In this document: one piece after another, positions 1 to 42,722 of the stretch | Layout: every line of letters begins with the position of its first letter | How positions within the stretch are numbered: the stretch's first letter is position 1 | Virus record (IMG/VR): IMGVR_UViG_3300034407_002138 | Span: 1-42,722 of that record | DNA length: 42,722 nucleotides | Source of the DNA: a virus | Direction: 5' to 3' (one strand) | The notes under the pieces: generated by a model | Seen by the model: the letters and a program-made list of their open reading frames with translations, nothing else | Databases searched by the model: none | What the model was told of the DNA's origin: nothing | Position numbers and translations under genes: made by a program

Positions 1-699
1 ATGGCAAGAAGTAGTTTACTAGACGGATTCGCATATGGTGTTTTAAATGAACTATTAGGTTTTTTTAGAACTGATGATGGTTATGCATCACCAAGTAGAT
101 ATGAAGTTATTATTACACCACCTGTGGGTATTCAAGGCATAGGAAATGAATCACCATTTGGTAGTAATAAAGATATTATAAGAAGAACATCTTTAGAAGT
201 AACTTCAGTTGCATTTCCAGGCATGACACTTGAAACAAATGAAGATACAAATATTTATGGACCAACTCGTAAAATAGTGACAGGTCAAACTTTTGCAGAC
301 ATATCAACAACAATACGTTTATCTAACGATCATAAAGAAAGAAATTTTATTGACTCATGGCAAAGACTGATTGCCAACAGAAATGATTTTTCTGTAAATT
401 ATTATAATGATTACATCGGTTCTCTTCAAATATTTCAACTTGACAGACAAGATAGAAGAAGACACGGTGTTGAACTTGTGGAATGCTTTCCGGTTAACAC
501 AAGTGAAATATCTTTAGACTATGCAACAAATAACTCATTGAGTTTTGTAACTGTTTCATGGGCATATAGATATTGGAAGAATCTGACAGATGAGGCAGAT
601 TTACCTAGATCATTACTTGAGAGAATAGGTGATGTTTTTGTAAATACAGTAGAGAGAAAATTGAGATCTAAATTACCTTCTGTATTGAGACGATTATAA
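1..699 (+). CDS. T4 gp19/gp54-like tail tube or tube-initiator protein
   Basis: The 232-aa protein has the pattern of the T4 gp19/gp54/gp48 tail-tube fold: an early YEVIITPP strand, a central SVAFPGMTLET segment, IYGPTRK, an ERNFIDSWQ helix, YYNDYIGSLQI and a closing AYRYWKNL strand. It is longer than T4 gp19 (163 aa) and shorter than gp54 (320 aa). The neighbours are baseplate hub and tape-measure genes, which favours a tube-initiator (gp54-like) role over the main tube protein. The ATG is the first base of the window, so upstream signals and a longer start cannot be judged. The family is fairly certain; the exact T4 counterpart is not. Confidence 0.7.
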   Translation: MARSSLLDGFAYGVLNELLGFFRTDDGYASPSRYEVIITPPVGIQGIGNESPFGSNKDIIRRTSLEVTSVAFPGMTLETNEDTNIYGPTRKIVTGQTFADISTTIRLSNDHKERNFIDSWQRLIANRNDFSVNYYNDYIGSLQIFQLDRQDRRRHGVELVECFPVNTSEISLDYATNNSLSFVTVSWAYRYWKNLTDEADLPRSLLERIGDVFVNTVERKLRSKLPSVLRRL

Positions 700-713
700 G
701 ATAGGAGCGACAT

Positions 714-1409
714 ATGGCACTGCCAATATTAAATACTCCAAAGTATCCTTTGGAGCTACCATCGACAGGCGAAACCATTGAGTTTCGACCTTTTCTTGTA
801 AAAGAACAAAAGGTTCTTTTATTAGCACAACAAAGTAACAAAAAAAATATGATAACTCAAGCAACACTTGACATCATTAAAACTTGCACATTTGGAAAAG
901 TTACAGAGAAAAATCCATTGTTTGATTTAGAATATGTATTTTTAAATCTACGTGCAAAATCTGTTGGTGAGACAGTAGATGTTTTAGTCACTTGCCCAGA
1001 CGATAATAAAACTAAAGAAAAAGTAAAAGTAAACTTAGAATCAATAGATGTTCAAATGCCAGAAAATCACACAAATGAGATAAATATAACAGATGATGTG
1101 AAAATGGTTATGAACTATCCTACTATAAAAGATATTGATATGTCAGGTGATAAGGATACTGATGCTGTGTTTAAAACTATAAAAAAGTGTGTCAGAGAAA
1201 TACACACAGAAGATAAAGTGATGCGACAGGGCGATTTCACTGATAAAGAATTAGATGATTTTATGGACTCTTTTAATTCTGAACAGTTTGAAAGACTAAT
1301 GGAATTTTTTAATTCTATGCCAAAAGTGAGACATGAGATTGAAGTAAAAAACTCTAAAACTAAAAAGAAAAGTAAAGTTTTGTTGGAGGGTTTAGATAGT
1401 TTTTTTTAA
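714..1409 (+). CDS. 26: Baseplate hub subunit gp26 (tail-assembly chaperone-like)
   Basis: The 231-aa protein matches T4 gp26: an N-terminal proline-rich strand, FRPFLVKEQKVLLLAQQS, IKTCTFGK, then LEYVFLNLRAKSVGE followed by a Cys-containing strand. T4 gp26 (208 aa) takes part in assembling the baseplate hub. A GGAGCGAC ribosome site precedes the ATG, 14 bases after the previous gene. The gene ends with Ser-Phe-Phe-stop inside a run of eight T, and a -1 shift there opens a further 64 codons (see the frameshift-site entry). Position between a tube-like gene and the tape-measure-like gene fits a tail-assembly chaperone role, as with lambda gpG/gpGT; that role is inference. Confidence 0.8.
   Translation: MALPILNTPKYPLELPSTGETIEFRPFLVKEQKVLLLAQQSNKKNMITQATLDIIKTCTFGKVTEKNPLFDLEYVFLNLRAKSVGETVDVLVTCPDDNKTKEKVKVNLESIDVQMPENHTNEINITDDVKMVMNYPTIKDIDMSGDKDTDAVFKTIKKCVREIHTEDKVMRQGDFTDKELDDFMDSFNSEQFERLMEFFNSMPKVRHEIEVKNSKTKKKSKVLLEGLDSFF
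1400..1409 (+). other. Candidate -1 programmed frameshift site at the end of gp26
   Basis: Eight consecutive T followed by AA form T-TTT-TTT-TAA in the gp26 frame, which fits the X-XXY-YYZ slippery heptamer directly before the stop codon. Slipping back one base continues as Phe-Phe-Leu-Ile-Cys-Leu-Ser-His-Asp and runs open to 1600, adding about 64 residues and giving a fusion of about 295 aa. -1 frameshifting between two chaperone ORFs just upstream of the tape-measure gene is widespread in tailed phages. No downstream pseudoknot was worked out. The site is seen; its use is inferred. Confidence 0.5.
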
Positions 1410-1441
1410 TTTGTCTTTCTCATGATAGTGTGGAAAACTAT

Positions 1442-1600
1442 ATGCAAACTAATTTTAGTTTGGTGCAACATCACAAATATAGTTTGACTGAACTCGAAAA
1501 TATGATGCCATGGGAAAGAGAAGTGTACGTTATAATGTTAGTAGAACATTTAAAAGAAGAAGAACGTAAAGCAAGAGAGGAAGCTGCAAAAAGAAAATAA
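1442..1600 (+). CDS. 52-aa tail-assembly ORF, probable C-terminal extension of gp26
   Basis: The ATG gives MQTNFSLVQHHKYSL, then TELENMMPWEREVYVIMLVE and a charged tail ending KRK. The WEREVY signature and charged helix resemble C-terminal parts of phage tail-assembly chaperones. The frame stays open upstream of this ATG (LSHDSVENY) back to the poly-T at the end of gp26, and there is no good ribosome site before the ATG, so it is more likely made as a gp26 fusion by -1 frameshift than alone. Its stop overlaps the next start (TAATG). The small gene occupies the place of gene 51 in T4, but T4 gp51 is 249 aa, so I do not give it that name. Confidence 0.6.
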   Translation: MQTNFSLVQHHKYSLTELENMMPWEREVYVIMLVEHLKEEERKAREEAAKRK

Positions 1601-3240
1601 TGGCTGATAAAGAATTAGTAGCACAAACGGGTCTGTTAACACAGATTGCTGAGTCTGTTAGAAAAACTAATGAGATGATGCAACAAAATATAATTGCTGA
1701 TGATACCTCTCAATCAATAGATGATCTAAAAGACAGTATAAAAAAAGACAATCAAGATCAAAAAAATTTAGATCAAGAAACAAACAGACAATCATTCGTT
1801 GAAAGATTAAAAGATAGATTAGGTCAATCTAAACTATTTGGCGGTTTAAAAAACTCAATAGGAACATTAGGAACTAAATTAGGTTCAGCGTTCACAGCAT
1901 TTACAGCACCACTTAAAGACTTTCTTGGTAGCACAGTAGGAAAGATTGCAGGGTTTGGTTTGGGCACTATCGCTTCACTTGCAGCCGCACTTGCATTTGT
2001 GAATAGTGATATGTTTGAAAAAATGATAGATTTCTTAGCAAAAAAATTACCTGGTGTTATCGAAAAATTTATAGATTTTTTTGGACAAGTGCGTGATGCT
2101 TTTGTAGAAACAAACAAAAATATAGAATCTTTTCTTGCCAACCCAGATATGGATACATTTAAGGGTTTGTTTTCTGACGTAGGCCCAATAGTAAAAGCCC
2201 TTGGTATATTATTACTATTACTAAATCCTTTGTTAGTATTACGACTTGGTAAAAATGCATTATTTTTATCTTTTGCAGCTTTAGGTGGATTGTTTGCAAA
2301 AGATGGTCTTATTAGGAAAGGTATCAATAAACTATTTGGCAAGGCAGATATCACAAAAGACGTAGATAACTTAACAAAGAAAGATGGTGCATTTTCAAAA
2401 TTCAAAGATTTATTTGGTAAAAATGGTAAACTTGCAACAAACATAGCAAAAATAGGTGCAAAGATTACAGGCGCTGCAACTGCACTTGGAACTGCTTTAG
2501 GTCTTACAGATGATGCAGCCACAAAGAGTAGAAAGGCGGCAGGTATTGATAAGAAGAGCCCTGGTTTCATGTCAAAGGCATTTCAGAGTGCTAGATTGGC
2601 AAAAGGTGCAGGTCTTGTTGGAATTGTACTTACAGCAGGTTTTGCAGTTTTTGATACAGTCACCGCAGGTTTTGAAGAAGCATCTAGACAACTTGATAAA
2701 GAAAACCCTGATAGAGCAGGTTCTAGGTTTGGACGTGCAATAGAAGTTTTTAAAGCATCACTTGCAGGTCTTGTAAATAGTCTTACTTTTGGATTATTTG
2801 ATATTACTAAAGAGGATTTTACTATTGATATGACTAAAGTACCTGAGGAGTTTGGTGGAACTGGTGGTAGTATCTTTAGTTTCAACACTGATGCAGGTAA
2901 TAAAAGTTCATTTCAAACTAATACTGAAAAAATGATTGCTGATGTAATGGGTGGTGGTGAAGGCAATCTTGTAGAACTTAGAAGAAGATTAAATCAAGAT
3001 AATGTTCAGAATGAAACTAAATTCACACAATTAAAAGCAGATCTGACTGAAGCAGTTGCATTATTAGAGCAAAGACAATCACTACTTGAAGAATTAGATA
3101 GAGGTATTATGAATACTGCGGCAGCAGTAAATGTTGATGCAAGTTCAAGCAGTGTGAATAACACACAACATACAAGTCGACCTATTGTAGGTATGGATTT
3201 CTTAACATCAATGGCACTAGCCGCAAGACCTTCAAACTAA
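1600..3240 (+). CDS. Tape-measure-like baseplate hub/tail-length protein (gp29-like)
   Basis: The 546-aa protein starts with a charged coiled-coil region (about 1-80), followed by several hydrophobic or glycine-rich helices: GKIAGFGLGTIASLAAALAF near 125, a leucine-rich stretch near 205, an alanine-rich one near 290 and a hydrophobic one near 335. A second coiled coil lies near 450-500. That layout and length match T4 gp29 (590 aa), which sets tail length and plugs the hub. It follows the chaperone-like genes with a TAATG overlap, the usual place for a tape measure. Sequence identity to gp29 was not checked, so the call rests on layout and context. Confidence 0.6.
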   Translation: MADKELVAQTGLLTQIAESVRKTNEMMQQNIIADDTSQSIDDLKDSIKKDNQDQKNLDQETNRQSFVERLKDRLGQSKLFGGLKNSIGTLGTKLGSAFTAFTAPLKDFLGSTVGKIAGFGLGTIASLAAALAFVNSDMFEKMIDFLAKKLPGVIEKFIDFFGQVRDAFVETNKNIESFLANPDMDTFKGLFSDVGPIVKALGILLLLLNPLLVLRLGKNALFLSFAALGGLFAKDGLIRKGINKLFGKADITKDVDNLTKKDGAFSKFKDLFGKNGKLATNIAKIGAKITGAATALGTALGLTDDAATKSRKAAGIDKKSPGFMSKAFQSARLAKGAGLVGIVLTAGFAVFDTVTAGFEEASRQLDKENPDRAGSRFGRAIEVFKASLAGLVNSLTFGLFDITKEDFTIDMTKVPEEFGGTGGSIFSFNTDAGNKSSFQTNTEKMIADVMGGGEGNLVELRRRLNQDNVQNETKFTQLKADLTEAVALLEQRQSLLEELDRGIMNTAAAVNVDASSSSVNNTQHTSRPIVGMDFLTSMALAARPSN

Positions 3241-3261
3241 AAAAGGGCGCCGAAGCGCCCT
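3239..3261 (-). terminator. Rho-independent terminator, - strand, UUCG tetraloop
   Basis: On the - strand this reads AGGGCGC-TTCG-GCGCCCT followed by a run of T (six A at 3239-3244 on the + strand). It lies 25 bases past the stop of the HTH gene and overlaps the end of the convergent + strand gene. A 7-bp GC-rich stem, the stable UUCG loop and the U-tract make it a textbook terminator. The + strand side lacks a U-tract, so it should act mainly on leftward transcripts. Confidence 0.88.
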
Positions 3262-3285
3262 CTAAGGATAGACTAAGGATTAAGA

Positions 3286-3540
3286 TTATGCGTAAACGCC
3301 ATCAATTGCAGCCATTCCAGCGGCAATGATTTCTTTTGAAGGTTTACCAATTCTGTAAGAAGTTCCACTCTTTACAGATTTGTTTGCGTACACACAGTGT
3401 CCGTCTTCTCTTAGTTTTTCAACTACAGCTCTTGGACGCTGAAGATTGAAAGTAGTTCTTGCTTGAGCCCAAGTAATGGTCTCGCCTCTTAATAATGCAT
3501 TAAGAAACTTTGTAGAATTAGCAAGTTTTTTTCTTCCCAT
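3286..3540 (-). CDS. Small winged-helix/HTH-like DNA-binding protein
   Basis: The 84-aa basic protein opens MGRKKLANSTKFLNALLRGE, then ITWAQARTTFNL, RPRAVVEKLREDGHCVY and a closing SGTSYRIGKPSKE hairpin. This helix-turn-helix plus wing pattern is common in small T4-like marine phage proteins. The start is set at the ATG with AAGGAG seven bases upstream. An in-frame ATG at 3585, also with a good site (AAAGGA), would add 15 residues. The gene has its own sigma70 promoter and a strong terminator, so it is a single-gene unit expressed early, consistent with a regulator. Its target is unknown. Confidence 0.7.
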   Translation of the reverse strand: MGRKKLANSTKFLNALLRGETITWAQARTTFNLQRPRAVVEKLREDGHCVYANKSVKSGTSYRIGKPSKEIIAAGMAAIDGVYA

Positions 3541-3617
3541 GATATTACTCCTTTTAGTAAATAGGTTTTTTAAAGATTGTATCATTATACTTTCCTTTGT
3601 TTTTGTTATTGATATTA

Positions 3618-3646
3618 ATATAACACAAAACTAAGGGTATTGTCAA
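3618..3646 (-). promoter_or_regulatory. Sigma70-type promoter for the HTH gene
   Basis: On the - strand TTGACA (3646-3641) is followed after exactly 17 bases by TTATAT (3623-3618). It lies between the gp32 stop and the HTH gene, 33 bases before that gene's longer start. Just upstream a CACCC/GGGTG hairpin (3647-3664) sits where gp32 transcription would end, but it lacks a U-tract. Confidence 0.75.
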
Positions 3647-3681
3647 CACCCTTTTTACAGGGTGCGACAATATTGACCAGA

Positions 3682-4590
3682 TTAAGAGTTTGCCAACTTT
3701 TCAAAATATGACATAGTATCATCTTCTTCATCCACACTGTCAGCAGACGAATCAGTGTTCGTATCTGTCGCTTGTGTAGTTGAAGCAGTCGATGCAGTTG
3801 GTTTAGTTTCCTTTACCTCTGCGATACCGTCTGCCACATTTCCGATTGACACTGTGCCAGATAGCACAACATCTAATCGTGTTTTTAACTCATCATATGA
3901 TTTGAAGTTAGATTGACTTGTGAATTCAGATAAAGCAAATGCCTTTGAACACACTTCTTCAACTTTAGTTTCATCATCAAATAATTTTGAAGGTGCTTCG
4001 AACTCTGACTTATCATAGTTCCAATAACCATCTACTTTACGAATCTTTAATTTAAAGTTCGCACCTGAAAATGGATCAAATGGATTGATAGGTGATTCAT
4101 CCTCAAACTCTGGTTGCATTGCAGCCAAAAGTTTGTCATAAATTTTCTTACCATATTTAAATAAGAAAACTTTACCTTCGTTCTCTGGGTGTTTTGGATC
4201 ACTTACTACGTAAATATTTGAGTAATATGATAATTTTCTCTTTTGTTTACGAGCAATCTCTTTATCAGATTCTATTCCTGTGTTCCAAAGTTTTGAATTA
4301 TACTCTGATACAGGGTCTTTGCCTCCGATAGAAGTAAGTGAGTTCTCAATATACCACTGTCCTGTAGGACCTTGGAATGCATGAGTATAAACCTTCGCCC
4401 AAGGCAAGTCCTCACCATGCACTGCAGGTAAGAATCTTAAAACGGCATATCCGTTACCAGACTTATCTAACTCTGGTTTCCATAACCTTTCATCAGTGTA
4501 TGATTTTTTTTCTTGAGGTTGGTTCTCTTCCTTGACAGCACCGAGTAGTTTGTCAAGAGAATTATTTTTACGTATGTTATCTAATGTCAT
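3682..4590 (-). CDS. 32: Single-stranded DNA-binding protein gp32
   Basis: The 302-aa protein coats ssDNA during replication and recombination. It has the T4 gp32 layout: a short basic N-terminus (MTLDNIRKNNSLDKLLGAV) for cooperativity, an OB-fold core with GYAVLRFLPAVHGEDLPWAK, KLSYYSNIYVVSDPKHPENEGK and VFLFKYGKKIYDKL, and an acidic C-terminal tail rich in Asp, Glu, Ser and Thr ending in SYFEKLANS. T4 gp32 binds zinc through one His and three Cys including CPVC; here the aligned segment reads DPVS with no cysteines, so the zinc site appears lost. AGGAG precedes the ATG, which overlaps the previous stop (ATGA). Confidence 0.93.
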   Translation of the reverse strand: MTLDNIRKNNSLDKLLGAVKEENQPQEKKSYTDERLWKPELDKSGNGYAVLRFLPAVHGEDLPWAKVYTHAFQGPTGQWYIENSLTSIGGKDPVSEYNSKLWNTGIESDKEIARKQKRKLSYYSNIYVVSDPKHPENEGKVFLFKYGKKIYDKLLAAMQPEFEDESPINPFDPFSGANFKLKIRKVDGYWNYDKSEFEAPSKLFDDETKVEEVCSKAFALSEFTSQSNFKSYDELKTRLDVVLSGTVSIGNVADGIAEVKETKPTASTASTTQATDTNTDSSADSVDEEDDTMSYFEKLANS

Positions 4591-5384
4591 CGTATGTCTC
4601 CTATGTTATCGTATGTTAATAGTTCTACGTTTTTACAGTCCATAATTTTAGAATTATTAATATATCTAAAATCATTTCCTACCCATTTAAACTTAACTTT
4701 ACTATATTCATTGAAAGTTATGTATAATTGGGAACGCCAATTAGCAGCATTGAAACCTTTTGCTGTTTCTGGCAAATAGTTTCTACTACCTTTGTATATA
4801 TTATTTATGTTATCATTATATGTAGATAAATCAAAACCAAACATATATACTTCTTCTGCACCATTTTGACAAGCAAGATGTACTGCTGTTGATCCAGCAC
4901 ACCAATTTCGTGGATCACTTATCGATTCTATTTTATCGACTTGTGGATTGTCATAAATGATATGCAAACCTAAATCTTTATTCATTTTTAGTTGTAAATC
5001 ATTTTTATCTAAATGTGGAAAGTCATCTTTTATTTCATTCACTTTTTGTTCAACAACCTGTGGATGTGATCCGTTTATAACACATGTGCCGTAATCAAAT
5101 CCATATTCAAATATTTTATTATCATCAAAATCTTTCGTAAATGTATCAATCATGAATGGATCACTTGGTATTGGATTCCAATCAGTAAACCAACATTTAT
5201 GATTTTTAGGATAATCATTATCATAGACTTCGCCTTGCATTGCATAATCTACAACAACTAAATTATCTACAGCGGTGTCTCTATAGATTGCATTACAACC
5301 CCAAGACACACCTCCATAGTTTTTTACAGAAAAACCCTTACGACTTTCACCGTTTCCATATACAAAATGTCTATTGGACTGCAC
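4587..5384 (-). CDS. DUF115/MptE-like Rossmann-fold protein
   Basis: The 265-aa protein (GTG start) has a FVYGNGESRKGF opening, WGCNAIYRDTAVDNLVVVDY, and later GSTAVHLACQNGAEEVYMFGFDLS. This is the pattern of the DUF115/MAF and MptE-like group (motility-associated glycosyltransferases and pterin kinases) and related phage proteins; the substrate cannot be read. No ATG is available near the domain start. The GTG at 5384 overlaps the preceding coiled-coil gene by 14 bases, and the stop overlaps the gp32 start (ATGA), so it is translationally coupled to gp32. Its insertion between gp59 and gp32 is not seen in T4. Confidence 0.55.
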   Translation of the reverse strand: MQSNRHFVYGNGESRKGFSVKNYGGVSWGCNAIYRDTAVDNLVVVDYAMQGEVYDNDYPKNHKCWFTDWNPIPSDPFMIDTFTKDFDDNKIFEYGFDYGTCVINGSHPQVVEQKVNEIKDDFPHLDKNDLQLKMNKDLGLHIIYDNPQVDKIESISDPRNWCAGSTAVHLACQNGAEEVYMFGFDLSTYNDNINNIYKGSRNYLPETAKGFNAANWRSQLYITFNEYSKVKFKWVGNDFRYINNSKIMDCKNVELLTYDNIGDIR

Positions 5385-5592
5385 GTTTCTCAAACTTTTT
5401 TGTAAATGGTTTCTTAAAGGGTTTGTTTGTAATCTTAGCAATCTTTTGACCAAGATCACTTAACTGTCTTTGCAACATTGCACAATCAAATTCTAATTCT
5501 CTGATTGTTTCTTGTTGATTGATGATAGTCTGTTTTGCAACTTCTAACTCATCAACTCCAGCCTTTTCAAATGCTTGTTTGAAATCAGACAT
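5371..5592 (-). CDS. Small coiled-coil protein, unknown function
   Basis: The 73-aa protein has a central heptad-rich stretch (ELEVAKQTIINQQETIRELE, then MLQRQLSDLGQKI) and a very basic, Phe/Pro/Lys-rich tail. AAAGGA lies about eight bases before the ATG, and the gene starts 3 bases after gp59. I do not recognise it. Size, coiled coil and location with gp59 and gp32 suggest a replication or recombination accessory factor of the UvsY kind, but there is no sequence support for that name. Confidence 0.6.
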   Translation of the reverse strand: MSDFKQAFEKAGVDELEVAKQTIINQQETIRELEFDCAMLQRQLSDLGQKIAKITNKPFKKPFTKKFEKRAVQ

Positions 5593-5595
5593 GAT

Positions 5596-6159
5596 TCATT
5601 CCTTTATTAGATTAATTAGCTTTACTTTACATTTATTTTTGTCTATTGTCAAGAACTTTTTATACTTATTCATAAGTTTTTTTACATCTTTCCATATCAT
5701 ATCATTATCCTTCCATTTTTTCTGAAAGTGTGTCAATTCGTCCAATATGATCATTGTTTCCATAGACAATCTTTTACCAAGATACTCTCTTAATAGTAAG
5801 GGGTGAGTATCGCCCCACTCAAATAATTCTTCAAATCTCTCTGCATATGGTGTTAGTTCACTAACAAAATTATATGATAATGATTGTGTTTTACGTTTCC
5901 ATTCTTTATAAACTTCATCATCAAACTTTCCTACCCAACCACCTTTACAAGCCACGTAGTTTGATACTAGGTATGACTCTATTTCTTCTTTTGATTTGTA
6001 CTTTCTAGATAACCGTGCAAAAAAGAATCTATCTTTTCTTTTGTAAAAACTATCTCTTTTTGTTTTTGTTTTACCGCCAAATTTATGATAGTCATAATTA
6101 TCTCTACTAAAATGTGCCTTAATAGCACAGTACATTAAAAATACGTCTGCCGCATCCAT
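5596..6159 (-). CDS. 59: Helicase loader gp59
   Basis: The 187-aa basic protein (T4 gp59 is 217 aa) would load the replicative helicase gp41 onto gp32-coated forks. The start MDAADVFLMYCAIKAHFS matches the gp59 N-terminus, followed by an RFFFARLSRKYKSKEEIESY segment, VACKGGWVGKF and an all-helical Lys-rich C-terminus. It sits between gp33 and gp32, the same grouping as 33-59-32 in T4, and its start overlaps the gp33 stop (TAATG). The call rests on the N-terminal motif, size and gene order. Confidence 0.8.
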   Translation of the reverse strand: MDAADVFLMYCAIKAHFSRDNYDYHKFGGKTKTKRDSFYKRKDRFFFARLSRKYKSKEEIESYLVSNYVACKGGWVGKFDDEVYKEWKRKTQSLSYNFVSELTPYAERFEELFEWGDTHPLLLREYLGKRLSMETMIILDELTHFQKKWKDNDMIWKDVKKLMNKYKKFLTIDKNKCKVKLINLIKE

Positions 6160-6392
6160 TAAAGAGGCAACTTGCCAACTCCTACATCATCGTTAAGTAG
6201 TTTAAGTTCTCGAGCATTTGCCTCAATTTTATCTTTCAAAGCTTTCGTGATTAGTTTACTAACACTCTCAACTTCAACTTGATTTTTATCACAATAATAT
6301 AATACTGCGTCTAGATGTGTTAGTCTCTTCTCAGATGCTAATTTTTCTATCTCTAATGAAAAAATTTTTGGTGTCTTTTTGAATATATCCAT
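6159..6392 (-). CDS. 33: Late-transcription coactivator gp33
   Basis: The 77-aa protein matches gp33 of marine T4-like phages: PKIFSLEIEKLASEKRLTHL, DAVLYYCDKNQVEVESVSKL, KALKDKIEANA and a hydrophobic end GVGKLPL. In T4, gp33 ties host RNA polymerase to the sliding clamp and the late sigma factor gp55; the terminal hydrophobic-acidic motif is the clamp-binding type. This fits the TATAAATA late promoters seen elsewhere in the window. The gene follows a 42-aa membrane protein by 3 bases and is coupled to gp59. Confidence 0.85.
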   Translation of the reverse strand: MDIFKKTPKIFSLEIEKLASEKRLTHLDAVLYYCDKNQVEVESVSKLITKALKDKIEANARELKLLNDDVGVGKLPL

Positions 6393-6395
6393 TAA

Positions 6396-6524
6396 TTATT
6401 TTTTAGTTTTTTTCTTTTTAAGTGCTTTTACTTCATCTTCTAGTTTACTTATATGATTAACTAATATAGCAAAAAGTAAAACAAAACCACACAATGAAAA
6501 GAAAACAATTGTCATTCCGTCCAT
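6396..6524 (-). CDS. 42-aa single-pass membrane protein
   Basis: The ORF has a strong AAGGAG seven bases before the ATG. It encodes a hydrophobic segment (about residues 5-22: TIVFFSLCGFVLLFAILV), then a short amphipathic helix HISKLEDEVKAL and a lysine-rich end. The form is N-out or cytoplasmic-tail single-pass. It lies between the tmRNA and gp33 and is probably cotranscribed with them. Function unknown. Confidence 0.6.
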   Translation of the reverse strand: MDGMTIVFFSLCGFVLLFAILVNHISKLEDEVKALKKKKTKK

Positions 6525-6540
6525 GATATACTCCTTATAA

Positions 6541-6809
6541 GGGATTGACCGTGATCCCTATCGTGTGTATTACGGCACAACCCGTGAACAGTCGGTGTTT
6601 CTGTTGCCAGGTACACCGATCAAACCCCGACTACCTAATTAGGCAGCCATTGCATACTCATATTGGTCTGCATTTAAAAATGAAATCTCAGTTAGGATAC
6701 TTACTATAAGTCAACCCTATTTCACCCCCTCAGTCGAGGTTTATCTTGGTGGAGGTGGTGGGTACTGCCCCCACGTCCTCTATAGCGTTTTACAAAACGT
6801 CAACGACTT
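6541..6809 (-). ncRNA. ssrA: Circularly permuted (two-piece, alpha-type) tmRNA
   Basis: The acceptor piece comes first: a T-arm with 5-bp stem GTGGG/CCCAC (6774-6770/6762-6758) and loop GGCAGTA, then CACCTCC-ACCA ending at 6747. After a 17-base spacer the coding piece starts with GGGGGTG (6729-6723), which pairs with 6757-6751 as a 7-bp acceptor stem whose third pair is G-U, the alanine identity element. The tag frame at 6671-6639 reads ADQYEYAMAA-stop. The stop lies in the loop of a hairpin (6646-6631), as in other tmRNAs. A pseudoknot follows: CGGTGT/ACACCG (6618-6613/6598-6593) interlocked with AACAG/CTGTT (6605-6601/6591-6587). The order acceptor, spacer, coding piece is that of alphaproteobacterial ssrA. 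The RNA ends (about 6809 and 6541) are estimates. Confidence 0.92.
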
Positions 6810-6814
6810 CAGTA

Positions 6815-6845
6815 TATTTATATCACATTTTATTTAAGTTGTCAA
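6815..6845 (-). promoter_or_regulatory. Overlapping sigma70 and T4-late promoter for the tmRNA
   Basis: On the - strand TTGACA (6845-6840), a 17-base spacer, then TATAAATA (6822-6815). The first six bases of TATAAATA serve as a -10 box for sigma70 and the whole octamer is the T4 late promoter consensus. The tmRNA could therefore be made both early and late. The TGA inside TTGACA is the stop codon of the carbamoyltransferase gene. Confidence 0.8.
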
Positions 6846-8308
6846 CTCTTTCTTATGATATAATCATCAATCACTAATATATCAAGATTAGTATTTTTAA
6901 AAGTATTGATTGCATCCTCAGGTGTTTCAACAATCGGTTCTTGACAATTAAAACTTGTGTTAAGAAGCATAGGTATACCTGTGATTACATGAAACCATTG
7001 AATAAGTTCATAAAATCTTGGGTTGTCTTTTGAATCTACAGTTTGTATTCTTGATGTATTGTCAACGTGTGTAACACCTGGTATTTTATCTGATTTGACT
7101 TTCACAATTCGTGACATGTATGGCGATGATTGATTTGTATCAAAGTAATCTTTATAGTGTTCAATCATAACTGATGGTGCAAATGGTCTAAAGTCCTCTC
7201 TTTTTTTTATAGTCAGATTAATTATATTTTTTATATGTGGGTTTCTAGGATCTGCCAATATACTTCTATTACCTAATGCACGATTACCACTTTCAGATTT
7301 ACCTTGAAACCAACCAACAATTTTTCCGTCAGCAATACATTTTGCAACTTCTTTTAAGTTTACTTTTTCTTTGCCAACATAATTATATTTTTTACCTGCG
7401 TAAACGTTTGGTACATGTTTATTATTATTGATAGTGTAATCACAATGCATGTAAGTGCCTAAAGATTGTCCTTCATCACCGGGTGCTGGAGGTACAAAAA
7501 CATTTTTGTATATCTCTGTTAACTTTTCATTCACATATCCATTGTATGCAACACCACCTGTAATACATAAATTATCTGATGTTTTATATTTAATTATAGT
7601 TTCAAATATTATCTCTTCAGTTGCATACTGTAACGTATAAGCAATATCTTGATGACTAACATTTTTTATAATATCTTCAAATTTTTCATATGGTTCTAGT
7701 TCATTTGTGTGCCAAAAATTATCTAACAACATATGAAGTTCAATATTGTATTTTCCATAAGCTGCTAAACCCATAACTTTACTTTCACCATAAACGCCAA
7801 ATCCTATTTTTTTTGAAAACCAATCCCATGCCGTACCGACATACAAATTTAAATTATTAAGTTTACCATTGTTATTGAAAAAAACAGTATTGTATTTGTA
7901 TCCTCTACCATCAATCGCTAATATATCAGATTCTTGAAACCCAGAACTCAAAAAAGCATACGCCGCATGAGATTGATGATGATCAATATAATATAAGTTT
8001 CCCTCTTTTTTATAATCCCACAAACAATCAGGTTCCCAATCCATAAAATTTTTTTGTTCTTGCAATGATTCAATATGATTAAATCCACCTACTGTGGTTG
8101 TAAATGCAAATATTTCATGTGATTGTGGATTCCAATAATCTTTGTAAAATTGTTTACCGGCAGAATTATCATTTCGATTCATTTTTATAGAATCTTTATG
8201 ATGTGGTATATTATGTTTTAATCTAGTGTGTCTTTCTAATTGATTGTGCCAAACTCCGTCATATGTATTATGATCATGTTTATTGAATGCAGCACTAAAG
8301 ATTTTCAT
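6842..8308 (-). CDS. NodU/CmcH-family carbamoyltransferase
   Basis: The 488-aa enzyme should transfer carbamoyl from carbamoyl phosphate to a hydroxyl, usually on a sugar. The N-terminal Kae1/YgjD-like ATPase part shows YYIDHHQSHAAYAF (metal-binding His) and LAIDGRG, then VMGLAAYGK and ITGGVAYNGYVNEK. The C-terminal domain has VGWFQGKSESGNRALGNRSI, FRPFAPSV and MLLNTSFNCQEPIVETPEDA. All family motifs are present and the length is close to typical, slightly short. The ATG at 8308 is preferred over an in-frame GTG at 8320; neither has a clear ribosome site. It could decorate host surface glycan or a phage nucleotide. Confidence 0.88.
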   Translation of the reverse strand: MKIFSAAFNKHDHNTYDGVWHNQLERHTRLKHNIPHHKDSIKMNRNDNSAGKQFYKDYWNPQSHEIFAFTTTVGGFNHIESLQEQKNFMDWEPDCLWDYKKEGNLYYIDHHQSHAAYAFLSSGFQESDILAIDGRGYKYNTVFFNNNGKLNNLNLYVGTAWDWFSKKIGFGVYGESKVMGLAAYGKYNIELHMLLDNFWHTNELEPYEKFEDIIKNVSHQDIAYTLQYATEEIIFETIIKYKTSDNLCITGGVAYNGYVNEKLTEIYKNVFVPPAPGDEGQSLGTYMHCDYTINNNKHVPNVYAGKKYNYVGKEKVNLKEVAKCIADGKIVGWFQGKSESGNRALGNRSILADPRNPHIKNIINLTIKKREDFRPFAPSVMIEHYKDYFDTNQSSPYMSRIVKVKSDKIPGVTHVDNTSRIQTVDSKDNPRFYELIQWFHVITGIPMLLNTSFNCQEPIVETPEDAINTFKNTNLDILVIDDYIIRKS

Positions 8309-8312
8309 ATTA

Positions 8313-8987
8313 TTAATCACTAATATAACTTAAACTTGTTTTGTTAAAATCTTGTAAAGCAGATGATAACATATCTAAATATTCCTCAGTTTTTTCTCTT
8401 ACAAACTCTTGAACTGTACCGTCTTCAGTGACTACAAGTATAACTATTTGACTTATAGGTGTACCTGTTCTTTCTTCATACATCTCAGCATATGCTGATG
8501 CTTGAATATAATAGTTCTCATTCCATTTATCATTTCTTTCTTTTGATGATGTTTTGAAATCTATTATTGATAGTTTACCATCATACTCAGCGATGCAATC
8601 TACACGACCTGCAATACCTAACTTATCAGAGTACAACGCACATTCTTGATAGTGTATATTGTTTATTTTTTCAATCATTTTAGGTTTTAGTTGATTAAAC
8701 AAACAGGCTGCAAAAAATGGTTCGGTTTTAACTTCTTTGTTGTTTAAAAAATCTTCACACATATGATGCACTTTTGTTCCACGATTTGCGGCAGTCCTTG
8801 CCACATAGTTTGCAACATCCTCACCAACTTTTTTACGCCACTCAAATAATCCTTTTTTATTTCTAGATGATAAAACTGTAGTGATTGACGGATACTTGTT
8901 TCCGTCTGGTGTGATATAGTATCTTTTTTTATCTATATTTTCTGTTTTTAATTTTGGTAATTCATTTACTGATACATGATTAAACAT
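8313..8987 (-). CDS. PD-(D/E)XK exonuclease (RecB/Cas4-like)
   Basis: The 224-aa protein has the nuclease core near residues 126-150: GIAGRVD (Asp130), then LSIIDFKTSS (Asp143, Lys145), followed by YYIQASAYAEMYEE, the helix carrying the conserved QxxxY motif. Upstream, ANRGTKVHHMCEDFL is the usual helix with a conserved His. It resembles the exonuclease common in marine T4-like phages. It overlaps the methyltransferase gene by 8 bases and sits before the carbamoyltransferase. A role in host DNA degradation or recombination is likely but not shown. Confidence 0.82.
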   Translation of the reverse strand: MFNHVSVNELPKLKTENIDKKRYYITPDGNKYPSITTVLSSRNKKGLFEWRKKVGEDVANYVARTAANRGTKVHHMCEDFLNNKEVKTEPFFAACLFNQLKPKMIEKINNIHYQECALYSDKLGIAGRVDCIAEYDGKLSIIDFKTSSKERNDKWNENYYIQASAYAEMYEERTGTPISQIVILVVTEDGTVQEFVREKTEEYLDMLSSALQDFNKTSLSYISD

Positions 8988-9684
8988 ATTTTAAACCATC
9001 CTTCCTTTTTAATTTTGCACGAAGATATTCATGAGTTTTTCCCATTAGTTCATATTTACGATTATTAAAATATGCAAAATATTCTTTTAATTTTTTATTA
9101 CTTAATAATTTTTTTCTAATTTTTTCACCATTGCCTGGTCTACACCATACTCCCTCTGCTGTTCCTAACCAAACAAGTTCTAAATTACCTTTAACAACTT
9201 GCTCTGTCATTAACATTATTTTGTCAAATGATTTGTTTATTTTGATATCACAACATTGAATAATGCCGTTTTCTGATAAATTATTTAAACACCATGCGAT
9301 AGTTTCTTGTGTTTCAGAATCAGTGTCTAATCTTATATAATCTACTTTTTTGTTGGGTAAATTTTTTATATCGGTTTCATAAAACTCATAATCTATTTTA
9401 CTATTATCTAAATGTTCTATAAGTTCTGTTTTATTTTTAGGCCACCAGTATGGCATCGTTTCAAAATTCAATTCATTAACATATTCAAAATTATCTAACA
9501 AGTAAAATTTGATGATACCACTTAAATATCTATTAATCCAAATAGACCAAGCGGCATTTCCACATCCAACATCCCATAATGATGTTGCACCAATTATTTT
9601 AATCGTCTCTATAGATAAAGTAATGTCTTCATTATAAGACATGGGAAAGTCACGTGTTTTCGGATAAATTTTATCTTTTATCAT
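8980..9684 (-). CDS. SAM-dependent methyltransferase-like protein
   Basis: The 234-aa protein has a Rossmann motif I near residue 35-46 (TSLWDVGCGNAAW), an acidic end of strand 2 (FYLLDNF) and a later VDYIRLDTDSE strand resembling FkbM-type methyltransferases. The C-terminus is basic. The substrate is unknown; neighbours (carbamoyltransferase) hint at sugar modification. No ribosome site is obvious before the ATG. Confidence 0.65.
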   Translation of the reverse strand: MIKDKIYPKTRDFPMSYNEDITLSIETIKIIGATSLWDVGCGNAAWSIWINRYLSGIIKFYLLDNFEYVNELNFETMPYWWPKNKTELIEHLDNSKIDYEFYETDIKNLPNKKVDYIRLDTDSETQETIAWCLNNLSENGIIQCCDIKINKSFDKIMLMTEQVVKGNLELVWLGTAEGVWCRPGNGEKIRKKLLSNKKLKEYFAYFNNRKYELMGKTHEYLRAKLKRKDGLKYV

Positions 9685-9709
9685 AATATAAGTAAATTAG
9701 TATTTACTG

Positions 9710-9802
9710 TTAAGAACTACATTCACAATTTACACATTCACATGATGTGCATGAACCCCCGTTTGTGCAGTGACACGCATGGTCACAATTTTGACATATC
9801 AT
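9710..9802 (-). CDS. 30-aa cysteine-rich metallothionein-like peptide
   Basis: The ORF starts with an ATGA overlap on the endolysin stop codon and encodes a 30-residue peptide with nine Cys and two His: MICQNCDHACHCTNGG followed by SCTSCECVNCECSS. The CxxC, CxC and CxCxxCxC spacing is that of metallothioneins and gives enough thiolates for a metal cluster. Translational coupling to the endolysin and the dense Cys pattern argue for a real gene. Metal binding (Zn, Cu or Cd) is inference from composition only. Confidence 0.65.
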   Translation of the reverse strand: MICQNCDHACHCTNGGSCTSCECVNCECSS

Positions 9803-10320
9803 TCTGCCATCTCCAATGCAAACTCTGTTGTTTCGTTTACTCTTCTCGTCCAACCCTTACCAAAAGTATTGAATGTACTAAGTGATTCATAATAATCTTG
9901 TCTTTCATCTTGATACAATCTAATTGTTTCTGTAAGTGTATTGTTATATATGAATTCATCTAATTTTGCAAGTGTATTAGGACCTATACCACCATCGGCA
10001 ACAGTTCCTATCATCGCCTGTAAAAACTTTGCAGCTCTACCTGTACCTGCATTAACACCAAAGTCAAATACCACTAAATCTAAACCATTAGGTAATTGGT
10101 CTCCTTTAATACGATCCCAATAATTCTTTTTATAGATTGGTGCAACGTCTTCTTCTTTTAAATTTTGCATTGTGTTTTCTGATACTGAATAACCAACCCA
10201 TTCTTCGTAAACTCTTTTTGTAACACCCATGTTTGTCATTCCACCTGGGTCTTTTGGATGATTTACATATCCACCCTCATGATGTAATACTATTTCTAAA
10301 CATTTATTAAAATTGCTCAT
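9799..10320 (-). CDS. Endolysin, glycoside hydrolase family 108 (lysozyme-like)
   Basis: The 173-aa protein opens with CLEIVLHHEGGYVNHPKDPG, the GH108 catalytic motif (Glu15), then TNMGVTKRVYEEW and YWDRIKGDQLPNGLDLVVFD. The second half has FGVNAGTGRAAKFLQAMIG, the peptidoglycan-binding domain 3 found in this family. There is no signal peptide, so release needs a holin. The ATG at 10320 has GGAG six bases upstream; it overlaps the PhoH end by 14 bases. It would cut the glycan backbone of host peptidoglycan at lysis. Confidence 0.9.
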   Translation of the reverse strand: MSNFNKCLEIVLHHEGGYVNHPKDPGGMTNMGVTKRVYEEWVGYSVSENTMQNLKEEDVAPIYKKNYWDRIKGDQLPNGLDLVVFDFGVNAGTGRAAKFLQAMIGTVADGGIGPNTLAKLDEFIYNNTLTETIRLYQDERQDYYESLSTFNTFGKGWTRRVNETTEFALEMAE

Positions 10321-11026
10321 TATCGACTCCAAAACCTAACTTTGTTTTTTCTATTAAATATTCTTTTACAAATCCACTTCTTACAATATCACCAATGTTA
10401 AATTCTGTAACATTAAAAGAAGGCATGTTATCTAATATTCTAACAAAATCTTGTAATCCATTTTTCTCTGCTGATCTTGTTAAATCTGTTTGAAAGAAAT
10501 CACCGGCAAATGATATCTTTGAATTTTGTCCAACTCTTGTAATGATTGTATCTAATTCATGAAAGTTTAGATTCTGACACTCATCTACAATTATTATAGA
10601 ATTATCAAATGTTAAACCTCGTAAAAAAGATGTTGACATAAAATGCAATGTTCCTTGTTGTTTTAGTCTATCAAATAACATTAGGAATGCTTGTTCATTT
10701 GGTTGTTGAAACATAAAACGAACCATGTTCATATAATTAATTTGATACAATGCTGACTTATCTTCTTCATCACCAGGTAAAAAACCGATCTCTCTAGTAG
10801 GAATAAGTGATCTAACTATTATTACTCTATCATATTCTGTATTAGGATTCAATACATCTTGTAATGCTTTGTATAAAAGTATAAATGTTTTACCTGTTCC
10901 GGCAGCACCGAAAACAAATTGATTCTTACCTTTTTCCCAAGTATCAAAAACAACCTTTTGATTATCACCAATTGGTTTTAGTGATAACATATCTTTTAAA
11001 TTTAAATCATTGTTCTTCTTCGCCAT
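10307..11026 (-). CDS. phoH: PhoH-like ATPase
   Basis: The 239-aa protein has Walker A GAAGTGKT (40-47), VIIVRSLIPTREIGFLPGD, a TSFLRGLTFDNS segment and Walker B IIIVDECQNL, then ISFAGDFFQTDL. These are the family motifs of PhoH/phosphate-starvation NTPases, related to superfamily 1 helicases. PhoH is a common marker in marine phages; its role is still unsettled, with RNA helicase or RNase-linked function suggested for related proteins. It overlaps the 60-aa gene upstream and the endolysin downstream. Confidence 0.92.
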   Translation of the reverse strand: MAKKNNDLNLKDMLSLKPIGDNQKVVFDTWEKGKNQFVFGAAGTGKTFILLYKALQDVLNPNTEYDRVIIVRSLIPTREIGFLPGDEEDKSALYQINYMNMVRFMFQQPNEQAFLMLFDRLKQQGTLHFMSTSFLRGLTFDNSIIIVDECQNLNFHELDTIITRVGQNSKISFAGDFFQTDLTRSAEKNGLQDFVRILDNMPSFNVTEFNIGDIVRSGFVKEYLIEKTKLGFGVDNEQF

Positions 11027-11189
11027 TTTCGCCTCTACCTTCGCATCTATCTACAAGTTCTTTTGCAGGTGACTTATTAAGTCTCATCTCTCTCCATTGT
11101 TTAGACATTCCATAACTCATCTTCATAAGTTTTTCTTCCTCTGCCCAATATTCGTCAAAAGACTTTTCTATTTTATTTTCCTCTACCAT
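11007..11189 (-). CDS. 60-aa hypothetical protein upstream of phoH
   Basis: The small charged protein (MVEENKIEKSFDEYWAEEEK, then MSKQWREMRLNKS and an acidic end) is predicted helical. It overlaps the start of phoH by 20 bases and the preceding gene by 7, in the compact style of the region. No family was recognised. A tryptophan/acidic N-terminus suggests a protein-binding rather than nucleic-acid-binding role, but this is weak. Confidence 0.55.
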   Translation of the reverse strand: MVEENKIEKSFDEYWAEEEKLMKMSYGMSKQWREMRLNKSPAKELVDRCEGRGENGEEEQ

Positions 11190-11455
11190 CCACCGTCATC
11201 ATTCTTTATTTTATCTTGAACTACTTCATTAAGAGTTTTTGCTTCTTCGTCTTTAAAATATTTATTTAACATTTCTAATTGATCATCATACATTGCAACT
11301 ATGTTTAACTCTTTCTCAATAGTTTCTAATACATCTGGGTGTGCTTCTCCACCAACACCAACTGCCTTATCAAGGTATATGTCAACATTCATCTTATGTT
11401 TTTTTATGTGACCAATGGCATGATCTTTCATTGCCTGTATTATTTTATCTCTCAT
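11183..11455 (-). CDS. 90-aa hypothetical protein, conserved type near phoH
   Basis: The protein starts MRDKIIQAMKDHAIGHIKKH, continues with IYLDKAVGVGGEAHPDVLET and a helical acidic C-terminus. Similar small proteins sit beside phoH in cyanophage-like myoviruses as far as I recall. No catalytic motif is visible. It lies 8 bases after the next gene upstream in the operon. Confidence 0.6.
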   Translation of the reverse strand: MRDKIIQAMKDHAIGHIKKHKMNVDIYLDKAVGVGGEAHPDVLETIEKELNIVAMYDDQLEMLNKYFKDEEAKTLNEVVQDKIKNDDGGW

Positions 11456-11463
11456 AGTATCTC

Positions 11464-11763
11464 CTACATTAACCCATGTTTTTTTAAGACTTGTTTTGTC
11501 TTAATTCTCTTATGATCTTTTGTGCCATATCTTTCGGCAAGAGCAGAGTCTGGGTGAGCATCTGCGATCCTTGTCAAATTATCTTTAAATCCATTATCTA
11601 TCTTTGGACCTACTCCCATAAGATGATCACCTACCAAAGCAGCTGCCGTTGGCATCTGTTCATATTTAGGATTTTTCGATAATAAATCTTGTAGTTCAGT
11701 CCACGTACAAAACTCTTCATGTTGTTCATCAGTGTCTTTATTTCTAAGAATATATGTGGGCAT
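11464..11763 (-). CDS. 99-aa phage protein with FmdB-like N-terminus
   Basis: The protein begins MPTYILRNKDTDEQHEEFCT, resembling the first strands of FmdB-type zinc ribbon regulators, but lacks the paired cysteines, with a single Cys near residue 19. The rest reads LQDLLSKNPKYEQMPTAAAL and a Lys-rich end with DAHPDSALAERYGTK. This small protein is a recurrent type in marine T4-like phages. Its start overlaps the stop of the acyl carrier protein region by one base. Function unknown. Confidence 0.6.
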   Translation of the reverse strand: MPTYILRNKDTDEQHEEFCTWTELQDLLSKNPKYEQMPTAAALVGDHLMGVGPKIDNGFKDNLTRIADAHPDSALAERYGTKDHKRIKTKQVLKKHGLM

Positions 11764-11987
11764 TAAATATTTTTCTTTTCTAGTAAATCATATGCAGTTT
11801 GTACTGTAGATAATTTAGATACTTCATCATCAGTTATTTCAATATTAAATTCATCTTCCATATTCATAACCATCTCCACCACTGTTAAACTATCAAATCC
11901 TAAATTATCAATAAAATGTGAATTCATTTTTATTTCTTCACCTGTGCTTTTTTTTATTACTTCTATTAGTCTAGTTTTTAAGTCCAT
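11763..11987 (-). CDS. Acyl carrier protein
   Basis: The 74-aa protein is a full-length ACP: a first helix (LKTRLIEVIKK), then HFIDNLGFDSLTVVEMVMNM with the phosphopantetheine Ser33 in GFDSL, followed by EDEFNIEITDDEVSKLST and a closing helix. The acidic recognition helix II is intact. The ATG at 11987 is chosen since the domain begins there; it overlaps the preceding gene by 17 bases. A phage ACP could feed lipid or lipoprotein-like acylation or act as a carrier in a specialised synthesis. No acyltransferase or ketosynthase is seen in the window. Confidence 0.87.
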   Translation of the reverse strand: MDLKTRLIEVIKKSTGEEIKMNSHFIDNLGFDSLTVVEMVMNMEDEFNIEITDDEVSKLSTVQTAYDLLEKKNI

Positions 11988-12516
11988 TTGAATACCATTC
12001 TGGTGTATTACGATTTTTCCATGTAGCAAAATCTTTTTTATAGTGTATATAGTAATTATGATATGCGTCAATTACATTATCTGTTTTACAATCATCTGGC
12101 ATACATTGTGGTAATTCAGTTACAATTCCTTTTGTAATATTGTTTGGTGACTTTTGTAACCAAAATGATGGTCTTGATGCACCATGTTGTTTTCCATATC
12201 TATGTGTAAACTCTTTTAAAACTGCCATATAAAGAAAAAATAATTTATAATAATTACCTGATGACTGTCTTACCCAAATACCATCTGGGTGTTTGATATG
12301 AGATGCCATGTATAAATTTTTTTCCCTATCATCAAACAGTCTATATCTTTTTGCCTTACGACCTGTCTTTGTAGATCCAATATATTCTTCACCGTCTAAA
12401 ACTCTGTGTGCCGTAGATAATAGTTGAGCATACTCAATAGGCATTTTGACAATATGTTTGTCGCAATGCATCTTAGCACACTCTATTGGATTTTCATGTA
12501 ATTCAAATATGTTCAT
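11971..12516 (-). CDS. Conserved phage protein with CDKHIVKM motif
   Basis: The 181-aa protein begins MNIFELHENPIECAKMHCDK followed by HIVKMPIEYAQLLSTAHR, a helix-rich motif found at the start of a widespread family of uncharacterised T4-like phage proteins. Later come IKHPDGIWVRQSSGNYYKLF and a Tyr/His-rich C-terminus ending WKNRNTPEW. The His/Cys/Asp set suggests an enzyme, possibly acting on DNA, but I cannot name a function. It overlaps DUF4385 upstream by 14 bases. Confidence 0.65.
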   Translation of the reverse strand: MNIFELHENPIECAKMHCDKHIVKMPIEYAQLLSTAHRVLDGEEYIGSTKTGRKAKRYRLFDDREKNLYMASHIKHPDGIWVRQSSGNYYKLFFLYMAVLKEFTHRYGKQHGASRPSFWLQKSPNNITKGIVTELPQCMPDDCKTDNVIDAYHNYYIHYKKDFATWKNRNTPEWYSNGLKN

Positions 12517-12964
12517 TATCTCGCCACTCTTTTCTCATCGTAACATATTTTGGATCAGTTGTCAATCTATCTCTGAACTCCTTAAATATCCTCGCTGATA
12601 CCGCTTTTTTACTTGTTAGAGCGTCTTTTGCCTGTGGTTTAATAGTTCCGTCACGATTATATTTCCTACCACTCTTATGGTTTGCATATCGTCTTGCACG
12701 GGTAAATCCCATTTCTAAAAACTTTCTACACATATCCATACCAACAAAATCATCATCTTTTTTATATTGTTCATACATGCCATATATTTTTTTTGCACTA
12801 ATCTCTGCGATTCTTGGTGTTCTAAATTTCCAATGTTGGCATATGTCATTTGTATATGGTCGAACTAATAATACACCTTGTTCGCCTCTACCTATTCTAT
12901 ACCTTTTATCATTAGGTTCAAATAATATATTTTTGTAATCTAGATTATAATCAAATTCTATCAT
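12503..12964 (-). CDS. DUF4385 family protein
   Basis: The 153-aa protein shows the DUF4385 pattern: FDYNLDYKNILFEPNDKRYR, IGRGEQGVLLVRPYTNDICQ, HWKFRTPRIAEISAKKIYGM and FVGMDMCRKFLEMGFTRARR, then YANHKSGRKY. It occurs in bacteria and in marine phages; no biochemical role is known to me. The basic ARRYANHKSGRKY region could bind nucleic acid. The start overlaps the next upstream gene (ATGA). Confidence 0.8.
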   Translation of the reverse strand: MIEFDYNLDYKNILFEPNDKRYRIGRGEQGVLLVRPYTNDICQHWKFRTPRIAEISAKKIYGMYEQYKKDDDFVGMDMCRKFLEMGFTRARRYANHKSGRKYNRDGTIKPQAKDALTSKKAVSARIFKEFRDRLTTDPKYVTMRKEWRDNEHI

Positions 12965-13299
12965 TTACCTATATCTTTAATATCATTCTCATGTATAACT
13001 TGATATGCACCTTTATTATATGCAGGTGCCACTGTAAAACTATGTTTGACTGATTTTCTTTTTGGAGCACCGTTTCCCATATGTGTTAAAGGTTTAGGAT
13101 TAGAAATCTTTTGTATTTTTCTTGTAGAATTAAATATTGTATTAATATCATTGAATGCAGTAAATTCTGATCTAGGTGTTTTTTTATAACCTATTGACTC
13201 TAAATATCTTTCGTGTTCTTCTCTTGCTTTTTGCAATGAAGGTGTCAATGGTAACTTATTTACTTTCTTTCTTTGAAATACTGAATATTGTTTAATCAT
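12961..13299 (-). CDS. 112-aa hypothetical basic protein
   Basis: The protein has LTPSLQKAREEHERYLESIG near the N-terminus, a T/S-rich middle and a stretch HMGNGAPKRKSVKHSFTVAP. It is basic and probably partly disordered. It overlaps both neighbours by a few bases. I recall similar proteins in cyanophage-like genomes but cannot assign a function. Confidence 0.6.
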   Translation of the reverse strand: MIKQYSVFQRKKVNKLPLTPSLQKAREEHERYLESIGYKKTPRSEFTAFNDINTIFNSTRKIQKISNPKPLTHMGNGAPKRKSVKHSFTVAPAYNKGAYQVIHENDIKDIGK

Positions 13300-13510
13300 T
13301 TTTAAATACTAATTTATGTAATATATAAAACCAACATCCGTTTATTATAGGTTCTATTAATGCAACTGCACCTGCCTCCCACAGACTCGCACCCGTCAAT
13401 ACAGATACAACAGTCATTGCTATTATAACATGACCAATTGTATAAATCAAGGCCAAAATTAGACTTGATTTTTTTATAATATTGAATATACCAGACGTAA
13501 ATTCTGTCAT
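13292..13510 (-). CDS. DUF2061-like two-helix membrane protein
   Basis: The 72-aa protein has two membrane helices: LILALIYTIGHVIIAMTVVS and AGAVALIEPIINGCWFYILH, separated by a short GASLWEAG loop. This is the DUF2061 layout, in which a short loop precedes an Ala/Ile-rich helix with a conserved acidic residue and an aromatic end. The ATG at 13510 overlaps the SleB stop (ATGA). Because it directly follows a cell-wall hydrolase, a holin role is possible; DUF2061 proteins have no proven function. Confidence 0.65.
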   Translation of the reverse strand: MTEFTSGIFNIIKKSSLILALIYTIGHVIIAMTVVSVLTGASLWEAGAVALIEPIINGCWFYILHKLVFKND

Positions 13511-13971
13511 TTTTCCCACCTATAAAATATATGTCTTCCAACTTTCATTGTTTTTGTTTTAGTTTCTGCCCATGATGGTTGTACATAATCTGCATGATAA
13601 TGTGTCGCACCCATTGTATTAACTAAACTTCCATATTTTAGTGTGGTTTCTGCGATTGATTCTGCGATACGCCATGCCTGTGGATTATATGGTGTATCAT
13701 CTTTTCCGTCACAATACCACGAAAATTGACATCTATGTTTTATTGGGTAATATACTGCATCATTCGGATCAGGTGTTTCTCTAGTCTTCCAAGACTCTCT
13801 AGTTGGGCCTTGTTTGACAACACCACATACAGTGTTAGGGTATCTGTGGTCCTCAACTCTATTCATGACCACATCTGCAACGGCATACATGCCGTCTATA
13901 TCTTGATTTTTTGCCTCGTGATAGACGTTAAGTGCTAGACACACAACGGCAACATTTATTGCTTCCCACAT
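13507..13971 (-). CDS. SleB-type cell wall hydrolase
   Basis: The 154-aa protein has the Hydrolase_2/SleB core: CLALNVYHEAKNQ with the catalytic Glu19, GMYAVADVVMNRVED, YPNTVCGVVKQG, then RCQFSWYCDGK, and near the end GATHYHADYVQPSW. This family cleaves peptidoglycan glycan strands (lytic transglycosylase type). The N-terminus is a short hydrophobic stretch that could act as a signal or anchor. It is the second peptidoglycan-cutting enzyme in the window besides the GH108 endolysin. Confidence 0.88.
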   Translation of the reverse strand: MWEAINVAVVCLALNVYHEAKNQDIDGMYAVADVVMNRVEDHRYPNTVCGVVKQGPTRESWKTRETPDPNDAVYYPIKHRCQFSWYCDGKDDTPYNPQAWRIAESIAETTLKYGSLVNTMGATHYHADYVQPSWAETKTKTMKVGRHIFYRWEK

Positions 13972-14380
13972 ATTTTTTCCACTCTCTTAATAATATTTCT
14001 TGATATCGATATGCTTGTCTTTCCCACGGTTGTCTTCGATACTCATAATTAGAATAATTGTATCCTCGCCAATAAACTGTGGAACCTTCGTTATTTAAAT
14101 CTTTCATCTTACCTGTTGCATACTGCATAACATGTACCATCTCGTGTAGTATTGTTGTAATAAAATCATCATCTTTTAGTTTCTTATAAACTATAATATC
14201 AAACTCGTTTCTCTCTCCACCCCTAGAACACTCACCATCGATAGGGATATCTGTAGTCAATTCTACATTAACATGAATAGTTCTGTGTCTTGGTGTCAAT
14301 CTATTATAACACCAATTAACTAAATTCTCAACAAGTCGTCTTTGTTTTTTAGTGCCACCCTCTACATCTACAGTATTCAT
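13928..14380 (-). CDS. Zincin-like metallopeptidase (SprT-like)
   Basis: The 150-aa protein carries the zinc motif FITTILHEMVHVMQYATG (His79, Glu80, His83) and a downstream PWERQAYRYQ helix whose Glu is the likely third ligand, as in SprT-like and related small phage peptidases. The start at 14380 has a strong AGGAG and lies downstream of a late promoter and hairpin. The frame is also open upstream to an ATG at 14530 that overlaps a small gene's stop (TAATG), which would add 50 residues with several Cys. It may process virion or host wall proteins; the target is unknown. Confidence 0.72.
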   Translation of the reverse strand: MNTVDVEGGTKKQRRLVENLVNWCYNRLTPRHRTIHVNVELTTDIPIDGECSRGGERNEFDIIVYKKLKDDDFITTILHEMVHVMQYATGKMKDLNNEGSTVYWRGYNYSNYEYRRQPWERQAYRYQEILLREWKKYVGSNKCCRCVSST

Positions 14381-14401
14381 CTTACCTCTCCTATTTGCGT
14401 T

Positions 14402-14467
14402 GGGGGTTAAACAAAAACTGTTAACCCCCTTTGGGTCACATTCACATTGTCTCATCATATATTTATA
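14402..14467 (-). promoter_or_regulatory. T4-type late promoter and leader hairpin before the metallopeptidase
   Basis: TATAAATA on the - strand at 14467-14460 matches the T4 late consensus. Between it and the AGGAG site a perfect 9-bp hairpin (14402-14410 paired with 14421-14429, 10-base loop, five G-C pairs) would form near the 5' part of the transcript. There is no U-tract, so it looks like a leader stabiliser or processing site, not a terminator. A second 9-bp inverted repeat (14476-14484/14511-14519) lies just upstream. Confidence 0.6.
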
Positions 14468-14529
14468 GTGACCACGACACTTGCTATTGTGATGATGAGG
14501 TTGAGAGGTCGCAAGTGTCAAACTGTTCA

Positions 14530-14613
14530 TTAGGAAAATAACTCTTTTATAAAATATAATGTAAAACCTATCATTCCGATATGTACAAATACTGTTAAAG
14601 TTTCGTTAATCAT
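14530..14613 (-). CDS. 27-aa membrane micropeptide
   Basis: A near-consensus AGGAGGTGA site lies three bases before the ATG. The peptide MINETLTVFVHIGMIGFTLY followed by FIKELFS is a single hydrophobic helix. The stop overlaps an ATG (TAATG) that opens the longer form of the metallopeptidase frame. The very strong ribosome site is the main support. Function unknown; size fits a small lysis or membrane regulator. Confidence 0.5.
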   Translation of the reverse strand: MINETLTVFVHIGMIGFTLYFIKELFS

Positions 14614-14622
14614 AGTCACCTC

Positions 14623-14991
14623 CTAACTTAAATATAAAGGACCAGTCCATTGAATAGGATAATTACCTGAAAGAACATTACCTCTTGCTCTGTTCTTGGC
14701 AGGTGCTTTCCATGATGCAGCTTTAAGAATATCACCTTTCTTAAACTGAGGTTGTCCACCAGGTGTGAACATATCTTCTTTTACAATGAAACCAAAAACT
14801 GATCTCTGATTTGATCTACCTGTAGTAATTTTAAAAAATTTAGAACCACCAACTTCTAATTGAATATTGTCTTCATATTCTTTTATCATATTTTCATTGT
14901 TGATAAATTCTTTATAATCTTGGATTGCAGCTTCCTTTAGAAACTCAAATCCTTCTTCGATTGTGTTTGCTGATTTATTTACTGTTTGCAT
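14623..14991 (-). CDS. 122-aa conserved hypothetical phage protein
   Basis: The protein has a helical N-terminus (NTIEEGFEFLKEAAIQDYKE) and a strand-rich C-terminus with KFFKITTGRSNQRSVFGFIV, TPGGQPQFKKGDILKAASWK and PAKNRARGNVLSG. It has its own sigma70 promoter, so it is probably made early. I recall a similar protein in marine T4-like phages without known function. Confidence 0.65.
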   Translation of the reverse strand: MQTVNKSANTIEEGFEFLKEAAIQDYKEFINNENMIKEYEDNIQLEVGGSKFFKITTGRSNQRSVFGFIVKEDMFTPGGQPQFKKGDILKAASWKAPAKNRARGNVLSGNYPIQWTGPLYLS

Positions 14992-15016
14992 AATAAGTAC
15001 CTCTCATTCTTACTAT

Positions 15017-15045
15017 ATAATACCACGAAATGAGGTATATGTCAA
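15017..15045 (-). promoter_or_regulatory. Sigma70-type promoter
   Basis: On the - strand TTGACA (15045-15040), exactly 17 bases, then TATTAT (15022-15017). It lies between the 2OG oxygenase stop and the 122-aa gene, in a noncoding gap of 63 bases, and gives a leader of about 20 bases with GAGAGG before the ATG. Confidence 0.85.
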
Positions 15046-15054
15046 GGGTTATTT

Positions 15055-15582
15055 TTAATAATTTTTCCCTAAAATCCACCCTACAAGACTCTTTCGAATG
15101 CCCGATTTTACTGGGTTTACACGATGCCAAAAATCTGATTTGAAGAATATTGCCTCATTTTTACCGAGACGGAATGTCGCATGTCTTAATTCTTTACTAG
15201 GATGACCGTATTCTAAGTCAAAATCACCACCCTCATAATTATCATTCAAAAGTAATGAAAATGATATTTTTCTAATACGATTATCTGCATATGGTTTTGT
15301 GTGTTGATCAATATGCCATCCATATTCTCCACCTGCCCCATACTCTGTATATTGTAGTGGTTCTATGCCATCTATTTGAAAATTCCATCCAGCTTCTTTA
15401 TTAACCAGTTTAGTATATTCTAAAAATCTATCTAATGTTGGTCTATCATTTATCCAACGTATCTCAGATATTCTTGCAGTATGACCACTACTATCATTTG
15501 TTTTTGCATCTTCTTTACTTCCACCATCTACATTTATTTTAAATGGTGGTTGTTTAATTAAATATGGTTCACCTATTCTCAT
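15055..15582 (-). CDS. 2OG-Fe(II) oxygenase (prolyl 4-hydroxylase-like)
   Basis: The 175-aa protein has the jelly-roll iron site: YGWHIDQH (His90, Asp92), distal FWHRVNP (His153) and GIRKSLVGWILG with Arg163 for 2-oxoglutarate. Between them come ISFSLLLNDNYEGGDFDLEY and a positioning strand AIFFKSD. These match the P4H-like superfamily, very common in marine T4-like phages. The substrate (protein, nucleic acid base or sugar) cannot be told. It overlaps the DUF6433-like gene by 4 bases. Confidence 0.9.
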   Translation of the reverse strand: MRIGEPYLIKQPPFKINVDGGSKEDAKTNDSSGHTARISEIRWINDRPTLDRFLEYTKLVNKEAGWNFQIDGIEPLQYTEYGAGGEYGWHIDQHTKPYADNRIRKISFSLLLNDNYEGGDFDLEYGHPSKELRHATFRLGKNEAIFFKSDFWHRVNPVKSGIRKSLVGWILGKNY

Positions 15583-16055
15583 GCTTTCGCAAATTCATCA
15601 TTCCAACCAAATGCTTCTTTTACAACTTCTTTAGATAATCCTTTGTAGATCTGATGCAACTTTTTATCTTTTGCGTTTATAACAAGTTTTGCTTCAGTTT
15701 CATGTAGACCTTCTAACAATTGTATAAACATAAGTTCTTTTTTGTATTGTGGTGTATCATTATCACCACCTTTAATATAGTGATATAATTTTTTTGCCTC
15801 TGATGCTAATCTTGTGTGTTCAGTTCCAGCAGGTGCATCGTTTGGTTTAAATGGTACATCTCCTACTGGTAGAACCCATTCTATTTTAGGATCAAATGAT
15901 GATTTAATAACCATTCTTAATGATTGGTTATCATGATATTTTAGTATTCTTACTTTTTCTTCTTTTGTTTTTGCTTTATGCACTTTGTCTAGTATTTCTG
16001 AAAATAATAATGAATTACTAGAATTCAATACTGTGCCAGGTAATGGTTTGTTCAT
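15579..16055 (-). CDS. DUF6433-like conserved phage protein
   Basis: The 158-aa protein includes KAKTKEEKVRILKYHDNQSL, VIKSSFDPKIEWVLPVGDVP, APAGTEHTRLASEAKKLYHY and ELMFIQLLEGLHETEAKLVI, then NAKDKKLHQIYKGLSKEVVK. This near-invariant block is a hallmark of a helical protein in cyanophage and pelagiphage myoviruses, which I recall as DUF6433. No catalytic function is known. It follows RNase H with a one-base overlap. Confidence 0.75.
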   Translation of the reverse strand: MNKPLPGTVLNSSNSLLFSEILDKVHKAKTKEEKVRILKYHDNQSLRMVIKSSFDPKIEWVLPVGDVPFKPNDAPAGTEHTRLASEAKKLYHYIKGGDNDTPQYKKELMFIQLLEGLHETEAKLVINAKDKKLHQIYKGLSKEVVKEAFGWNDEFAKA

Positions 16056-16903
16056 TAGAAATCTCCTATTGAGTCAGTTAGTTCTTTTAGTTTATTTTCG
16101 ATAAAGTAAGTTAACATTTTACTTCTATCGCCACATGGTGCTTCTGAAAATTCTTTGAGAATATTTGTTTGAATATCAACTGGTATACATTCTAAGTCTA
16201 TAAGATTTTTATTACGACTATAATTACGAACTACTTCATCAGTTGCCATAGTATTATCAAAGTTGCCATCTTTCCATGCTTCTATTTTCTTTTTACTAAG
16301 TGGTTTTTGTCTTAGACCTTCAACAAACACATTATCATTTGATAAAACATTCGGAATGCCATCAGACGAATCACCTTTTAATATATGTACTTTTATATAT
16401 TCGTTTGGGTCCTCACCATTTATAGTTTTTTTTAGTATAGGTGAATATTGTGATACATTAGAAAATTTTTGTAATTGAATAAAATCTTTATCACCTGAAA
16501 CTATCATAATTTTTTCATCGGGATATTTTTTTGCTAAAGTTCCTATGACATCATCTGCCTCTGCACCATGCACTTCAATTACTTTGTAAGGCAGATAATC
16601 TTTTATTTCTTGTTTTATTTTATTAAGACACTCAAAGATAGATTCCCAATCTTTACTATCTTTACTTCTGGCTTTTCTACGATTTTGTTTATAGTGTGGA
16701 AAAAAATCTCTACGCCAATAATGTTTACTATCATATGCCAAAACAATCTCACCATACTCTTCATTAAACTCTTGACGATGCATACGTATTGAATTAAGTA
16801 TCATATGACGAACCATACCAACATCAGGTTTATCCGTCTTTTCCATATTCAAATGCATCATCAAACCTGCCAATGAGATTTGATTCATATCAAGTATTAT
16901 CAT
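16055..16903 (-). CDS. rnh: RNase H (T4 Rnh-like 5'-3' exonuclease, FEN family)
   Basis: The 282-aa protein matches T4 RNase H (305 aa), which removes Okazaki primers. It has the FEN acidic residues: IILDMNQ near the start, LAYDSKHYWRRDFFPHYKQN, IEVHGAEADDVIGTLA, IMIVSGDKDFIQLQ and a GDSSDGIPNV H3TH region. The C-terminal helices are Lys-rich. Overlaps of 1-4 bases with both neighbours show an operon. Confidence is high. Confidence 0.88.
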   Translation of the reverse strand: MIILDMNQISLAGLMMHLNMEKTDKPDVGMVRHMILNSIRMHRQEFNEEYGEIVLAYDSKHYWRRDFFPHYKQNRRKARSKDSKDWESIFECLNKIKQEIKDYLPYKVIEVHGAEADDVIGTLAKKYPDEKIMIVSGDKDFIQLQKFSNVSQYSPILKKTINGEDPNEYIKVHILKGDSSDGIPNVLSNDNVFVEGLRQKPLSKKKIEAWKDGNFDNTMATDEVVRNYSRNKNLIDLECIPVDIQTNILKEFSEAPCGDRSKMLTYFIENKLKELTDSIGDF

Positions 16904-17259
16904 TTATCCTCTGTCAATTCTTTTACTTTATCTATATTAACGCTATGATACGATATATCTAAGTTATTGTCAACAGATTTTTCGGTCATAATCTTTTCAA
17001 CAAGGTCATTTAATATATGTTTGTAACCCATATCTTTATAACAGACTGCTCTGACACATTCATTTAAAAATGGTATGTACATTTTCATTGTGCCAGATGT
17101 TACATCAATACCATTCTCTTGAAAATTTGTAATCGCATTAACCACGATACTTTCTGCAAGTTCCTCTACGAACTCTATGTCTTCACGAACCCTACTATTT
17201 TCTTCTGGTGATATTGTCACCACTCTTTTCCACGGTCCTTTTATTATGTTGTCTGTCAT
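16900..17259 (-). CDS. 119-aa conserved hypothetical protein upstream of rnh
   Basis: The protein begins MTDNIIKGPWKRVVTISPEE and is mainly helical after that (DIEFVEELAESIVVNAITNF, MYIPFLNECVRAVCYKDMG). Similar proteins sit next to rnh-type genes in cyanophages, as far as I recall. It overlaps the small gene upstream by 65 bases and rnh by 4. No function is recognised. Confidence 0.65.
   Translation of the reverse strand: MTDNIIKGPWKRVVTISPEENSRVREDIEFVEELAESIVVNAITNFQENGIDVTSGTMKMYIPFLNECVRAVCYKDMGYKHILNDLVEKIMTEKSVDNNLDISYHSVNIDKVKELTEDK
16945..16973 (-). promoter_or_regulatory. Intragenic sigma70-type promoter before rnh
   Basis: Within the end of the 119-aa gene, TTGACA (16973-16968), a 17-base spacer and TATCAT (16950-16945) on the - strand point towards rnh, whose ATG is about 40 bases further. 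The exact spacing matches the other promoters of this genome, but the motif also has to code here. Confidence 0.5.
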
Positions 17260-17374
17260 TAAATTTTTCCTTCAAATCAAAAAATCGTAATACGTCTTTG
17301 ACTCTCATTGACATATTATCAGTTCTAGATTTGCGTTTTAGTTTTTCGTATTCTGCGTATTCATCAATACTCAT
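17195..17374 (-). CDS. 59-aa basic hypothetical protein
   Basis: From the ATG at 17374 the protein reads MSIDEYAEYEKLKRKSRTDN, then MSMRVKDVLRFFDLKEKFND and a basic tail. It overlaps the end of bS21 by 11 bases and the start of the 119-aa gene by 65 bases, a large overlap that lowers confidence. The charged helical composition is like neighbouring small genes. A TTG start five codons earlier is possible. Confidence 0.45.
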   Translation of the reverse strand: MSIDEYAEYEKLKRKSRTDNMSMRVKDVLRFFDLKEKFNDRQHNKRTVEKSGDNITRRK

Positions 17375-17606
17375 GTTCCATTTGTGCAACTTTTTTTAAC
17401 CACCTTTTTTTACCTGCTTTTTTAGCAAGTCTTTTTTTCTCTGATGGCTTTTGAAAAAACTGTCGTTCTTTTATTTCTTGTAGAATCCCAGCATTCTTAA
17501 CCATTCTTTTTAACTTCCTCATGGCCTTGTCAACATTATTGTCTTTAACAATAACATGAAGACCTTCAGTCCTTTCAAAGTTTGGTTTCTTTCTATATTG
17601 TTTCAA
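17364..17606 (-). CDS. rpsU: Ribosomal protein bS21
   Basis: The 80-aa basic protein contains the bS21 core: LHVIVKDNNVDKAMRKLKRM, VKNAGILQEIKERQFFQKPS and EKKRLAKKAGKKRWLKKVA. bS21 binds the 30S platform near the anti-Shine-Dalgarno helix and helps start-site selection. Phage copies are known from marine phages including pelagiphages and are thought to exchange with the host protein. The ATG has a weak site (GGAGTAAAC upstream). A few extra residues precede the core compared with bacterial bS21. Confidence 0.92.
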   Translation of the reverse strand: MKQYRKKPNFERTEGLHVIVKDNNVDKAMRKLKRMVKNAGILQEIKERQFFQKPSEKKRLAKKAGKKRWLKKVAQMEHEY

Positions 17607-17621
17607 GTTTACTCCTTTATT

Positions 17622-17732
17622 TTATTTAGTTGATAAAACTGAAAATATTACAGACAACCATTCAAAGACTGTTCCGTAATCTACTAAAGTTAGTAGGGCA
17701 CCTATTGCCATCCAAAATAATGCTCTTAACAT
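17622..17732 (-). CDS. 36-aa membrane micropeptide
   Basis: Translation of the gap before bS21 gives MLRALFWMAIGALLTLVDYG then TVFEWLSVIFSVLSTK: two short hydrophobic stretches with an acidic residue between. It starts 2 bases after the upstream gene's stop and ends 16 bases before bS21. No clear ribosome site is present; support is position and an intact hydrophobic frame. Confidence 0.45.
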   Translation of the reverse strand: MLRALFWMAIGALLTLVDYGTVFEWLSVIFSVLSTK

Positions 17733-17734
17733 TT

Positions 17735-18160
17735 TTATATTGGCCCACAAAATTGACCATTCTCATAGAACGGTGACATTTCTTCTGTAAATTCAGGTAA
17801 GAAGTCATATTTAAAAAACTGTCTACCATTATATGATTGACAATAATCATAGTAAAAATCAGAATCACTATAAGGTGTATCTTCATTTCCAAACTCATCA
17901 TTGTAAGTATGATAATATTCAGAACCATGTATCATTTCTACACCAGATACACCTGTAAAATTACTTACATCTTCTTTGTAATTTTTATCACAAAATATTT
18001 TAATCTTGTCATGTAATTTAGAAGACGACAATCTATCAAGTTGTGATAAAGGTGCGTTTCTAAAAATTGTATAATAAGTTTTGAAATAAGGATCATACTT
18101 TTCAGAATCATCCTTATATTCTCGCCAATAAACTAAATGTAATGTTCCTTGTTTACTCAA
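17735..18160 (-). CDS. 141-aa hypothetical Tyr/Asp-rich protein
   Basis: The protein is acidic and rich in Tyr, Phe and Asp (EKYDPYFKTYYTIFRNAPL, SEYYHTYNDEFGNEDTPYSD, SDFYYDYCQSYNGRQFFKYD). No motif or family was recognised. It starts immediately after the upstream gene's stop. The composition suggests a compact protein-binding domain; some anti-host inhibitors are acidic like this, but nothing specific supports that. Confidence 0.6.
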   Translation of the reverse strand: MSKQGTLHLVYWREYKDDSEKYDPYFKTYYTIFRNAPLSQLDRLSSSKLHDKIKIFCDKNYKEDVSNFTGVSGVEMIHGSEYYHTYNDEFGNEDTPYSDSDFYYDYCQSYNGRQFFKYDFLPEFTEEMSPFYENGQFCGPI

Positions 18161-18421
18161 TTATGCATACTCCTTATCAAATAAGTTAACTGCGATTTTC
18201 TCAGCAGTCGGCATATGGTGATAACCGATACTGCATTTGAAAAAGTAATCACTAATAAATTCTTTTGCAAGAACTAAGTGATCCTCTGAAATACGTCCAT
18301 TTCTTAGACGTACAATCACATGACCGTCATCATGAACAACTTTAACTTTTCCACGTTGTTCAGGTCTTCCGGCACCCCAATGTGCGACAATTTGGTCACC
18401 TTTTTTGATTTCTATAGACAT
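18161..18421 (-). CDS. 86-aa hypothetical protein with SH3/KOW-like strand region
   Basis: From the ATG at 18421 (GAGAGG eight bases upstream) it reads MSIEIKKGDQIVAHWGAGRP, QRGKVKVVHDDGHVIVRLRN, then GRISEDHLVLAKEFI and a helical end. The KGDQIVAH...GKVKVVHDDGHVIVRL run resembles an SH3/KOW-type beta barrel used for binding RNA or protein. In-frame ATGs at 18445 and 18436 would extend it. It has its own upstream promoter. Confidence 0.6.
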   Translation of the reverse strand: MSIEIKKGDQIVAHWGAGRPEQRGKVKVVHDDGHVIVRLRNGRISEDHLVLAKEFISDYFFKCSIGYHHMPTAEKIAVNLFDKEYA

Positions 18422-18453
18422 TTGATTACCTCTCATTTTGTTCATCTATTATC

Positions 18454-18483
18454 AGAATAACAGGTATTTGACCATATTGTCAA
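18454..18483 (-). promoter_or_regulatory. Sigma70-type promoter candidate
   Basis: On the - strand TTGACA (18483-18478) is followed after 17-18 bases by TTATTC/TATTCT (18460-18454). It lies in the noncoding gap 18446-18540 upstream of the 86-aa gene. The -35 is perfect, the -10 imperfect. Confidence 0.6.
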
Positions 18484-18540
18484 GGGTTAATTTGGGTTAA
18501 AAAATGCCCGAAAAATAAGGATTTTTTGATATCTAGGGGG

Positions 18541-18681
18541 TTATTTTCCCTGTCCTCGATACTTTTTAAACGATCTTCTCTTGTTTTTATTCATGGATGA
18601 CATCTTTAGATTTCTGCGTCCTTGAGATGTCTTTTTATTGACAGGTTCGTATGCTGTGTTTGTTTGTATCATTCTTGCCAT
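18541..18681 (-). CDS. 46-aa basic phage protein
   Basis: The small protein MARMIQTNTAYEPVNKKTSQ, then GRRNLKMSSMNKNKRRSFKK and YRGQGK is very basic, and its closing NKNKRRSFKKYRGQG matches a small protein I recall from many cyanophage genomes. GGAAATACT precedes the ATG. It follows the adenylate cyclase stop by 10 bases. It probably binds nucleic acid; function is unknown. Confidence 0.65.
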   Translation of the reverse strand: MARMIQTNTAYEPVNKKTSQGRRNLKMSSMNKNKRRSFKKYRGQGK

Positions 18682-18691
18682 AGTATTTCCT

Positions 18692-20530
18692 TCACATCAC
18701 TGGTTTGTAAATAGTGATTAATTCTTCCTTTCCTTTTACTTTAATCTTATCAACTTCTATTGATTTGATGTTCGTAAGTTGTTCTTTTGTATAAGATGAG
18801 TAAAGTGTTGATACAACCTTACCATTCTTATCTTTGTAGTTCCTAGTTTGAGCCTCTAATCGTGCAGCCAAATTAACAGCATCACCAATTACAGAATAAT
18901 CAAATCTAGTGTCACTTCCCATATTACCAACAATGCAAGTGCCTGTATTGACACCTGATCCTATATTGATTTCTGGTAAACCTTTTTTCTTAAATTCTTC
19001 TTTTAGTTTTTCAGTTTCAATCGCACATTCAATACTTGTCTTGACTGCCATCTCAGCATGATTTGGGCATTCTAATGGTGCATTCCAAAATGCCATAATA
19101 CAATCACCCATGTATTTGTCCACTGTTCCACCATTATCTAAAACAATTTTTGTCATACGATTTAAATAATCATTAATAACTTCTACTAAACCTTCTGGGT
19201 CATCATTGTTTTTGTAATATTCAGATATTGGTGTAAACCCTACAATATCCATAAACAGAAATGACATCTCTTTTCTTTCACCACCAAGTTTTAATTTACT
19301 AGGGTCTTTTTGTAGTATTGCAACTTGTCGTGGATCTAAGTATGTTTCAAATTGTTTTCGTATTTGTTGTTTTAAATTAAATTCTAAAATAAAACGATTG
19401 AATATGCTGTGCAATCCAACAAATAAAATTGTAATTAAAATCCATGTGATATCGAATAGTAAAAGATATTCTTGAAAGATTACGGCACAATGTATTATTA
19501 ATATAAGAACACCTGAAACCATTGTAAAGGCAACCCAAGGGTATGATGTAAATCTTGTAAGAACAATAATGATTGCTCCTAAGACAAATGCTATAATTGT
19601 CTCTATCAACCAATCAACTCGTCCAACAGATTCACCACTAAGTACTGTATCTAATGTAGATGCCGATAAAATATAATCATATTGTTCACCATTAGGTGTT
19701 GCAATGATGCCACCTAAACCTTCTGCTGTCATTCCTACAATAACTGTACGACCTGCAAATTTTGTAAAATCATTTTCACTTGCTGATATTGTTTCATAAT
19801 CTTTATTCCAACGCAACCATATTCTTCCATTTACATCAGTTTTGATTGGGGAAAACCCAGGCACTCTTAATGCCTCAACTCCAAATTGATTTGCTTTTAC
19901 TTGATAACTTGGTTGTCCTGTTGCAACACGAATGACTTCAATTGCCATTTGTGGATAAGTTTCCTCTCCGATTCTCATTATTAAAGGAACTCGTCTAACT
20001 ACACCATCTAATTCTGGTGCAGTATTAATCACTCCAACTCCGTCTGCAACTTGTAATTTAGGAATAGGTCCTAACATTCCTGGCCATTCAAAAAGATAAG
20101 GAATGGGATTACCGACTTTTGCAACTCCTCTTGGAACTGTATTCTTATTAGTTTGTGTAGTTCCTACTTGAGCAATAACAACTCCCATGTTAGTTAATGA
20201 TTGTGCAAACGCATCATCACCACCTAAACGATCAGGTTCTGAAAAAAGTATTGGCATCATAATGATACCGACACCTGATTCTCGTAATTTGTAAATTAAA
20301 TCTGCAAGAATATCTCTTTTCCACGGCCATTGTCCATATTTTTGTATTGATGCTTCATCAATAGTAACGATTCCAATATTTTCAGAGATTGTTTTTTCTT
20401 CAGATTGAAACAATAAATCGAATGATTTAAGTTTAAGAATTTCTTTAATTTGAGGATTTTGTAGTCCTAAAAATGTAATTAAGACTAATGTAACAAATGC
20501 AAACGTCCAATGAGTAATTATTTTTTTCAT
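18692..20530 (-). CDS. CHASE2-domain class III adenylate cyclase
   Basis: The 612-aa protein starts with a membrane helix (about 8-24), then a periplasmic CHASE2 sensor (about 35-300, with IGIVTIDEASIQKYGQWPWK and a D-G-V-V-R-R-V-P motif), three membrane helices (about 308-375) and a class III cyclase domain (about 415-600). Catalytic residues are all there: FLFMDIVGF (Asp428), DKYMGD (Lys472, Asp476), DYSVIGDAVNLAARLEA (Asp544, Asn553, Arg557). The Lys/Asp pair predicts ATP, so it should make cAMP. It is the last gene of the curli-like operon, its ATG overlapping the previous stop (TAATG). CHASE2 cyclases often sit next to FecR proteins in bacteria, as here. A full-length membrane cyclase is very rare in a phage. 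Confidence 0.93.
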   Translation of the reverse strand: MKKIITHWTFAFVTLVLITFLGLQNPQIKEILKLKSFDLLFQSEEKTISENIGIVTIDEASIQKYGQWPWKRDILADLIYKLRESGVGIIMMPILFSEPDRLGGDDAFAQSLTNMGVVIAQVGTTQTNKNTVPRGVAKVGNPIPYLFEWPGMLGPIPKLQVADGVGVINTAPELDGVVRRVPLIMRIGEETYPQMAIEVIRVATGQPSYQVKANQFGVEALRVPGFSPIKTDVNGRIWLRWNKDYETISASENDFTKFAGRTVIVGMTAEGLGGIIATPNGEQYDYILSASTLDTVLSGESVGRVDWLIETIIAFVLGAIIIVLTRFTSYPWVAFTMVSGVLILIIHCAVIFQEYLLLFDITWILITILFVGLHSIFNRFILEFNLKQQIRKQFETYLDPRQVAILQKDPSKLKLGGERKEMSFLFMDIVGFTPISEYYKNNDDPEGLVEVINDYLNRMTKIVLDNGGTVDKYMGDCIMAFWNAPLECPNHAEMAVKTSIECAIETEKLKEEFKKKGLPEINIGSGVNTGTCIVGNMGSDTRFDYSVIGDAVNLAARLEAQTRNYKDKNGKVVSTLYSSYTKEQLTNIKSIEVDKIKVKGKEELITIYKPVM

Positions 20531-20730
20531 TAAATATAAATATCAGGTTCTTTTTCTACACAAAATGCTCTGATATTAGTTCCTGTTTCAATAAATCTTC
20601 TATTAAATCCATTTTGATATATCAGACATTGTTTCATAGTAGGCATTTCTATTATAGGTAGTTTATCAAAAAAGGCCCATTTTTCTGTTTCATAATTAAA
20701 AACCATAGCAATTAAAAATATTTTTATCAT
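20530..20730 (-). CDS. 66-aa hypothetical protein between curlin and cyclase
   Basis: The protein opens with a short hydrophobic stretch (MIKIFLIAMVFNYET), then KWAFFDKLPIIEMPTMKQCL and two Cys in a charged C-terminus. It could be exported with a weak signal sequence and form one disulphide. Start and stop overlap both neighbours (ATGA and TAATG), so it is part of the operon. No family was recognised; a role in fibre or cyclase function is suggested only by position. Confidence 0.6.
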   Translation of the reverse strand: MIKIFLIAMVFNYETEKWAFFDKLPIIEMPTMKQCLIYQNGFNRRFIETGTNIRAFCVEKEPDIYI

Positions 20731-21668
20731 TGTTGTGTCACACTTATACTACATCCACCTACTGTTTGACAGTTTTGAGATAATGAATATGTACCATCAG
20801 TTGTTGTATTATTTGTTCCCATAGTCAAATCTAAATCCGTTCCGTAAGTTCCACTTAAAGTGATTATAGCAGATTGTGAACCACCTGATTTTCTTTGGTA
20901 AATATCTACATCATTATAATCATTATTCACAGTTAGAGATAACGATTTATCATTATTATGTTCTTGTTTAATAAAGATATTATTGTTATCACCATAAATG
21001 TAAGAATAATTAGTATGTTCAGTTAAATTATTATTTGCTCTTTGACTTGCAATATAACTGTTATTATCACCAGAAATATAAACATTCATATAATGTCCAC
21101 CATGTTCTTGATAATCATAACTAAAAACACCTGTGCTTGAAACATCATAACCTTGTGCCATTATTATTTCATTGTCATTTGCAACTACGTTTAATATCAT
21201 TATGTCTTGGTCGCAAGTTGAATATGAACAGATTTGTTTTGCTATTACATCATTGTTATCATAATCAATTTCTAAATCCATGCTTGCGTTTTGATGAATT
21301 TGTGACGCTGTGAAATTATTATTATCACCGTGATTATCTAAGTACATGACAAGATTATCACCTGTTTGTGTAGCAGTCATATTACTTGCAGTTTGATTAT
21401 CAGAACCATAATAGTGTTTGTATAGACCAATCTTATTATTATCGCCTGTTTGTGTAAAATTGATTGTTTGATTTTTACCCACTAAAGTAGCATTTGAGGC
21501 TGCTGTGCTTTTTGTAGAAACTCTATTGTTTTCACCGTCTTGCGTTATAGTTATTGTAGGATTATTACCAACTTGACTTATGTAAATTTCGTTTGCATTT
21601 GCGTACTTTATAGTTTGCACACTTAAAAAAACTATACTAACGCTGATAAATATCGACATTATTGACAC
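20727..21668 (-). CDS. Curlin-repeat (CsgA/CsgB-like) secreted protein 1
   Basis: The 313-aa protein has a signal peptide (to about residue 25, ending YANA) and then repeats of the curlin type, with Q-x-G-x-N-N and alternating I/V/T: YISQVGNNPTITITQDGENN, INFTQTGDNNKIGL, TATQTGDNLVMYL, YISGDNNSYIASQ, YIYGDNNNIFIKQ. Such repeats fold into stacked beta-strand-turn units that form amyloid fibres. The GTG at 21668 has AGGAG six bases upstream; ATG at 21659 is an alternative. The repeats are more divergent and longer than in E. coli CsgA (151 aa). Two Cys pairs (ICSYSTC, NCQTVGGC) are unusual for curlins. Confidence 0.82.
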   Translation of the reverse strand: MSIMSIFISVSIVFLSVQTIKYANANEIYISQVGNNPTITITQDGENNRVSTKSTAASNATLVGKNQTINFTQTGDNNKIGLYKHYYGSDNQTASNMTATQTGDNLVMYLDNHGDNNNFTASQIHQNASMDLEIDYDNNDVIAKQICSYSTCDQDIMILNVVANDNEIIMAQGYDVSSTGVFSYDYQEHGGHYMNVYISGDNNSYIASQRANNNLTEHTNYSYIYGDNNNIFIKQEHNNDKSLSLTVNNDYNDVDIYQRKSGGSQSAIITLSGTYGTDLDLTMGTNNTTTDGTYSLSQNCQTVGGCSISVTQQ

Positions 21669-22755
21669 TGCCTTCTCCTACGATAAATTCTCTGATTTGT
21701 ATATCAGTTTGTTCTAAATTAATTTCATATTGTGATCTTTTACTTAACACGATACGAACAAAATTGTTTGGACCTTGTCTTGAAAAAATAAAATTTCTAC
21801 CATCATCGACAACAATAACGCCATTTTCAAGTTGACCTGTTTTTTGTTTTTTCTCAACAAAAACATCCGTCAATTCAGACAAAAATTCTTGAGCCAGTAT
21901 TTTATTTATCTGATCTAAAATATCTGCTAAAAAATCTTGTTTGAGGAAATCAATATCCAATTCTGTAAATTCTTCATCCTCTGAAGTTGTTGCTAATAAA
22001 TCTTCATTCAGTGCATCTATTTCTAAAAAATCAATATCTAAAACATTGGCACGTTTCTTTGCTTCTTCTTTTGCTTCTAAATCATCAATCTCTCTTGGTG
22101 GTGATAATATAAGTAAATTGGAAATCATACTTTCATCAATATCCACAGAAATAGGTTTGAATGGTTTTGTTTCTGGCGCTTCTACTCTTGTTGCTTGAAA
22201 TGCTTGATTCATTATAACTTGACCTGCATCAGATTCAACAGATATTTCACCAACAAAACAATTACCATTTGTATCACAACTTGGTAATAAGATAATAGTT
22301 GATCCACCAATCTCATCAACAATCATCGCAAAGTCTGTACCACGAACACCGATGGTTGCTGTTGGTGTTTGTATTTTTACATTATCTCTGTAATCTTTTG
22401 CAATTTGACCAGATGCATATTTGACTGTTCCTAAAGCAGCAGTTAAAGAAAGTCCACCTTTTTTGTTTGCTGGATCATAGATAAATTCATCTATGATTAA
22501 TTTTGAATGTTCAGTAATTTCAACTGTGGTGTCATCAACGAAAGTAATTCCTGTTCTTCCGTTCCCTGTCTTGACTTCATCATAAGAAAAAACATCTAAC
22601 TCCTTTTGAAGTTGGAGTTCGCCACCGTCTGTTCTTTTGATAACACCTTTACCTTTAAGATCGGTTACATTTCCAATACTGGCATCTATACTGTTAGAGT
22701 AAAGTAACAGAAATAGAAAATACAATACTGAAAGTATTGAAATCCATTTAGTCAC
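21637..22755 (-). CDS. FecR-domain periplasmic protein with curlin-like C-terminus
   Basis: The 372-aa protein starts with a signal or anchor (WISILSVLYFLFLLLYSNSI), then a FecR domain (roughly residues 30-155): IGNVTDLKGKGVIKRTDGGE, TGNGRTGITFVDDTTVEITE, SKLIIDEF and TPTATIGVRGTDFAMIVD. The middle (about 200-300) is acidic and helical. The end shows curlin-like pieces: SRQGPNNFVRI and SVNNVDIYQR. FecR domains are periplasmic sensors or scaffolds; pairing with CHASE2 cyclases is known in bacteria. The start is uncertain: GTG at 22755 or 22785, neither with a good site. It overlaps both curlin genes. Confidence 0.82.
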   Translation of the reverse strand: MTKWISILSVLYFLFLLLYSNSIDASIGNVTDLKGKGVIKRTDGGELQLQKELDVFSYDEVKTGNGRTGITFVDDTTVEITEHSKLIIDEFIYDPANKKGGLSLTAALGTVKYASGQIAKDYRDNVKIQTPTATIGVRGTDFAMIVDEIGGSTIILLPSCDTNGNCFVGEISVESDAGQVIMNQAFQATRVEAPETKPFKPISVDIDESMISNLLILSPPREIDDLEAKEEAKKRANVLDIDFLEIDALNEDLLATTSEDEEFTELDIDFLKQDFLADILDQINKILAQEFLSELTDVFVEKKQKTGQLENGVIVVDDGRNFIFSRQGPNNFVRIVLSKRSQYEINLEQTDIQIREFIVGEGSVNNVDIYQR

Positions 22756-23458
22756 TTTGTGTAATATCAATATCAAAATCGTCACCTGTTACATCTAAAT
22801 CTATGTTATTATCATACACGCCAGACTGCGTAATGTCAAGGGTTCCACCACCACCTGTAATATCTACAAGTATCGTGTGTCCGTTTACATCACCATTTCC
22901 GTCAACATCAATATTCATCGCAACGCCCTCATCTGAGTTTGTCGAATTTGTTGATAATGATGATGAATTGTCAACTGTTACAGTAACAGAAGCACTTTGG
23001 CCATCTACATCAACATTCGTTACATTGTGATCACCTGTTAATGTAAATGATACAGTAGAACCATCTGCGTCTGCAACTTCACCTATATCAAAATCAAATG
23101 TGTTATCATCACCTGATGTAGTAATGTTTAATGTGACATTATCACAATTACCTGATGATGTCGAACTACACAATAAGTCCACAGTATTTGAATCACCTGT
23201 AAATGACCAAGTTCCTGTATATGAACTTCCTTTAATTATCGCATCTATTGTATTTGTATTACCTGTTTGTGTAATACTAAATGTCATATTATCACCATTT
23301 AAAGTCATGTCTGTTGTTGAATCACCAATCTCGTTATTCTGTCCGTCTTGTACGATGTCCAAATCAAGATTGTCACCAACCTGTTCTATATAAATATCAT
23401 TTGCGTAAATTGACCCACAAAACAACGTCAATAATAAAATTAACGTCTTGTTTATCAT
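22748..23458 (-). CDS. Curlin-repeat (CsgA/CsgB-like) secreted protein 2
   Basis: The 236-aa protein has a signal peptide (MINKTLILLLTLFCGSIYA), then curlin-type repeats: IYIEQVGDNLDLDIVQDGQN, MTFSITQTGNTNTIDAIIK, LDITQSGVYDNNIDLDV and a final FDIDITQSD. It is very acidic and rich in Asp, Asn, Thr, Ser and Gly, with one Cys pair (LLCSSTSSGNC). AAGGAG lies eight bases before the ATG. Together with protein 1 it may form a two-subunit fibre (major plus nucleator), as CsgA/CsgB; which is which cannot be told. Confidence 0.82.
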   Translation of the reverse strand: MINKTLILLLTLFCGSIYANDIYIEQVGDNLDLDIVQDGQNNEIGDSTTDMTLNGDNMTFSITQTGNTNTIDAIIKGSSYTGTWSFTGDSNTVDLLCSSTSSGNCDNVTLNITTSGDDNTFDFDIGEVADADGSTVSFTLTGDHNVTNVDVDGQSASVTVTVDNSSSLSTNSTNSDEGVAMNIDVDGNGDVNGHTILVDITGGGGTLDITQSGVYDNNIDLDVTGDDFDIDITQSD

Positions 23459-23462
23459 TTAT

Positions 23463-24230
23463 TTACTCCTTATATTTCCAAACTTCCTTATCTACTCCTT
23501 GTCCTATTAATTCCATAATACCTTGTTCTATAGCAGCTCTCACTGCATAGTTAACAGGTTCATTCGTTGCAACACCTGTTTCCACTTCGACAGCAGTAGT
23601 TCCCATATCTACAAATCGAAATACATCGGCACTTGTAGCATGAGATGCAATAGTTTTTTCTGTCGCAACTGTTAGTAATACTTCACCAGTTGAAACACTA
23701 ACTACCCTCATTGACACAGTAACATTATCAACTTTATATTGTTGAGTGGCACCAATACCCAAATATCGAGCACCTGCTCCTCCACTTACTATATTGGAAT
23801 CATATCCAATAATTCCACCCTCAATAATCAATCCAGCAAATAACAATGGTTTTAATTGTTTATCGCCTTCTTCATATTGTTCACGTGTTGAACGAATCAA
23901 TTGTCGTTCTTTAATTAAATTATCTAAACCACTTCTTTCAACAACTTTAAACCAAGTACCATTACCAACCTCTTGAAGTGTTTGTATTACCCAAACTTCA
24001 GCACCTTGTGTCACTGCGGTACTTAGTTGACTAAACTTTTCACTTGGTTTTCTTTGACCTGTTTTATCAAAGAAAGTATAAACTGCAACTGTGATCGGCG
24101 GTCCGTCTAATTGTGGTACTGCCTGTAAATCTAAAACTGATTGTGAAACCTTTGGTGGTTCATAATCAAATGTCTTAGGTCCTGTTACACAACCTGTTAA
24201 GAGAAAGAATACAAGTAACCATTTAATCAT
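23463..24230 (-). CDS. csgG: Curli secretion pore CsgG
   Basis: The 255-aa lipoprotein has signal peptide and lipobox LLTGC (Cys14), then the CsgG fold: PPITVAVYTFFDKTGQRKPS, TAVTQGAEVWVIQTL, WFKVVERSGLDNLIKERQLI and the membrane-barrel/turn region LIIEGGIIGYDSNIVSGGAG followed by VSMRVVSVSTGEVLLTVATE. CsgG forms a nonameric outer membrane pore for curli subunits. Length is close to E. coli CsgG (277 aa). Start overlaps the csgF stop (TAATG). Confidence 0.92.
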   Translation of the reverse strand: MIKWLLVFFLLTGCVTGPKTFDYEPPKVSQSVLDLQAVPQLDGPPITVAVYTFFDKTGQRKPSEKFSQLSTAVTQGAEVWVIQTLQEVGNGTWFKVVERSGLDNLIKERQLIRSTREQYEEGDKQLKPLLFAGLIIEGGIIGYDSNIVSGGAGARYLGIGATQQYKVDNVTVSMRVVSVSTGEVLLTVATEKTIASHATSADVFRFVDMGTTAVEVETGVATNEPVNYAVRAAIEQGIMELIGQGVDKEVWKYKE

Positions 24231-24667
24231 TAAAACCCAAAATCACCAATTGGAACTGTTACAGTTGTCACGGTACCATCTTCTTCAGTCACTCTAATCA
24301 TAATAGTTCCTAAGTCGGTATCCTTTTCCCAATAGATTTCTGCTCCTTCAATCTCTGCTGTTCCTGTATTAGCGCCATCTTCAGCGAACATATTATCAAC
24401 TAATTGTTTTGATAAATTCGCATAGATACGTGATTCTAAGTTTGCAAGAAAACGATTTACTGTTTCGTTTTCTTCTTCTCGTTTGGCATCACGTTCTGCC
24501 GCTTCAATATCATCTTTTATCTGTTCTTTTCTCGTAAACTGTAATTGTTCTATTGATAGAACATGAGATGAGTATCCTTGACCAGAAAAACTAGGATTAT
24601 TAAAATCATGTACTAGTTCGCTGGCCGACACAGAAACACAAAAAAACAGTATAAATAACGTTCTCAT
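24230..24667 (-). CDS. csgF: Curli assembly factor CsgF
   Basis: The 145-aa protein has a signal peptide (MRTLFILFFCVSVSASE) and the CsgF N-terminus that plugs the CsgG pore: LVHDFNNPSFSGQGYSSHVL, then SIEQLQFTRKEQIKDDIEA, a charged helix and a C-terminal beta region ending PIGDFGF. Length matches E. coli CsgF (138 aa). It is directly followed by csgG, the usual csgF-csgG order. No ribosome site is obvious before the ATG. Confidence 0.88.
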   Translation of the reverse strand: MRTLFILFFCVSVSASELVHDFNNPSFSGQGYSSHVLSIEQLQFTRKEQIKDDIEAAERDAKREEENETVNRFLANLESRIYANLSKQLVDNMFAEDGANTGTAEIEGAEIYWEKDTDLGTIMIRVTEEDGTVTTVTVPIGDFGF

Positions 24668-24674
24668 AACGTTT

Positions 24675-24932
24675 CTATTTATCTGTTTTGTCTTCTTTAT
24701 CCTCGTTTTCTCGCATTTCTAGTGCAGTATTCAGTTTAGAACGTAGTCTAATAATGTCATTATCTAACATTCTGACCCTATCGATAAGAGCTATCAACAC
24801 TTTCATTGTGTTATCTAACTTTTCAATGATTTGTGTTGTCACATAATTGTAAATAAAGTAGATAAAATAACCCATGGCAACAGCTGCCAATGTTGCGAAA
24901 CCATATTGTTCAAGTATTTGTAAAACGTCCAT
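24675..24932 (-). CDS. Membrane/coiled-coil protein, paralog of the next gene
   Basis: The 85-aa protein has one membrane helix (about residues 12-32: FATLAAVAMGYFIYFIYNYV) followed by a coiled coil (IEKLDNTMKVLIALIDRVRM, LDNDIIRLRSKL) and a charged tail. It is clearly homologous to the 93-aa gene just upstream. The layout is that of BhlA/UviB-type holin-like proteins. Its stop lies 7 bases before csgF, so it may belong to the curli operon. Start and previous stop overlap (TAATG). Confidence 0.65.
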   Translation of the reverse strand: MDVLQILEQYGFATLAAVAMGYFIYFIYNYVTTQIIEKLDNTMKVLIALIDRVRMLDNDIIRLRSKLNTALEMRENEDKEDKTDK

Positions 24933-25213
24933 TAGTCCTTTCGTGCATCTTCCTTACCATCAGATCGTGATAATCTATCTAAATCTGGTTTGAGATGTAA
25001 TGCATGAGATACTAATAAATCTAATTTAATCATATCATGATTCATTGTCTTGATACGATTATCTAATTGTGCAATGATACCTGTAATTGTTTTTACTTGA
25101 TCAACAACACCTGCTAAAATATACTTTAGGATGATGTAAATGAATAATCCCATTGTGATTGCAGCCGCAACAGGTAAACCAAACTGTGTAAGTATTTGAA
25201 AGAATAAATCCAT
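24932..25213 (-). CDS. Membrane/coiled-coil protein, first of tandem pair
   Basis: The 93-aa protein reads MDLFFQILTQFGLPVAAAIT, MGLFIYIILKYILAGVVDQV, then a coiled coil TGIIAQLDNRIKTMNHDMIK and a charged tail. The pattern (short amphipathic start, G-rich turn, one membrane helix, coiled coil) repeats in the next gene, so the pair arose by tandem duplication. BhlA-like holin or an inner-membrane partner for the curli genes are both possible. Confidence 0.65.
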   Translation of the reverse strand: MDLFFQILTQFGLPVAAAITMGLFIYIILKYILAGVVDQVKTITGIIAQLDNRIKTMNHDMIKLDLLVSHALHLKPDLDRLSRSDGKEDARKD

Positions 25214-25224
25214 GTTACTATATA

Positions 25225-25953
25225 TTAGTATCCACCTCGTTTAACAATTTGTAAAATTGCCGAATCCCAACAATCATAATAATTCAAACCAGTTGCACTT
25301 TCAAATCTTTCTATGAAAACATTTTGTAAATCATAATCTTTATTATCTTTTGGCCAATTAGATTTCATAACAAATGTTGGAGGCATGAGTTCAATTGTTC
25401 CTGTAAGTTCTATCATTTCTTGTACGAAGTTTTGTTCACCTCCAACAATTCTTGTAGAACCTGCATCTTCATGCAAAGCATAATATTCTCTAAAATATTC
25501 ATAGTGTTTATTATAGACTTTTGGAATATATTTAAAATCATGTGAATTAAATTTGTAAAATGTTCCACACATTCTACATACATCATTATCTTTTTTCCAC
25601 CATCTATCTACTGATAATAATGTTTTCTTTTTTACATGATGTTGAACTATATCAGTTGGATTTTTATTCCATATCATATCTAAGTCAGACACAATTGTTT
25701 GATCAGTTCTACTGGCACCAATAAATTTTGGATCAAAAAACTGTAACTTCTTCCAATGTGTATGAACTTTAACATCATCTTTATCATAATTAATATTATT
25801 AATATATGGAATATCTACAGGTTTGTCAGTAAGTAAATGAAACTTTATATCAAGACAACTATCATGAACAGGTTCTGTGATATTTTCAAGTAGTTCTTCA
25901 ACGTTTTGATAATGACACTCATTACCATATTTAACAATACAATAATGTATCAA
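25225..25953 (-). CDS. GT-A type glycosyltransferase-like protein
   Basis: The 242-aa protein has IVSDLDMIW (Asp90-x-Asp92), the DxD metal/nucleotide-sugar motif, preceded by a strand/helix layout typical of GT-A enzymes, and later GGEQNFVQEMIE in the acceptor region. No ATG is available; the TTG at 25953 with GAGG upstream is taken as start and overlaps the PIG-L gene by 23 bases. It groups with deacetylase and methyltransferase genes, suggesting sugar modification. Confidence 0.6.
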   Translation of the reverse strand: MIHYCIVKYGNECHYQNVEELLENITEPVHDSCLDIKFHLLTDKPVDIPYINNINYDKDDVKVHTHWKKLQFFDPKFIGASRTDQTIVSDLDMIWNKNPTDIVQHHVKKKTLLSVDRWWKKDNDVCRMCGTFYKFNSHDFKYIPKVYNKHYEYFREYYALHEDAGSTRIVGGEQNFVQEMIELTGTIELMPPTFVMKSNWPKDNKDYDLQNVFIERFESATGLNYYDCWDSAILQIVKRGGY

Positions 25954-26536
25954 CTTTAAATACCTCAGCGTGTTTTACATGTACAAATGATCCTCGATAT
26001 CTAGACATGCTATCGATCCCTATGTAATATTCATCTGGCACATTATCATACAGTGATATTGCGTCTAGTTTCTTAAATTTGTATCTTGTAATATCTACAA
26101 ATAAGTTTGCTTCAAAACTTTTATATTTTTGACAATAGGGATATGCATTCATATACCATACATCAAGTTGTTGTTTTCTTCTTAATGAATTACCTAATTC
26201 ATGACAAAATCTGTGATCTTGATGCCAATCTTCACTCCAATGTGTAATTAGTAAATCATATGATTCTACGTCAACTTTTTTTTCTATCTCTGAGATGACG
26301 TTACTTGTCGGCGATTCATCCCTATGATTTAAATATATTGGACTGTATCCTAAAATTTTTGATGATGATGCAACATATTTTTTATGTTTTACGTTTGAAC
26401 ATAAAATAATGTTATCTACTTTAGTTCCTTCATCTACAAACTTTGCGACTGTTCCACCACATGATATTTCTAAATCATCGGGGTGTGCCGATAATACAAG
26501 TATTTTAGAATAATGTTTCAAGATATAATTCCTCAT
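25931..26536 (-). CDS. PIG-L/LmbE-family deacetylase
   Basis: The 201-aa protein has the zinc motif LVLSAHPDDLEISCGGTVAK (His18, Asp21) and the distal HWSEDWHQDHRFCHELGNSL with the third His. These are the PIG-L motifs for removing N-acetyl groups from GlcNAc-type sugars. The ATG at 26536 overlaps the methyltransferase gene by 32 bases. Close in-frame TTG is an alternative start. The likely target is a host or phage-made sugar. Confidence 0.86.
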   Translation of the reverse strand: MRNYILKHYSKILVLSAHPDDLEISCGGTVAKFVDEGTKVDNIILCSNVKHKKYVASSSKILGYSPIYLNHRDESPTSNVISEIEKKVDVESYDLLITHWSEDWHQDHRFCHELGNSLRRKQQLDVWYMNAYPYCQKYKSFEANLFVDITRYKFKKLDAISLYDNVPDEYYIGIDSMSRYRGSFVHVKHAEVFKVDTLLYC

Positions 26537-27053
26537 TCAATATAGAATAGTTTTCAAACTTTCCTGTTAATAACACATGTGAATAAACCTTTTTAGGCGC
26601 ATTTTTATTAATTATCTCTTCCCACCACTCTATTGGTTTAGTGGTACAATGAGCATTTTCCCCATTAGGTAGAACTGCCATCGCAGGGTCGGTAGCGATT
26701 GCAAAGAAAACAAACTTGTTTGCTCTTTCATAAATTTGTTCAATAACACCAGGTACTTCGATTTCCGGTATATGTTCCATGACATCACAACAAAAAACAC
26801 CATCATATTGTTTATTTGGAAGTTCAGAGTATTCTTCAATCGCAGGGTCATATAAGTCTGGCATCATTCCAAACTTTTCTGCAAGATTTACTTTTTTATA
26901 GATTTTTGCTTTTCCACAACCAAAGTCTAATAATGACTGTGATTTTGTATCATCAATCAGACCTTTTATTTGATTATAATAAGATAGGATCATCTGGCCA
27001 TCGCCATACTTTCCGTCTAATTTATGATATATTTTGTATTGTTCTATTGTCAC
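26505..27053 (-). CDS. SAM-dependent methyltransferase
   Basis: The 182-aa protein has motif I SQSLLDFGCGKAKIYKK (near 40-52), LYDPAIEEY at the end of strand 2, and motif IV-like YDGVFCCDVMEHIPE. It starts with GTG at 27053, overlapping the coiled-coil gene (GTGA). Type 11/12 methyltransferases of this size often act on small molecules or sugars. Its PIG-L and glycosyltransferase neighbours support a sugar role. Confidence 0.8.
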   Translation of the reverse strand: MTIEQYKIYHKLDGKYGDGQMILSYYNQIKGLIDDTKSQSLLDFGCGKAKIYKKVNLAEKFGMMPDLYDPAIEEYSELPNKQYDGVFCCDVMEHIPEIEVPGVIEQIYERANKFVFFAIATDPAMAVLPNGENAHCTTKPIEWWEEIINKNAPKKVYSHVLLTGKFENYSILNEELYLETLF

Positions 27054-27214
27054 TTACTTAACCATCTTTTCACACTATCAATAGGATTACGTAATCCTTC
27101 ATAAGTATTATCTATAAACTTTATATGTTTGTCAAGAGTTTTTGTTAGATGATCTATTTTTTTTTCTAGATTATCTAGTCTCTTTTCAATCTTATCTAAT
27201 TTATCATTCATCAT
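27050..27214 (-). CDS. 54-aa coiled-coil protein
   Basis: Translation gives MMNDKLDKIEKRLDNLEKKI, then DHLTKTLDKHIKFIDNTYEG and a basic-aromatic end KRWLSK. The first half is an almost perfect leucine/isoleucine heptad coil. It overlaps the preceding nuclease gene (11 bases) and the methyltransferase start (4 bases). Length is too short for a standalone enzyme; a small dimeric adaptor is likely. Confidence 0.6.
   Translation of the reverse strand: MMNDKLDKIEKRLDNLEKKIDHLTKTLDKHIKFIDNTYEGLRNPIDSVKRWLSK
27107..27135 (-). promoter_or_regulatory. Intragenic sigma70-type promoter candidate
   Basis: On the - strand TTGACA (27135-27130), 17 bases, GATAAT (27112-27107), inside the 54-aa coiled-coil gene and pointing to the methyltransferase/PIG-L/glycosyltransferase genes and possibly the curli operon. 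The spacing is exact, but the bases also code. Confidence 0.45.
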
Positions 27215-27563
27215 TTAAAACGTCATGCGTCCAATCTTCATATATTTTTACAAAATGTTCAGCATCAACGACAACTAAAGGTCTGTGATTATTTTTTTTC
27301 ATAACAACAATAGGTTCATAGTCTTTAGAGTTTTCTTTTGCTTGTTTGTATGCTTCCCACACATTTAACTTTTCAACATTTTTACATTCAATACTATATG
27401 GAAAATGATGTCTTGCAGATCTTGACATAATCAAATCCTCACCACCTGCACCCATGCTCCTAGATTCTATATCTTCAGAATGAATATTTAATTTTTCAAT
27501 CAGTAAATCACGAAACCATTGTTGTAATCTACGACCTTTTGCTTTGGCCGATTGTGTTTTCAT
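27204..27563 (-). CDS. PD-(D/E)XK nuclease, Holliday-junction-resolvase-like
   Basis: The 119-aa protein has a basic start (KAKGRRLQQWFRDLLIEKLN), then SMGAGGEDLIMS (Glu42-Asp43) and YSIECKNVEKLNVWEAYKQA (Glu59, Lys61), the PD-(D/E)XK core with its following helix. Size and pattern match small archaeal/phage resolvase-like nucleases. It overlaps the zinc ribbon gene (ATGA). A role in DNA branch processing before packaging is plausible. Confidence 0.75.
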   Translation of the reverse strand: MKTQSAKAKGRRLQQWFRDLLIEKLNIHSEDIESRSMGAGGEDLIMSRSARHHFPYSIECKNVEKLNVWEAYKQAKENSKDYEPIVVMKKNNHRPLVVVDAEHFVKIYEDWTHDVLNDE

Positions 27564-27709
27564 TCATCAACTTCCTCTTCATAATATTCTTCATTATCTT
27601 GTTGGGAACCACAGAATGGACAATATTCTATTGGATAATAGTTCTCGTCCATGCTGTGCTTTATCTCATATGTAGCTTCGCATTCTTCACATAAGATTCT
27701 TGTTTTCAT
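27560..27709 (-). CDS. 49-aa zinc-ribbon protein
   Basis: The small acidic protein has two CxxC pairs: ILCEECEATYEI and EYCPFCGSQQ, a rubredoxin-like zinc ribbon, with an acidic tail (EEYYEEEVDE). Its ATG overlaps the nrdB stop (TAATG) and its stop overlaps the nuclease start (ATGA), so it is coupled to both. It may be a transcription or recombination accessory factor; nothing more is visible. Confidence 0.7.
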   Translation of the reverse strand: MKTRILCEECEATYEIKHSMDENYYPIEYCPFCGSQQDNEEYYEEEVDE

Positions 27710-29022
27710 TAGAATAGTTCCTGTTGTTTCTTTTCTTCTTCAAGTACACATGTACCTTCATCATGGTTACAATTTAAATGAGCATTTGGATCATCGTATG
27801 CAACTTGCCACTCACCTGTCAAACCTGCAACTTCATATTCAGTTACACGATTCTCAAAGAAGTTTGTGTGATCGGCTGCATTTAAAATCCACTCTAACCA
27901 TGGAATTGGATTATCTTTTACTTTGAAGTTTGTTTTTAGACCGAGTTGTAATAATCGTCTGTCTGCAATATAACGAATATATTGTTTTACATCTTCTTTA
28001 GTTAAACCTTCTGGTTCACCCATTCCGTATGCTAAGTCAATAAAGTTATCTTCAAGTTCTACAATTTTTCTAGACATCTCATAGATTTCTTTTTTCAATT
28101 CATTATCTACGATTGCCGCATTTTCTGAACAGAATGCTCTGAATAAGTGAGCAATACCTTCTACGTGCATTGATTCATCTCTTACTGACCATTCTACGAT
28201 TTTACCACATCCTTTCATCTTACCGAATCTTTGGAAGTTTAGTAACATCACAAAAGATGCAAACAATGAAATACCCTCGTTAAATACTGATTTAGCAAGT
28301 GCTAACGCCATGCCTTTCTTTGTACTTACGTTAGAATTCATCATGAAGTCAACTTTGTCTGCCATCTCTTGATATTCTAGAAATGCATGAAACTCTTCAT
28401 CAGGTAATCCTAAAGTTTCATTCAATAATGCATATGCTCTTTGATGTATTCCTTCTCTTGAAGCAAATGATCCAAGCATATTTCTTATCTCATTATTTTT
28501 AAATTTAGGTAGGAACTGATCGTAATAGTTTTGACCAACTGCAACATCTGATTGTGTGAAAAGTCTAAGAACATGTGTGACATAGTCTTTTTCAACTTCG
28601 GTCATCTTTCCACCTTTCCAATCAGTTACATCTTCAGATAAATCAACTTCGTCTTCGATCCAATGCACCTTTTCATGTTTTTGTACAAACTCGACAGCCC
28701 AAGGATAATAAAATGGCTTGTAAGTTTCAGAGAACTTGTATAGTCCACCACCACGTTTTTTTAGAATCTTTTCTGAACTATCTAACAGTTGAGCATATCC
28801 ACCGATTCTTTCACCATTAACAAAGATTTGAGGAACAGACATAATTGAACTTGCTTTACTACCAAGTCTTTCTTCAACATTATTCACTCTTTGAAAAAAT
28901 TCAAATTTTTCCTCTTCATTCACTAAGGAATGTTCGGTATATTCGATACCATGTTCCTTAAACCAATTTTTTGCATTTAAGCAATAGCCACATGTTGGCG
29001 TTGAGTATATTTGTACGTCCAT
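27709..29022 (-). CDS. nrdB: Glutaredoxin-NrdB fusion (class Ia RNR beta subunit)
   Basis: The 437-aa protein begins with a glutaredoxin (about 1-80; VQIYSTPTCGYCLNAK with Cys11/Cys14, SVPQIFVNGERIGGYAQL) fused to ribonucleotide reductase R2. The R2 part has a ferritin-like helix bundle with ASREGIHQRAYALL, VFNEGISLFASFVMLLNF and WSVRDESMHVEGIAHLFRAF carrying di-iron ligands. The C-terminus ends in an acidic/aromatic tail that binds NrdA. The fusion brings the reductant next to the enzyme. AAGGAG is seven bases before the ATG. It is coupled to the zinc ribbon and follows nrdA by 12 bases. Confidence 0.93.
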   Translation of the reverse strand: MDVQIYSTPTCGYCLNAKNWFKEHGIEYTEHSLVNEEEKFEFFQRVNNVEERLGSKASSIMSVPQIFVNGERIGGYAQLLDSSEKILKKRGGGLYKFSETYKPFYYPWAVEFVQKHEKVHWIEDEVDLSEDVTDWKGGKMTEVEKDYVTHVLRLFTQSDVAVGQNYYDQFLPKFKNNEIRNMLGSFASREGIHQRAYALLNETLGLPDEEFHAFLEYQEMADKVDFMMNSNVSTKKGMALALAKSVFNEGISLFASFVMLLNFQRFGKMKGCGKIVEWSVRDESMHVEGIAHLFRAFCSENAAIVDNELKKEIYEMSRKIVELEDNFIDLAYGMGEPEGLTKEDVKQYIRYIADRRLLQLGLKTNFKVKDNPIPWLEWILNAADHTNFFENRVTEYEVAGLTGEWQVAYDDPNAHLNCNHDEGTCVLEEEKKQQELF

Positions 29023-29034
29023 TTCTTTCTCCTT

Positions 29035-30798
29035 TTATCCTTGACAAGAGACACATTCTGCCTCTTCTTTTGCTATGTCTGAGTAGTCTTTTAGTTTATC
29101 TAGTTTTACTTTTTGAGAGATATTCTCTGCTCTTTTCGAAACTTCAGTCCTTAAATAATAAAGACCTTTACATTCTGTTTCCCATGCTCTCATATGTACA
29201 GATTGTACATACTTTTTAGAAGCACCTGCTGGAAAAAATAAATTTAGTGATTGTCCTTGATCAAGATACTTTTGTCTTTGACCTCCCAACTCAACTAATC
29301 TCATTTGATCTAATTCAACAGCAGTTTTAAAAACCTTTTTTGTATTTTCATCTAAAAATTCTAAGTGTTGAACAGAACCATTGTTTGTTACGATTCCTGT
29401 CCAAACTTCAGGTGTGTTCATCTTATGATCTTCAAGAACTTTTTCAAGAAATTTATTCTTGATTAAGTGTGAACCTGCTCTTGTTCGATGAGTATATGCA
29501 CACGCTTTGTTTGGCTCGATAGATGGTGATGTTCCAACAATCATTGAAGAATTGGCATTAGGAGCAATCGCCAGACAGTGTGCATTACGTCTTCCTGTTC
29601 CCTTCATATCTGGTGCTTCTCCTTTTTCTTTTCCAAGAATCAATGTTTGAGCATCTGCTTCACTTCTCATCCATGAAAAAATTTCTTTGTTAATACGACC
29701 AGATTCTTCAAATGGTATCATGTGTTTTTGTAAATATGAATGATAACCCATCGCACCTAAACCAAGACTTCTTTCTTGTTGTGCTGAATATCTTGCACGA
29801 CTAATTTCATCACCTGCATGATCAACGAAGAACTGTAATACATTATCTAAAAATGTGATCAAGTCTCTTACGATTGTTGTATCTTTAAACTCATCATACT
29901 TTTCTAAGTTCAATGATGAAAGACAACAAACAGCAGTTCTGTCTTCACTTGTTGGTAAATGTATTTCATTACAAAGATTTGAACCATGTATTTTTAATCC
30001 TTTTTCTTTTAGTGATTCTGGCATATGTTTGTTTGCAGTATCAATAAAGTTAACATAAGGCTCACCTGTTCTAAATCTTGTTTCTAAAATTTGTTCCCAT
30101 AATTTTCTTGCTTTCATTGTTTCTCTAACTGTGCCATCATTAGGATCAACTAATTGCCAATCTAAATCTCTTTTTACTGCATCCATAAATTTGTCTGTTA
30201 CATTTACTGCGTTATGTAAATTCAAACATTTTCTACCGATGTCACCTGTTGGAATACGTATTGTCAAGAACTCCATAATATCTGGGTGTGATACATCAAG
30301 ATAAGCTGCATAACTTCCTTTTCTAGTTTTACCTTGTCGATATGCAATCATGTCTGCATCAACTGTATGTATGAATGGAATCGGACCAGGTGCCATGTCT
30401 GAAACAGAACGTACATTTGACCAATGACCTCCTACTCCACCACCCTTTACAGATAACCATCTTAATTCAGATGTGTGATCAATTAGTCCGTCTAGAGAAT
30501 CTGGTACATATGTTAAAAAACAAGAAATCGGTAATGCTTTTGGTTTTTTATTTGGTAATGGTGCATTAGATAAAACAGGGGAAGCATACATAAACCAACC
30601 TTGAGATGCATAATCATAAATTCTTTGTGCAAGTTTAATATCACCATAACAGTATGCGTTAGATGCCCTTGCAAGTGCGTATTGTGGTGATGGTTCATCT
30701 TTTAGACAGTAATAATCTTTTAGTAATTTTTGTGCTTGTTCTGTGAAGTTTTGATCTCGATCTGTATCAATTTTGATATTACAATACTGTTTCTTCAT
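29035..30798 (-). CDS. nrdA: Ribonucleotide reductase alpha subunit NrdA
   Basis: The 587-aa catalytic subunit has SCFLTYVPDSLDGLIDHTSE, GGGVGGHWSNVRS, HGSNLCNEIHLPTSEDRTAV (active-site Cys and Glu), ERSLGLGAMGYHSYLQ and a redox C-terminus AECVSCQG. It is shorter than T4 NrdA (754 aa), and the N-terminal ATP-cone is missing, so overall-activity control by dATP may be absent. AGGAGAG precedes the ATG, which overlaps the radical SAM stop. It makes dNTPs for phage replication with the Grx-NrdB partner. Confidence 0.94.
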   Translation of the reverse strand: MKKQYCNIKIDTDRDQNFTEQAQKLLKDYYCLKDEPSPQYALARASNAYCYGDIKLAQRIYDYASQGWFMYASPVLSNAPLPNKKPKALPISCFLTYVPDSLDGLIDHTSELRWLSVKGGGVGGHWSNVRSVSDMAPGPIPFIHTVDADMIAYRQGKTRKGSYAAYLDVSHPDIMEFLTIRIPTGDIGRKCLNLHNAVNVTDKFMDAVKRDLDWQLVDPNDGTVRETMKARKLWEQILETRFRTGEPYVNFIDTANKHMPESLKEKGLKIHGSNLCNEIHLPTSEDRTAVCCLSSLNLEKYDEFKDTTIVRDLITFLDNVLQFFVDHAGDEISRARYSAQQERSLGLGAMGYHSYLQKHMIPFEESGRINKEIFSWMRSEADAQTLILGKEKGEAPDMKGTGRRNAHCLAIAPNANSSMIVGTSPSIEPNKACAYTHRTRAGSHLIKNKFLEKVLEDHKMNTPEVWTGIVTNNGSVQHLEFLDENTKKVFKTAVELDQMRLVELGGQRQKYLDQGQSLNLFFPAGASKKYVQSVHMRAWETECKGLYYLRTEVSKRAENISQKVKLDKLKDYSDIAKEEAECVSCQG

Positions 30799-31871
30799 AC
30801 GCCTCTCCTATGATTTTGCAACGCTTGTATATATGCAATTCCCTTTTTGTACTCATCATTATTTTTTGGTTTCATAAGTTCATTTTTTATAAGTTCATTT
30901 GGAATGTATTCAATCTCATCTTTGTTTGGTAAATTTTTTATAGACAAAGATGCTGGACTATTCACTGGTTCAAACCAAACTCTAAAATCTTTATAATATT
31001 CCTTAATCTCTTTCAAATCAAATGCATTCAAAATACTCACTGTACAAAAAATTGTAAAAACATTATCTTTCATAATCATAAGATTTTTTTCAAACTCTTG
31101 CACGTCAATTGGATATCTTATGAACTCAAGTTTTTTACCAAAGTGATCACAAGATACACCCAACTTTAAATTTTTAAACTTTTTATCAATTGATTTTAAT
31201 GACCAATTTTTATATGAAATGTGTGTTAAATTAGTGGTCATCTCTATCTCAATATTTTTTGCATCTTCGGATTTTATATCATCTAAAAATTGCCAAACTC
31301 TATCCAACAATACAGGTTCACCACCAAGTATTCTAATTTGTCTAACCCTGTCTATGTTATCTAATATATTTTGATTAAATTTTTCAACATCTTTTGATGA
31401 CACATTACTAACCCATTCTCTTTCAAATTCAACTAAACCAAGATCATTCCATGTATCAATCAAACCTGCGGCTTTTAATTCTTGTCTTCTTGTTGATGAG
31501 TCATATGGACGACACATATAACAACCAAGATTACAACGACTACCAAAATTTTTTAATTTAGTGCTAACTTTTGTAACATCTGCGGCATTGTAATTTGAGT
31601 CTTCATTAAATTTTGTTCTATGACTATGCCCATTTATTTCTTCATCTTTATAACAACCTTCACAACCGTTAATCTTTTTACCCTCAAACATATCATCACG
31701 AATTTTTTCCATTTGACTTGATAAAAAATAATCGAATGGTAAAGTATTCTCAGTCGTCATGTGACTTATTGATTTATTTACATCTGCATGACAACATAAT
31801 CTATATCGATTAGCGCTATCAGAATATATTTCATCAAATGCTTTTACACAGTACGTCAAACTTTTTTCCAC
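30795..31871 (-). CDS. Radical SAM protein (twitch/SPASM-like)
   Basis: The 358-aa protein has the CxxxCxxC cluster motif SRCNLGCYMCRP (Cys113, 117, 120), RILGGEPVLL for SAM binding and EMTTNLTHI as later barrel strands. Extra Cys at CCHAD (26-27) and INGCEGCY (70-73) could hold a second cluster or zinc. Such proteins occur beside replication genes in marine T4-like phages; the substrate is unknown. It starts at GTG 31871, overlapping the primase by 16 bases, and couples to nrdA. Confidence 0.85.
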   Translation of the reverse strand: MEKSLTYCVKAFDEIYSDSANRYRLCCHADVNKSISHMTTENTLPFDYFLSSQMEKIRDDMFEGKKINGCEGCYKDEEINGHSHRTKFNEDSNYNAADVTKVSTKLKNFGSRCNLGCYMCRPYDSSTRRQELKAAGLIDTWNDLGLVEFEREWVSNVSSKDVEKFNQNILDNIDRVRQIRILGGEPVLLDRVWQFLDDIKSEDAKNIEIEMTTNLTHISYKNWSLKSIDKKFKNLKLGVSCDHFGKKLEFIRYPIDVQEFEKNLMIMKDNVFTIFCTVSILNAFDLKEIKEYYKDFRVWFEPVNSPASLSIKNLPNKDEIEYIPNELIKNELMKPKNNDEYKKGIAYIQALQNHRRGV

Positions 31872-32869
31872 TCAATTAATTTTGTTCTTGCCAACAAACC
31901 ACTAAATGTGTTTTGTGCTATTATATCTTTTATGTTTCTTTCTGTTTTACCAGATAAAATCATTTCGTTTATATCTTTTTGTTTAATATCACTTGGCCAT
32001 ATAACAACTTGAAAGTTTTCATTAATATATTTTTCAATTTGTTTTACAATCTCTAAGTTTCTTGGTTCATTATCAGGTATCAACACAACGTTATCTTTAT
32101 ACACTCTTAGGTCAGATTGAGCAGTCGCAAGACAATTATCAATAAAAAGGCTATCAATAGGGCCTTCAACAACACAAACTGTTCTATCCCAATCGACTCT
32201 ATCAGTTCCGTATATTTTCTCTTGATTTTCATCGATTTTGATTGTGATGTATTTAGGATTTTCATTTCCAAATGCCCTCCCTTGAATAGCGATTAATTCA
32301 TTATTTTCATTAAAAAATGGAATCACTAATCTAGGATGATCACCCGTCAGACTAGGAAACTTATTATCAATAATTGTATTTACAAACTTATAAAAGTGTG
32401 GTGCGAAATAAAGTAGATAATGTTTATCTGACGGAATCTTTCTATCCTCGACAAACTTTTTTACTGGGTGATCATGATCTAATTGTGAAACTTTTTTTAA
32501 ACTTCTTAATTTTGAACTAGAACTTTTTAACAGGTTCTTAACAGTTGGGGATAATTCTTCTTCATTTATCCTTATCCCTCTTGCAGGGTCTTGTGGAATC
32601 TCAGCACGATATGCCTCCGTTATGAACTCATTATACAAAGTTTCATTTACATGTTTTATCAACTTAGGAACATTTGTTCCAACTCCACAGTTATGACACT
32701 TGTAAATTAAAGAGTTTTCTTTTTGAAAAACATATCCTCTTGCTTTACTTTTACTTTTTTGAGAATCACCACAATACGGACAACGAAAGTTAAATAGATT
32801 ATTATCTTTCTTTTTAAATTGGCCTAATTGTGATGAAATCAAAAGTAGATACTTTTGCTCTAAATACAT
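31856..32869 (-). CDS. 61: DNA primase gp61
   Basis: The 337-aa protein has an N-terminal zinc ribbon (FRCPYCGDSQKSKSKARGYV, then YKCHNCG; Cys30, 33, 58, 61) and a TOPRIM region with VCVVEGPIDSLFIDNCLATA and VVLIPDNEPRNLEIVKQIEK. It matches T4 gp61 (342 aa), which lays RNA primers with gp41. Its own promoter lies directly upstream; the distance leaves almost no leader. Confidence 0.93.
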   Translation of the reverse strand: MYLEQKYLLLISSQLGQFKKKDNNLFNFRCPYCGDSQKSKSKARGYVFQKENSLIYKCHNCGVGTNVPKLIKHVNETLYNEFITEAYRAEIPQDPARGIRINEEELSPTVKNLLKSSSSKLRSLKKVSQLDHDHPVKKFVEDRKIPSDKHYLLYFAPHFYKFVNTIIDNKFPSLTGDHPRLVIPFFNENNELIAIQGRAFGNENPKYITIKIDENQEKIYGTDRVDWDRTVCVVEGPIDSLFIDNCLATAQSDLRVYKDNVVLIPDNEPRNLEIVKQIEKYINENFQVVIWPSDIKQKDINEMILSGKTERNIKDIIAQNTFSGLLARTKLIEWKKV

Positions 32870-32877
32870 TACAACAT

Positions 32878-32905
32878 AATATATCAGATACTATCTGATT
32901 GTCAA
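32878..32905 (-). promoter_or_regulatory. Primase promoter with perfect 17-bp palindrome in the spacer
   Basis: On the - strand TTGACA (32905-32900) is followed by a 17-base perfect palindrome, 8 bp each side of one central base (32899-32883), and then TATATT/ATATTA. The palindrome fills the spacer exactly and looks like a repressor operator. The likely transcript starts within a few bases of the primase ATG. The TGA in TTGACA is the stop of the 60-aa gene. Confidence 0.7.
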
Positions 32906-33084
32906 TCTATTTCTTTACATCTCTTAATTTTTTTTAACTTTTTATCATAAGTTATTGTTGGGTTGATGTGCGACTTTTTGTCAACATAATCACTTGCCAC
33001 TTGTTTTGCCTCTTCTTCACTATTTGCATTTACGATAATATGTCGCACACTAACTCTGTGTGTTTCAACCTTATATCTGGTCAT
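32902..33084 (-). CDS. 60-aa basic hypothetical protein
   Basis: The protein reads MTRYKVETHRVSVRHIIVNA, NSEEEAKQVASDYVDKKSHI and a Lys-rich end with one Cys. A beta-alpha-beta-like layout (strand, helix EEEAKQVASDYVDK, strand) resembles small phage proteins of the DpnD/PcfM type, but the match is weak. Its own promoter is directly upstream, leaving a leaderless or near-leaderless mRNA. Confidence 0.6.
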   Translation of the reverse strand: MTRYKVETHRVSVRHIIVNANSEEEAKQVASDYVDKKSHINPTITYDKKLKKIKRCKEID

Positions 33085-33090
33085 TAGATT

Positions 33091-33119
33091 ATCCTACTAA
33101 ATTTTGATGAATTTGTCAA
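33091..33119 (-). promoter_or_regulatory. Sigma70-type promoter, near-leaderless
   Basis: On the - strand TTGACA (33119-33114), 17 bases, TAGGAT (33096-33091), then six bases to the ATG at 33084. Transcription would start at or next to the ATG. The AGGA of the -10 box could serve as ribosome site only for a transcript starting further upstream. The TGA inside TTGACA is the stop codon of the 136-aa gene. Confidence 0.7.
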
Positions 33120-33526
33120 GAGATAGTGATACCGATATTCATTAACTTGTGTATAATGAAACCGATAACTATAGAACCACCAATTAGAACCCATCTAAAC
33201 TTGTCTAAAACGGCCACACGCCCAGATAATTCTGATTTAAGATTGTTTATAGCGTCTAACTGTTCTTTACTGTTTTTAGTGATTCTATCGTGAAGTTCTT
33301 TGATTTCTTTGTTGAATTCCATTCTTCTGGCTTCAACTAAATTTTCTGCGTTAATAATAGCCTCTTCTTGGGAAGAGAGTTTTTCCTCATGAACTGCCAA
33401 CATTCGGTTGATAGAATTGGAAACATCAGATATTTTTGAAATAGCATTATCTAGACGACCATGAATCAACTTCATTTCTTCTACGTCCTTTTTTAATAAT
33501 TCTACATCTAATTGTATATCTGACAA
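33116..33526 (-). CDS. 136-aa coiled-coil protein with C-terminal membrane anchor
   Basis: The protein is a long coiled coil (about 1-110: ELLKKDVEEMKLIHGRLDNA, INRMLAVHEEKLSSQEEAII, FNKEIKELHDRITKNSKEQL) with one membrane helix at the end (FRWVLIGGSIVIGFIIHKLM). This tail-anchored layout is common among small phage membrane proteins in marine myoviruses. It lies in a run of membrane genes that includes the spanins, so a lysis or superinfection role is possible. Confidence 0.7.
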   Translation of the reverse strand: MSDIQLDVELLKKDVEEMKLIHGRLDNAISKISDVSNSINRMLAVHEEKLSSQEEAIINAENLVEARRMEFNKEIKELHDRITKNSKEQLDAINNLKSELSGRVAVLDKFRWVLIGGSIVIGFIIHKLMNIGITIS

Positions 33527-33549
33527 AACTCTCTCCCTACTATTATTTA

Positions 33550-33783
33550 TTATTTTTTAGTATAGATTGAATATAGTACCCAAACTGCTACTAAACCAAC
33601 TAAGCCTTGAGCAGAGAAACCTGCTATGATGCTTTGTACATTCCCAATCACATTAATGTTTGGCCAGAACGGTATGCCCTGTCCGTTGAATAGAACTTCA
33701 AGAACGATGCCAAGTGCTATTAAACTTACACCGACTTCTGCAAGTGCAGACGCCCAAGTTCTAAATTTATTTAAGATTTCCAT
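33550..33783 (-). CDS. 77-aa two-helix membrane protein (holin candidate)
   Basis: The protein has membrane helices at about 14-32 (LAEVGVSLIALGIVLEVLF) and 53-73 (IIAGFSAQGLVGLVAVWVLY), joined by a NGQGIPFWPNINVIGN loop, with a charged C-terminus. Size and topology fit a class II holin. GGAGATTTTC precedes the ATG. The spanin genes are directly upstream in transcription order, which supports a lysis role. No sequence family was recognised. Confidence 0.65.
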   Translation of the reverse strand: MEILNKFRTWASALAEVGVSLIALGIVLEVLFNGQGIPFWPNINVIGNVQSIIAGFSAQGLVGLVAVWVLYSIYTKK

Positions 33784-33837
33784 GAAAATCTCCTTTCCTA
33801 ATGTGTGTGATAATGTAGAGAACTCCCCCTCGATATA

Positions 33838-34209
33838 TTATTGTTCTTCAACAGGTTCGTAATACTCTTTATACTTAACTAAGATTTTATTTTGAGTTAG
33901 TATATATCTTTTAATATCTTCCATATTAATTGCTAATATTTCATAAGTGTCAGTATCAAGTGCAAAAAGTGCCACTGACTTTCCCTCTTGTTCTATTTCA
34001 CTAAAAACTTGTGCAACATTTTCTCTTGTAATTACAATCCATTTTATAGGTTTTAAATCTAATGGTTCTACCACATCTAAATTTAATTTAGGTTTTTCAA
34101 TTTCTTGTGTAATTACTTCTACTTGTTTTTCTGATTTAAATGTTGAACAACTAGAGAATATTAGTAATACAACAACTAACAATAAACACGATACAACAAC
34201 TCTAATCAT
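33838..34209 (-). CDS. Outer-membrane lipoprotein, probable o-spanin (Rz1-like)
   Basis: The 123-aa protein has a signal peptide with lipobox FSSC (Cys21), then a proline/lysine-rich linker (EIEKPKLNLDVVEPLDLKPI) and a strand-rich region with KWIVITRENVAQVFSEIEQE. The ATG overlaps the stop of the i-spanin candidate by 4 bases, the usual Rz-Rz1 arrangement. It is larger than classic Rz1. It would join the i-spanin across the periplasm to fuse the membranes at the last step of lysis. Confidence 0.7.
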   Translation of the reverse strand: MIRVVVSCLLLVVVLLIFSSCSTFKSEKQVEVITQEIEKPKLNLDVVEPLDLKPIKWIVITRENVAQVFSEIEQEGKSVALFALDTDTYEILAINMEDIKRYILTQNKILVKYKEYYEPVEEQ

Positions 34210-34574
34210 CTTGTTGCCTCATTTAGTTCATCCATAATTTTATTAGATCCTTTATTGATTATTTTTTCAATCAACCCTGGTTTCTCCACTGCAAGATAAT
34301 TTAAGTCGTGTTTAGATAATTTATCTTGTAATATTTGTTTTGACTTATTAATCTGTATTATATCATCATTTAGTTCTTTATTGATAGAGATGATTTTTTC
34401 ATAGTCTTGTTTCTGATTTTCGATAACTTCTTTTTGTGTCTCAATCGCACCTTCTAATTTTATTTGATTTGCTTTTAGAATTGCGTTATCTGATCTTAAC
34501 TTAAGCACATAAGCGCCAGCGCCAATCAATGTGGCGCTGACGATACCTATTAGTAATAGTCTAATTCCAAACAT
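34206..34574 (-). CDS. Inner-membrane coiled-coil protein, probable i-spanin (Rz-like)
   Basis: The 122-aa protein has an N-terminal membrane helix (IRLLLIGIVSATLIGAGAYV) and a long periplasmic coiled coil (LRSDNAILKANQIKLEGAIE, QKEVIENQKQDYEKIISINK, LQDKLSKHDLNYL). That is the i-spanin layout, and it directly precedes a lipoprotein gene with a 4-base overlap. Sequence identity to known Rz proteins is not claimed. Confidence 0.72.
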   Translation of the reverse strand: MFGIRLLLIGIVSATLIGAGAYVLKLRSDNAILKANQIKLEGAIETQKEVIENQKQDYEKIISINKELNDDIIQINKSKQILQDKLSKHDLNYLAVEKPGLIEKIINKGSNKIMDELNEATR

Positions 34575-34580
34575 AAATGA

Positions 34581-34739
34581 TTAGTCTTTTCGAACTATGG
34601 AAATAGTACCCCATATGATTGCGGCCCATGCCAGTAAATTGACAAACGGTCCACCTAATACTATCAGTCCTCCAAGAACAACCAGACTTGCGCCTGATAT
34701 AGAAGACATTTCTTTTGATCTTTCTTTTAACCAGTTCAT
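34581..34739 (-). CDS. 52-aa two-helix membrane protein
   Basis: Strong AAGGAGG six bases before the ATG. The peptide reads MNWLKERSKEMSSISGASLV, then VLGGLIVLGGPFVNLLAWAA and IIWGTISIVRKD: a charged N-terminus and two short hydrophobic helices. The form is common beside lysis genes in cyanophages. It precedes the spanin genes and could be a holin or antiholin. Confidence 0.65.
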   Translation of the reverse strand: MNWLKERSKEMSSISGASLVVLGGLIVLGGPFVNLLAWAAIIWGTISIVRKD

Positions 34740-34754
34740 ATTAGAACCTCCTTT

Positions 34755-35333
34755 TTATATCTTAGCGTTGACTTTACGGTGTTTGTTCCACGCCATAAAT
34801 CCACCTAGTCTTAGTGACCAGTATGCTAAGTAATTCATAAGATAGAAACCATTTACTTCGATATTAATATCTCTAAAGATTTGATCTGCTCTTTTTTGAG
34901 ATATGATACCCATAGTGTCTTTCTTATTATCTTCTAATAGAGTTTCATACTTATAAGCATAGTCGTGTATGAGTCCACCTATTAAAAGCACTCCAACAGG
35001 TGATAAGAACATGTGCAAAAATTTTGGAATGCTTGCACCATCAAAAGTAAAACCTGCTGGTATGACATAATTTTTACCCTCTAGTGAGAAAGTAAAATCT
35101 TTTGTAATCTCCCAATGTCTTACACCGAGAAGCCACATTAATATCATCTTAAAGAAACCTTTTCCTTTTGTTTCAATTCTAATTGGTTTCATGTGTGGAT
35201 AGTCATTATATGAAAAATTGACTCTGTTGTCAACCTTTTTATCGAAAAGATTAACAATAAAACCAATAATAATTAAACTTATTAAAACAGTCCATTGCCA
35301 AAATTTCATGGCAAGTGTTAATAATATTTCCAT
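34755..35333 (-). CDS. DUF1353 family protein with N-terminal membrane helix
   Basis: The 192-aa protein has a membrane helix (WTVLISLIIIGFIVNLF) and a DUF1353 core: WEITKDFTFSLEGKNYVIPA, GFTFDGASIPKFLHMFLSP and LIGGLIHDYAYKYETLLE, with the conserved FDGASIP and HDY motifs. DUF1353 proteins are phage-associated with unknown function. A perfect consensus sigma70 promoter lies within codons 33-42, so an N-terminally shortened form could be made from ATG at 35190. Confidence 0.82.
   Translation of the reverse strand: MEILLTLAMKFWQWTVLISLIIIGFIVNLFDKKVDNRVNFSYNDYPHMKPIRIETKGKGFFKMILMWLLGVRHWEITKDFTFSLEGKNYVIPAGFTFDGASIPKFLHMFLSPVGVLLIGGLIHDYAYKYETLLEDNKKDTMGIISQKRADQIFRDINIEVNGFYLMNYLAYWSLRLGGFMAWNKHRKVNAKI
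35205..35233 (-). promoter_or_regulatory. Perfect consensus sigma70 promoter inside the DUF1353 gene
   Basis: On the - strand TTGACA (35233-35228), exactly 17 bases, TATAAT (35210-35205). Both boxes match the consensus at all positions. An in-frame ATG follows within about 15 bases of the -10, which would start a soluble form of the protein, though without a clear ribosome site. It could also drive the downstream lysis genes. Confidence 0.7.
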
Positions 35334-35346
35334 TTTAAACTCCTAA

Positions 35347-35640
35347 TTATTTCTTACTTTTACTTGTGCCAGTATATAATCCAAACCAAGCAGCACCTGC
35401 ACCAACAACTATACTAATCAAACCAGATTGTTCCATTGTTGGAGCCGCTAAGTTCATATACCAAATCACACATTTATATAATAATACTATGTAAACAGTT
35501 AAAAATAATCTAGGAAAAATTCTCCAAGCATCAACTGCTTTTGCAAGATCAATTAGACCTTGATACTTATTTTTACTAGAGTCAACTGTGTTAGTGTCAA
35601 TCTCTAATTCTAAATTAACTTTTTTTGTTTGTTCTGACAT
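35347..35640 (-). CDS. 97-aa two-helix membrane protein
   Basis: After a charged N-terminus (about 1-40) come RLFLTVYIVLLYKCVIWYMN and LISIVVGAGAAWFGLYTGTS, two membrane helices. This closely follows a small membrane protein I recall from cyanophages and pelagiphages, where a similar GAGAAWFGLY helix ends the protein. Holin or superinfection role is possible. It overlaps the structural gene upstream by one base. Confidence 0.7.
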   Translation of the reverse strand: MSEQTKKVNLELEIDTNTVDSSKNKYQGLIDLAKAVDAWRIFPRLFLTVYIVLLYKCVIWYMNLAAPTMEQSGLISIVVGAGAAWFGLYTGTSKSKK

Positions 35641-36908
35641 TATTTGTATTTATCTGATTTTCTCTTAGTACCATCAGATCTCTTAATTAATCCTTTTGCT
35701 TTCAAATGTGCGATATCCGTAAATCCTGCTTTACCTGCTTTGTATCTTTTCATTGCGTCAGATGTATCAGGTGCTTTTTCTGTGTTCATTTGTCTTGCAG
35801 TTGCCAATCTTGCACGATCTAATTCTCTATCTCTTCTTATCGCATCGGCCTCTCTTTCTCTTTTGTGATCTGCTTTAATTCTGTCTAAAGGTGTATGATT
35901 ATCCTCAGATGCAGCTTTTGCTTTTGCCATTTGAGCAGGTGTTGGGGCTCCCTTCTCACCTTTTTTTCTCATTCTTTCGCCACGCTTTCTTTTCATGTGA
36001 ATATTATGCCAAAGACCTTTTTCTTCAATAGTATCTTCTTTAATAGGTTTTACTGAACCTGTTTTAAGTTTATTATAATTTTTCTTTAAAAATTTTTCAG
36101 CTTTACCTTTATCAGTAGTTACTAATATTTCTTTTTCATCTTTATCTAAAACTCGATAATGCATTACTCTACGACCACGAACATCTTTCTTCATCATAGA
36201 AACATATGGCTTGATACCTTCTTCAATATCAACTTCTTCAAACTTTTGAAACTTTCTAGTAGTAACTAATTTTGCATAGTCTCTTACTTGTCCTGGTGTT
36301 GTAATATTAAATGTTCTTTGTGTGTGTATTTGTGCTGCGTTATCTGGTCCTTGTGTCCAAGTATCTACACTTGCGATTTTAGGTTGACCTGGTGTTTCAA
36401 TTGGTAGTTTTCTTTTCTTATCTTTTTGTTTAAATTCTTCAAATGATAGTTTCGGTCCTTTTGTTTTAAAATTCTTTTTTCTCATGACAGTCTTTGCAAC
36501 TAAATCAAGTTCATTGCCATCAACTTTTAAAACAAACGGCATATTGATATCAGTCTGCATGTCATTCAAAACTGCCTCTGCATCTGGCCCTAAGTTCTTA
36601 ATTTTTTTTCCATGTTTTCTATAAGATTGTCTAAAAAGTCTTGTGAGTTCAGCAGGGGTGATAGGTGTTTTATTTCTTGCATCATTTACTCGATCCATAA
36701 AATGTCTTGTAAATTCTACATCAATATTCAATGACGCAAAAAGACGATCTGCGTATCTTTCTATCTGATCTATGTCTGATTTGGAAACTTGTTTCTCTTT
36801 TTGAGCCCTTAGATTGAGATCTGCGACAGGTTGATATAAACTATATGCATAATCTCTACCAGATGGTTCATATGCAAGACCATATTCTTTTAGAGACATT
36901 AATCCCAT
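35640..36908 (-). CDS. Virion-associated structural protein, 422 aa
   Basis: The N-terminal region has IDQIERYADRLFASLNIDVE, FTRHFMDRVNDARNKTPITP and ELTRLFRQSYRKHGKKIKNL, a helical domain that recurs in marine T4-like phage structural polyproteins, followed by a strand-rich part (PFVLKVDGNELDLVAKTVMR) and a long Lys/Arg-rich C-terminus. The FTRHFMDRV...TPAEL pattern resembles small toxin-type or nuclease-like domains, but I would not call a function. It ends the structural operon. Confidence 0.6.
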   Translation of the reverse strand: MGLMSLKEYGLAYEPSGRDYAYSLYQPVADLNLRAQKEKQVSKSDIDQIERYADRLFASLNIDVEFTRHFMDRVNDARNKTPITPAELTRLFRQSYRKHGKKIKNLGPDAEAVLNDMQTDINMPFVLKVDGNELDLVAKTVMRKKNFKTKGPKLSFEEFKQKDKKRKLPIETPGQPKIASVDTWTQGPDNAAQIHTQRTFNITTPGQVRDYAKLVTTRKFQKFEEVDIEEGIKPYVSMMKKDVRGRRVMHYRVLDKDEKEILVTTDKGKAEKFLKKNYNKLKTGSVKPIKEDTIEEKGLWHNIHMKRKRGERMRKKGEKGAPTPAQMAKAKAASEDNHTPLDRIKADHKREREADAIRRDRELDRARLATARQMNTEKAPDTSDAMKRYKAGKAGFTDIAHLKAKGLIKRSDGTKRKSDKYK

Positions 36909-36910
36909 GT

Positions 36911-37420
36911 TTACCTTGCCAGTTTAAAAACAGCATTAGATATTTGTAAAAAGTTTTTCTTTGTGCCGTTTATCATATTTTCAATCTTCTTTTTATTAGA
37001 TGCATTTACTTTATCATAGACTTGTGTAATTGTGCTTGCAGTTGTTAAATCAACTTTCATTCTACCATCTTTAAATTTTAAAGGTTTTGCTGATTTCTTT
37101 TTAACAATATCTTTTAACATTCTAAGATTATTTTCTACAACAAACATTTCTCTGTAGAACTCATCTGTTTTTGATAAAATATCTTCTTTTAATTTACTTC
37201 TTCTTTCACGCATTTTTTGAAGTTTTTCTGCGTGTTGTTTATATGCTTTAGTTCTTGCATCTAAAAACATTTTATTTTCTTTATCTTTTTTTCTTCTAAC
37301 TACAACAACAGAACTATCATCACCTGTACCAGCAACAGCAGGCCCAGTTGCATTTGTAGGTGCATCTTCCTCTACTGGTCTACCTGTAAAGACATTTACC
37401 TCTCTAAATTTTTTAAGCAT
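36911..37420 (-). CDS. Virion structural protein, 169 aa
   Basis: The start MLKKFREVNVFTGRPVEEDA, then TGPAVAGTGDDSSVVVVRRK, is a distinctive motif of marine T4-like phage structural proteins. The rest is a long coiled coil (QHAEKLQKMRERRSKLKEDI, MFVVENNLRMLKDIVKKKS) and a helical C-terminus. Exact role (neck, head or tail) is unknown. It overlaps the upstream gene by 8 bases. Confidence 0.65.
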   Translation of the reverse strand: MLKKFREVNVFTGRPVEEDAPTNATGPAVAGTGDDSSVVVVRRKKDKENKMFLDARTKAYKQHAEKLQKMRERRSKLKEDILSKTDEFYREMFVVENNLRMLKDIVKKKSAKPLKFKDGRMKVDLTTASTITQVYDKVNASNKKKIENMINGTKKNFLQISNAVFKLAR

Positions 37421-38027
37421 CTTCTAAATCCTCTAAACTTACGTATATTTTTTCTTGTGATTTTTCATGCACAACAGAAAAAATTTCTACTCCTAATATT
37501 GTATCAAACGGTGCCTCGTCATCAAATGCAATGACAATATCACCCTTCTTTGCACTTAACTCTTCTTCTTGTTTATTTAGTATATCTTGTTTTAACCTAT
37601 ACCTTCCTTTTGGAAGTTGCTCACCAAATCCTATAACTTCTTCTTGTATTTCATCATCAAACTCAATATCTTCTTCTTTTAGATACTTAATAAACTCTTT
37701 TTCAAACATATCTGGGTCTGACACTGACTCTTTAAATGTGTCTTTTAATAAAAACAAAGCGGCAGCATATGTTCCAACTTTAGTTCTCAAACCAGGTACC
37801 TTTGAAAATATTTTTTTAATATTAAAAACTAATTTATGAAGTATTGTATATGCAGCCTTTTGTTCACTAGTTGCTAATTCAACTGCTGGTTTTGTTGATT
37901 TTTCTTTTTTAATTCTATTACCATCTTTATCAATAATACCTAATTTAAACGCCTCTGTTTTTTCAAAAGGTGTCGTTAGTAGTTTGATAAAACGATATGT
38001 AACGAATAAATCTACTGCTCTTCCCAT
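37413..38027 (-). CDS. Virion structural protein, 204 aa
   Basis: The start GRAVDLFVTYRFIKLLTTPF, EKTEAFKLGIIDKDGNRIKK, matches a conserved cyanophage-type structural protein. The middle (TILHKLVFNIKKIFSKVPGL, GTYAAALFLLKDTF) is helical, and the C-terminus is beta-rich with an EEVIGFGEQLPKGRYRL motif. It overlaps neighbours by 1 and 8 bases in the structural operon. Function unknown. Confidence 0.68.
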   Translation of the reverse strand: MGRAVDLFVTYRFIKLLTTPFEKTEAFKLGIIDKDGNRIKKEKSTKPAVELATSEQKAAYTILHKLVFNIKKIFSKVPGLRTKVGTYAAALFLLKDTFKESVSDPDMFEKEFIKYLKEEDIEFDDEIQEEVIGFGEQLPKGRYRLKQDILNKQEEELSAKKGDIVIAFDDEAPFDTILGVEIFSVVHEKSQEKIYVSLEDLEDA

Positions 38028-38389
38028 TATATTTTCCTTAATATTTCAAACACGTTTTCATCTGATCGTACATCTTTTAATTCGTGTTTCTCTAACATAT
38101 TTAGATATATTAAAAATGACTTCATTATACTCCAATACTCTTTTTCTATTTTAAAAAGTAATAATGTAATGGCTGCGTCTGATCCAAATACGTTATTTAA
38201 AACTATGAAGTGATTGATTAGAAGGCGTTCTCGAAGTTCACCTGTCTCTAGATATTTTTTGAAAAGTCTTTTAATATATTTAAATCTTTTTAGATCATCA
38301 TAAAATTCAAGTTCACCCTCACACTGAGGGTTATTATAATTTTTTATTGCAAACATGATGACATTATCAGAAGTAATCTTCTCATACAT
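38027..38389 (-). CDS. Conserved T4-like phage protein, 120 aa
   Basis: The helical protein has NYNNPQCEGELEFYDDLKRF, KYIKRLFKKYLETGELRERL and LINHFIVLNNVFGSDAAITL, a highly recognisable conserved block in marine T4-like phages. It sits in the structural operon, one base overlap with the next gene. No known function; likely structural or assembly. Confidence 0.68.
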   Translation of the reverse strand: MYEKITSDNVIMFAIKNYNNPQCEGELEFYDDLKRFKYIKRLFKKYLETGELRERLLINHFIVLNNVFGSDAAITLLLFKIEKEYWSIMKSFLIYLNMLEKHELKDVRSDENVFEILRKI

Positions 38390-38396
38390 GCCATTA

Positions 38397-38825
38397 CTAT
38401 TCTATTTTTGCAGAAATCTTATAACAGTTTGAAGCGGTCATTTCATAACCGATGTTAAGTGATAAACCACCTTCGACTTTATCAGAGATACCATCATCAT
38501 TTAGAAACTCATCGTGAGGTGTATCAGTATCTTTTCCAAATCTTCCACCGAATAATGTTAATGGAAGTGAAAAACTACCACTCTTACCTTCAAACATAGG
38601 AACTTCACCAAATGTCAATCCAACCCTCATAAGTTTTTGTCTGAGATTTGAAATTGCATCTTCAACTATTTTAGTTTCCTCATTAGTTATAACACCAACA
38701 TATGCATTTAATTTTTGTATAACGACTGGGTTTGATAACGCAGACATGTTGTCATTGGAATCAAATTGAAATCCCATAGCGTGAGGTCCTACACTTTCTT
38801 TAACAAATTTTTTAAAGCTTTTCAT
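38397..38825 (-). CDS. Conserved structural-operon protein, 142 aa
   Basis: The protein starts MKSFKKFVKES, has QKLNAYVGVITNEETKIVED, AISNLRQKLMRVGLTFGEVP and a strand-rich LTLFGGRFGKDTDTPHDEFL, then GLSLNIGYEMTASNCYKISA. It is of a type found in this position in cyanophage-like genomes. GAAGGG precedes the ATG. A stable hairpin lies between it and the gene upstream. Confidence 0.65.
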   Translation of the reverse strand: MKSFKKFVKESVGPHAMGFQFDSNDNMSALSNPVVIQKLNAYVGVITNEETKIVEDAISNLRQKLMRVGLTFGEVPMFEGKSGSFSLPLTLFGGRFGKDTDTPHDEFLNDDGISDKVEGGLSLNIGYEMTASNCYKISAKIE

Positions 38826-38841
38826 TTTTTTCCCTTCATAG

Positions 38842-38865
38842 CACCTGGGGCTCTCGCCCCAAGTG
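38842..38865 (-). other. Intercistronic hairpin, GAGA tetraloop
   Basis: A 10-bp stem (38842-38851/38856-38865) with one G-U pair and a GAGA loop lies between two structural genes. It is GC-rich but has no U-tract on the - strand, so it may be a partial terminator, an RNA processing site or a 3' stabiliser that sets relative expression. Confidence 0.6.
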
Positions 38866-38876
38866 TTAATTAGTTA

Positions 38877-39353
38877 TTAGTCGTCTGATACCTCAGCAAC
38901 ACCTGTGTCAGCGGCTGCAGCGTGAGATGCAAGTACAACCCATGCAGAACCTGTCCACATACATGTTAGAGTATCACCAGCGGTAACAAAGTCTGCATTT
39001 ACAAATCCTAATGCACTTGCAGGTGTCATCTCAGTTGATCCACCGTCTGTATCGTGAACGATGATTTTAATTTGACCTACAACTGTTCCATTAGCAAGTG
39101 TGGTTGCGTTTGTGCCAGCAGTTTGTAATAATGTCAAAGCAGTTGATACTGAGATCGCTGTTTGTGTACCATCAGAAATATCTTCAACTGAGTTTGAAAA
39201 TCCTATAAATGATGGTAAGTTGTTGATAAAGTTTGCGACTGAAACTTTTTTGTTGATTGGTGTTCCGCTTGGATCATCAATCACGTGTAACAGGTCAGCA
39301 GATGCAACACCAGTTGACAAATCTGTTAACGCTGTAATTTTCTTATCGGCCAT
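38877..39353 (-). CDS. Virion structural/fibre protein A with shared N-terminal module
   Basis: The 158-aa protein begins MADKKITALTDLSTGVASAD, LLHVIDDPSGTPINKKVSVA, and is Ala/Thr/Gly-rich afterward with GQIKIIVHDTDGGSTEM and LTCMWTGSAWVVLASHAA. The first 45 residues are nearly identical to those of the paralog at 39729-40283, so both attach to the same virion site with different C-terminal domains. A late promoter variant and palindrome precede it. Confidence 0.72.
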   Translation of the reverse strand: MADKKITALTDLSTGVASADLLHVIDDPSGTPINKKVSVANFINNLPSFIGFSNSVEDISDGTQTAISVSTALTLLQTAGTNATTLANGTVVGQIKIIVHDTDGGSTEMTPASALGFVNADFVTAGDTLTCMWTGSAWVVLASHAAAADTGVAEVSDD

Positions 39354-39374
39354 AACCGTTCTCCTTTATATAAA

Positions 39375-39399
39375 CCCTACGTAGGGAATTTTACTTATA
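39375..39399 (-). promoter_or_regulatory. Late promoter variant and palindromic leader before structural gene A
   Basis: On the - strand TATAAGTA (39399-39392) differs from the late consensus at one base. A 12-bp perfect palindrome CCCTACGTAGGG (39375-39386) follows in the leader, then AAGGAG before the ATG. The same order (late promoter, small hairpin, ribosome site) recurs before the paralog. Confidence 0.6.
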
Positions 39400-39412
39400 G
39401 CATACACCATAA

Positions 39413-39670
39413 TCACATCTGGTCGTCAGTTTTTTCCTCTTCTTTAGGTGTATCGGGTAATCCACCTAAATCATCAGTTTCACTTTCGGCCTCATTATTA
39501 ATCTCTTTTAAAAACAATTGACATTGTTGCACTGCACCTTGAAATGCGTTTAGTTGTGCGATTGCTTCTTGTTTTTTCTTTTCAAAATCAGTGATTGCAT
39601 TTTGTAAAGTTGTTATATCTTTTGTCAACTTTGCAATCTGATCTTCAAGTTCTTGTTTACCTAAACTCAT
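39413..39670 (-). CDS. 85-aa coiled-coil structural-operon protein
   Basis: The protein is a coiled coil (LEDQIAKLTKDITTLQNAIT, FEKKKQEAIAQLNAFQGAVQ) with an acidic disordered tail (EAESETDDLGGLPDTPKEEE). AAGGAG seven bases before the ATG. It is set between the two paralogous fibre-like genes, after a terminator. Possibly a chaperone or small structural rod. Confidence 0.65.
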   Translation of the reverse strand: MSLGKQELEDQIAKLTKDITTLQNAITDFEKKKQEAIAQLNAFQGAVQQCQLFLKEINNEAESETDDLGGLPDTPKEEEKTDDQM

Positions 39671-39686
39671 AATAACTCCTTATGAT

Positions 39687-39717
39687 AAAAAAGTGACCAC
39701 CATAAAGATGGTCACTT
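39687..39717 (-). terminator. Rho-independent terminator after structural gene B
   Basis: A perfect 9-bp stem AAGTGACCA/TGGTCACTT (39691-39699/39709-39717) with a 9-base loop is followed on the - strand by a T-run (TTTTTT across 39692-39687). It lies 12 bases past the stop of the 184-aa gene. Confidence 0.85.
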
Positions 39718-39728
39718 GAAAATTAAGA

Positions 39729-40283
39729 TTAGTCAGCAAATGCCACTGCTGTGTTAGATGCAGTGAAACCTGAAATCTGCCATGTTGTTGTTGATGTACC
39801 AACACATGTGATGTCAAGTGCCTGAGCAAGCGCTACTGTGATTGTCTCATTTGAGTCTTGATCTGAGAATACAACAGATGATGTTTGACCAGTTTGGTCT
39901 GTATCGTGGTGTACTAATTGTCCTTTGAAGAAAATTGAGTTACCAGAACCAGCAGAGATAATCACTGAGTGACCATCAGCTGCAGCCAAACCTGTTGGGC
40001 CAATAAATCTGAATAACATTCCAACTTTAGGTGTTGGTAATGTGTATGTTCTATTTGCACTTACGTTTGGTGTAATTACGATACGACCAGCGTGTGTTGC
40101 CTCAGTTAATGTAACGTCTGAGTCAGCAAGTGTTACTGGTGCTGTTAATGCGTTGAAGAAATCTCCAACTGTTTCTTTTTTGTTAATCGGTGTTCCACTT
40201 GGATCATCGATTATATGCAATAAGTCTTCTCTTGCTGAAGCAGCTGCTAGAGAAGTTAATGCAGTGATCTTTAGATCGGCCAT
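39729..40283 (-). CDS. Virion structural/fibre protein B, paralog of A
   Basis: The 184-aa protein begins MADLKITALTSLAAASARED, LLHIIDDPSGTPINKKETVG, the same attachment module as protein A. The remainder is a beta-rich domain (SDVTLTEATHAGRIVITPNV, RTYTLPTPKVGMLFRFIG) seen in many phage decoration or fibre proteins. It has its own late promoter and a strong terminator, so it is a single-gene, probably abundant, unit. Confidence 0.72.
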   Translation of the reverse strand: MADLKITALTSLAAASAREDLLHIIDDPSGTPINKKETVGDFFNALTAPVTLADSDVTLTEATHAGRIVITPNVSANRTYTLPTPKVGMLFRFIGPTGLAAADGHSVIISAGSGNSIFFKGQLVHHDTDQTGQTSSVVFSDQDSNETITVALAQALDITCVGTSTTTWQISGFTASNTAVAFAD

Positions 40284-40308
40284 TATAGGTCTCCTTCTAT
40301 ATTATTAA

Positions 40309-40398
40309 CCTCTTACGAGGGATTCTACTGTAGGAAATCAGTTTCCCTATCCTACATCACTGAGCCTATAATAATAGACTCAAGCTAAACTATTTATA
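40309..40398 (-). promoter_or_regulatory. Late promoter and structured leader before structural gene B
   Basis: On the - strand TATAAATA (40398-40391) is a perfect late promoter. The roughly 100-base leader folds into at least two hairpins: 40330-40335/40350-40355, and CCTC-GTAA-GAGG at 40309-40320, plus an imperfect one at 40361-40382, followed by AGGAGAC before the ATG. Such leaders probably stabilise mRNA for abundant virion proteins. Confidence 0.7.
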
Positions 40399-40400
40399 CT

Positions 40401-41687
40401 CTATGCGGCAGCGACATCAACACCTTTGAGGATGTTGGCTGTACCACTTGATGTACCTGTCTGTGACAATGTTGCGGCATCATTCAATGATGTTTCAACA
40501 ACGATAGGATCAGTTCTTAGTGTCTTACCCTCTGCGTTTCTGCCATCACTGTCATTTGATGCGGCACTACCTGACTCTTGTACAAGTCTAAAGAAGTTTC
40601 CGTCACCATTTGTTTTACCTTCAAAGTCTGCTGTTCCTTCTTCTAAAAGTATTGCAACACTTGTATCTTGACCAGTTCTTGTTATTGTAGTAATATCTGA
40701 TCTTGTAGCAAACAATGGACCTGCAACTTTAAATGCTAATGAATCACAGATGATTTCTTCACCACCGTCTGTATGGAATAAAACATCAACATTATCTGCA
40801 ACTGTGATTGCTTCACTTAGTGTTACAGATGTTGATCCGTTTGTAGCGGCAACTGTTAATTCATTGTTTGTTGAAATTGCTGTATTTCCGTCTGCGTCTG
40901 CGAAAGATAATGTACTTGTATCTTTGACAGTGACAACGTCACCAACTGCGATTGTACCAGAATTACCGTCTAATACTAATGCTGTTGTTGCAGTTGTTAT
41001 TGCACCGTTTACTGTTGCAGATTTACCGGCACTTCCGTTTGCAATAAGTTTTGCACCAAATGTTGGATCAGATGTTGTTCCAGCTTCAAGTCTAATACTT
41101 AAACCTGAACTTCCGTCTTCCTCAGTTATTGTTGCAGTTCCGTCAAAGTTAATACCTGTGACAACACCTGTATCGCCAACTCCTTCACCATTAAATGCTA
41201 AGAAACCTGCAGCTGCGTTTGTCTGTGCAAGTCCTCTAAATGTAAGTTGGTTTGTACCTGAACCAGAAAAATATTGACATGCCATTGTACTGTCTTCAAC
41301 CATGTCTGTTTTTCCAACTCTTGATAATAAGATGTATGCTTTATTTGTAATTGTTTGGTTTGCAGTTCTTGTTGCAGATGTAACATCCACTGCCTCATCA
41401 AATGTCACAGTGATATCAAATGTACCTGTGTCTGCGACTGTTTGATCAGTCCAATTTATACCAATAATAGATGCAGAACCAAATGCTTCTGCTAAATTTT
41501 TTACACATACCAGTATTTCTGGTTGTGCATCCGTGTTATCGTTTCCACTAGCAGCAAGGCCTGGTGTTAGACCCCAACCACTTTTGGTCGCTATTGCGTG
41601 ATGTCTTGCACCAGTTGAACCAGCGGCGTTTTTGTCTTCAGGCAAAAACTTTGGTTTTAGATTCGGTGTAACTCCCCATAAGCCCAT
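40401..41687 (-). CDS. Major-type virion structural protein, 428 aa
   Basis: The protein begins MGLWGVTPNLKPKFLPEDKN, GSTGARHHAIATKSGWGLTP and ASGNDNTDAQPEILVCVKNL, a block I recognise from cyanophage-type structural proteins. After that it is Thr/Ala/Ser/Gly-rich and beta-like (FDITVTFDEAVDVTSATRTA, VVTGINFDGTATITEEDGSS, Ig-like repeats). It has a perfect late promoter and AAGGAGAC. Very likely an abundant head or tail surface protein. Confidence 0.72.
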   Translation of the reverse strand: MGLWGVTPNLKPKFLPEDKNAAGSTGARHHAIATKSGWGLTPGLAASGNDNTDAQPEILVCVKNLAEAFGSASIIGINWTDQTVADTGTFDITVTFDEAVDVTSATRTANQTITNKAYILLSRVGKTDMVEDSTMACQYFSGSGTNQLTFRGLAQTNAAAGFLAFNGEGVGDTGVVTGINFDGTATITEEDGSSGLSIRLEAGTTSDPTFGAKLIANGSAGKSATVNGAITTATTALVLDGNSGTIAVGDVVTVKDTSTLSFADADGNTAISTNNELTVAATNGSTSVTLSEAITVADNVDVLFHTDGGEEIICDSLAFKVAGPLFATRSDITTITRTGQDTSVAILLEEGTADFEGKTNGDGNFFRLVQESGSAASNDSDGRNAEGKTLRTDPIVVETSLNDAATLSQTGTSSGTANILKGVDVAAA

Positions 41688-41709
41688 GTTAGTCTCCTTT
41701 TTTTATTAT

Positions 41710-41717
41710 TATTTATA
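41710..41717 (-). promoter_or_regulatory. T4-type late promoter
   Basis: TATAAATA on the - strand, 22 bases before the ATG of the 428-aa structural gene. Expected transcription start leaves a leader of about 17 bases containing AAGGAGAC. Confidence 0.75.
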
Positions 41718-41724
41718 ATAATTC

Positions 41725-42246
41725 TTATTTAAATCCTTGTTTTTTAAGTTCAGATATCGTTTTTCTAACGTTTATATGCGTTATTCCTATTCCACCTGCA
41801 CTTTCCCATTCCCTAACGTTCTTTATATAGTCATCTATAAGTATATTAGGTTTGTCATTTGTTTGTGCAAACTTACGTTTTTGGTCTCTTAATACTAGAT
41901 TTATATCACTTCTTTTGATTCTAGTATTTTTTTGGAGCCACTGCATCTTTCCTTTTTTAGAACCTGATGCCATTTTAGGTGAATATGCTGATAATATTTT
42001 AGGATTATATCTTGCGATAAACTGATATAATTTTTTACTATCAGGCATCCACTCTAAGTCTGCCCAAAACTTCGCACCTTTCTCTGCTATTTTATCCCAA
42101 CGGGTGCCTCTTTCGGCAGTGACAAACAAACCATTTACTGCGGCGTTTGCCCCTTTTATAAAGTCACAAAGAACTCCGTCCATATCACAGTATATCTGTG
42201 GTAAGTCCTCGGCACTTGTCTTCATTATTTCGACAAGTGATCTCAT
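41725..42246 (-). CDS. HAD-family hydrolase, 5'-nucleotidase-like
   Basis: The 173-aa protein has the HAD motif I QIYCDMDGVLCDF (Asp21, Asp23), a KILSAYSPKM segment as motif II, QKRKFAQTNDKPNILIDDYI with Lys and acidic motif III/IV (IDD). Size and the CDMDGVL motif fit the deoxyribonucleotidase type of phage HAD protein. It sits next to a structural gene; a nucleotide-pool or phosphatase role is likely. The next in-frame ATG is at codon 8. Confidence 0.78.
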   Translation of the reverse strand: MRSLVEIMKTSAEDLPQIYCDMDGVLCDFIKGANAAVNGLFVTAERGTRWDKIAEKGAKFWADLEWMPDSKKLYQFIARYNPKILSAYSPKMASGSKKGKMQWLQKNTRIKRSDINLVLRDQKRKFAQTNDKPNILIDDYIKNVREWESAGGIGITHINVRKTISELKKQGFK

Positions 42247-42247
42247 G

Positions 42248-42722
42248 TTAAACTTTTGGATTTATCTCTACTTTAGTTTCTTTCTTACCTGTTAAAGTCT
42301 TTTCTTTTACTTGCTCTTTTTTATCTTTATCTTTTGCTTTGTATCCTTGTGCAAAGGCAGCTCTTCTTTGAGCATCAGATGCAAATCCTTCAAAATAACT
42401 TTTGCCTGCATCAGTCTTCCAAATTTTAGCAAGTGCTTCTCTCATAGAAAGATTTTTATTACCTTGAATATCAGATATTGATTCTTCTTTTTTGATTGCT
42501 TTTGAAACTGCTTTTCTTCTTCTATGAAGATATCTATCAGAATCATCTACATCACCGTCATTATCAATATCTTTATCTTTTCTATCTTTAAATTTTTTCT
42601 TCAACGCTTTAGGTTGAACTTTATCCATTCCCTCACCATCATCAGACTTGTCGTTAGTGTTATCCTCTTTCATTTTTTTCTTTTGTGATTTGATAACTAC
42701 TGAATGAGATGGGTCTTCTTTC
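42248..42722 (-). CDS. Structural-operon protein, 5' end beyond the window
   Basis: The frame is open from the stop at 42248 to the window edge. An ATG at 42673 gives 141 residues, but the frame continues upstream (EDPSHSVVIKSQKKKM), so the gene very likely starts outside. It contains KALKKKFKDRKDKDIDNDGD, VDDSDRYLHRRRKAVSKAIK, a DxDxDG calcium-binding-like loop, then REALAKIWKTDAGKSYFEGF and a Lys-rich end. The type is common in cyanophage structural operons. Function unknown. Confidence 0.65.
   Translation of the reverse strand, partial: KEDPSHSVVIKSQKKKMKEDNTNDKSDDGEGMDKVQPKALKKKFKDRKDKDIDNDGDVDDSDRYLHRRRKAVSKAIKKEESISDIQGNKNLSMREALAKIWKTDAGKSYFEGFASDAQRRAAFAQGYKAKDKDKKEQVKEKTLTGKKETKVEINPKV

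Follow-up and report, generated by a model that had tools for sequence, protein, structure and literature searches.

Curli secretion genes, a FecR-domain protein and a CHASE2 adenylate cyclase lie together on a fragment of a T4-like phage, which raises the question of what a virus might gain from a secretion channel, fibre subunits and a cAMP sensor encoded side by side. The window analysed here is positions 1 to 42,722 of the IMG/VR record IMGVR_UViG_3300034407_002138. The module lies on its minus strand (18692..25213), with the genes almost gapless in the order cc2, cc1, CsgF, CsgG, curlin 1, FecR protein, curlin 2, a 66-aa ORF and the CHASE2 cyclase; the junctions are overlaps of 1, 4, 32 and 38 nt and gaps of 4 and 7 nt. 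The ORFs, strand and coordinates agreed with the preliminary description, which had placed the curli, FecR and CHASE2 genes in one chain. The 66-aa candidate ORF (20530..20730), not listed in that description, has exact start/stop overlaps with curlin 2 and the cyclase; none of 162 fetched loci contained a homologue, and no match was found in the cultured phages HTVC008M and Melnitz. A search for T4-type late promoters (TATAAATA and variants) found none immediately ahead of the operon on its own minus strand, but as such sites also occur within genes, this result carries no information.

Such a gene set could in principle be an assembly artefact or a chimera of phage and bacterial DNA, a concern that the preliminary description had raised itself. 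The results showed that GC content is flat across the window (0.30-0.38) and that genes for RNR, primase, ssb, baseplate hub and gp59 flank the module on both sides. Moreover, a second contig (L004) carries a CsgG 98% identical in an unchanged gene order, the order is identical in HTVC008M and Melnitz, and many further independent contigs share the set. On these grounds a chimera was rejected, and its probability can be regarded as negligible.

The set behaves as one conserved unit in phages, as the preliminary description had proposed to check. Among IMG/VR relatives, FecR and cyclase genes followed in the same order in 50/50 CsgG loci with 6 kb of downstream sequence, and FecR, curlin and CsgG genes were present in all 66 cyclase loci with 4.5 kb of upstream sequence. 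The cc pair shares the CsgG strand in 82 of 86 loci, and three further loci carry it on the opposite strand. Nearly all phages have the FecR gene between two curlin genes; curlin 2 is missing from two phage loci, L009 and L010. Across the seven genes compared, dN was 0.05-0.15 against a dS of ~0.6-1.9, with one pair saturated. Judged from the sequences, purifying selection acts on the genes tested, and the module retains its secretion pore, fibre subunits, periplasmic FecR protein and CHASE2 cyclase in intact form.

The gene set and its FecR-cyclase linkage are already known from SAR11 phages. The module was first seen in part in PMC7029224, and Wittmers et al. 2022 (PMC9599517) described it as a pelagiphage T8SS/curli module whose genes are expressed in ocean metatranscriptomes. 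The linkage of FecR to the cyclase, which the preliminary description had taken as new, was thus reported in 2022. The published module shares with ours the order of small gene(s), CsgF, CsgG, CsgA/B, FecR, second CsgA/B and adenylate cyclase and its occurrence in SAR11-type phages; neither CHASE2 nor a curlin-like FecR tail is mentioned in the searched text of PMC9599517. HTVC008M (KC465899) and Melnitz (MZ577097) carry the complete set, with FecR proteins 56% and 48% identical, respectively, to that of the window; the HTVC008M FecR protein is annotated as hypothetical, and the module is placed differently with respect to ssb and the tape measure gene. The published models of its function conflict, ranging over sibling capture, a lysis pore, an uptake pore and superinfection defence. 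What the present analysis adds is the FecR tail together with the periplasmic nature of FecR, a bacterial copy of the operon, a probable relabelling of the reported kinase and the match of FecR with CHASE2 to a sensor pairing known in bacteria.

That kinase is a histidine kinase said to precede the published module. The window phage has the CsgF-CsgG-curlin-FecR-(curlin)-cyclase order, whereas no histidine kinase precedes it. The upstream genes are instead cc2 (24932..25213; 93 aa; phrog_18771, 2.7e-37), the first gene of the module, with a hydrophobic helix region at residues 7-37, and its 85-aa paralogue cc1 (24675..24932; phrog_18771, 3.8e-34), whose hydropathy is below the threshold for a TM helix; they are the two small membrane/coiled-coil paralogues noted in the preliminary description. 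In the phage loci, the genes before CsgF encode about 75-127 aa, and none of 31 cc family members scanned contained a kinase domain, so an upstream histidine kinase was rejected. From position and number, the published kinase probably corresponds to cc1/cc2.

CsgG (23463..24230; PF03783, 4e-56), the lipoprotein secretion channel, aligned with the solved E. coli CsgG over residues 5-252 (E 2.5e-53), and a lipobox, the signal of an outer-membrane lipoprotein, is found in 82/85 phage CsgG proteins. CsgF (24230..24667; PF10614, 6.4e-17) has a signal peptide and retains the N-terminal CsgG-plugging motif as FNNPSF; the N-P-x-F motif occurs in 77/81 phage CsgF proteins, and a single-sequence search gave no match to solved CsgF. 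Neither of the two secreted curlin-repeat proteins reaches the Pfam cut-off of 20.7 bits, both scoring 19.3-19.4 bits with an E of about 0.001; these are curlin 1 (22748..23458; CsgA/B-like; Curlin_rpt, 0.0011) and curlin 2 (20727..21668; GTG start; 32 nt overlap with FecR; Curlin_rpt, 0.001). Both are enriched in the curlin motif; in curlin 1, [VILYTF]x[VIL]xQ occurs 5 times against 0.68 in shuffles (p=0.0015). AF2 predicts a beta-solenoid for curlin 1, and this model aligned with the E. coli CsgA fibril 8enq (Z 12.0, 110 residues, 24% identity), although other solenoids outscored 8enq in the same comparison. A CsgG channel, a CsgF with CsgG-binding peptide and curlin-repeat subunits of a type VIII system are therefore present. 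The CsgE gate was found neither in the window nor in five larger or complete relatives, in line with its absence as first described; CsgE belongs to the E. coli system and is absent from alphaproteobacterial curli systems, and so is not defining there (PMC3521004).

For Melnitz, it has been proposed from modelling and synteny that CsgGF forms a lysis-timing pore, a pinholin or gated secretin, with the remaining genes as passengers (PMC9004378). The missing gate would suit such a pore. However, that proposal argued from the absence of fibre genes, yet Melnitz has curlin genes, and curlins are under purifying selection in relatives; the outer-membrane lipoprotein signal of CsgG and the plugging peptide kept in CsgF also speak against it. 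We consider a lysis pore quite unlikely.

The FecR-domain protein (21637..22785; PF04773, 2.8e-9) adopts a PupR/FecR-like fold in its predicted structure (6ovk, Z 16.2, rmsd 2.5, 135 residues). Only an N-terminal export signal precedes the FecR domain, with no mid-protein inner-membrane helix or cytoplasmic regulatory segment. The periplasmic fold is thus common to this protein and the FecR-type anti-sigma regulators, whereas the inner-membrane helix and cytoplasmic part are found only in the latter; an iron-dependent FecR regulator was rejected because the cytoplasmic segment is missing. This bears on the suggestion, made in PMC7029224 and PMC9599517, that large nutrients or siderophores enter through the CsgG pore while FecR reports iron. 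True FecR regulators have an inner-membrane helix and a cytoplasmic domain, both missing here; moreover, an import pore would leave the fibre genes and CsgF unexplained, and we regard it as very improbable. The labels of histidine kinase and iron regulator, both corrected here, would each misdirect experiments.

At its C-terminus, the FecR protein carries a beta domain whose final strand, NNVDIYQR, resembles a curlin strand. The last 68 residues (21640..21843) are beta-rich and show an invariant N-x5-Q ending in the alignment, with Q381 invariant in phage FecR; the AF2 model places strands at 317-381 (pLDDT mostly 70-86). A curlin-like I-x-I-x-Q final strand was present in 77/77 distinct full-length phage FecR proteins, compared with 0/645 background ORFs, 0/93 cyclases and 0/83 CsgG proteins; of about 40 bacterial FecR proteins unlinked to curli, just 2 matched the motif, both in a chance-like way. 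The FecR proteins of L009 and L010 keep the tail despite missing curlin 2, which indicates that it is not a by-product of the gene overlap. Profile comparison gave no wider homology between tail and curlin (hhalign probability 3.8%, 13 columns), and structure comparison of the C-terminal domain gave only weak Ig-like matches.

The cyclase (18692..20530; 612 aa) combines PF05226 (CHASE2, 3.7e-44) with PF00211 (Guanylate_cyc, 6e-18) and has one N-terminal TM, a periplasmic CHASE2 domain, three TMs and a cytoplasmic catalytic domain that matches CyaB (3r5g, E 6.4e-31). The catalytic residues D428, K472, D476, D544, N553 and R557 are of the adenylate type, with the Mg and adenine positions complete. 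No cNMP-binding receptor (PF00027) was found in HTVC008M, Melnitz, the window or three large phage contigs, so that any effect of cAMP in these phages would need a host receptor.

FecR with CHASE2 is an established bacterial sensor pairing (PMC5192318, PMC5498481). In Burkholderia, a LysM-FecR protein and a CHASE2 kinase (BiofilmReg) control biofilm (PMC5192318); in Sinorhizobium meliloti, smc02177 (FecR), cyaD1 (receptor-like cyclase) and clr (Crp-family) are consecutively numbered loci that make up a single cAMP cascade, in which CyaD1 lacking CHASE2 leads to constitutive cAMP (PMC5498481). These sensors share with the phage module a periplasmic FecR protein and a CHASE2 membrane sensor, and are tied to surface behaviour or cAMP. 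In contrast, they have no curli genes and no curlin-like tail has been shown for them, and they act via a host response regulator or Clr, a cNMP-binding receptor without a counterpart in the phages searched. Curli-free FecR-CHASE2 cyclase pairs were also common in Caulobacterales (six loci), and 20/20 ordinary bacterial curli loci were without FecR and a CHASE2 cyclase. Both observations would suit two independent functions that happen to lie in one operon, curli coating the cell while the cyclase separately tunes host metabolism via cAMP. Against this stand the invariant order with FecR between the curlin genes and, save the two chance-like matches, the confinement of the curlin-strand tail to curli-linked FecR proteins; such a split is unlikely, in our view.

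One bacterial copy of the whole operon was found among the sampled genomes, on which its rarity in bacteria rests. This Caulobacteraceae MAG locus, L166 (CANGEH010000001.1), reads CsgF-CsgG-curlin-curlin-FecR-CHASE2 cyclase between bacterial flanks (S9 peptidase, TonB receptor). It differs from the phage module in lacking cc genes, in having both curlins before FecR and in a nearby PycTM gene. Its FecR protein has the tail (VINVTQD). Neither such a bacterial operon nor the invariant curlin-like FecR tail was found reported in the main texts of open-licence PMC papers. In the cyclase tree, L166 falls beside the main phage clade (94/90), whereas Melnitz-type and L009-type phages lie elsewhere on long branches; with this scatter and a midpoint root, donor and recipient are indistinguishable. 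The PycTM-type effector gene is downstream of the cyclase at a distance of about 440 nt, and no second copy was found in that genome. It could point to an envelope alarm against rival phages, in which a disturbance of the envelope would activate the cyclase, and a cyclic-nucleotide effector would then halt the cell or the second phage. However, PycTM matches were absent from the phages searched, PycC profile matches reflect general class III cyclase similarity, and the linkage is loose in a single bacterial example. Pycsar defence pairs a pyrimidine cyclase with its effector, whereas the phage cyclase is adenylate-type and PycTM was not found beside it. An alarm of this kind is highly improbable.

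The reading that we favour, tentatively, combines a phage curli (type VIII) secretion cassette with a FecR-CHASE2 cAMP sensor: a fibre would be secreted, and FecR would report its state, or that of the envelope, to the cyclase. After Sec export, the curlins would pass out through CsgG-CsgF and assemble into a fibre on the infected cell. FecR itself would remain periplasmic, its terminal strand docking curlin subunits or the fibre base and perhaps standing in to some extent for the missing CsgE or for a nucleator. The FecR domain might then inform the CHASE2 domain of the state of assembly or of the envelope, and the cyclase would alter host-cell cAMP. The phage would probably benefit from a changed host surface during infection, through superinfection exclusion or cell clustering. 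We favour this because of the conserved unit under purifying selection, the CsgG and CsgF motifs, the curlin fold, the FecR tail in the phages and in L166, the adenylate-type residues, the Burkholderia and S. meliloti precedents and the metatranscriptome expression. The signal circuit of the preliminary description is partly supported, gaining from the conserved intact parts, the FecR tails and the bacterial precedents, though not in the novelty of its FecR-cyclase linkage; the jobs that it listed, a coat on the cell, protection from grazers, an altered envelope ahead of lysis or a reset of host metabolism, are candidate roles. Counting against the fibre model, infected cells did not clump in the Melnitz study (PMC9004378). 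Degenerate sub-cutoff curlin repeats, a short FecR tail with no wider homology to curlin in profile comparison, the lack of CsgE and the lack of a cAMP receptor in the phages searched also weigh on that side.

A narrower and rather doubtful proposal makes FecR a dedicated fibre-assembly sensor, whose tail would template or capture periplasmic curlin and gate the CHASE2 cyclase, so that an amyloid secretion checkpoint sets cAMP; the Caulobacteraceae bacterium would have the whole circuit too, perhaps together with a cyclic-nucleotide membrane effector. The tail offers a concrete, testable physical link from fibre subunits to cyclase in a module found widely among phages that infect abundant marine bacteria. 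Given the difficulty of manipulating SAR11, L166 could make genetic work possible, provided that it has a relative that can be cultivated.

The results placed cc2 and cc1 (small membrane/coiled-coil paralogues), CsgF, CsgG, curlin 1, FecR, curlin 2, a 66-aa ORF and a CHASE2 cyclase in this order on the minus strand of the window (25213 to 18692), with neighbouring genes overlapping or sitting a few bases apart. Apart from the curlin repeats, whose scores fell slightly under the curated cut-offs, the domain matches clearly exceeded them; ORFs, strand and domain matches thus bore out the operon of curli genes, FecR and CHASE2 cyclase claimed in the preliminary description. By its neighbouring genes (RNR, primase, ssb, gp59 and baseplate hub), the 42,722-base IMG/VR virus fragment, whose GC profile is flat, is a T4-like phage. 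The linkage of FecR and cyclase to curli genes, previously taken as new, had already been reported: Wittmers et al. 2022 (PMC9599517) described CsgF, CsgG, CsgA/B, FecR and adenylate cyclase after a 'histidine kinase' in Pelagibacter podophages and myophages, together with expression of the module in metatranscriptomes, and this pelagiphage module is the same as that of the window. All the module genes are present in the cultured pelagiphages HTVC008M and Melnitz; fibre genes were considered missing in PMC7029224 and PMC9004378. The observation is confirmed, its interpretation partly supported and its linkage already published; a few additions to the published module are worth following, including an invariant FecR tail and a bacterial copy of the operon.

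The cc proteins (~75-127 aa) usually consist of one hydrophobic helix plus a coiled coil, and none matched any kinase family. Position and number suggest that the published histidine kinases are cc proteins; if so, the 'histidine kinase' label is unsupported. Immediately upstream of the module (25225-26536, minus strand) lie a PIG-L-type deacetylase gene and a gene without Pfam or PHROG match, "glycosyltransferase-like" by appearance only, and relatives also stand beside the module in loci L004, L100, L114 and L138. A Nol-like carbamoyltransferase gene was found at 6842-8320 (minus strand; phrog_1601, 4.4e-110), and HTVC008M also has one near its module. The window further carries a tmRNA (6548-6849, minus strand; RF01849, 81 bits; tag ADQYEYAMAA) of the alphaproteobacterial permuted type, which agrees with a SAR11-type host. 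A glutamine riboswitch has been described in Melnitz, whereas none exceeded the Rfam threshold in the window.

Conservation of the whole set in phages was checked with two IMG/VR scans, whose best 80 matches each yielded 159 loci and thus a picture of the module's relatives rather than of phage cyclases at large. Among the matches listed, the set stayed linked: of the CsgG loci followed by 6 kb or more of sequence, 50/50 have curlin, FecR and cyclase in order (two curlins, the standard number, in 47; a single curlin in two; a split FecR in one), and FecR, curlin and CsgG were present in all 66 cyclase loci preceded by 4.5 kb or more. Likewise among these matches, CsgF occurred in all 86 loci whose sequence extends 2.5 kb or more ahead of CsgG, and the cc pair lay on the strand of CsgG in 82 of them; three of the remaining four (L009, L010 and L157) have it on the opposite strand. 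Comparison of seven genes between the window and L008, L007 and L005 gave dN of 0.05-0.15 and dS of ~0.6-1.9 (one pair saturated). Module placement relative to ssb and tail genes differs between HTVC008M and the window, as expected from the hypervariable region described in PMC7029224. Phage-type cyclases or the entire module also appeared in contigs assigned to MAGs of Flavobacteriaceae, Saprospirales, Synechococcus and Sphingobacteriales (L163, L164, L165 and L167), which are probably misbinned phage contigs; L167, the one checked, has phage gene families. The CsgG encoded by OR851715.1, a record titled Salmonella phage S.Kent 1-2-1, shares 42% identity with that of the window; so small a record (1,499 bases) points to host curli DNA instead of a phage gene.

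The motif [VIL]x[VIL]xQ occurs within the final 12 residues of every one of the 77 distinct complete FecR proteins from phages. The same ending was found in 74/78 curlin 1 proteins and 4/76 CsgF, in none of 93 cyclases, 83 CsgG or 645 other complete ORFs of at least 150 aa from the same loci, and in 2 of ~40 bacterial FecR proteins without curli linkage. Alignment of 52 FecR sequences revealed an invariant Q381, nearly invariant I377 and I379, and a variable linker ahead of the tail strand; in the window-like subgroup, the ending N-x5-Q equals a curlin half repeat, plus an earlier invariant Q. Profile comparison detected no wider homology between tail and curlin, the likeness being a short strand. 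The tail is not a by-product of overlap with curlin 2, for L009 and L010 keep it without curlin 2. In the AF2 model, the tail strand closes a small beta domain that spans residues 317-381 (pLDDT mostly 70-86). The stretch 66-225 of this model matches the PupR cell-surface signalling domain (Z 16.2), and the stretch 34-129 the domain that anchors a giant adhesin (5ix9, Z 7.7). A FecR-type anti-sigma regulator was rejected, since the phage protein opens on an export signal and lacks a cytoplasmic domain. As for the curlins, repeat motifs were enriched over shuffled sequence, and the predicted beta-solenoid of curlin 1 aligned with the E. coli CsgA fibril (Z 12.0, 110 residues, 24% identity). Numerous other solenoids aligned too, several at higher Z, so the fold by itself is no proof of curlin; motif enrichment and the solenoid model together support the putative curlin identity of the sub-cutoff repeats.

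The phage cyclase keeps D428, D476, K472, D544 and N553/R557, of which the first two are the metal aspartates and K472 and D544 the adenine-specifying residues of class III cyclases. Pairing of FecR with CHASE2 is established in bacteria: smc02177 (FecR), cyaD1 and clr of S. meliloti, where CHASE2 deletion makes cyclase output constitutive (PMC5498481), and a biofilm-controlling Burkholderia operon with LysM-FecR and a CHASE2 kinase (PMC5192318). From these precedents and the intact cyclase residues, we infer a cAMP synthase gated by the fibre or the envelope and joined to a curli secretion cassette. The curlin would form a fibre, FecR may contact curlin and signal to CHASE2, and the cAMP made would act on a target. 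Directly observed are which genes the module holds, their conservation, the integrity of their domains and the tail motif of FecR; the earlier reading of a fibre-/envelope-sensing signal circuit is partly supported, and the novelty of the linkage did not stand. CsgE, already noted as missing, was indeed absent from the window and from five larger or complete relatives, a likeness to alphaproteobacterial curli, which generally lack it (PMC3521004).

Outside phages, a 32-kb contig of a Caulobacteraceae MAG (L166, CANGEH010000001.1) carries CsgF, CsgG, two curlins, FecR and CHASE2 cyclase in order, flanked by glycosyltransferases on one side and an S9 peptidase and TonB receptor on the other. Its module GC of 0.527 versus ~0.59 in the rest of the genome, with a sharp drop at the left edge, could mean that the contig is a chimera or the module a transferred island; the cyclase tree fits transfer in either direction. 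Among 385 sampled alphaproteobacteria, this genome alone had a full-length relative of the phage FecR, and none of 20 ordinary bacterial loci had FecR or cyclase within ~8 kb of CsgG. About 440 nt past the L166 cyclase lies a PycTM (Pycsar effector) gene (L166:11491-12084), the sole PycTM match in that genome, with no match in the phages searched. Six Caulobacterales loci (L246, L248, L256, L259, L261 and L263) have a FecR-domain gene just before a cyclase-like gene on the same strand, without curli.

Follow-up and report, generated by a model that had tools for sequence, protein, structure and literature searches.

A curlin-like C-terminal tail on the FecR-domain protein of a phage curli operon

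Organisation of the operon and of the FecR-domain protein

The window, by which we mean the whole stretch of DNA that was analysed, is a viral record, linear and 42,722 bases long (positions 1..42,722). Its minus strand carries a curli operon in which two small membrane proteins are followed in order by CsgF, CsgG, curlin 2, a FecR-domain protein, curlin 1, a 66-aa ORF and a CHASE2 cyclase.

24675..24932 and 24932..25213, minus strand: two small membrane proteins (phrog_18771), upstream of CsgF, recurring in related loci
24230..24667, minus strand: CsgF, pore accessory factor (PF10614, E 6.4e-17)
23463..24230, minus strand: CsgG, outer-membrane secretion pore (PF03783, E 4e-56)
22748..23458, minus strand: curlin 2, the upstream fibre protein, C-terminus DIDITQSD (Curlin_rpt, E 0.0011, slightly below the cut-off)
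21637..22755, minus strand: FecR-domain protein with a curlin-like C-terminal tail, 372 aa (ORF, GTG start at 22755)
20727..21668, minus strand: curlin 1, the downstream fibre protein, containing NDVDIYQR (Curlin_rpt, E 0.001, slightly below the cut-off)
18692..20530, minus strand: CHASE2-adenylate/guanylate cyclase (PF05226, E 3.7e-44; PF00211, E 6e-18)

The FecR ORF shares 8 nt with the end of curlin 2; at its own end it shares 32 nt with curlin 1, counted from the curlin 1 GTG at 21668. A sequence search of the PDB gave no credible match for either curlin. The two phrog_18771 proteins (24675-25213) belong to one family, which is conserved ahead of CsgF in phage curli operons.

The FecR and curli passages of Zaragoza-Solas 2020 (PMC7029224), Buchholz 2022 (PMC9004378) and Wittmers 2022 (PMC9599517) describe a phage curli operon and make no mention of curlin-like repeats in FecR. 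In these passages Wittmers et al. set out a pelagiphage T8SS/curli operon of the order CsgF-CsgG-CsgA/B-FecR-CsgA/B-adenylate cyclase, with FecR taken as an iron-dependent regulator, and fibre genes are reported missing in the corresponding passages of PMC7029224 and PMC9004378. The window operon has CsgF, CsgG, curlin, FecR and cyclase in the conserved order of the phage T8SS operon of Wittmers et al., and shares its gene set and order with the pelagiphage T8SS operon (HTVC008M, Melnitz); the FecR homologues are 56% identical in Pelagibacter phage HTVC008M and 48% in the Methylophilales phages Melnitz. The operon is already known, and the role of FecR within it has been attributed to iron. 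Counting in each case the phage loci with enough flank for the gene in question, CsgG accompanies FecR in 177 of 177 loci and CsgF in 171 of 172, and a curlin lies immediately upstream of FecR in 217 of 218.

The FecR protein matches PF04773 (E 2.4e-9; 38 bits against a gathering cut-off of 24), as do 36/36 homologues, and belongs to phrog_37870 (E 2.5e-125). No lipobox is present in its signal peptide. Its parts, together with a regulatory site of the next gene that lies within its codons, are as follows.

22681..22755, minus strand: signal peptide, residues 1-25, VTKWISILSVLYFLFLLLYSNSIDA (from sequence; model helix 3-22; hydrophobic N-terminus across alignment A1)
22201..22683, minus strand: FecR domain, residues 25-185 (Pfam match 59-153; structural matches of the model)
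21838..22200, minus strand: acidic, partly helical linker, residues 186-306 (low pLDDT; helices 222-238 and 275-298; conserved L/D/F columns)
21640..21819, minus strand: curlin-like tail of six short strands, residues 313-372 (AlphaFold2 model of the tail only; alignment A3)
21778..21798, minus strand: repeat 1 motif a, degenerate, RNFIFSR, residues 320-326, followed by the XGXX arc QGPN (R326 almost invariant)
21745..21765, minus strand: repeat 1 motif b, NFVRIVL, residues 331-337 (L337 invariant in alignment A1)
21709..21729, minus strand: repeat 2 motif a, YEINLEQ, residues 343-349 (Q349 invariant in A3)
21643..21663, minus strand: terminal half-repeat NNVDIYQ, residues 365-371, a canonical curlin motif a (Q371 invariant, V367 and I369, which are I73 and I75 of A3, almost so)
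21675..21679, minus strand: AGGAG, likely ribosome-binding site of curlin 1, within the FecR codons for the conserved G-E-G arc (taggagaaggca followed by GTG)

The linker carries two LDIDFL-type motifs, and at least two such motifs are found by a loose pattern in 148 of 238 family proteins; they are a possible binding site. The arrangement of the ribosome-binding site recurs in many loci where the two genes overlap by 29 nt (L017, L023, L028, L048, L051).

Sequence and conservation of the C-terminal tail

Sleutel et al. 2023 define the curlin repeat by N-$-psi-$-psi-$-Q motifs, an XGXX arc and a length of 23 +/- 5 aa, with half-repeats allowed at the ends (PMC10192328). The FecR protein terminates in ...NFIFSRQGPNNFVRIVLSKRSQYEINLEQTDIQIREFIVGEGSVNNVDIYQR and then a stop, with a single R after NNVDIYQ as its last residue. 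In agreement with the original prediction, SRQGPNNFVRI and SVNNVDIYQR both lie at the FecR C-terminus, within the last ~55-60 residues, and the second closely resembles curlin 1, since NNVDIYQR of FecR and NDVDIYQR of curlin 1 are identical at 7/8 residues. Compared with the defined curlin motif, NNVDIYQ is canonical, YEINLEQ has its N replaced and RNFIFSR is degenerate, and the Q is conserved. The residues at the Q position, R326, Q349 and Q371, are spaced by 23 and 22, so that the repeat length of 22-23 in the window FecR falls within the defined range. The codons for NNVDIYQR and NDVDIYQR differ at 6/24 DNA positions, which places the likeness at the level of the protein rather than of a recent DNA copy, and disfavours duplication of the DVDIYQR codons. 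Scored against a matrix built from the neighbouring curlins, the three Q-strands of the window tail reach 25.5 bits, a value attained by none of 3000 shuffled tails (mean -6.7, SD 6.8, a statistic that ignores kinship), with the best register chosen in observed and shuffled tails alike. Most relatives score below the window in the same scan, mainly because their first strand is without Q.

It had been considered that the similarity might be limited to this genome, but it proved to be family-wide. Among 234 distinct FecR proteins drawn from 534 loci, which are related sequences so that the counts are not independent trials, 231 have a C-terminal end of the form phi-x-phi-x-Q, and 225 have a previous Q/M strand 21-24 residues upstream. 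Exceptions include one FecR gene with an apparent frameshift (L069) and one apparently truncated protein (L591). As a control, 2/543 other ORFs of the same loci end in phi-x-phi-x-Q and 0/543 have both strands. The curlin-like ORFs of these loci often show the ending with both strands, and the pattern is there common to FecR and curlins only. Q349 and Q371 are invariant in 36 homologues and are the only invariant columns in the 70 non-redundant tails of alignment A3, in which identity to the window tail falls to as little as 9%. Comparison of repeats across homologues, which had been proposed as a check, thus upheld the general pattern N-x-phi-x-phi-x-Q with a period of 21-23 residues, whereas the literal likeness to NNVDIYQR is confined to close relatives.

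Curlin homologues of the FecR tail were sought in Pfam, among PDB sequences and by profile-profile comparison, with negative or weak results. No FecR member lies above the cut-off of PF07012 (Curlin_rpt) and 1/70 tails matches it, at E 2; the window's own curlins are also just below this cut-off. Profile-profile similarity between the FecR tail and curlin 1 is weak (E 0.03), and HMMs built from curlin tails give a strongly shifted distribution of FecR scores in which the individual scores are weak. Because these Pfam results are negative, the profile and HMM scores are weak and the evidence from fold set out below is mixed, we describe the FecR tail as curlin-like and do not class FecR as a member of the curlin family.

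Fold of the tail and possible roles of FecR

In the model of full-length FecR the tail is poor (pLDDT 46-73). AlphaFold2 prediction of the tail alone, from 70 sequences, gave a small beta domain (pLDDT 90.3, pTM 0.79) with strands at 19-23, 27-33, 38-44, 48-55, 58-65 and 70-76 of the 78 residues modelled (plus 294 in FecR numbering), joined by loops of 2-4 residues. The structural neighbours of this model (Foldseek, VIA) are antiparallel sheets, for example fatty-acid-binding proteins, with Z <=3.1 among the matches listed, and no solenoid is among the neighbours listed. None of the Foldseek matches of the tail to PDB and viral models was significant, and the matches listed contain no curli entry, an absence that is not proof. 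As to the beta-arch structure that had been expected of the C-terminus alone, the model gives confident beta strands, but its neighbours are antiparallel and do not show an arch. Covariation among 212 tails (Neff 73) did not separate an arch from a hairpin. Between the last two Q strands it favours parallel pairing in register, at a separation of 22 (p 4e-4, uncorrected), which counts for a curlin-like arrangement; between the first two strands it favours a hairpin-like pairing (p 1e-4), which counts against it.

The curlin-like tail suggests that FecR ties the fibre to the envelope of the infected cell and to a signalling enzyme. The FecR protein may well anchor or nucleate curli at the envelope, docking the fibre and signalling to the cyclase, a reading that we hold tentatively, at not quite even confidence. 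In terms of the export, anchoring, docking, nucleation and signalling that we infer, FecR would be a two-part adaptor, exported via Sec by means of its putative signal peptide, with its FecR/RIN-like domain retained in the cell envelope as the anchor. From this domain the acidic linker of ~120 residues would lead to a tail of about 2.5 degenerate curlin repeats with an exposed terminal half-repeat, which could serve as a matching end strand for the stacking of curlin 1 and/or curlin 2. The tail would then nucleate or tether the phage curli fibre at the CsgG-CsgF pore, in the manner of CsgB in E. coli. The FecR domain may contact the periplasmic CHASE2 domain of the cyclase whose gene lies downstream, and docking of the fibre, or strain upon it, could alter cAMP in the infected cell. 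CsgB, the minor curlin and nucleator of E. coli, similarly has curlin motifs, a degenerate terminal repeat and a proposed role as a surface-tethered template. In contrast, CsgB consists entirely of repeats, about five of which form the mature protein, and has no FecR domain, whereas FecR has ~2.5 repeats that follow a FecR domain and a linker (PMC10192328). Against this role of FecR as anchor or nucleator stand the antiparallel neighbours of the tail model, the hairpin-like covariation, the PF07012 result, the weak profile-profile similarity and the weak individual HMM scores, as do some freshwater and jumbo-phage loci, 25 of 195, with no obvious curlin directly 3' of FecR; a search of the literature found no experimental work on these proteins. 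A curlin-like tail so widely conserved among the homologues would tie FecR directly to the fibre and suggests a route from the state of the fibre to the cAMP of the cell. The tail also bears on whether these phages make real fibres, which the earlier papers, having found no CsgA/CsgB, left open or doubted.

It is also conceivable, though somewhat unlikely, that the tail forms an antiparallel beta domain complete in itself and that FecR works with the CHASE2 cyclase in the periplasm, outside the fibre; the likeness to curlin would then be convergent, or would go back to a remote ancestor with the fold having changed since. The confident model of the tail alone with its short loops, the antiparallel sheets that are its neighbours, covariation on the outer face between strands 320-327 and 331-338, and the lack of a Pfam curlin match would all be accommodated in this way. 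However, the sole invariant residues are two Q spaced by one curlin turn, only curlins share the C-terminal pattern, and virtually every phage locus with this FecR family has curli genes as well.

A further alternative is that the secretion apparatus, be it CsgG, CsgF or a periplasmic factor, recognises the terminal Q-strand as a signal; FecR would then be a substrate of CsgG or a regulator of the pore, perhaps in replacement of CsgE. The ending phi-x-phi-x-Q, or a variant close to it, is found in most of the exported proteins of these operons (FecR, both curlins and the adhesin-curlin fusions), and the phage operons in the relevant passages of PMC9599517 are without CsgE. Yet the CsgG signal of E. 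coli is N-terminal (N22; PMC10192328), and any curlin repeat ends in a Q-strand, so that a shared signal is unnecessary as an explanation; we regard this alternative as unlikely.

The relatives of the FecR domain bear on its possible role as an anchor and on the published attribution to iron. The domain model resembles the FecR signalling domains of PupR and other proteins (Z 12.5-13.5; PupR 6ovk Z 13.5, 4m0n Z 12.7), and its N-terminal part (model 24-119) has a fold like that of RIN in the LapA-type retention modules, matching the RIN of the MpAFP adhesin 5ix9 with Z 8.1, rmsd 2.2 and 28% identity over 74/76 residues; 5ix9 was also matched by sequence profile (E 0.01). The window protein is unmatched by NCBIfam NF033682 (retention_LapA) at E 0.01, and one cellular relative matches this family weakly (E 6e-5, below the cut-off). 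The phage operon differs from LapA-type systems in having neither a type I secretion system nor a giant adhesin. The best alphaproteobacterial FecR-domain matches are N-terminal parts of long, adhesin-like proteins, several of which carry cadherin-like, Ig-like, Calx-beta or RTX repeats. The Pfam name FecR, the structural match to anti-sigma regulator domains and the speculation on iron in the FecR passages of PMC9599517 speak for the iron-dependent operon regulator of Wittmers et al. 2022. This is in contrast to the protein itself, in which a cytoplasmic anti-sigma part ahead of a TM helix is absent and the signal-type residues 1-25 lead straight into the exported domain, and to the operon, where none of the nine proteins scanned is a sigma factor or TonB-dependent receptor; FecR domains are, moreover, widespread in surface proteins. 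The signal-type start, the lack of an anti-sigma part and the occurrence of cellular FecR domains as heads of surface proteins favour an anchor in the envelope or at the surface, and leave iron regulation very improbable. Finally, the curlin likeness can hardly be a by-product of the overlap of reading frames between the FecR end and the curlin 1 start. The final FecR codons do lie over the part of curlin 1 that encodes its signal sequence, and the FecR arc codons hold the likely ribosome-binding site of curlin 1. But loci in which the overlap with the next gene is 1 nt, 4 nt or nil (L004, L007, L022, L043) have the same tail, so that the overlap does not force it, and Q349 is outside the overlap.

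The linked CHASE2 cyclase and the gene downstream of FecR

A CHASE2 cyclase is linked to FecR in 98/104 phage loci with enough flank, and among the matches listed a FecR-domain gene lies <=5 kb from a CHASE2 gene in at least 31 alphaproteobacterial genomes. Since the two genes neighbour each other both in phage loci and in these cellular genomes, a link from FecR to the cyclase is plausible. In Burkholderiales/Burkholderia an operon of FecR and a CHASE2 kinase, 'BiofilmReg', has been tied to biofilm (PMC5192318). There, as in the phage operon, an exported FecR protein is encoded beside a CHASE2 transmembrane signalling protein, but it carries LysM rather than a curlin tail, the CHASE2 protein is a histidine kinase rather than a cyclase, and the operon has no curli genes (PMC5192318). 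The occurrence of FecR-CHASE2 neighbours in alphaproteobacteria and Burkholderiales makes this look like an older cellular pair that phages combined with curli. In three cellular alphaproteobacterial curli loci with CsgG and curlin-like genes (L289, L290, L292) neither FecR nor the cyclase was found near CsgG, and the Rhodobacteraceae-bin contigs with both CsgG and FecR are phage-like. In loci L602-L613 and other alphaproteobacterial genomes the FecR domain heads long cadherin/Ig/RTX-repeat proteins, in open frames of up to about 6,900 aa that often adjoin a CHASE2 gene, which suggests a wider adhesin-sensing pair of FecR and CHASE2.

We also entertain, as an unlikely extension of the anchor or nucleator role, a phage amyloid sensor in which the FecR terminal half-repeat would template curli growth, fibre occupancy would be passed through CHASE2 to cAMP, and the neighbouring gene would swap adhesin heads. 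If true, this would amount to a complete, regulated and retargetable adhesion organelle on the infected cell.

FecR with the terminal Q-strand is also found in very large phage contigs (loci L300-L378, IMG/VR, up to 364 kb), where it is diverged (38-50% identity) and where several loci are without an obvious curlin directly downstream. The gene directly after FecR is modular (window 20727-21668; L004, L006, L007, L010, L022, L028, L033, L047, L072). In related backgrounds this slot holds a plain curlin, a short curlin-like protein of 112-121 aa, or a fusion of 417-495 aa in which an N-terminal head is joined to C-terminal curlin repeats. The head in L010 is a PA14 domain (PF07691, E 3.6e-9), and other heads occur elsewhere. 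The slot genes of L004 and L006 share a signal peptide and differ in sequence right after it. Judged from the sequences, it is as if the slot exchanged adhesin heads on a fibre subunit.
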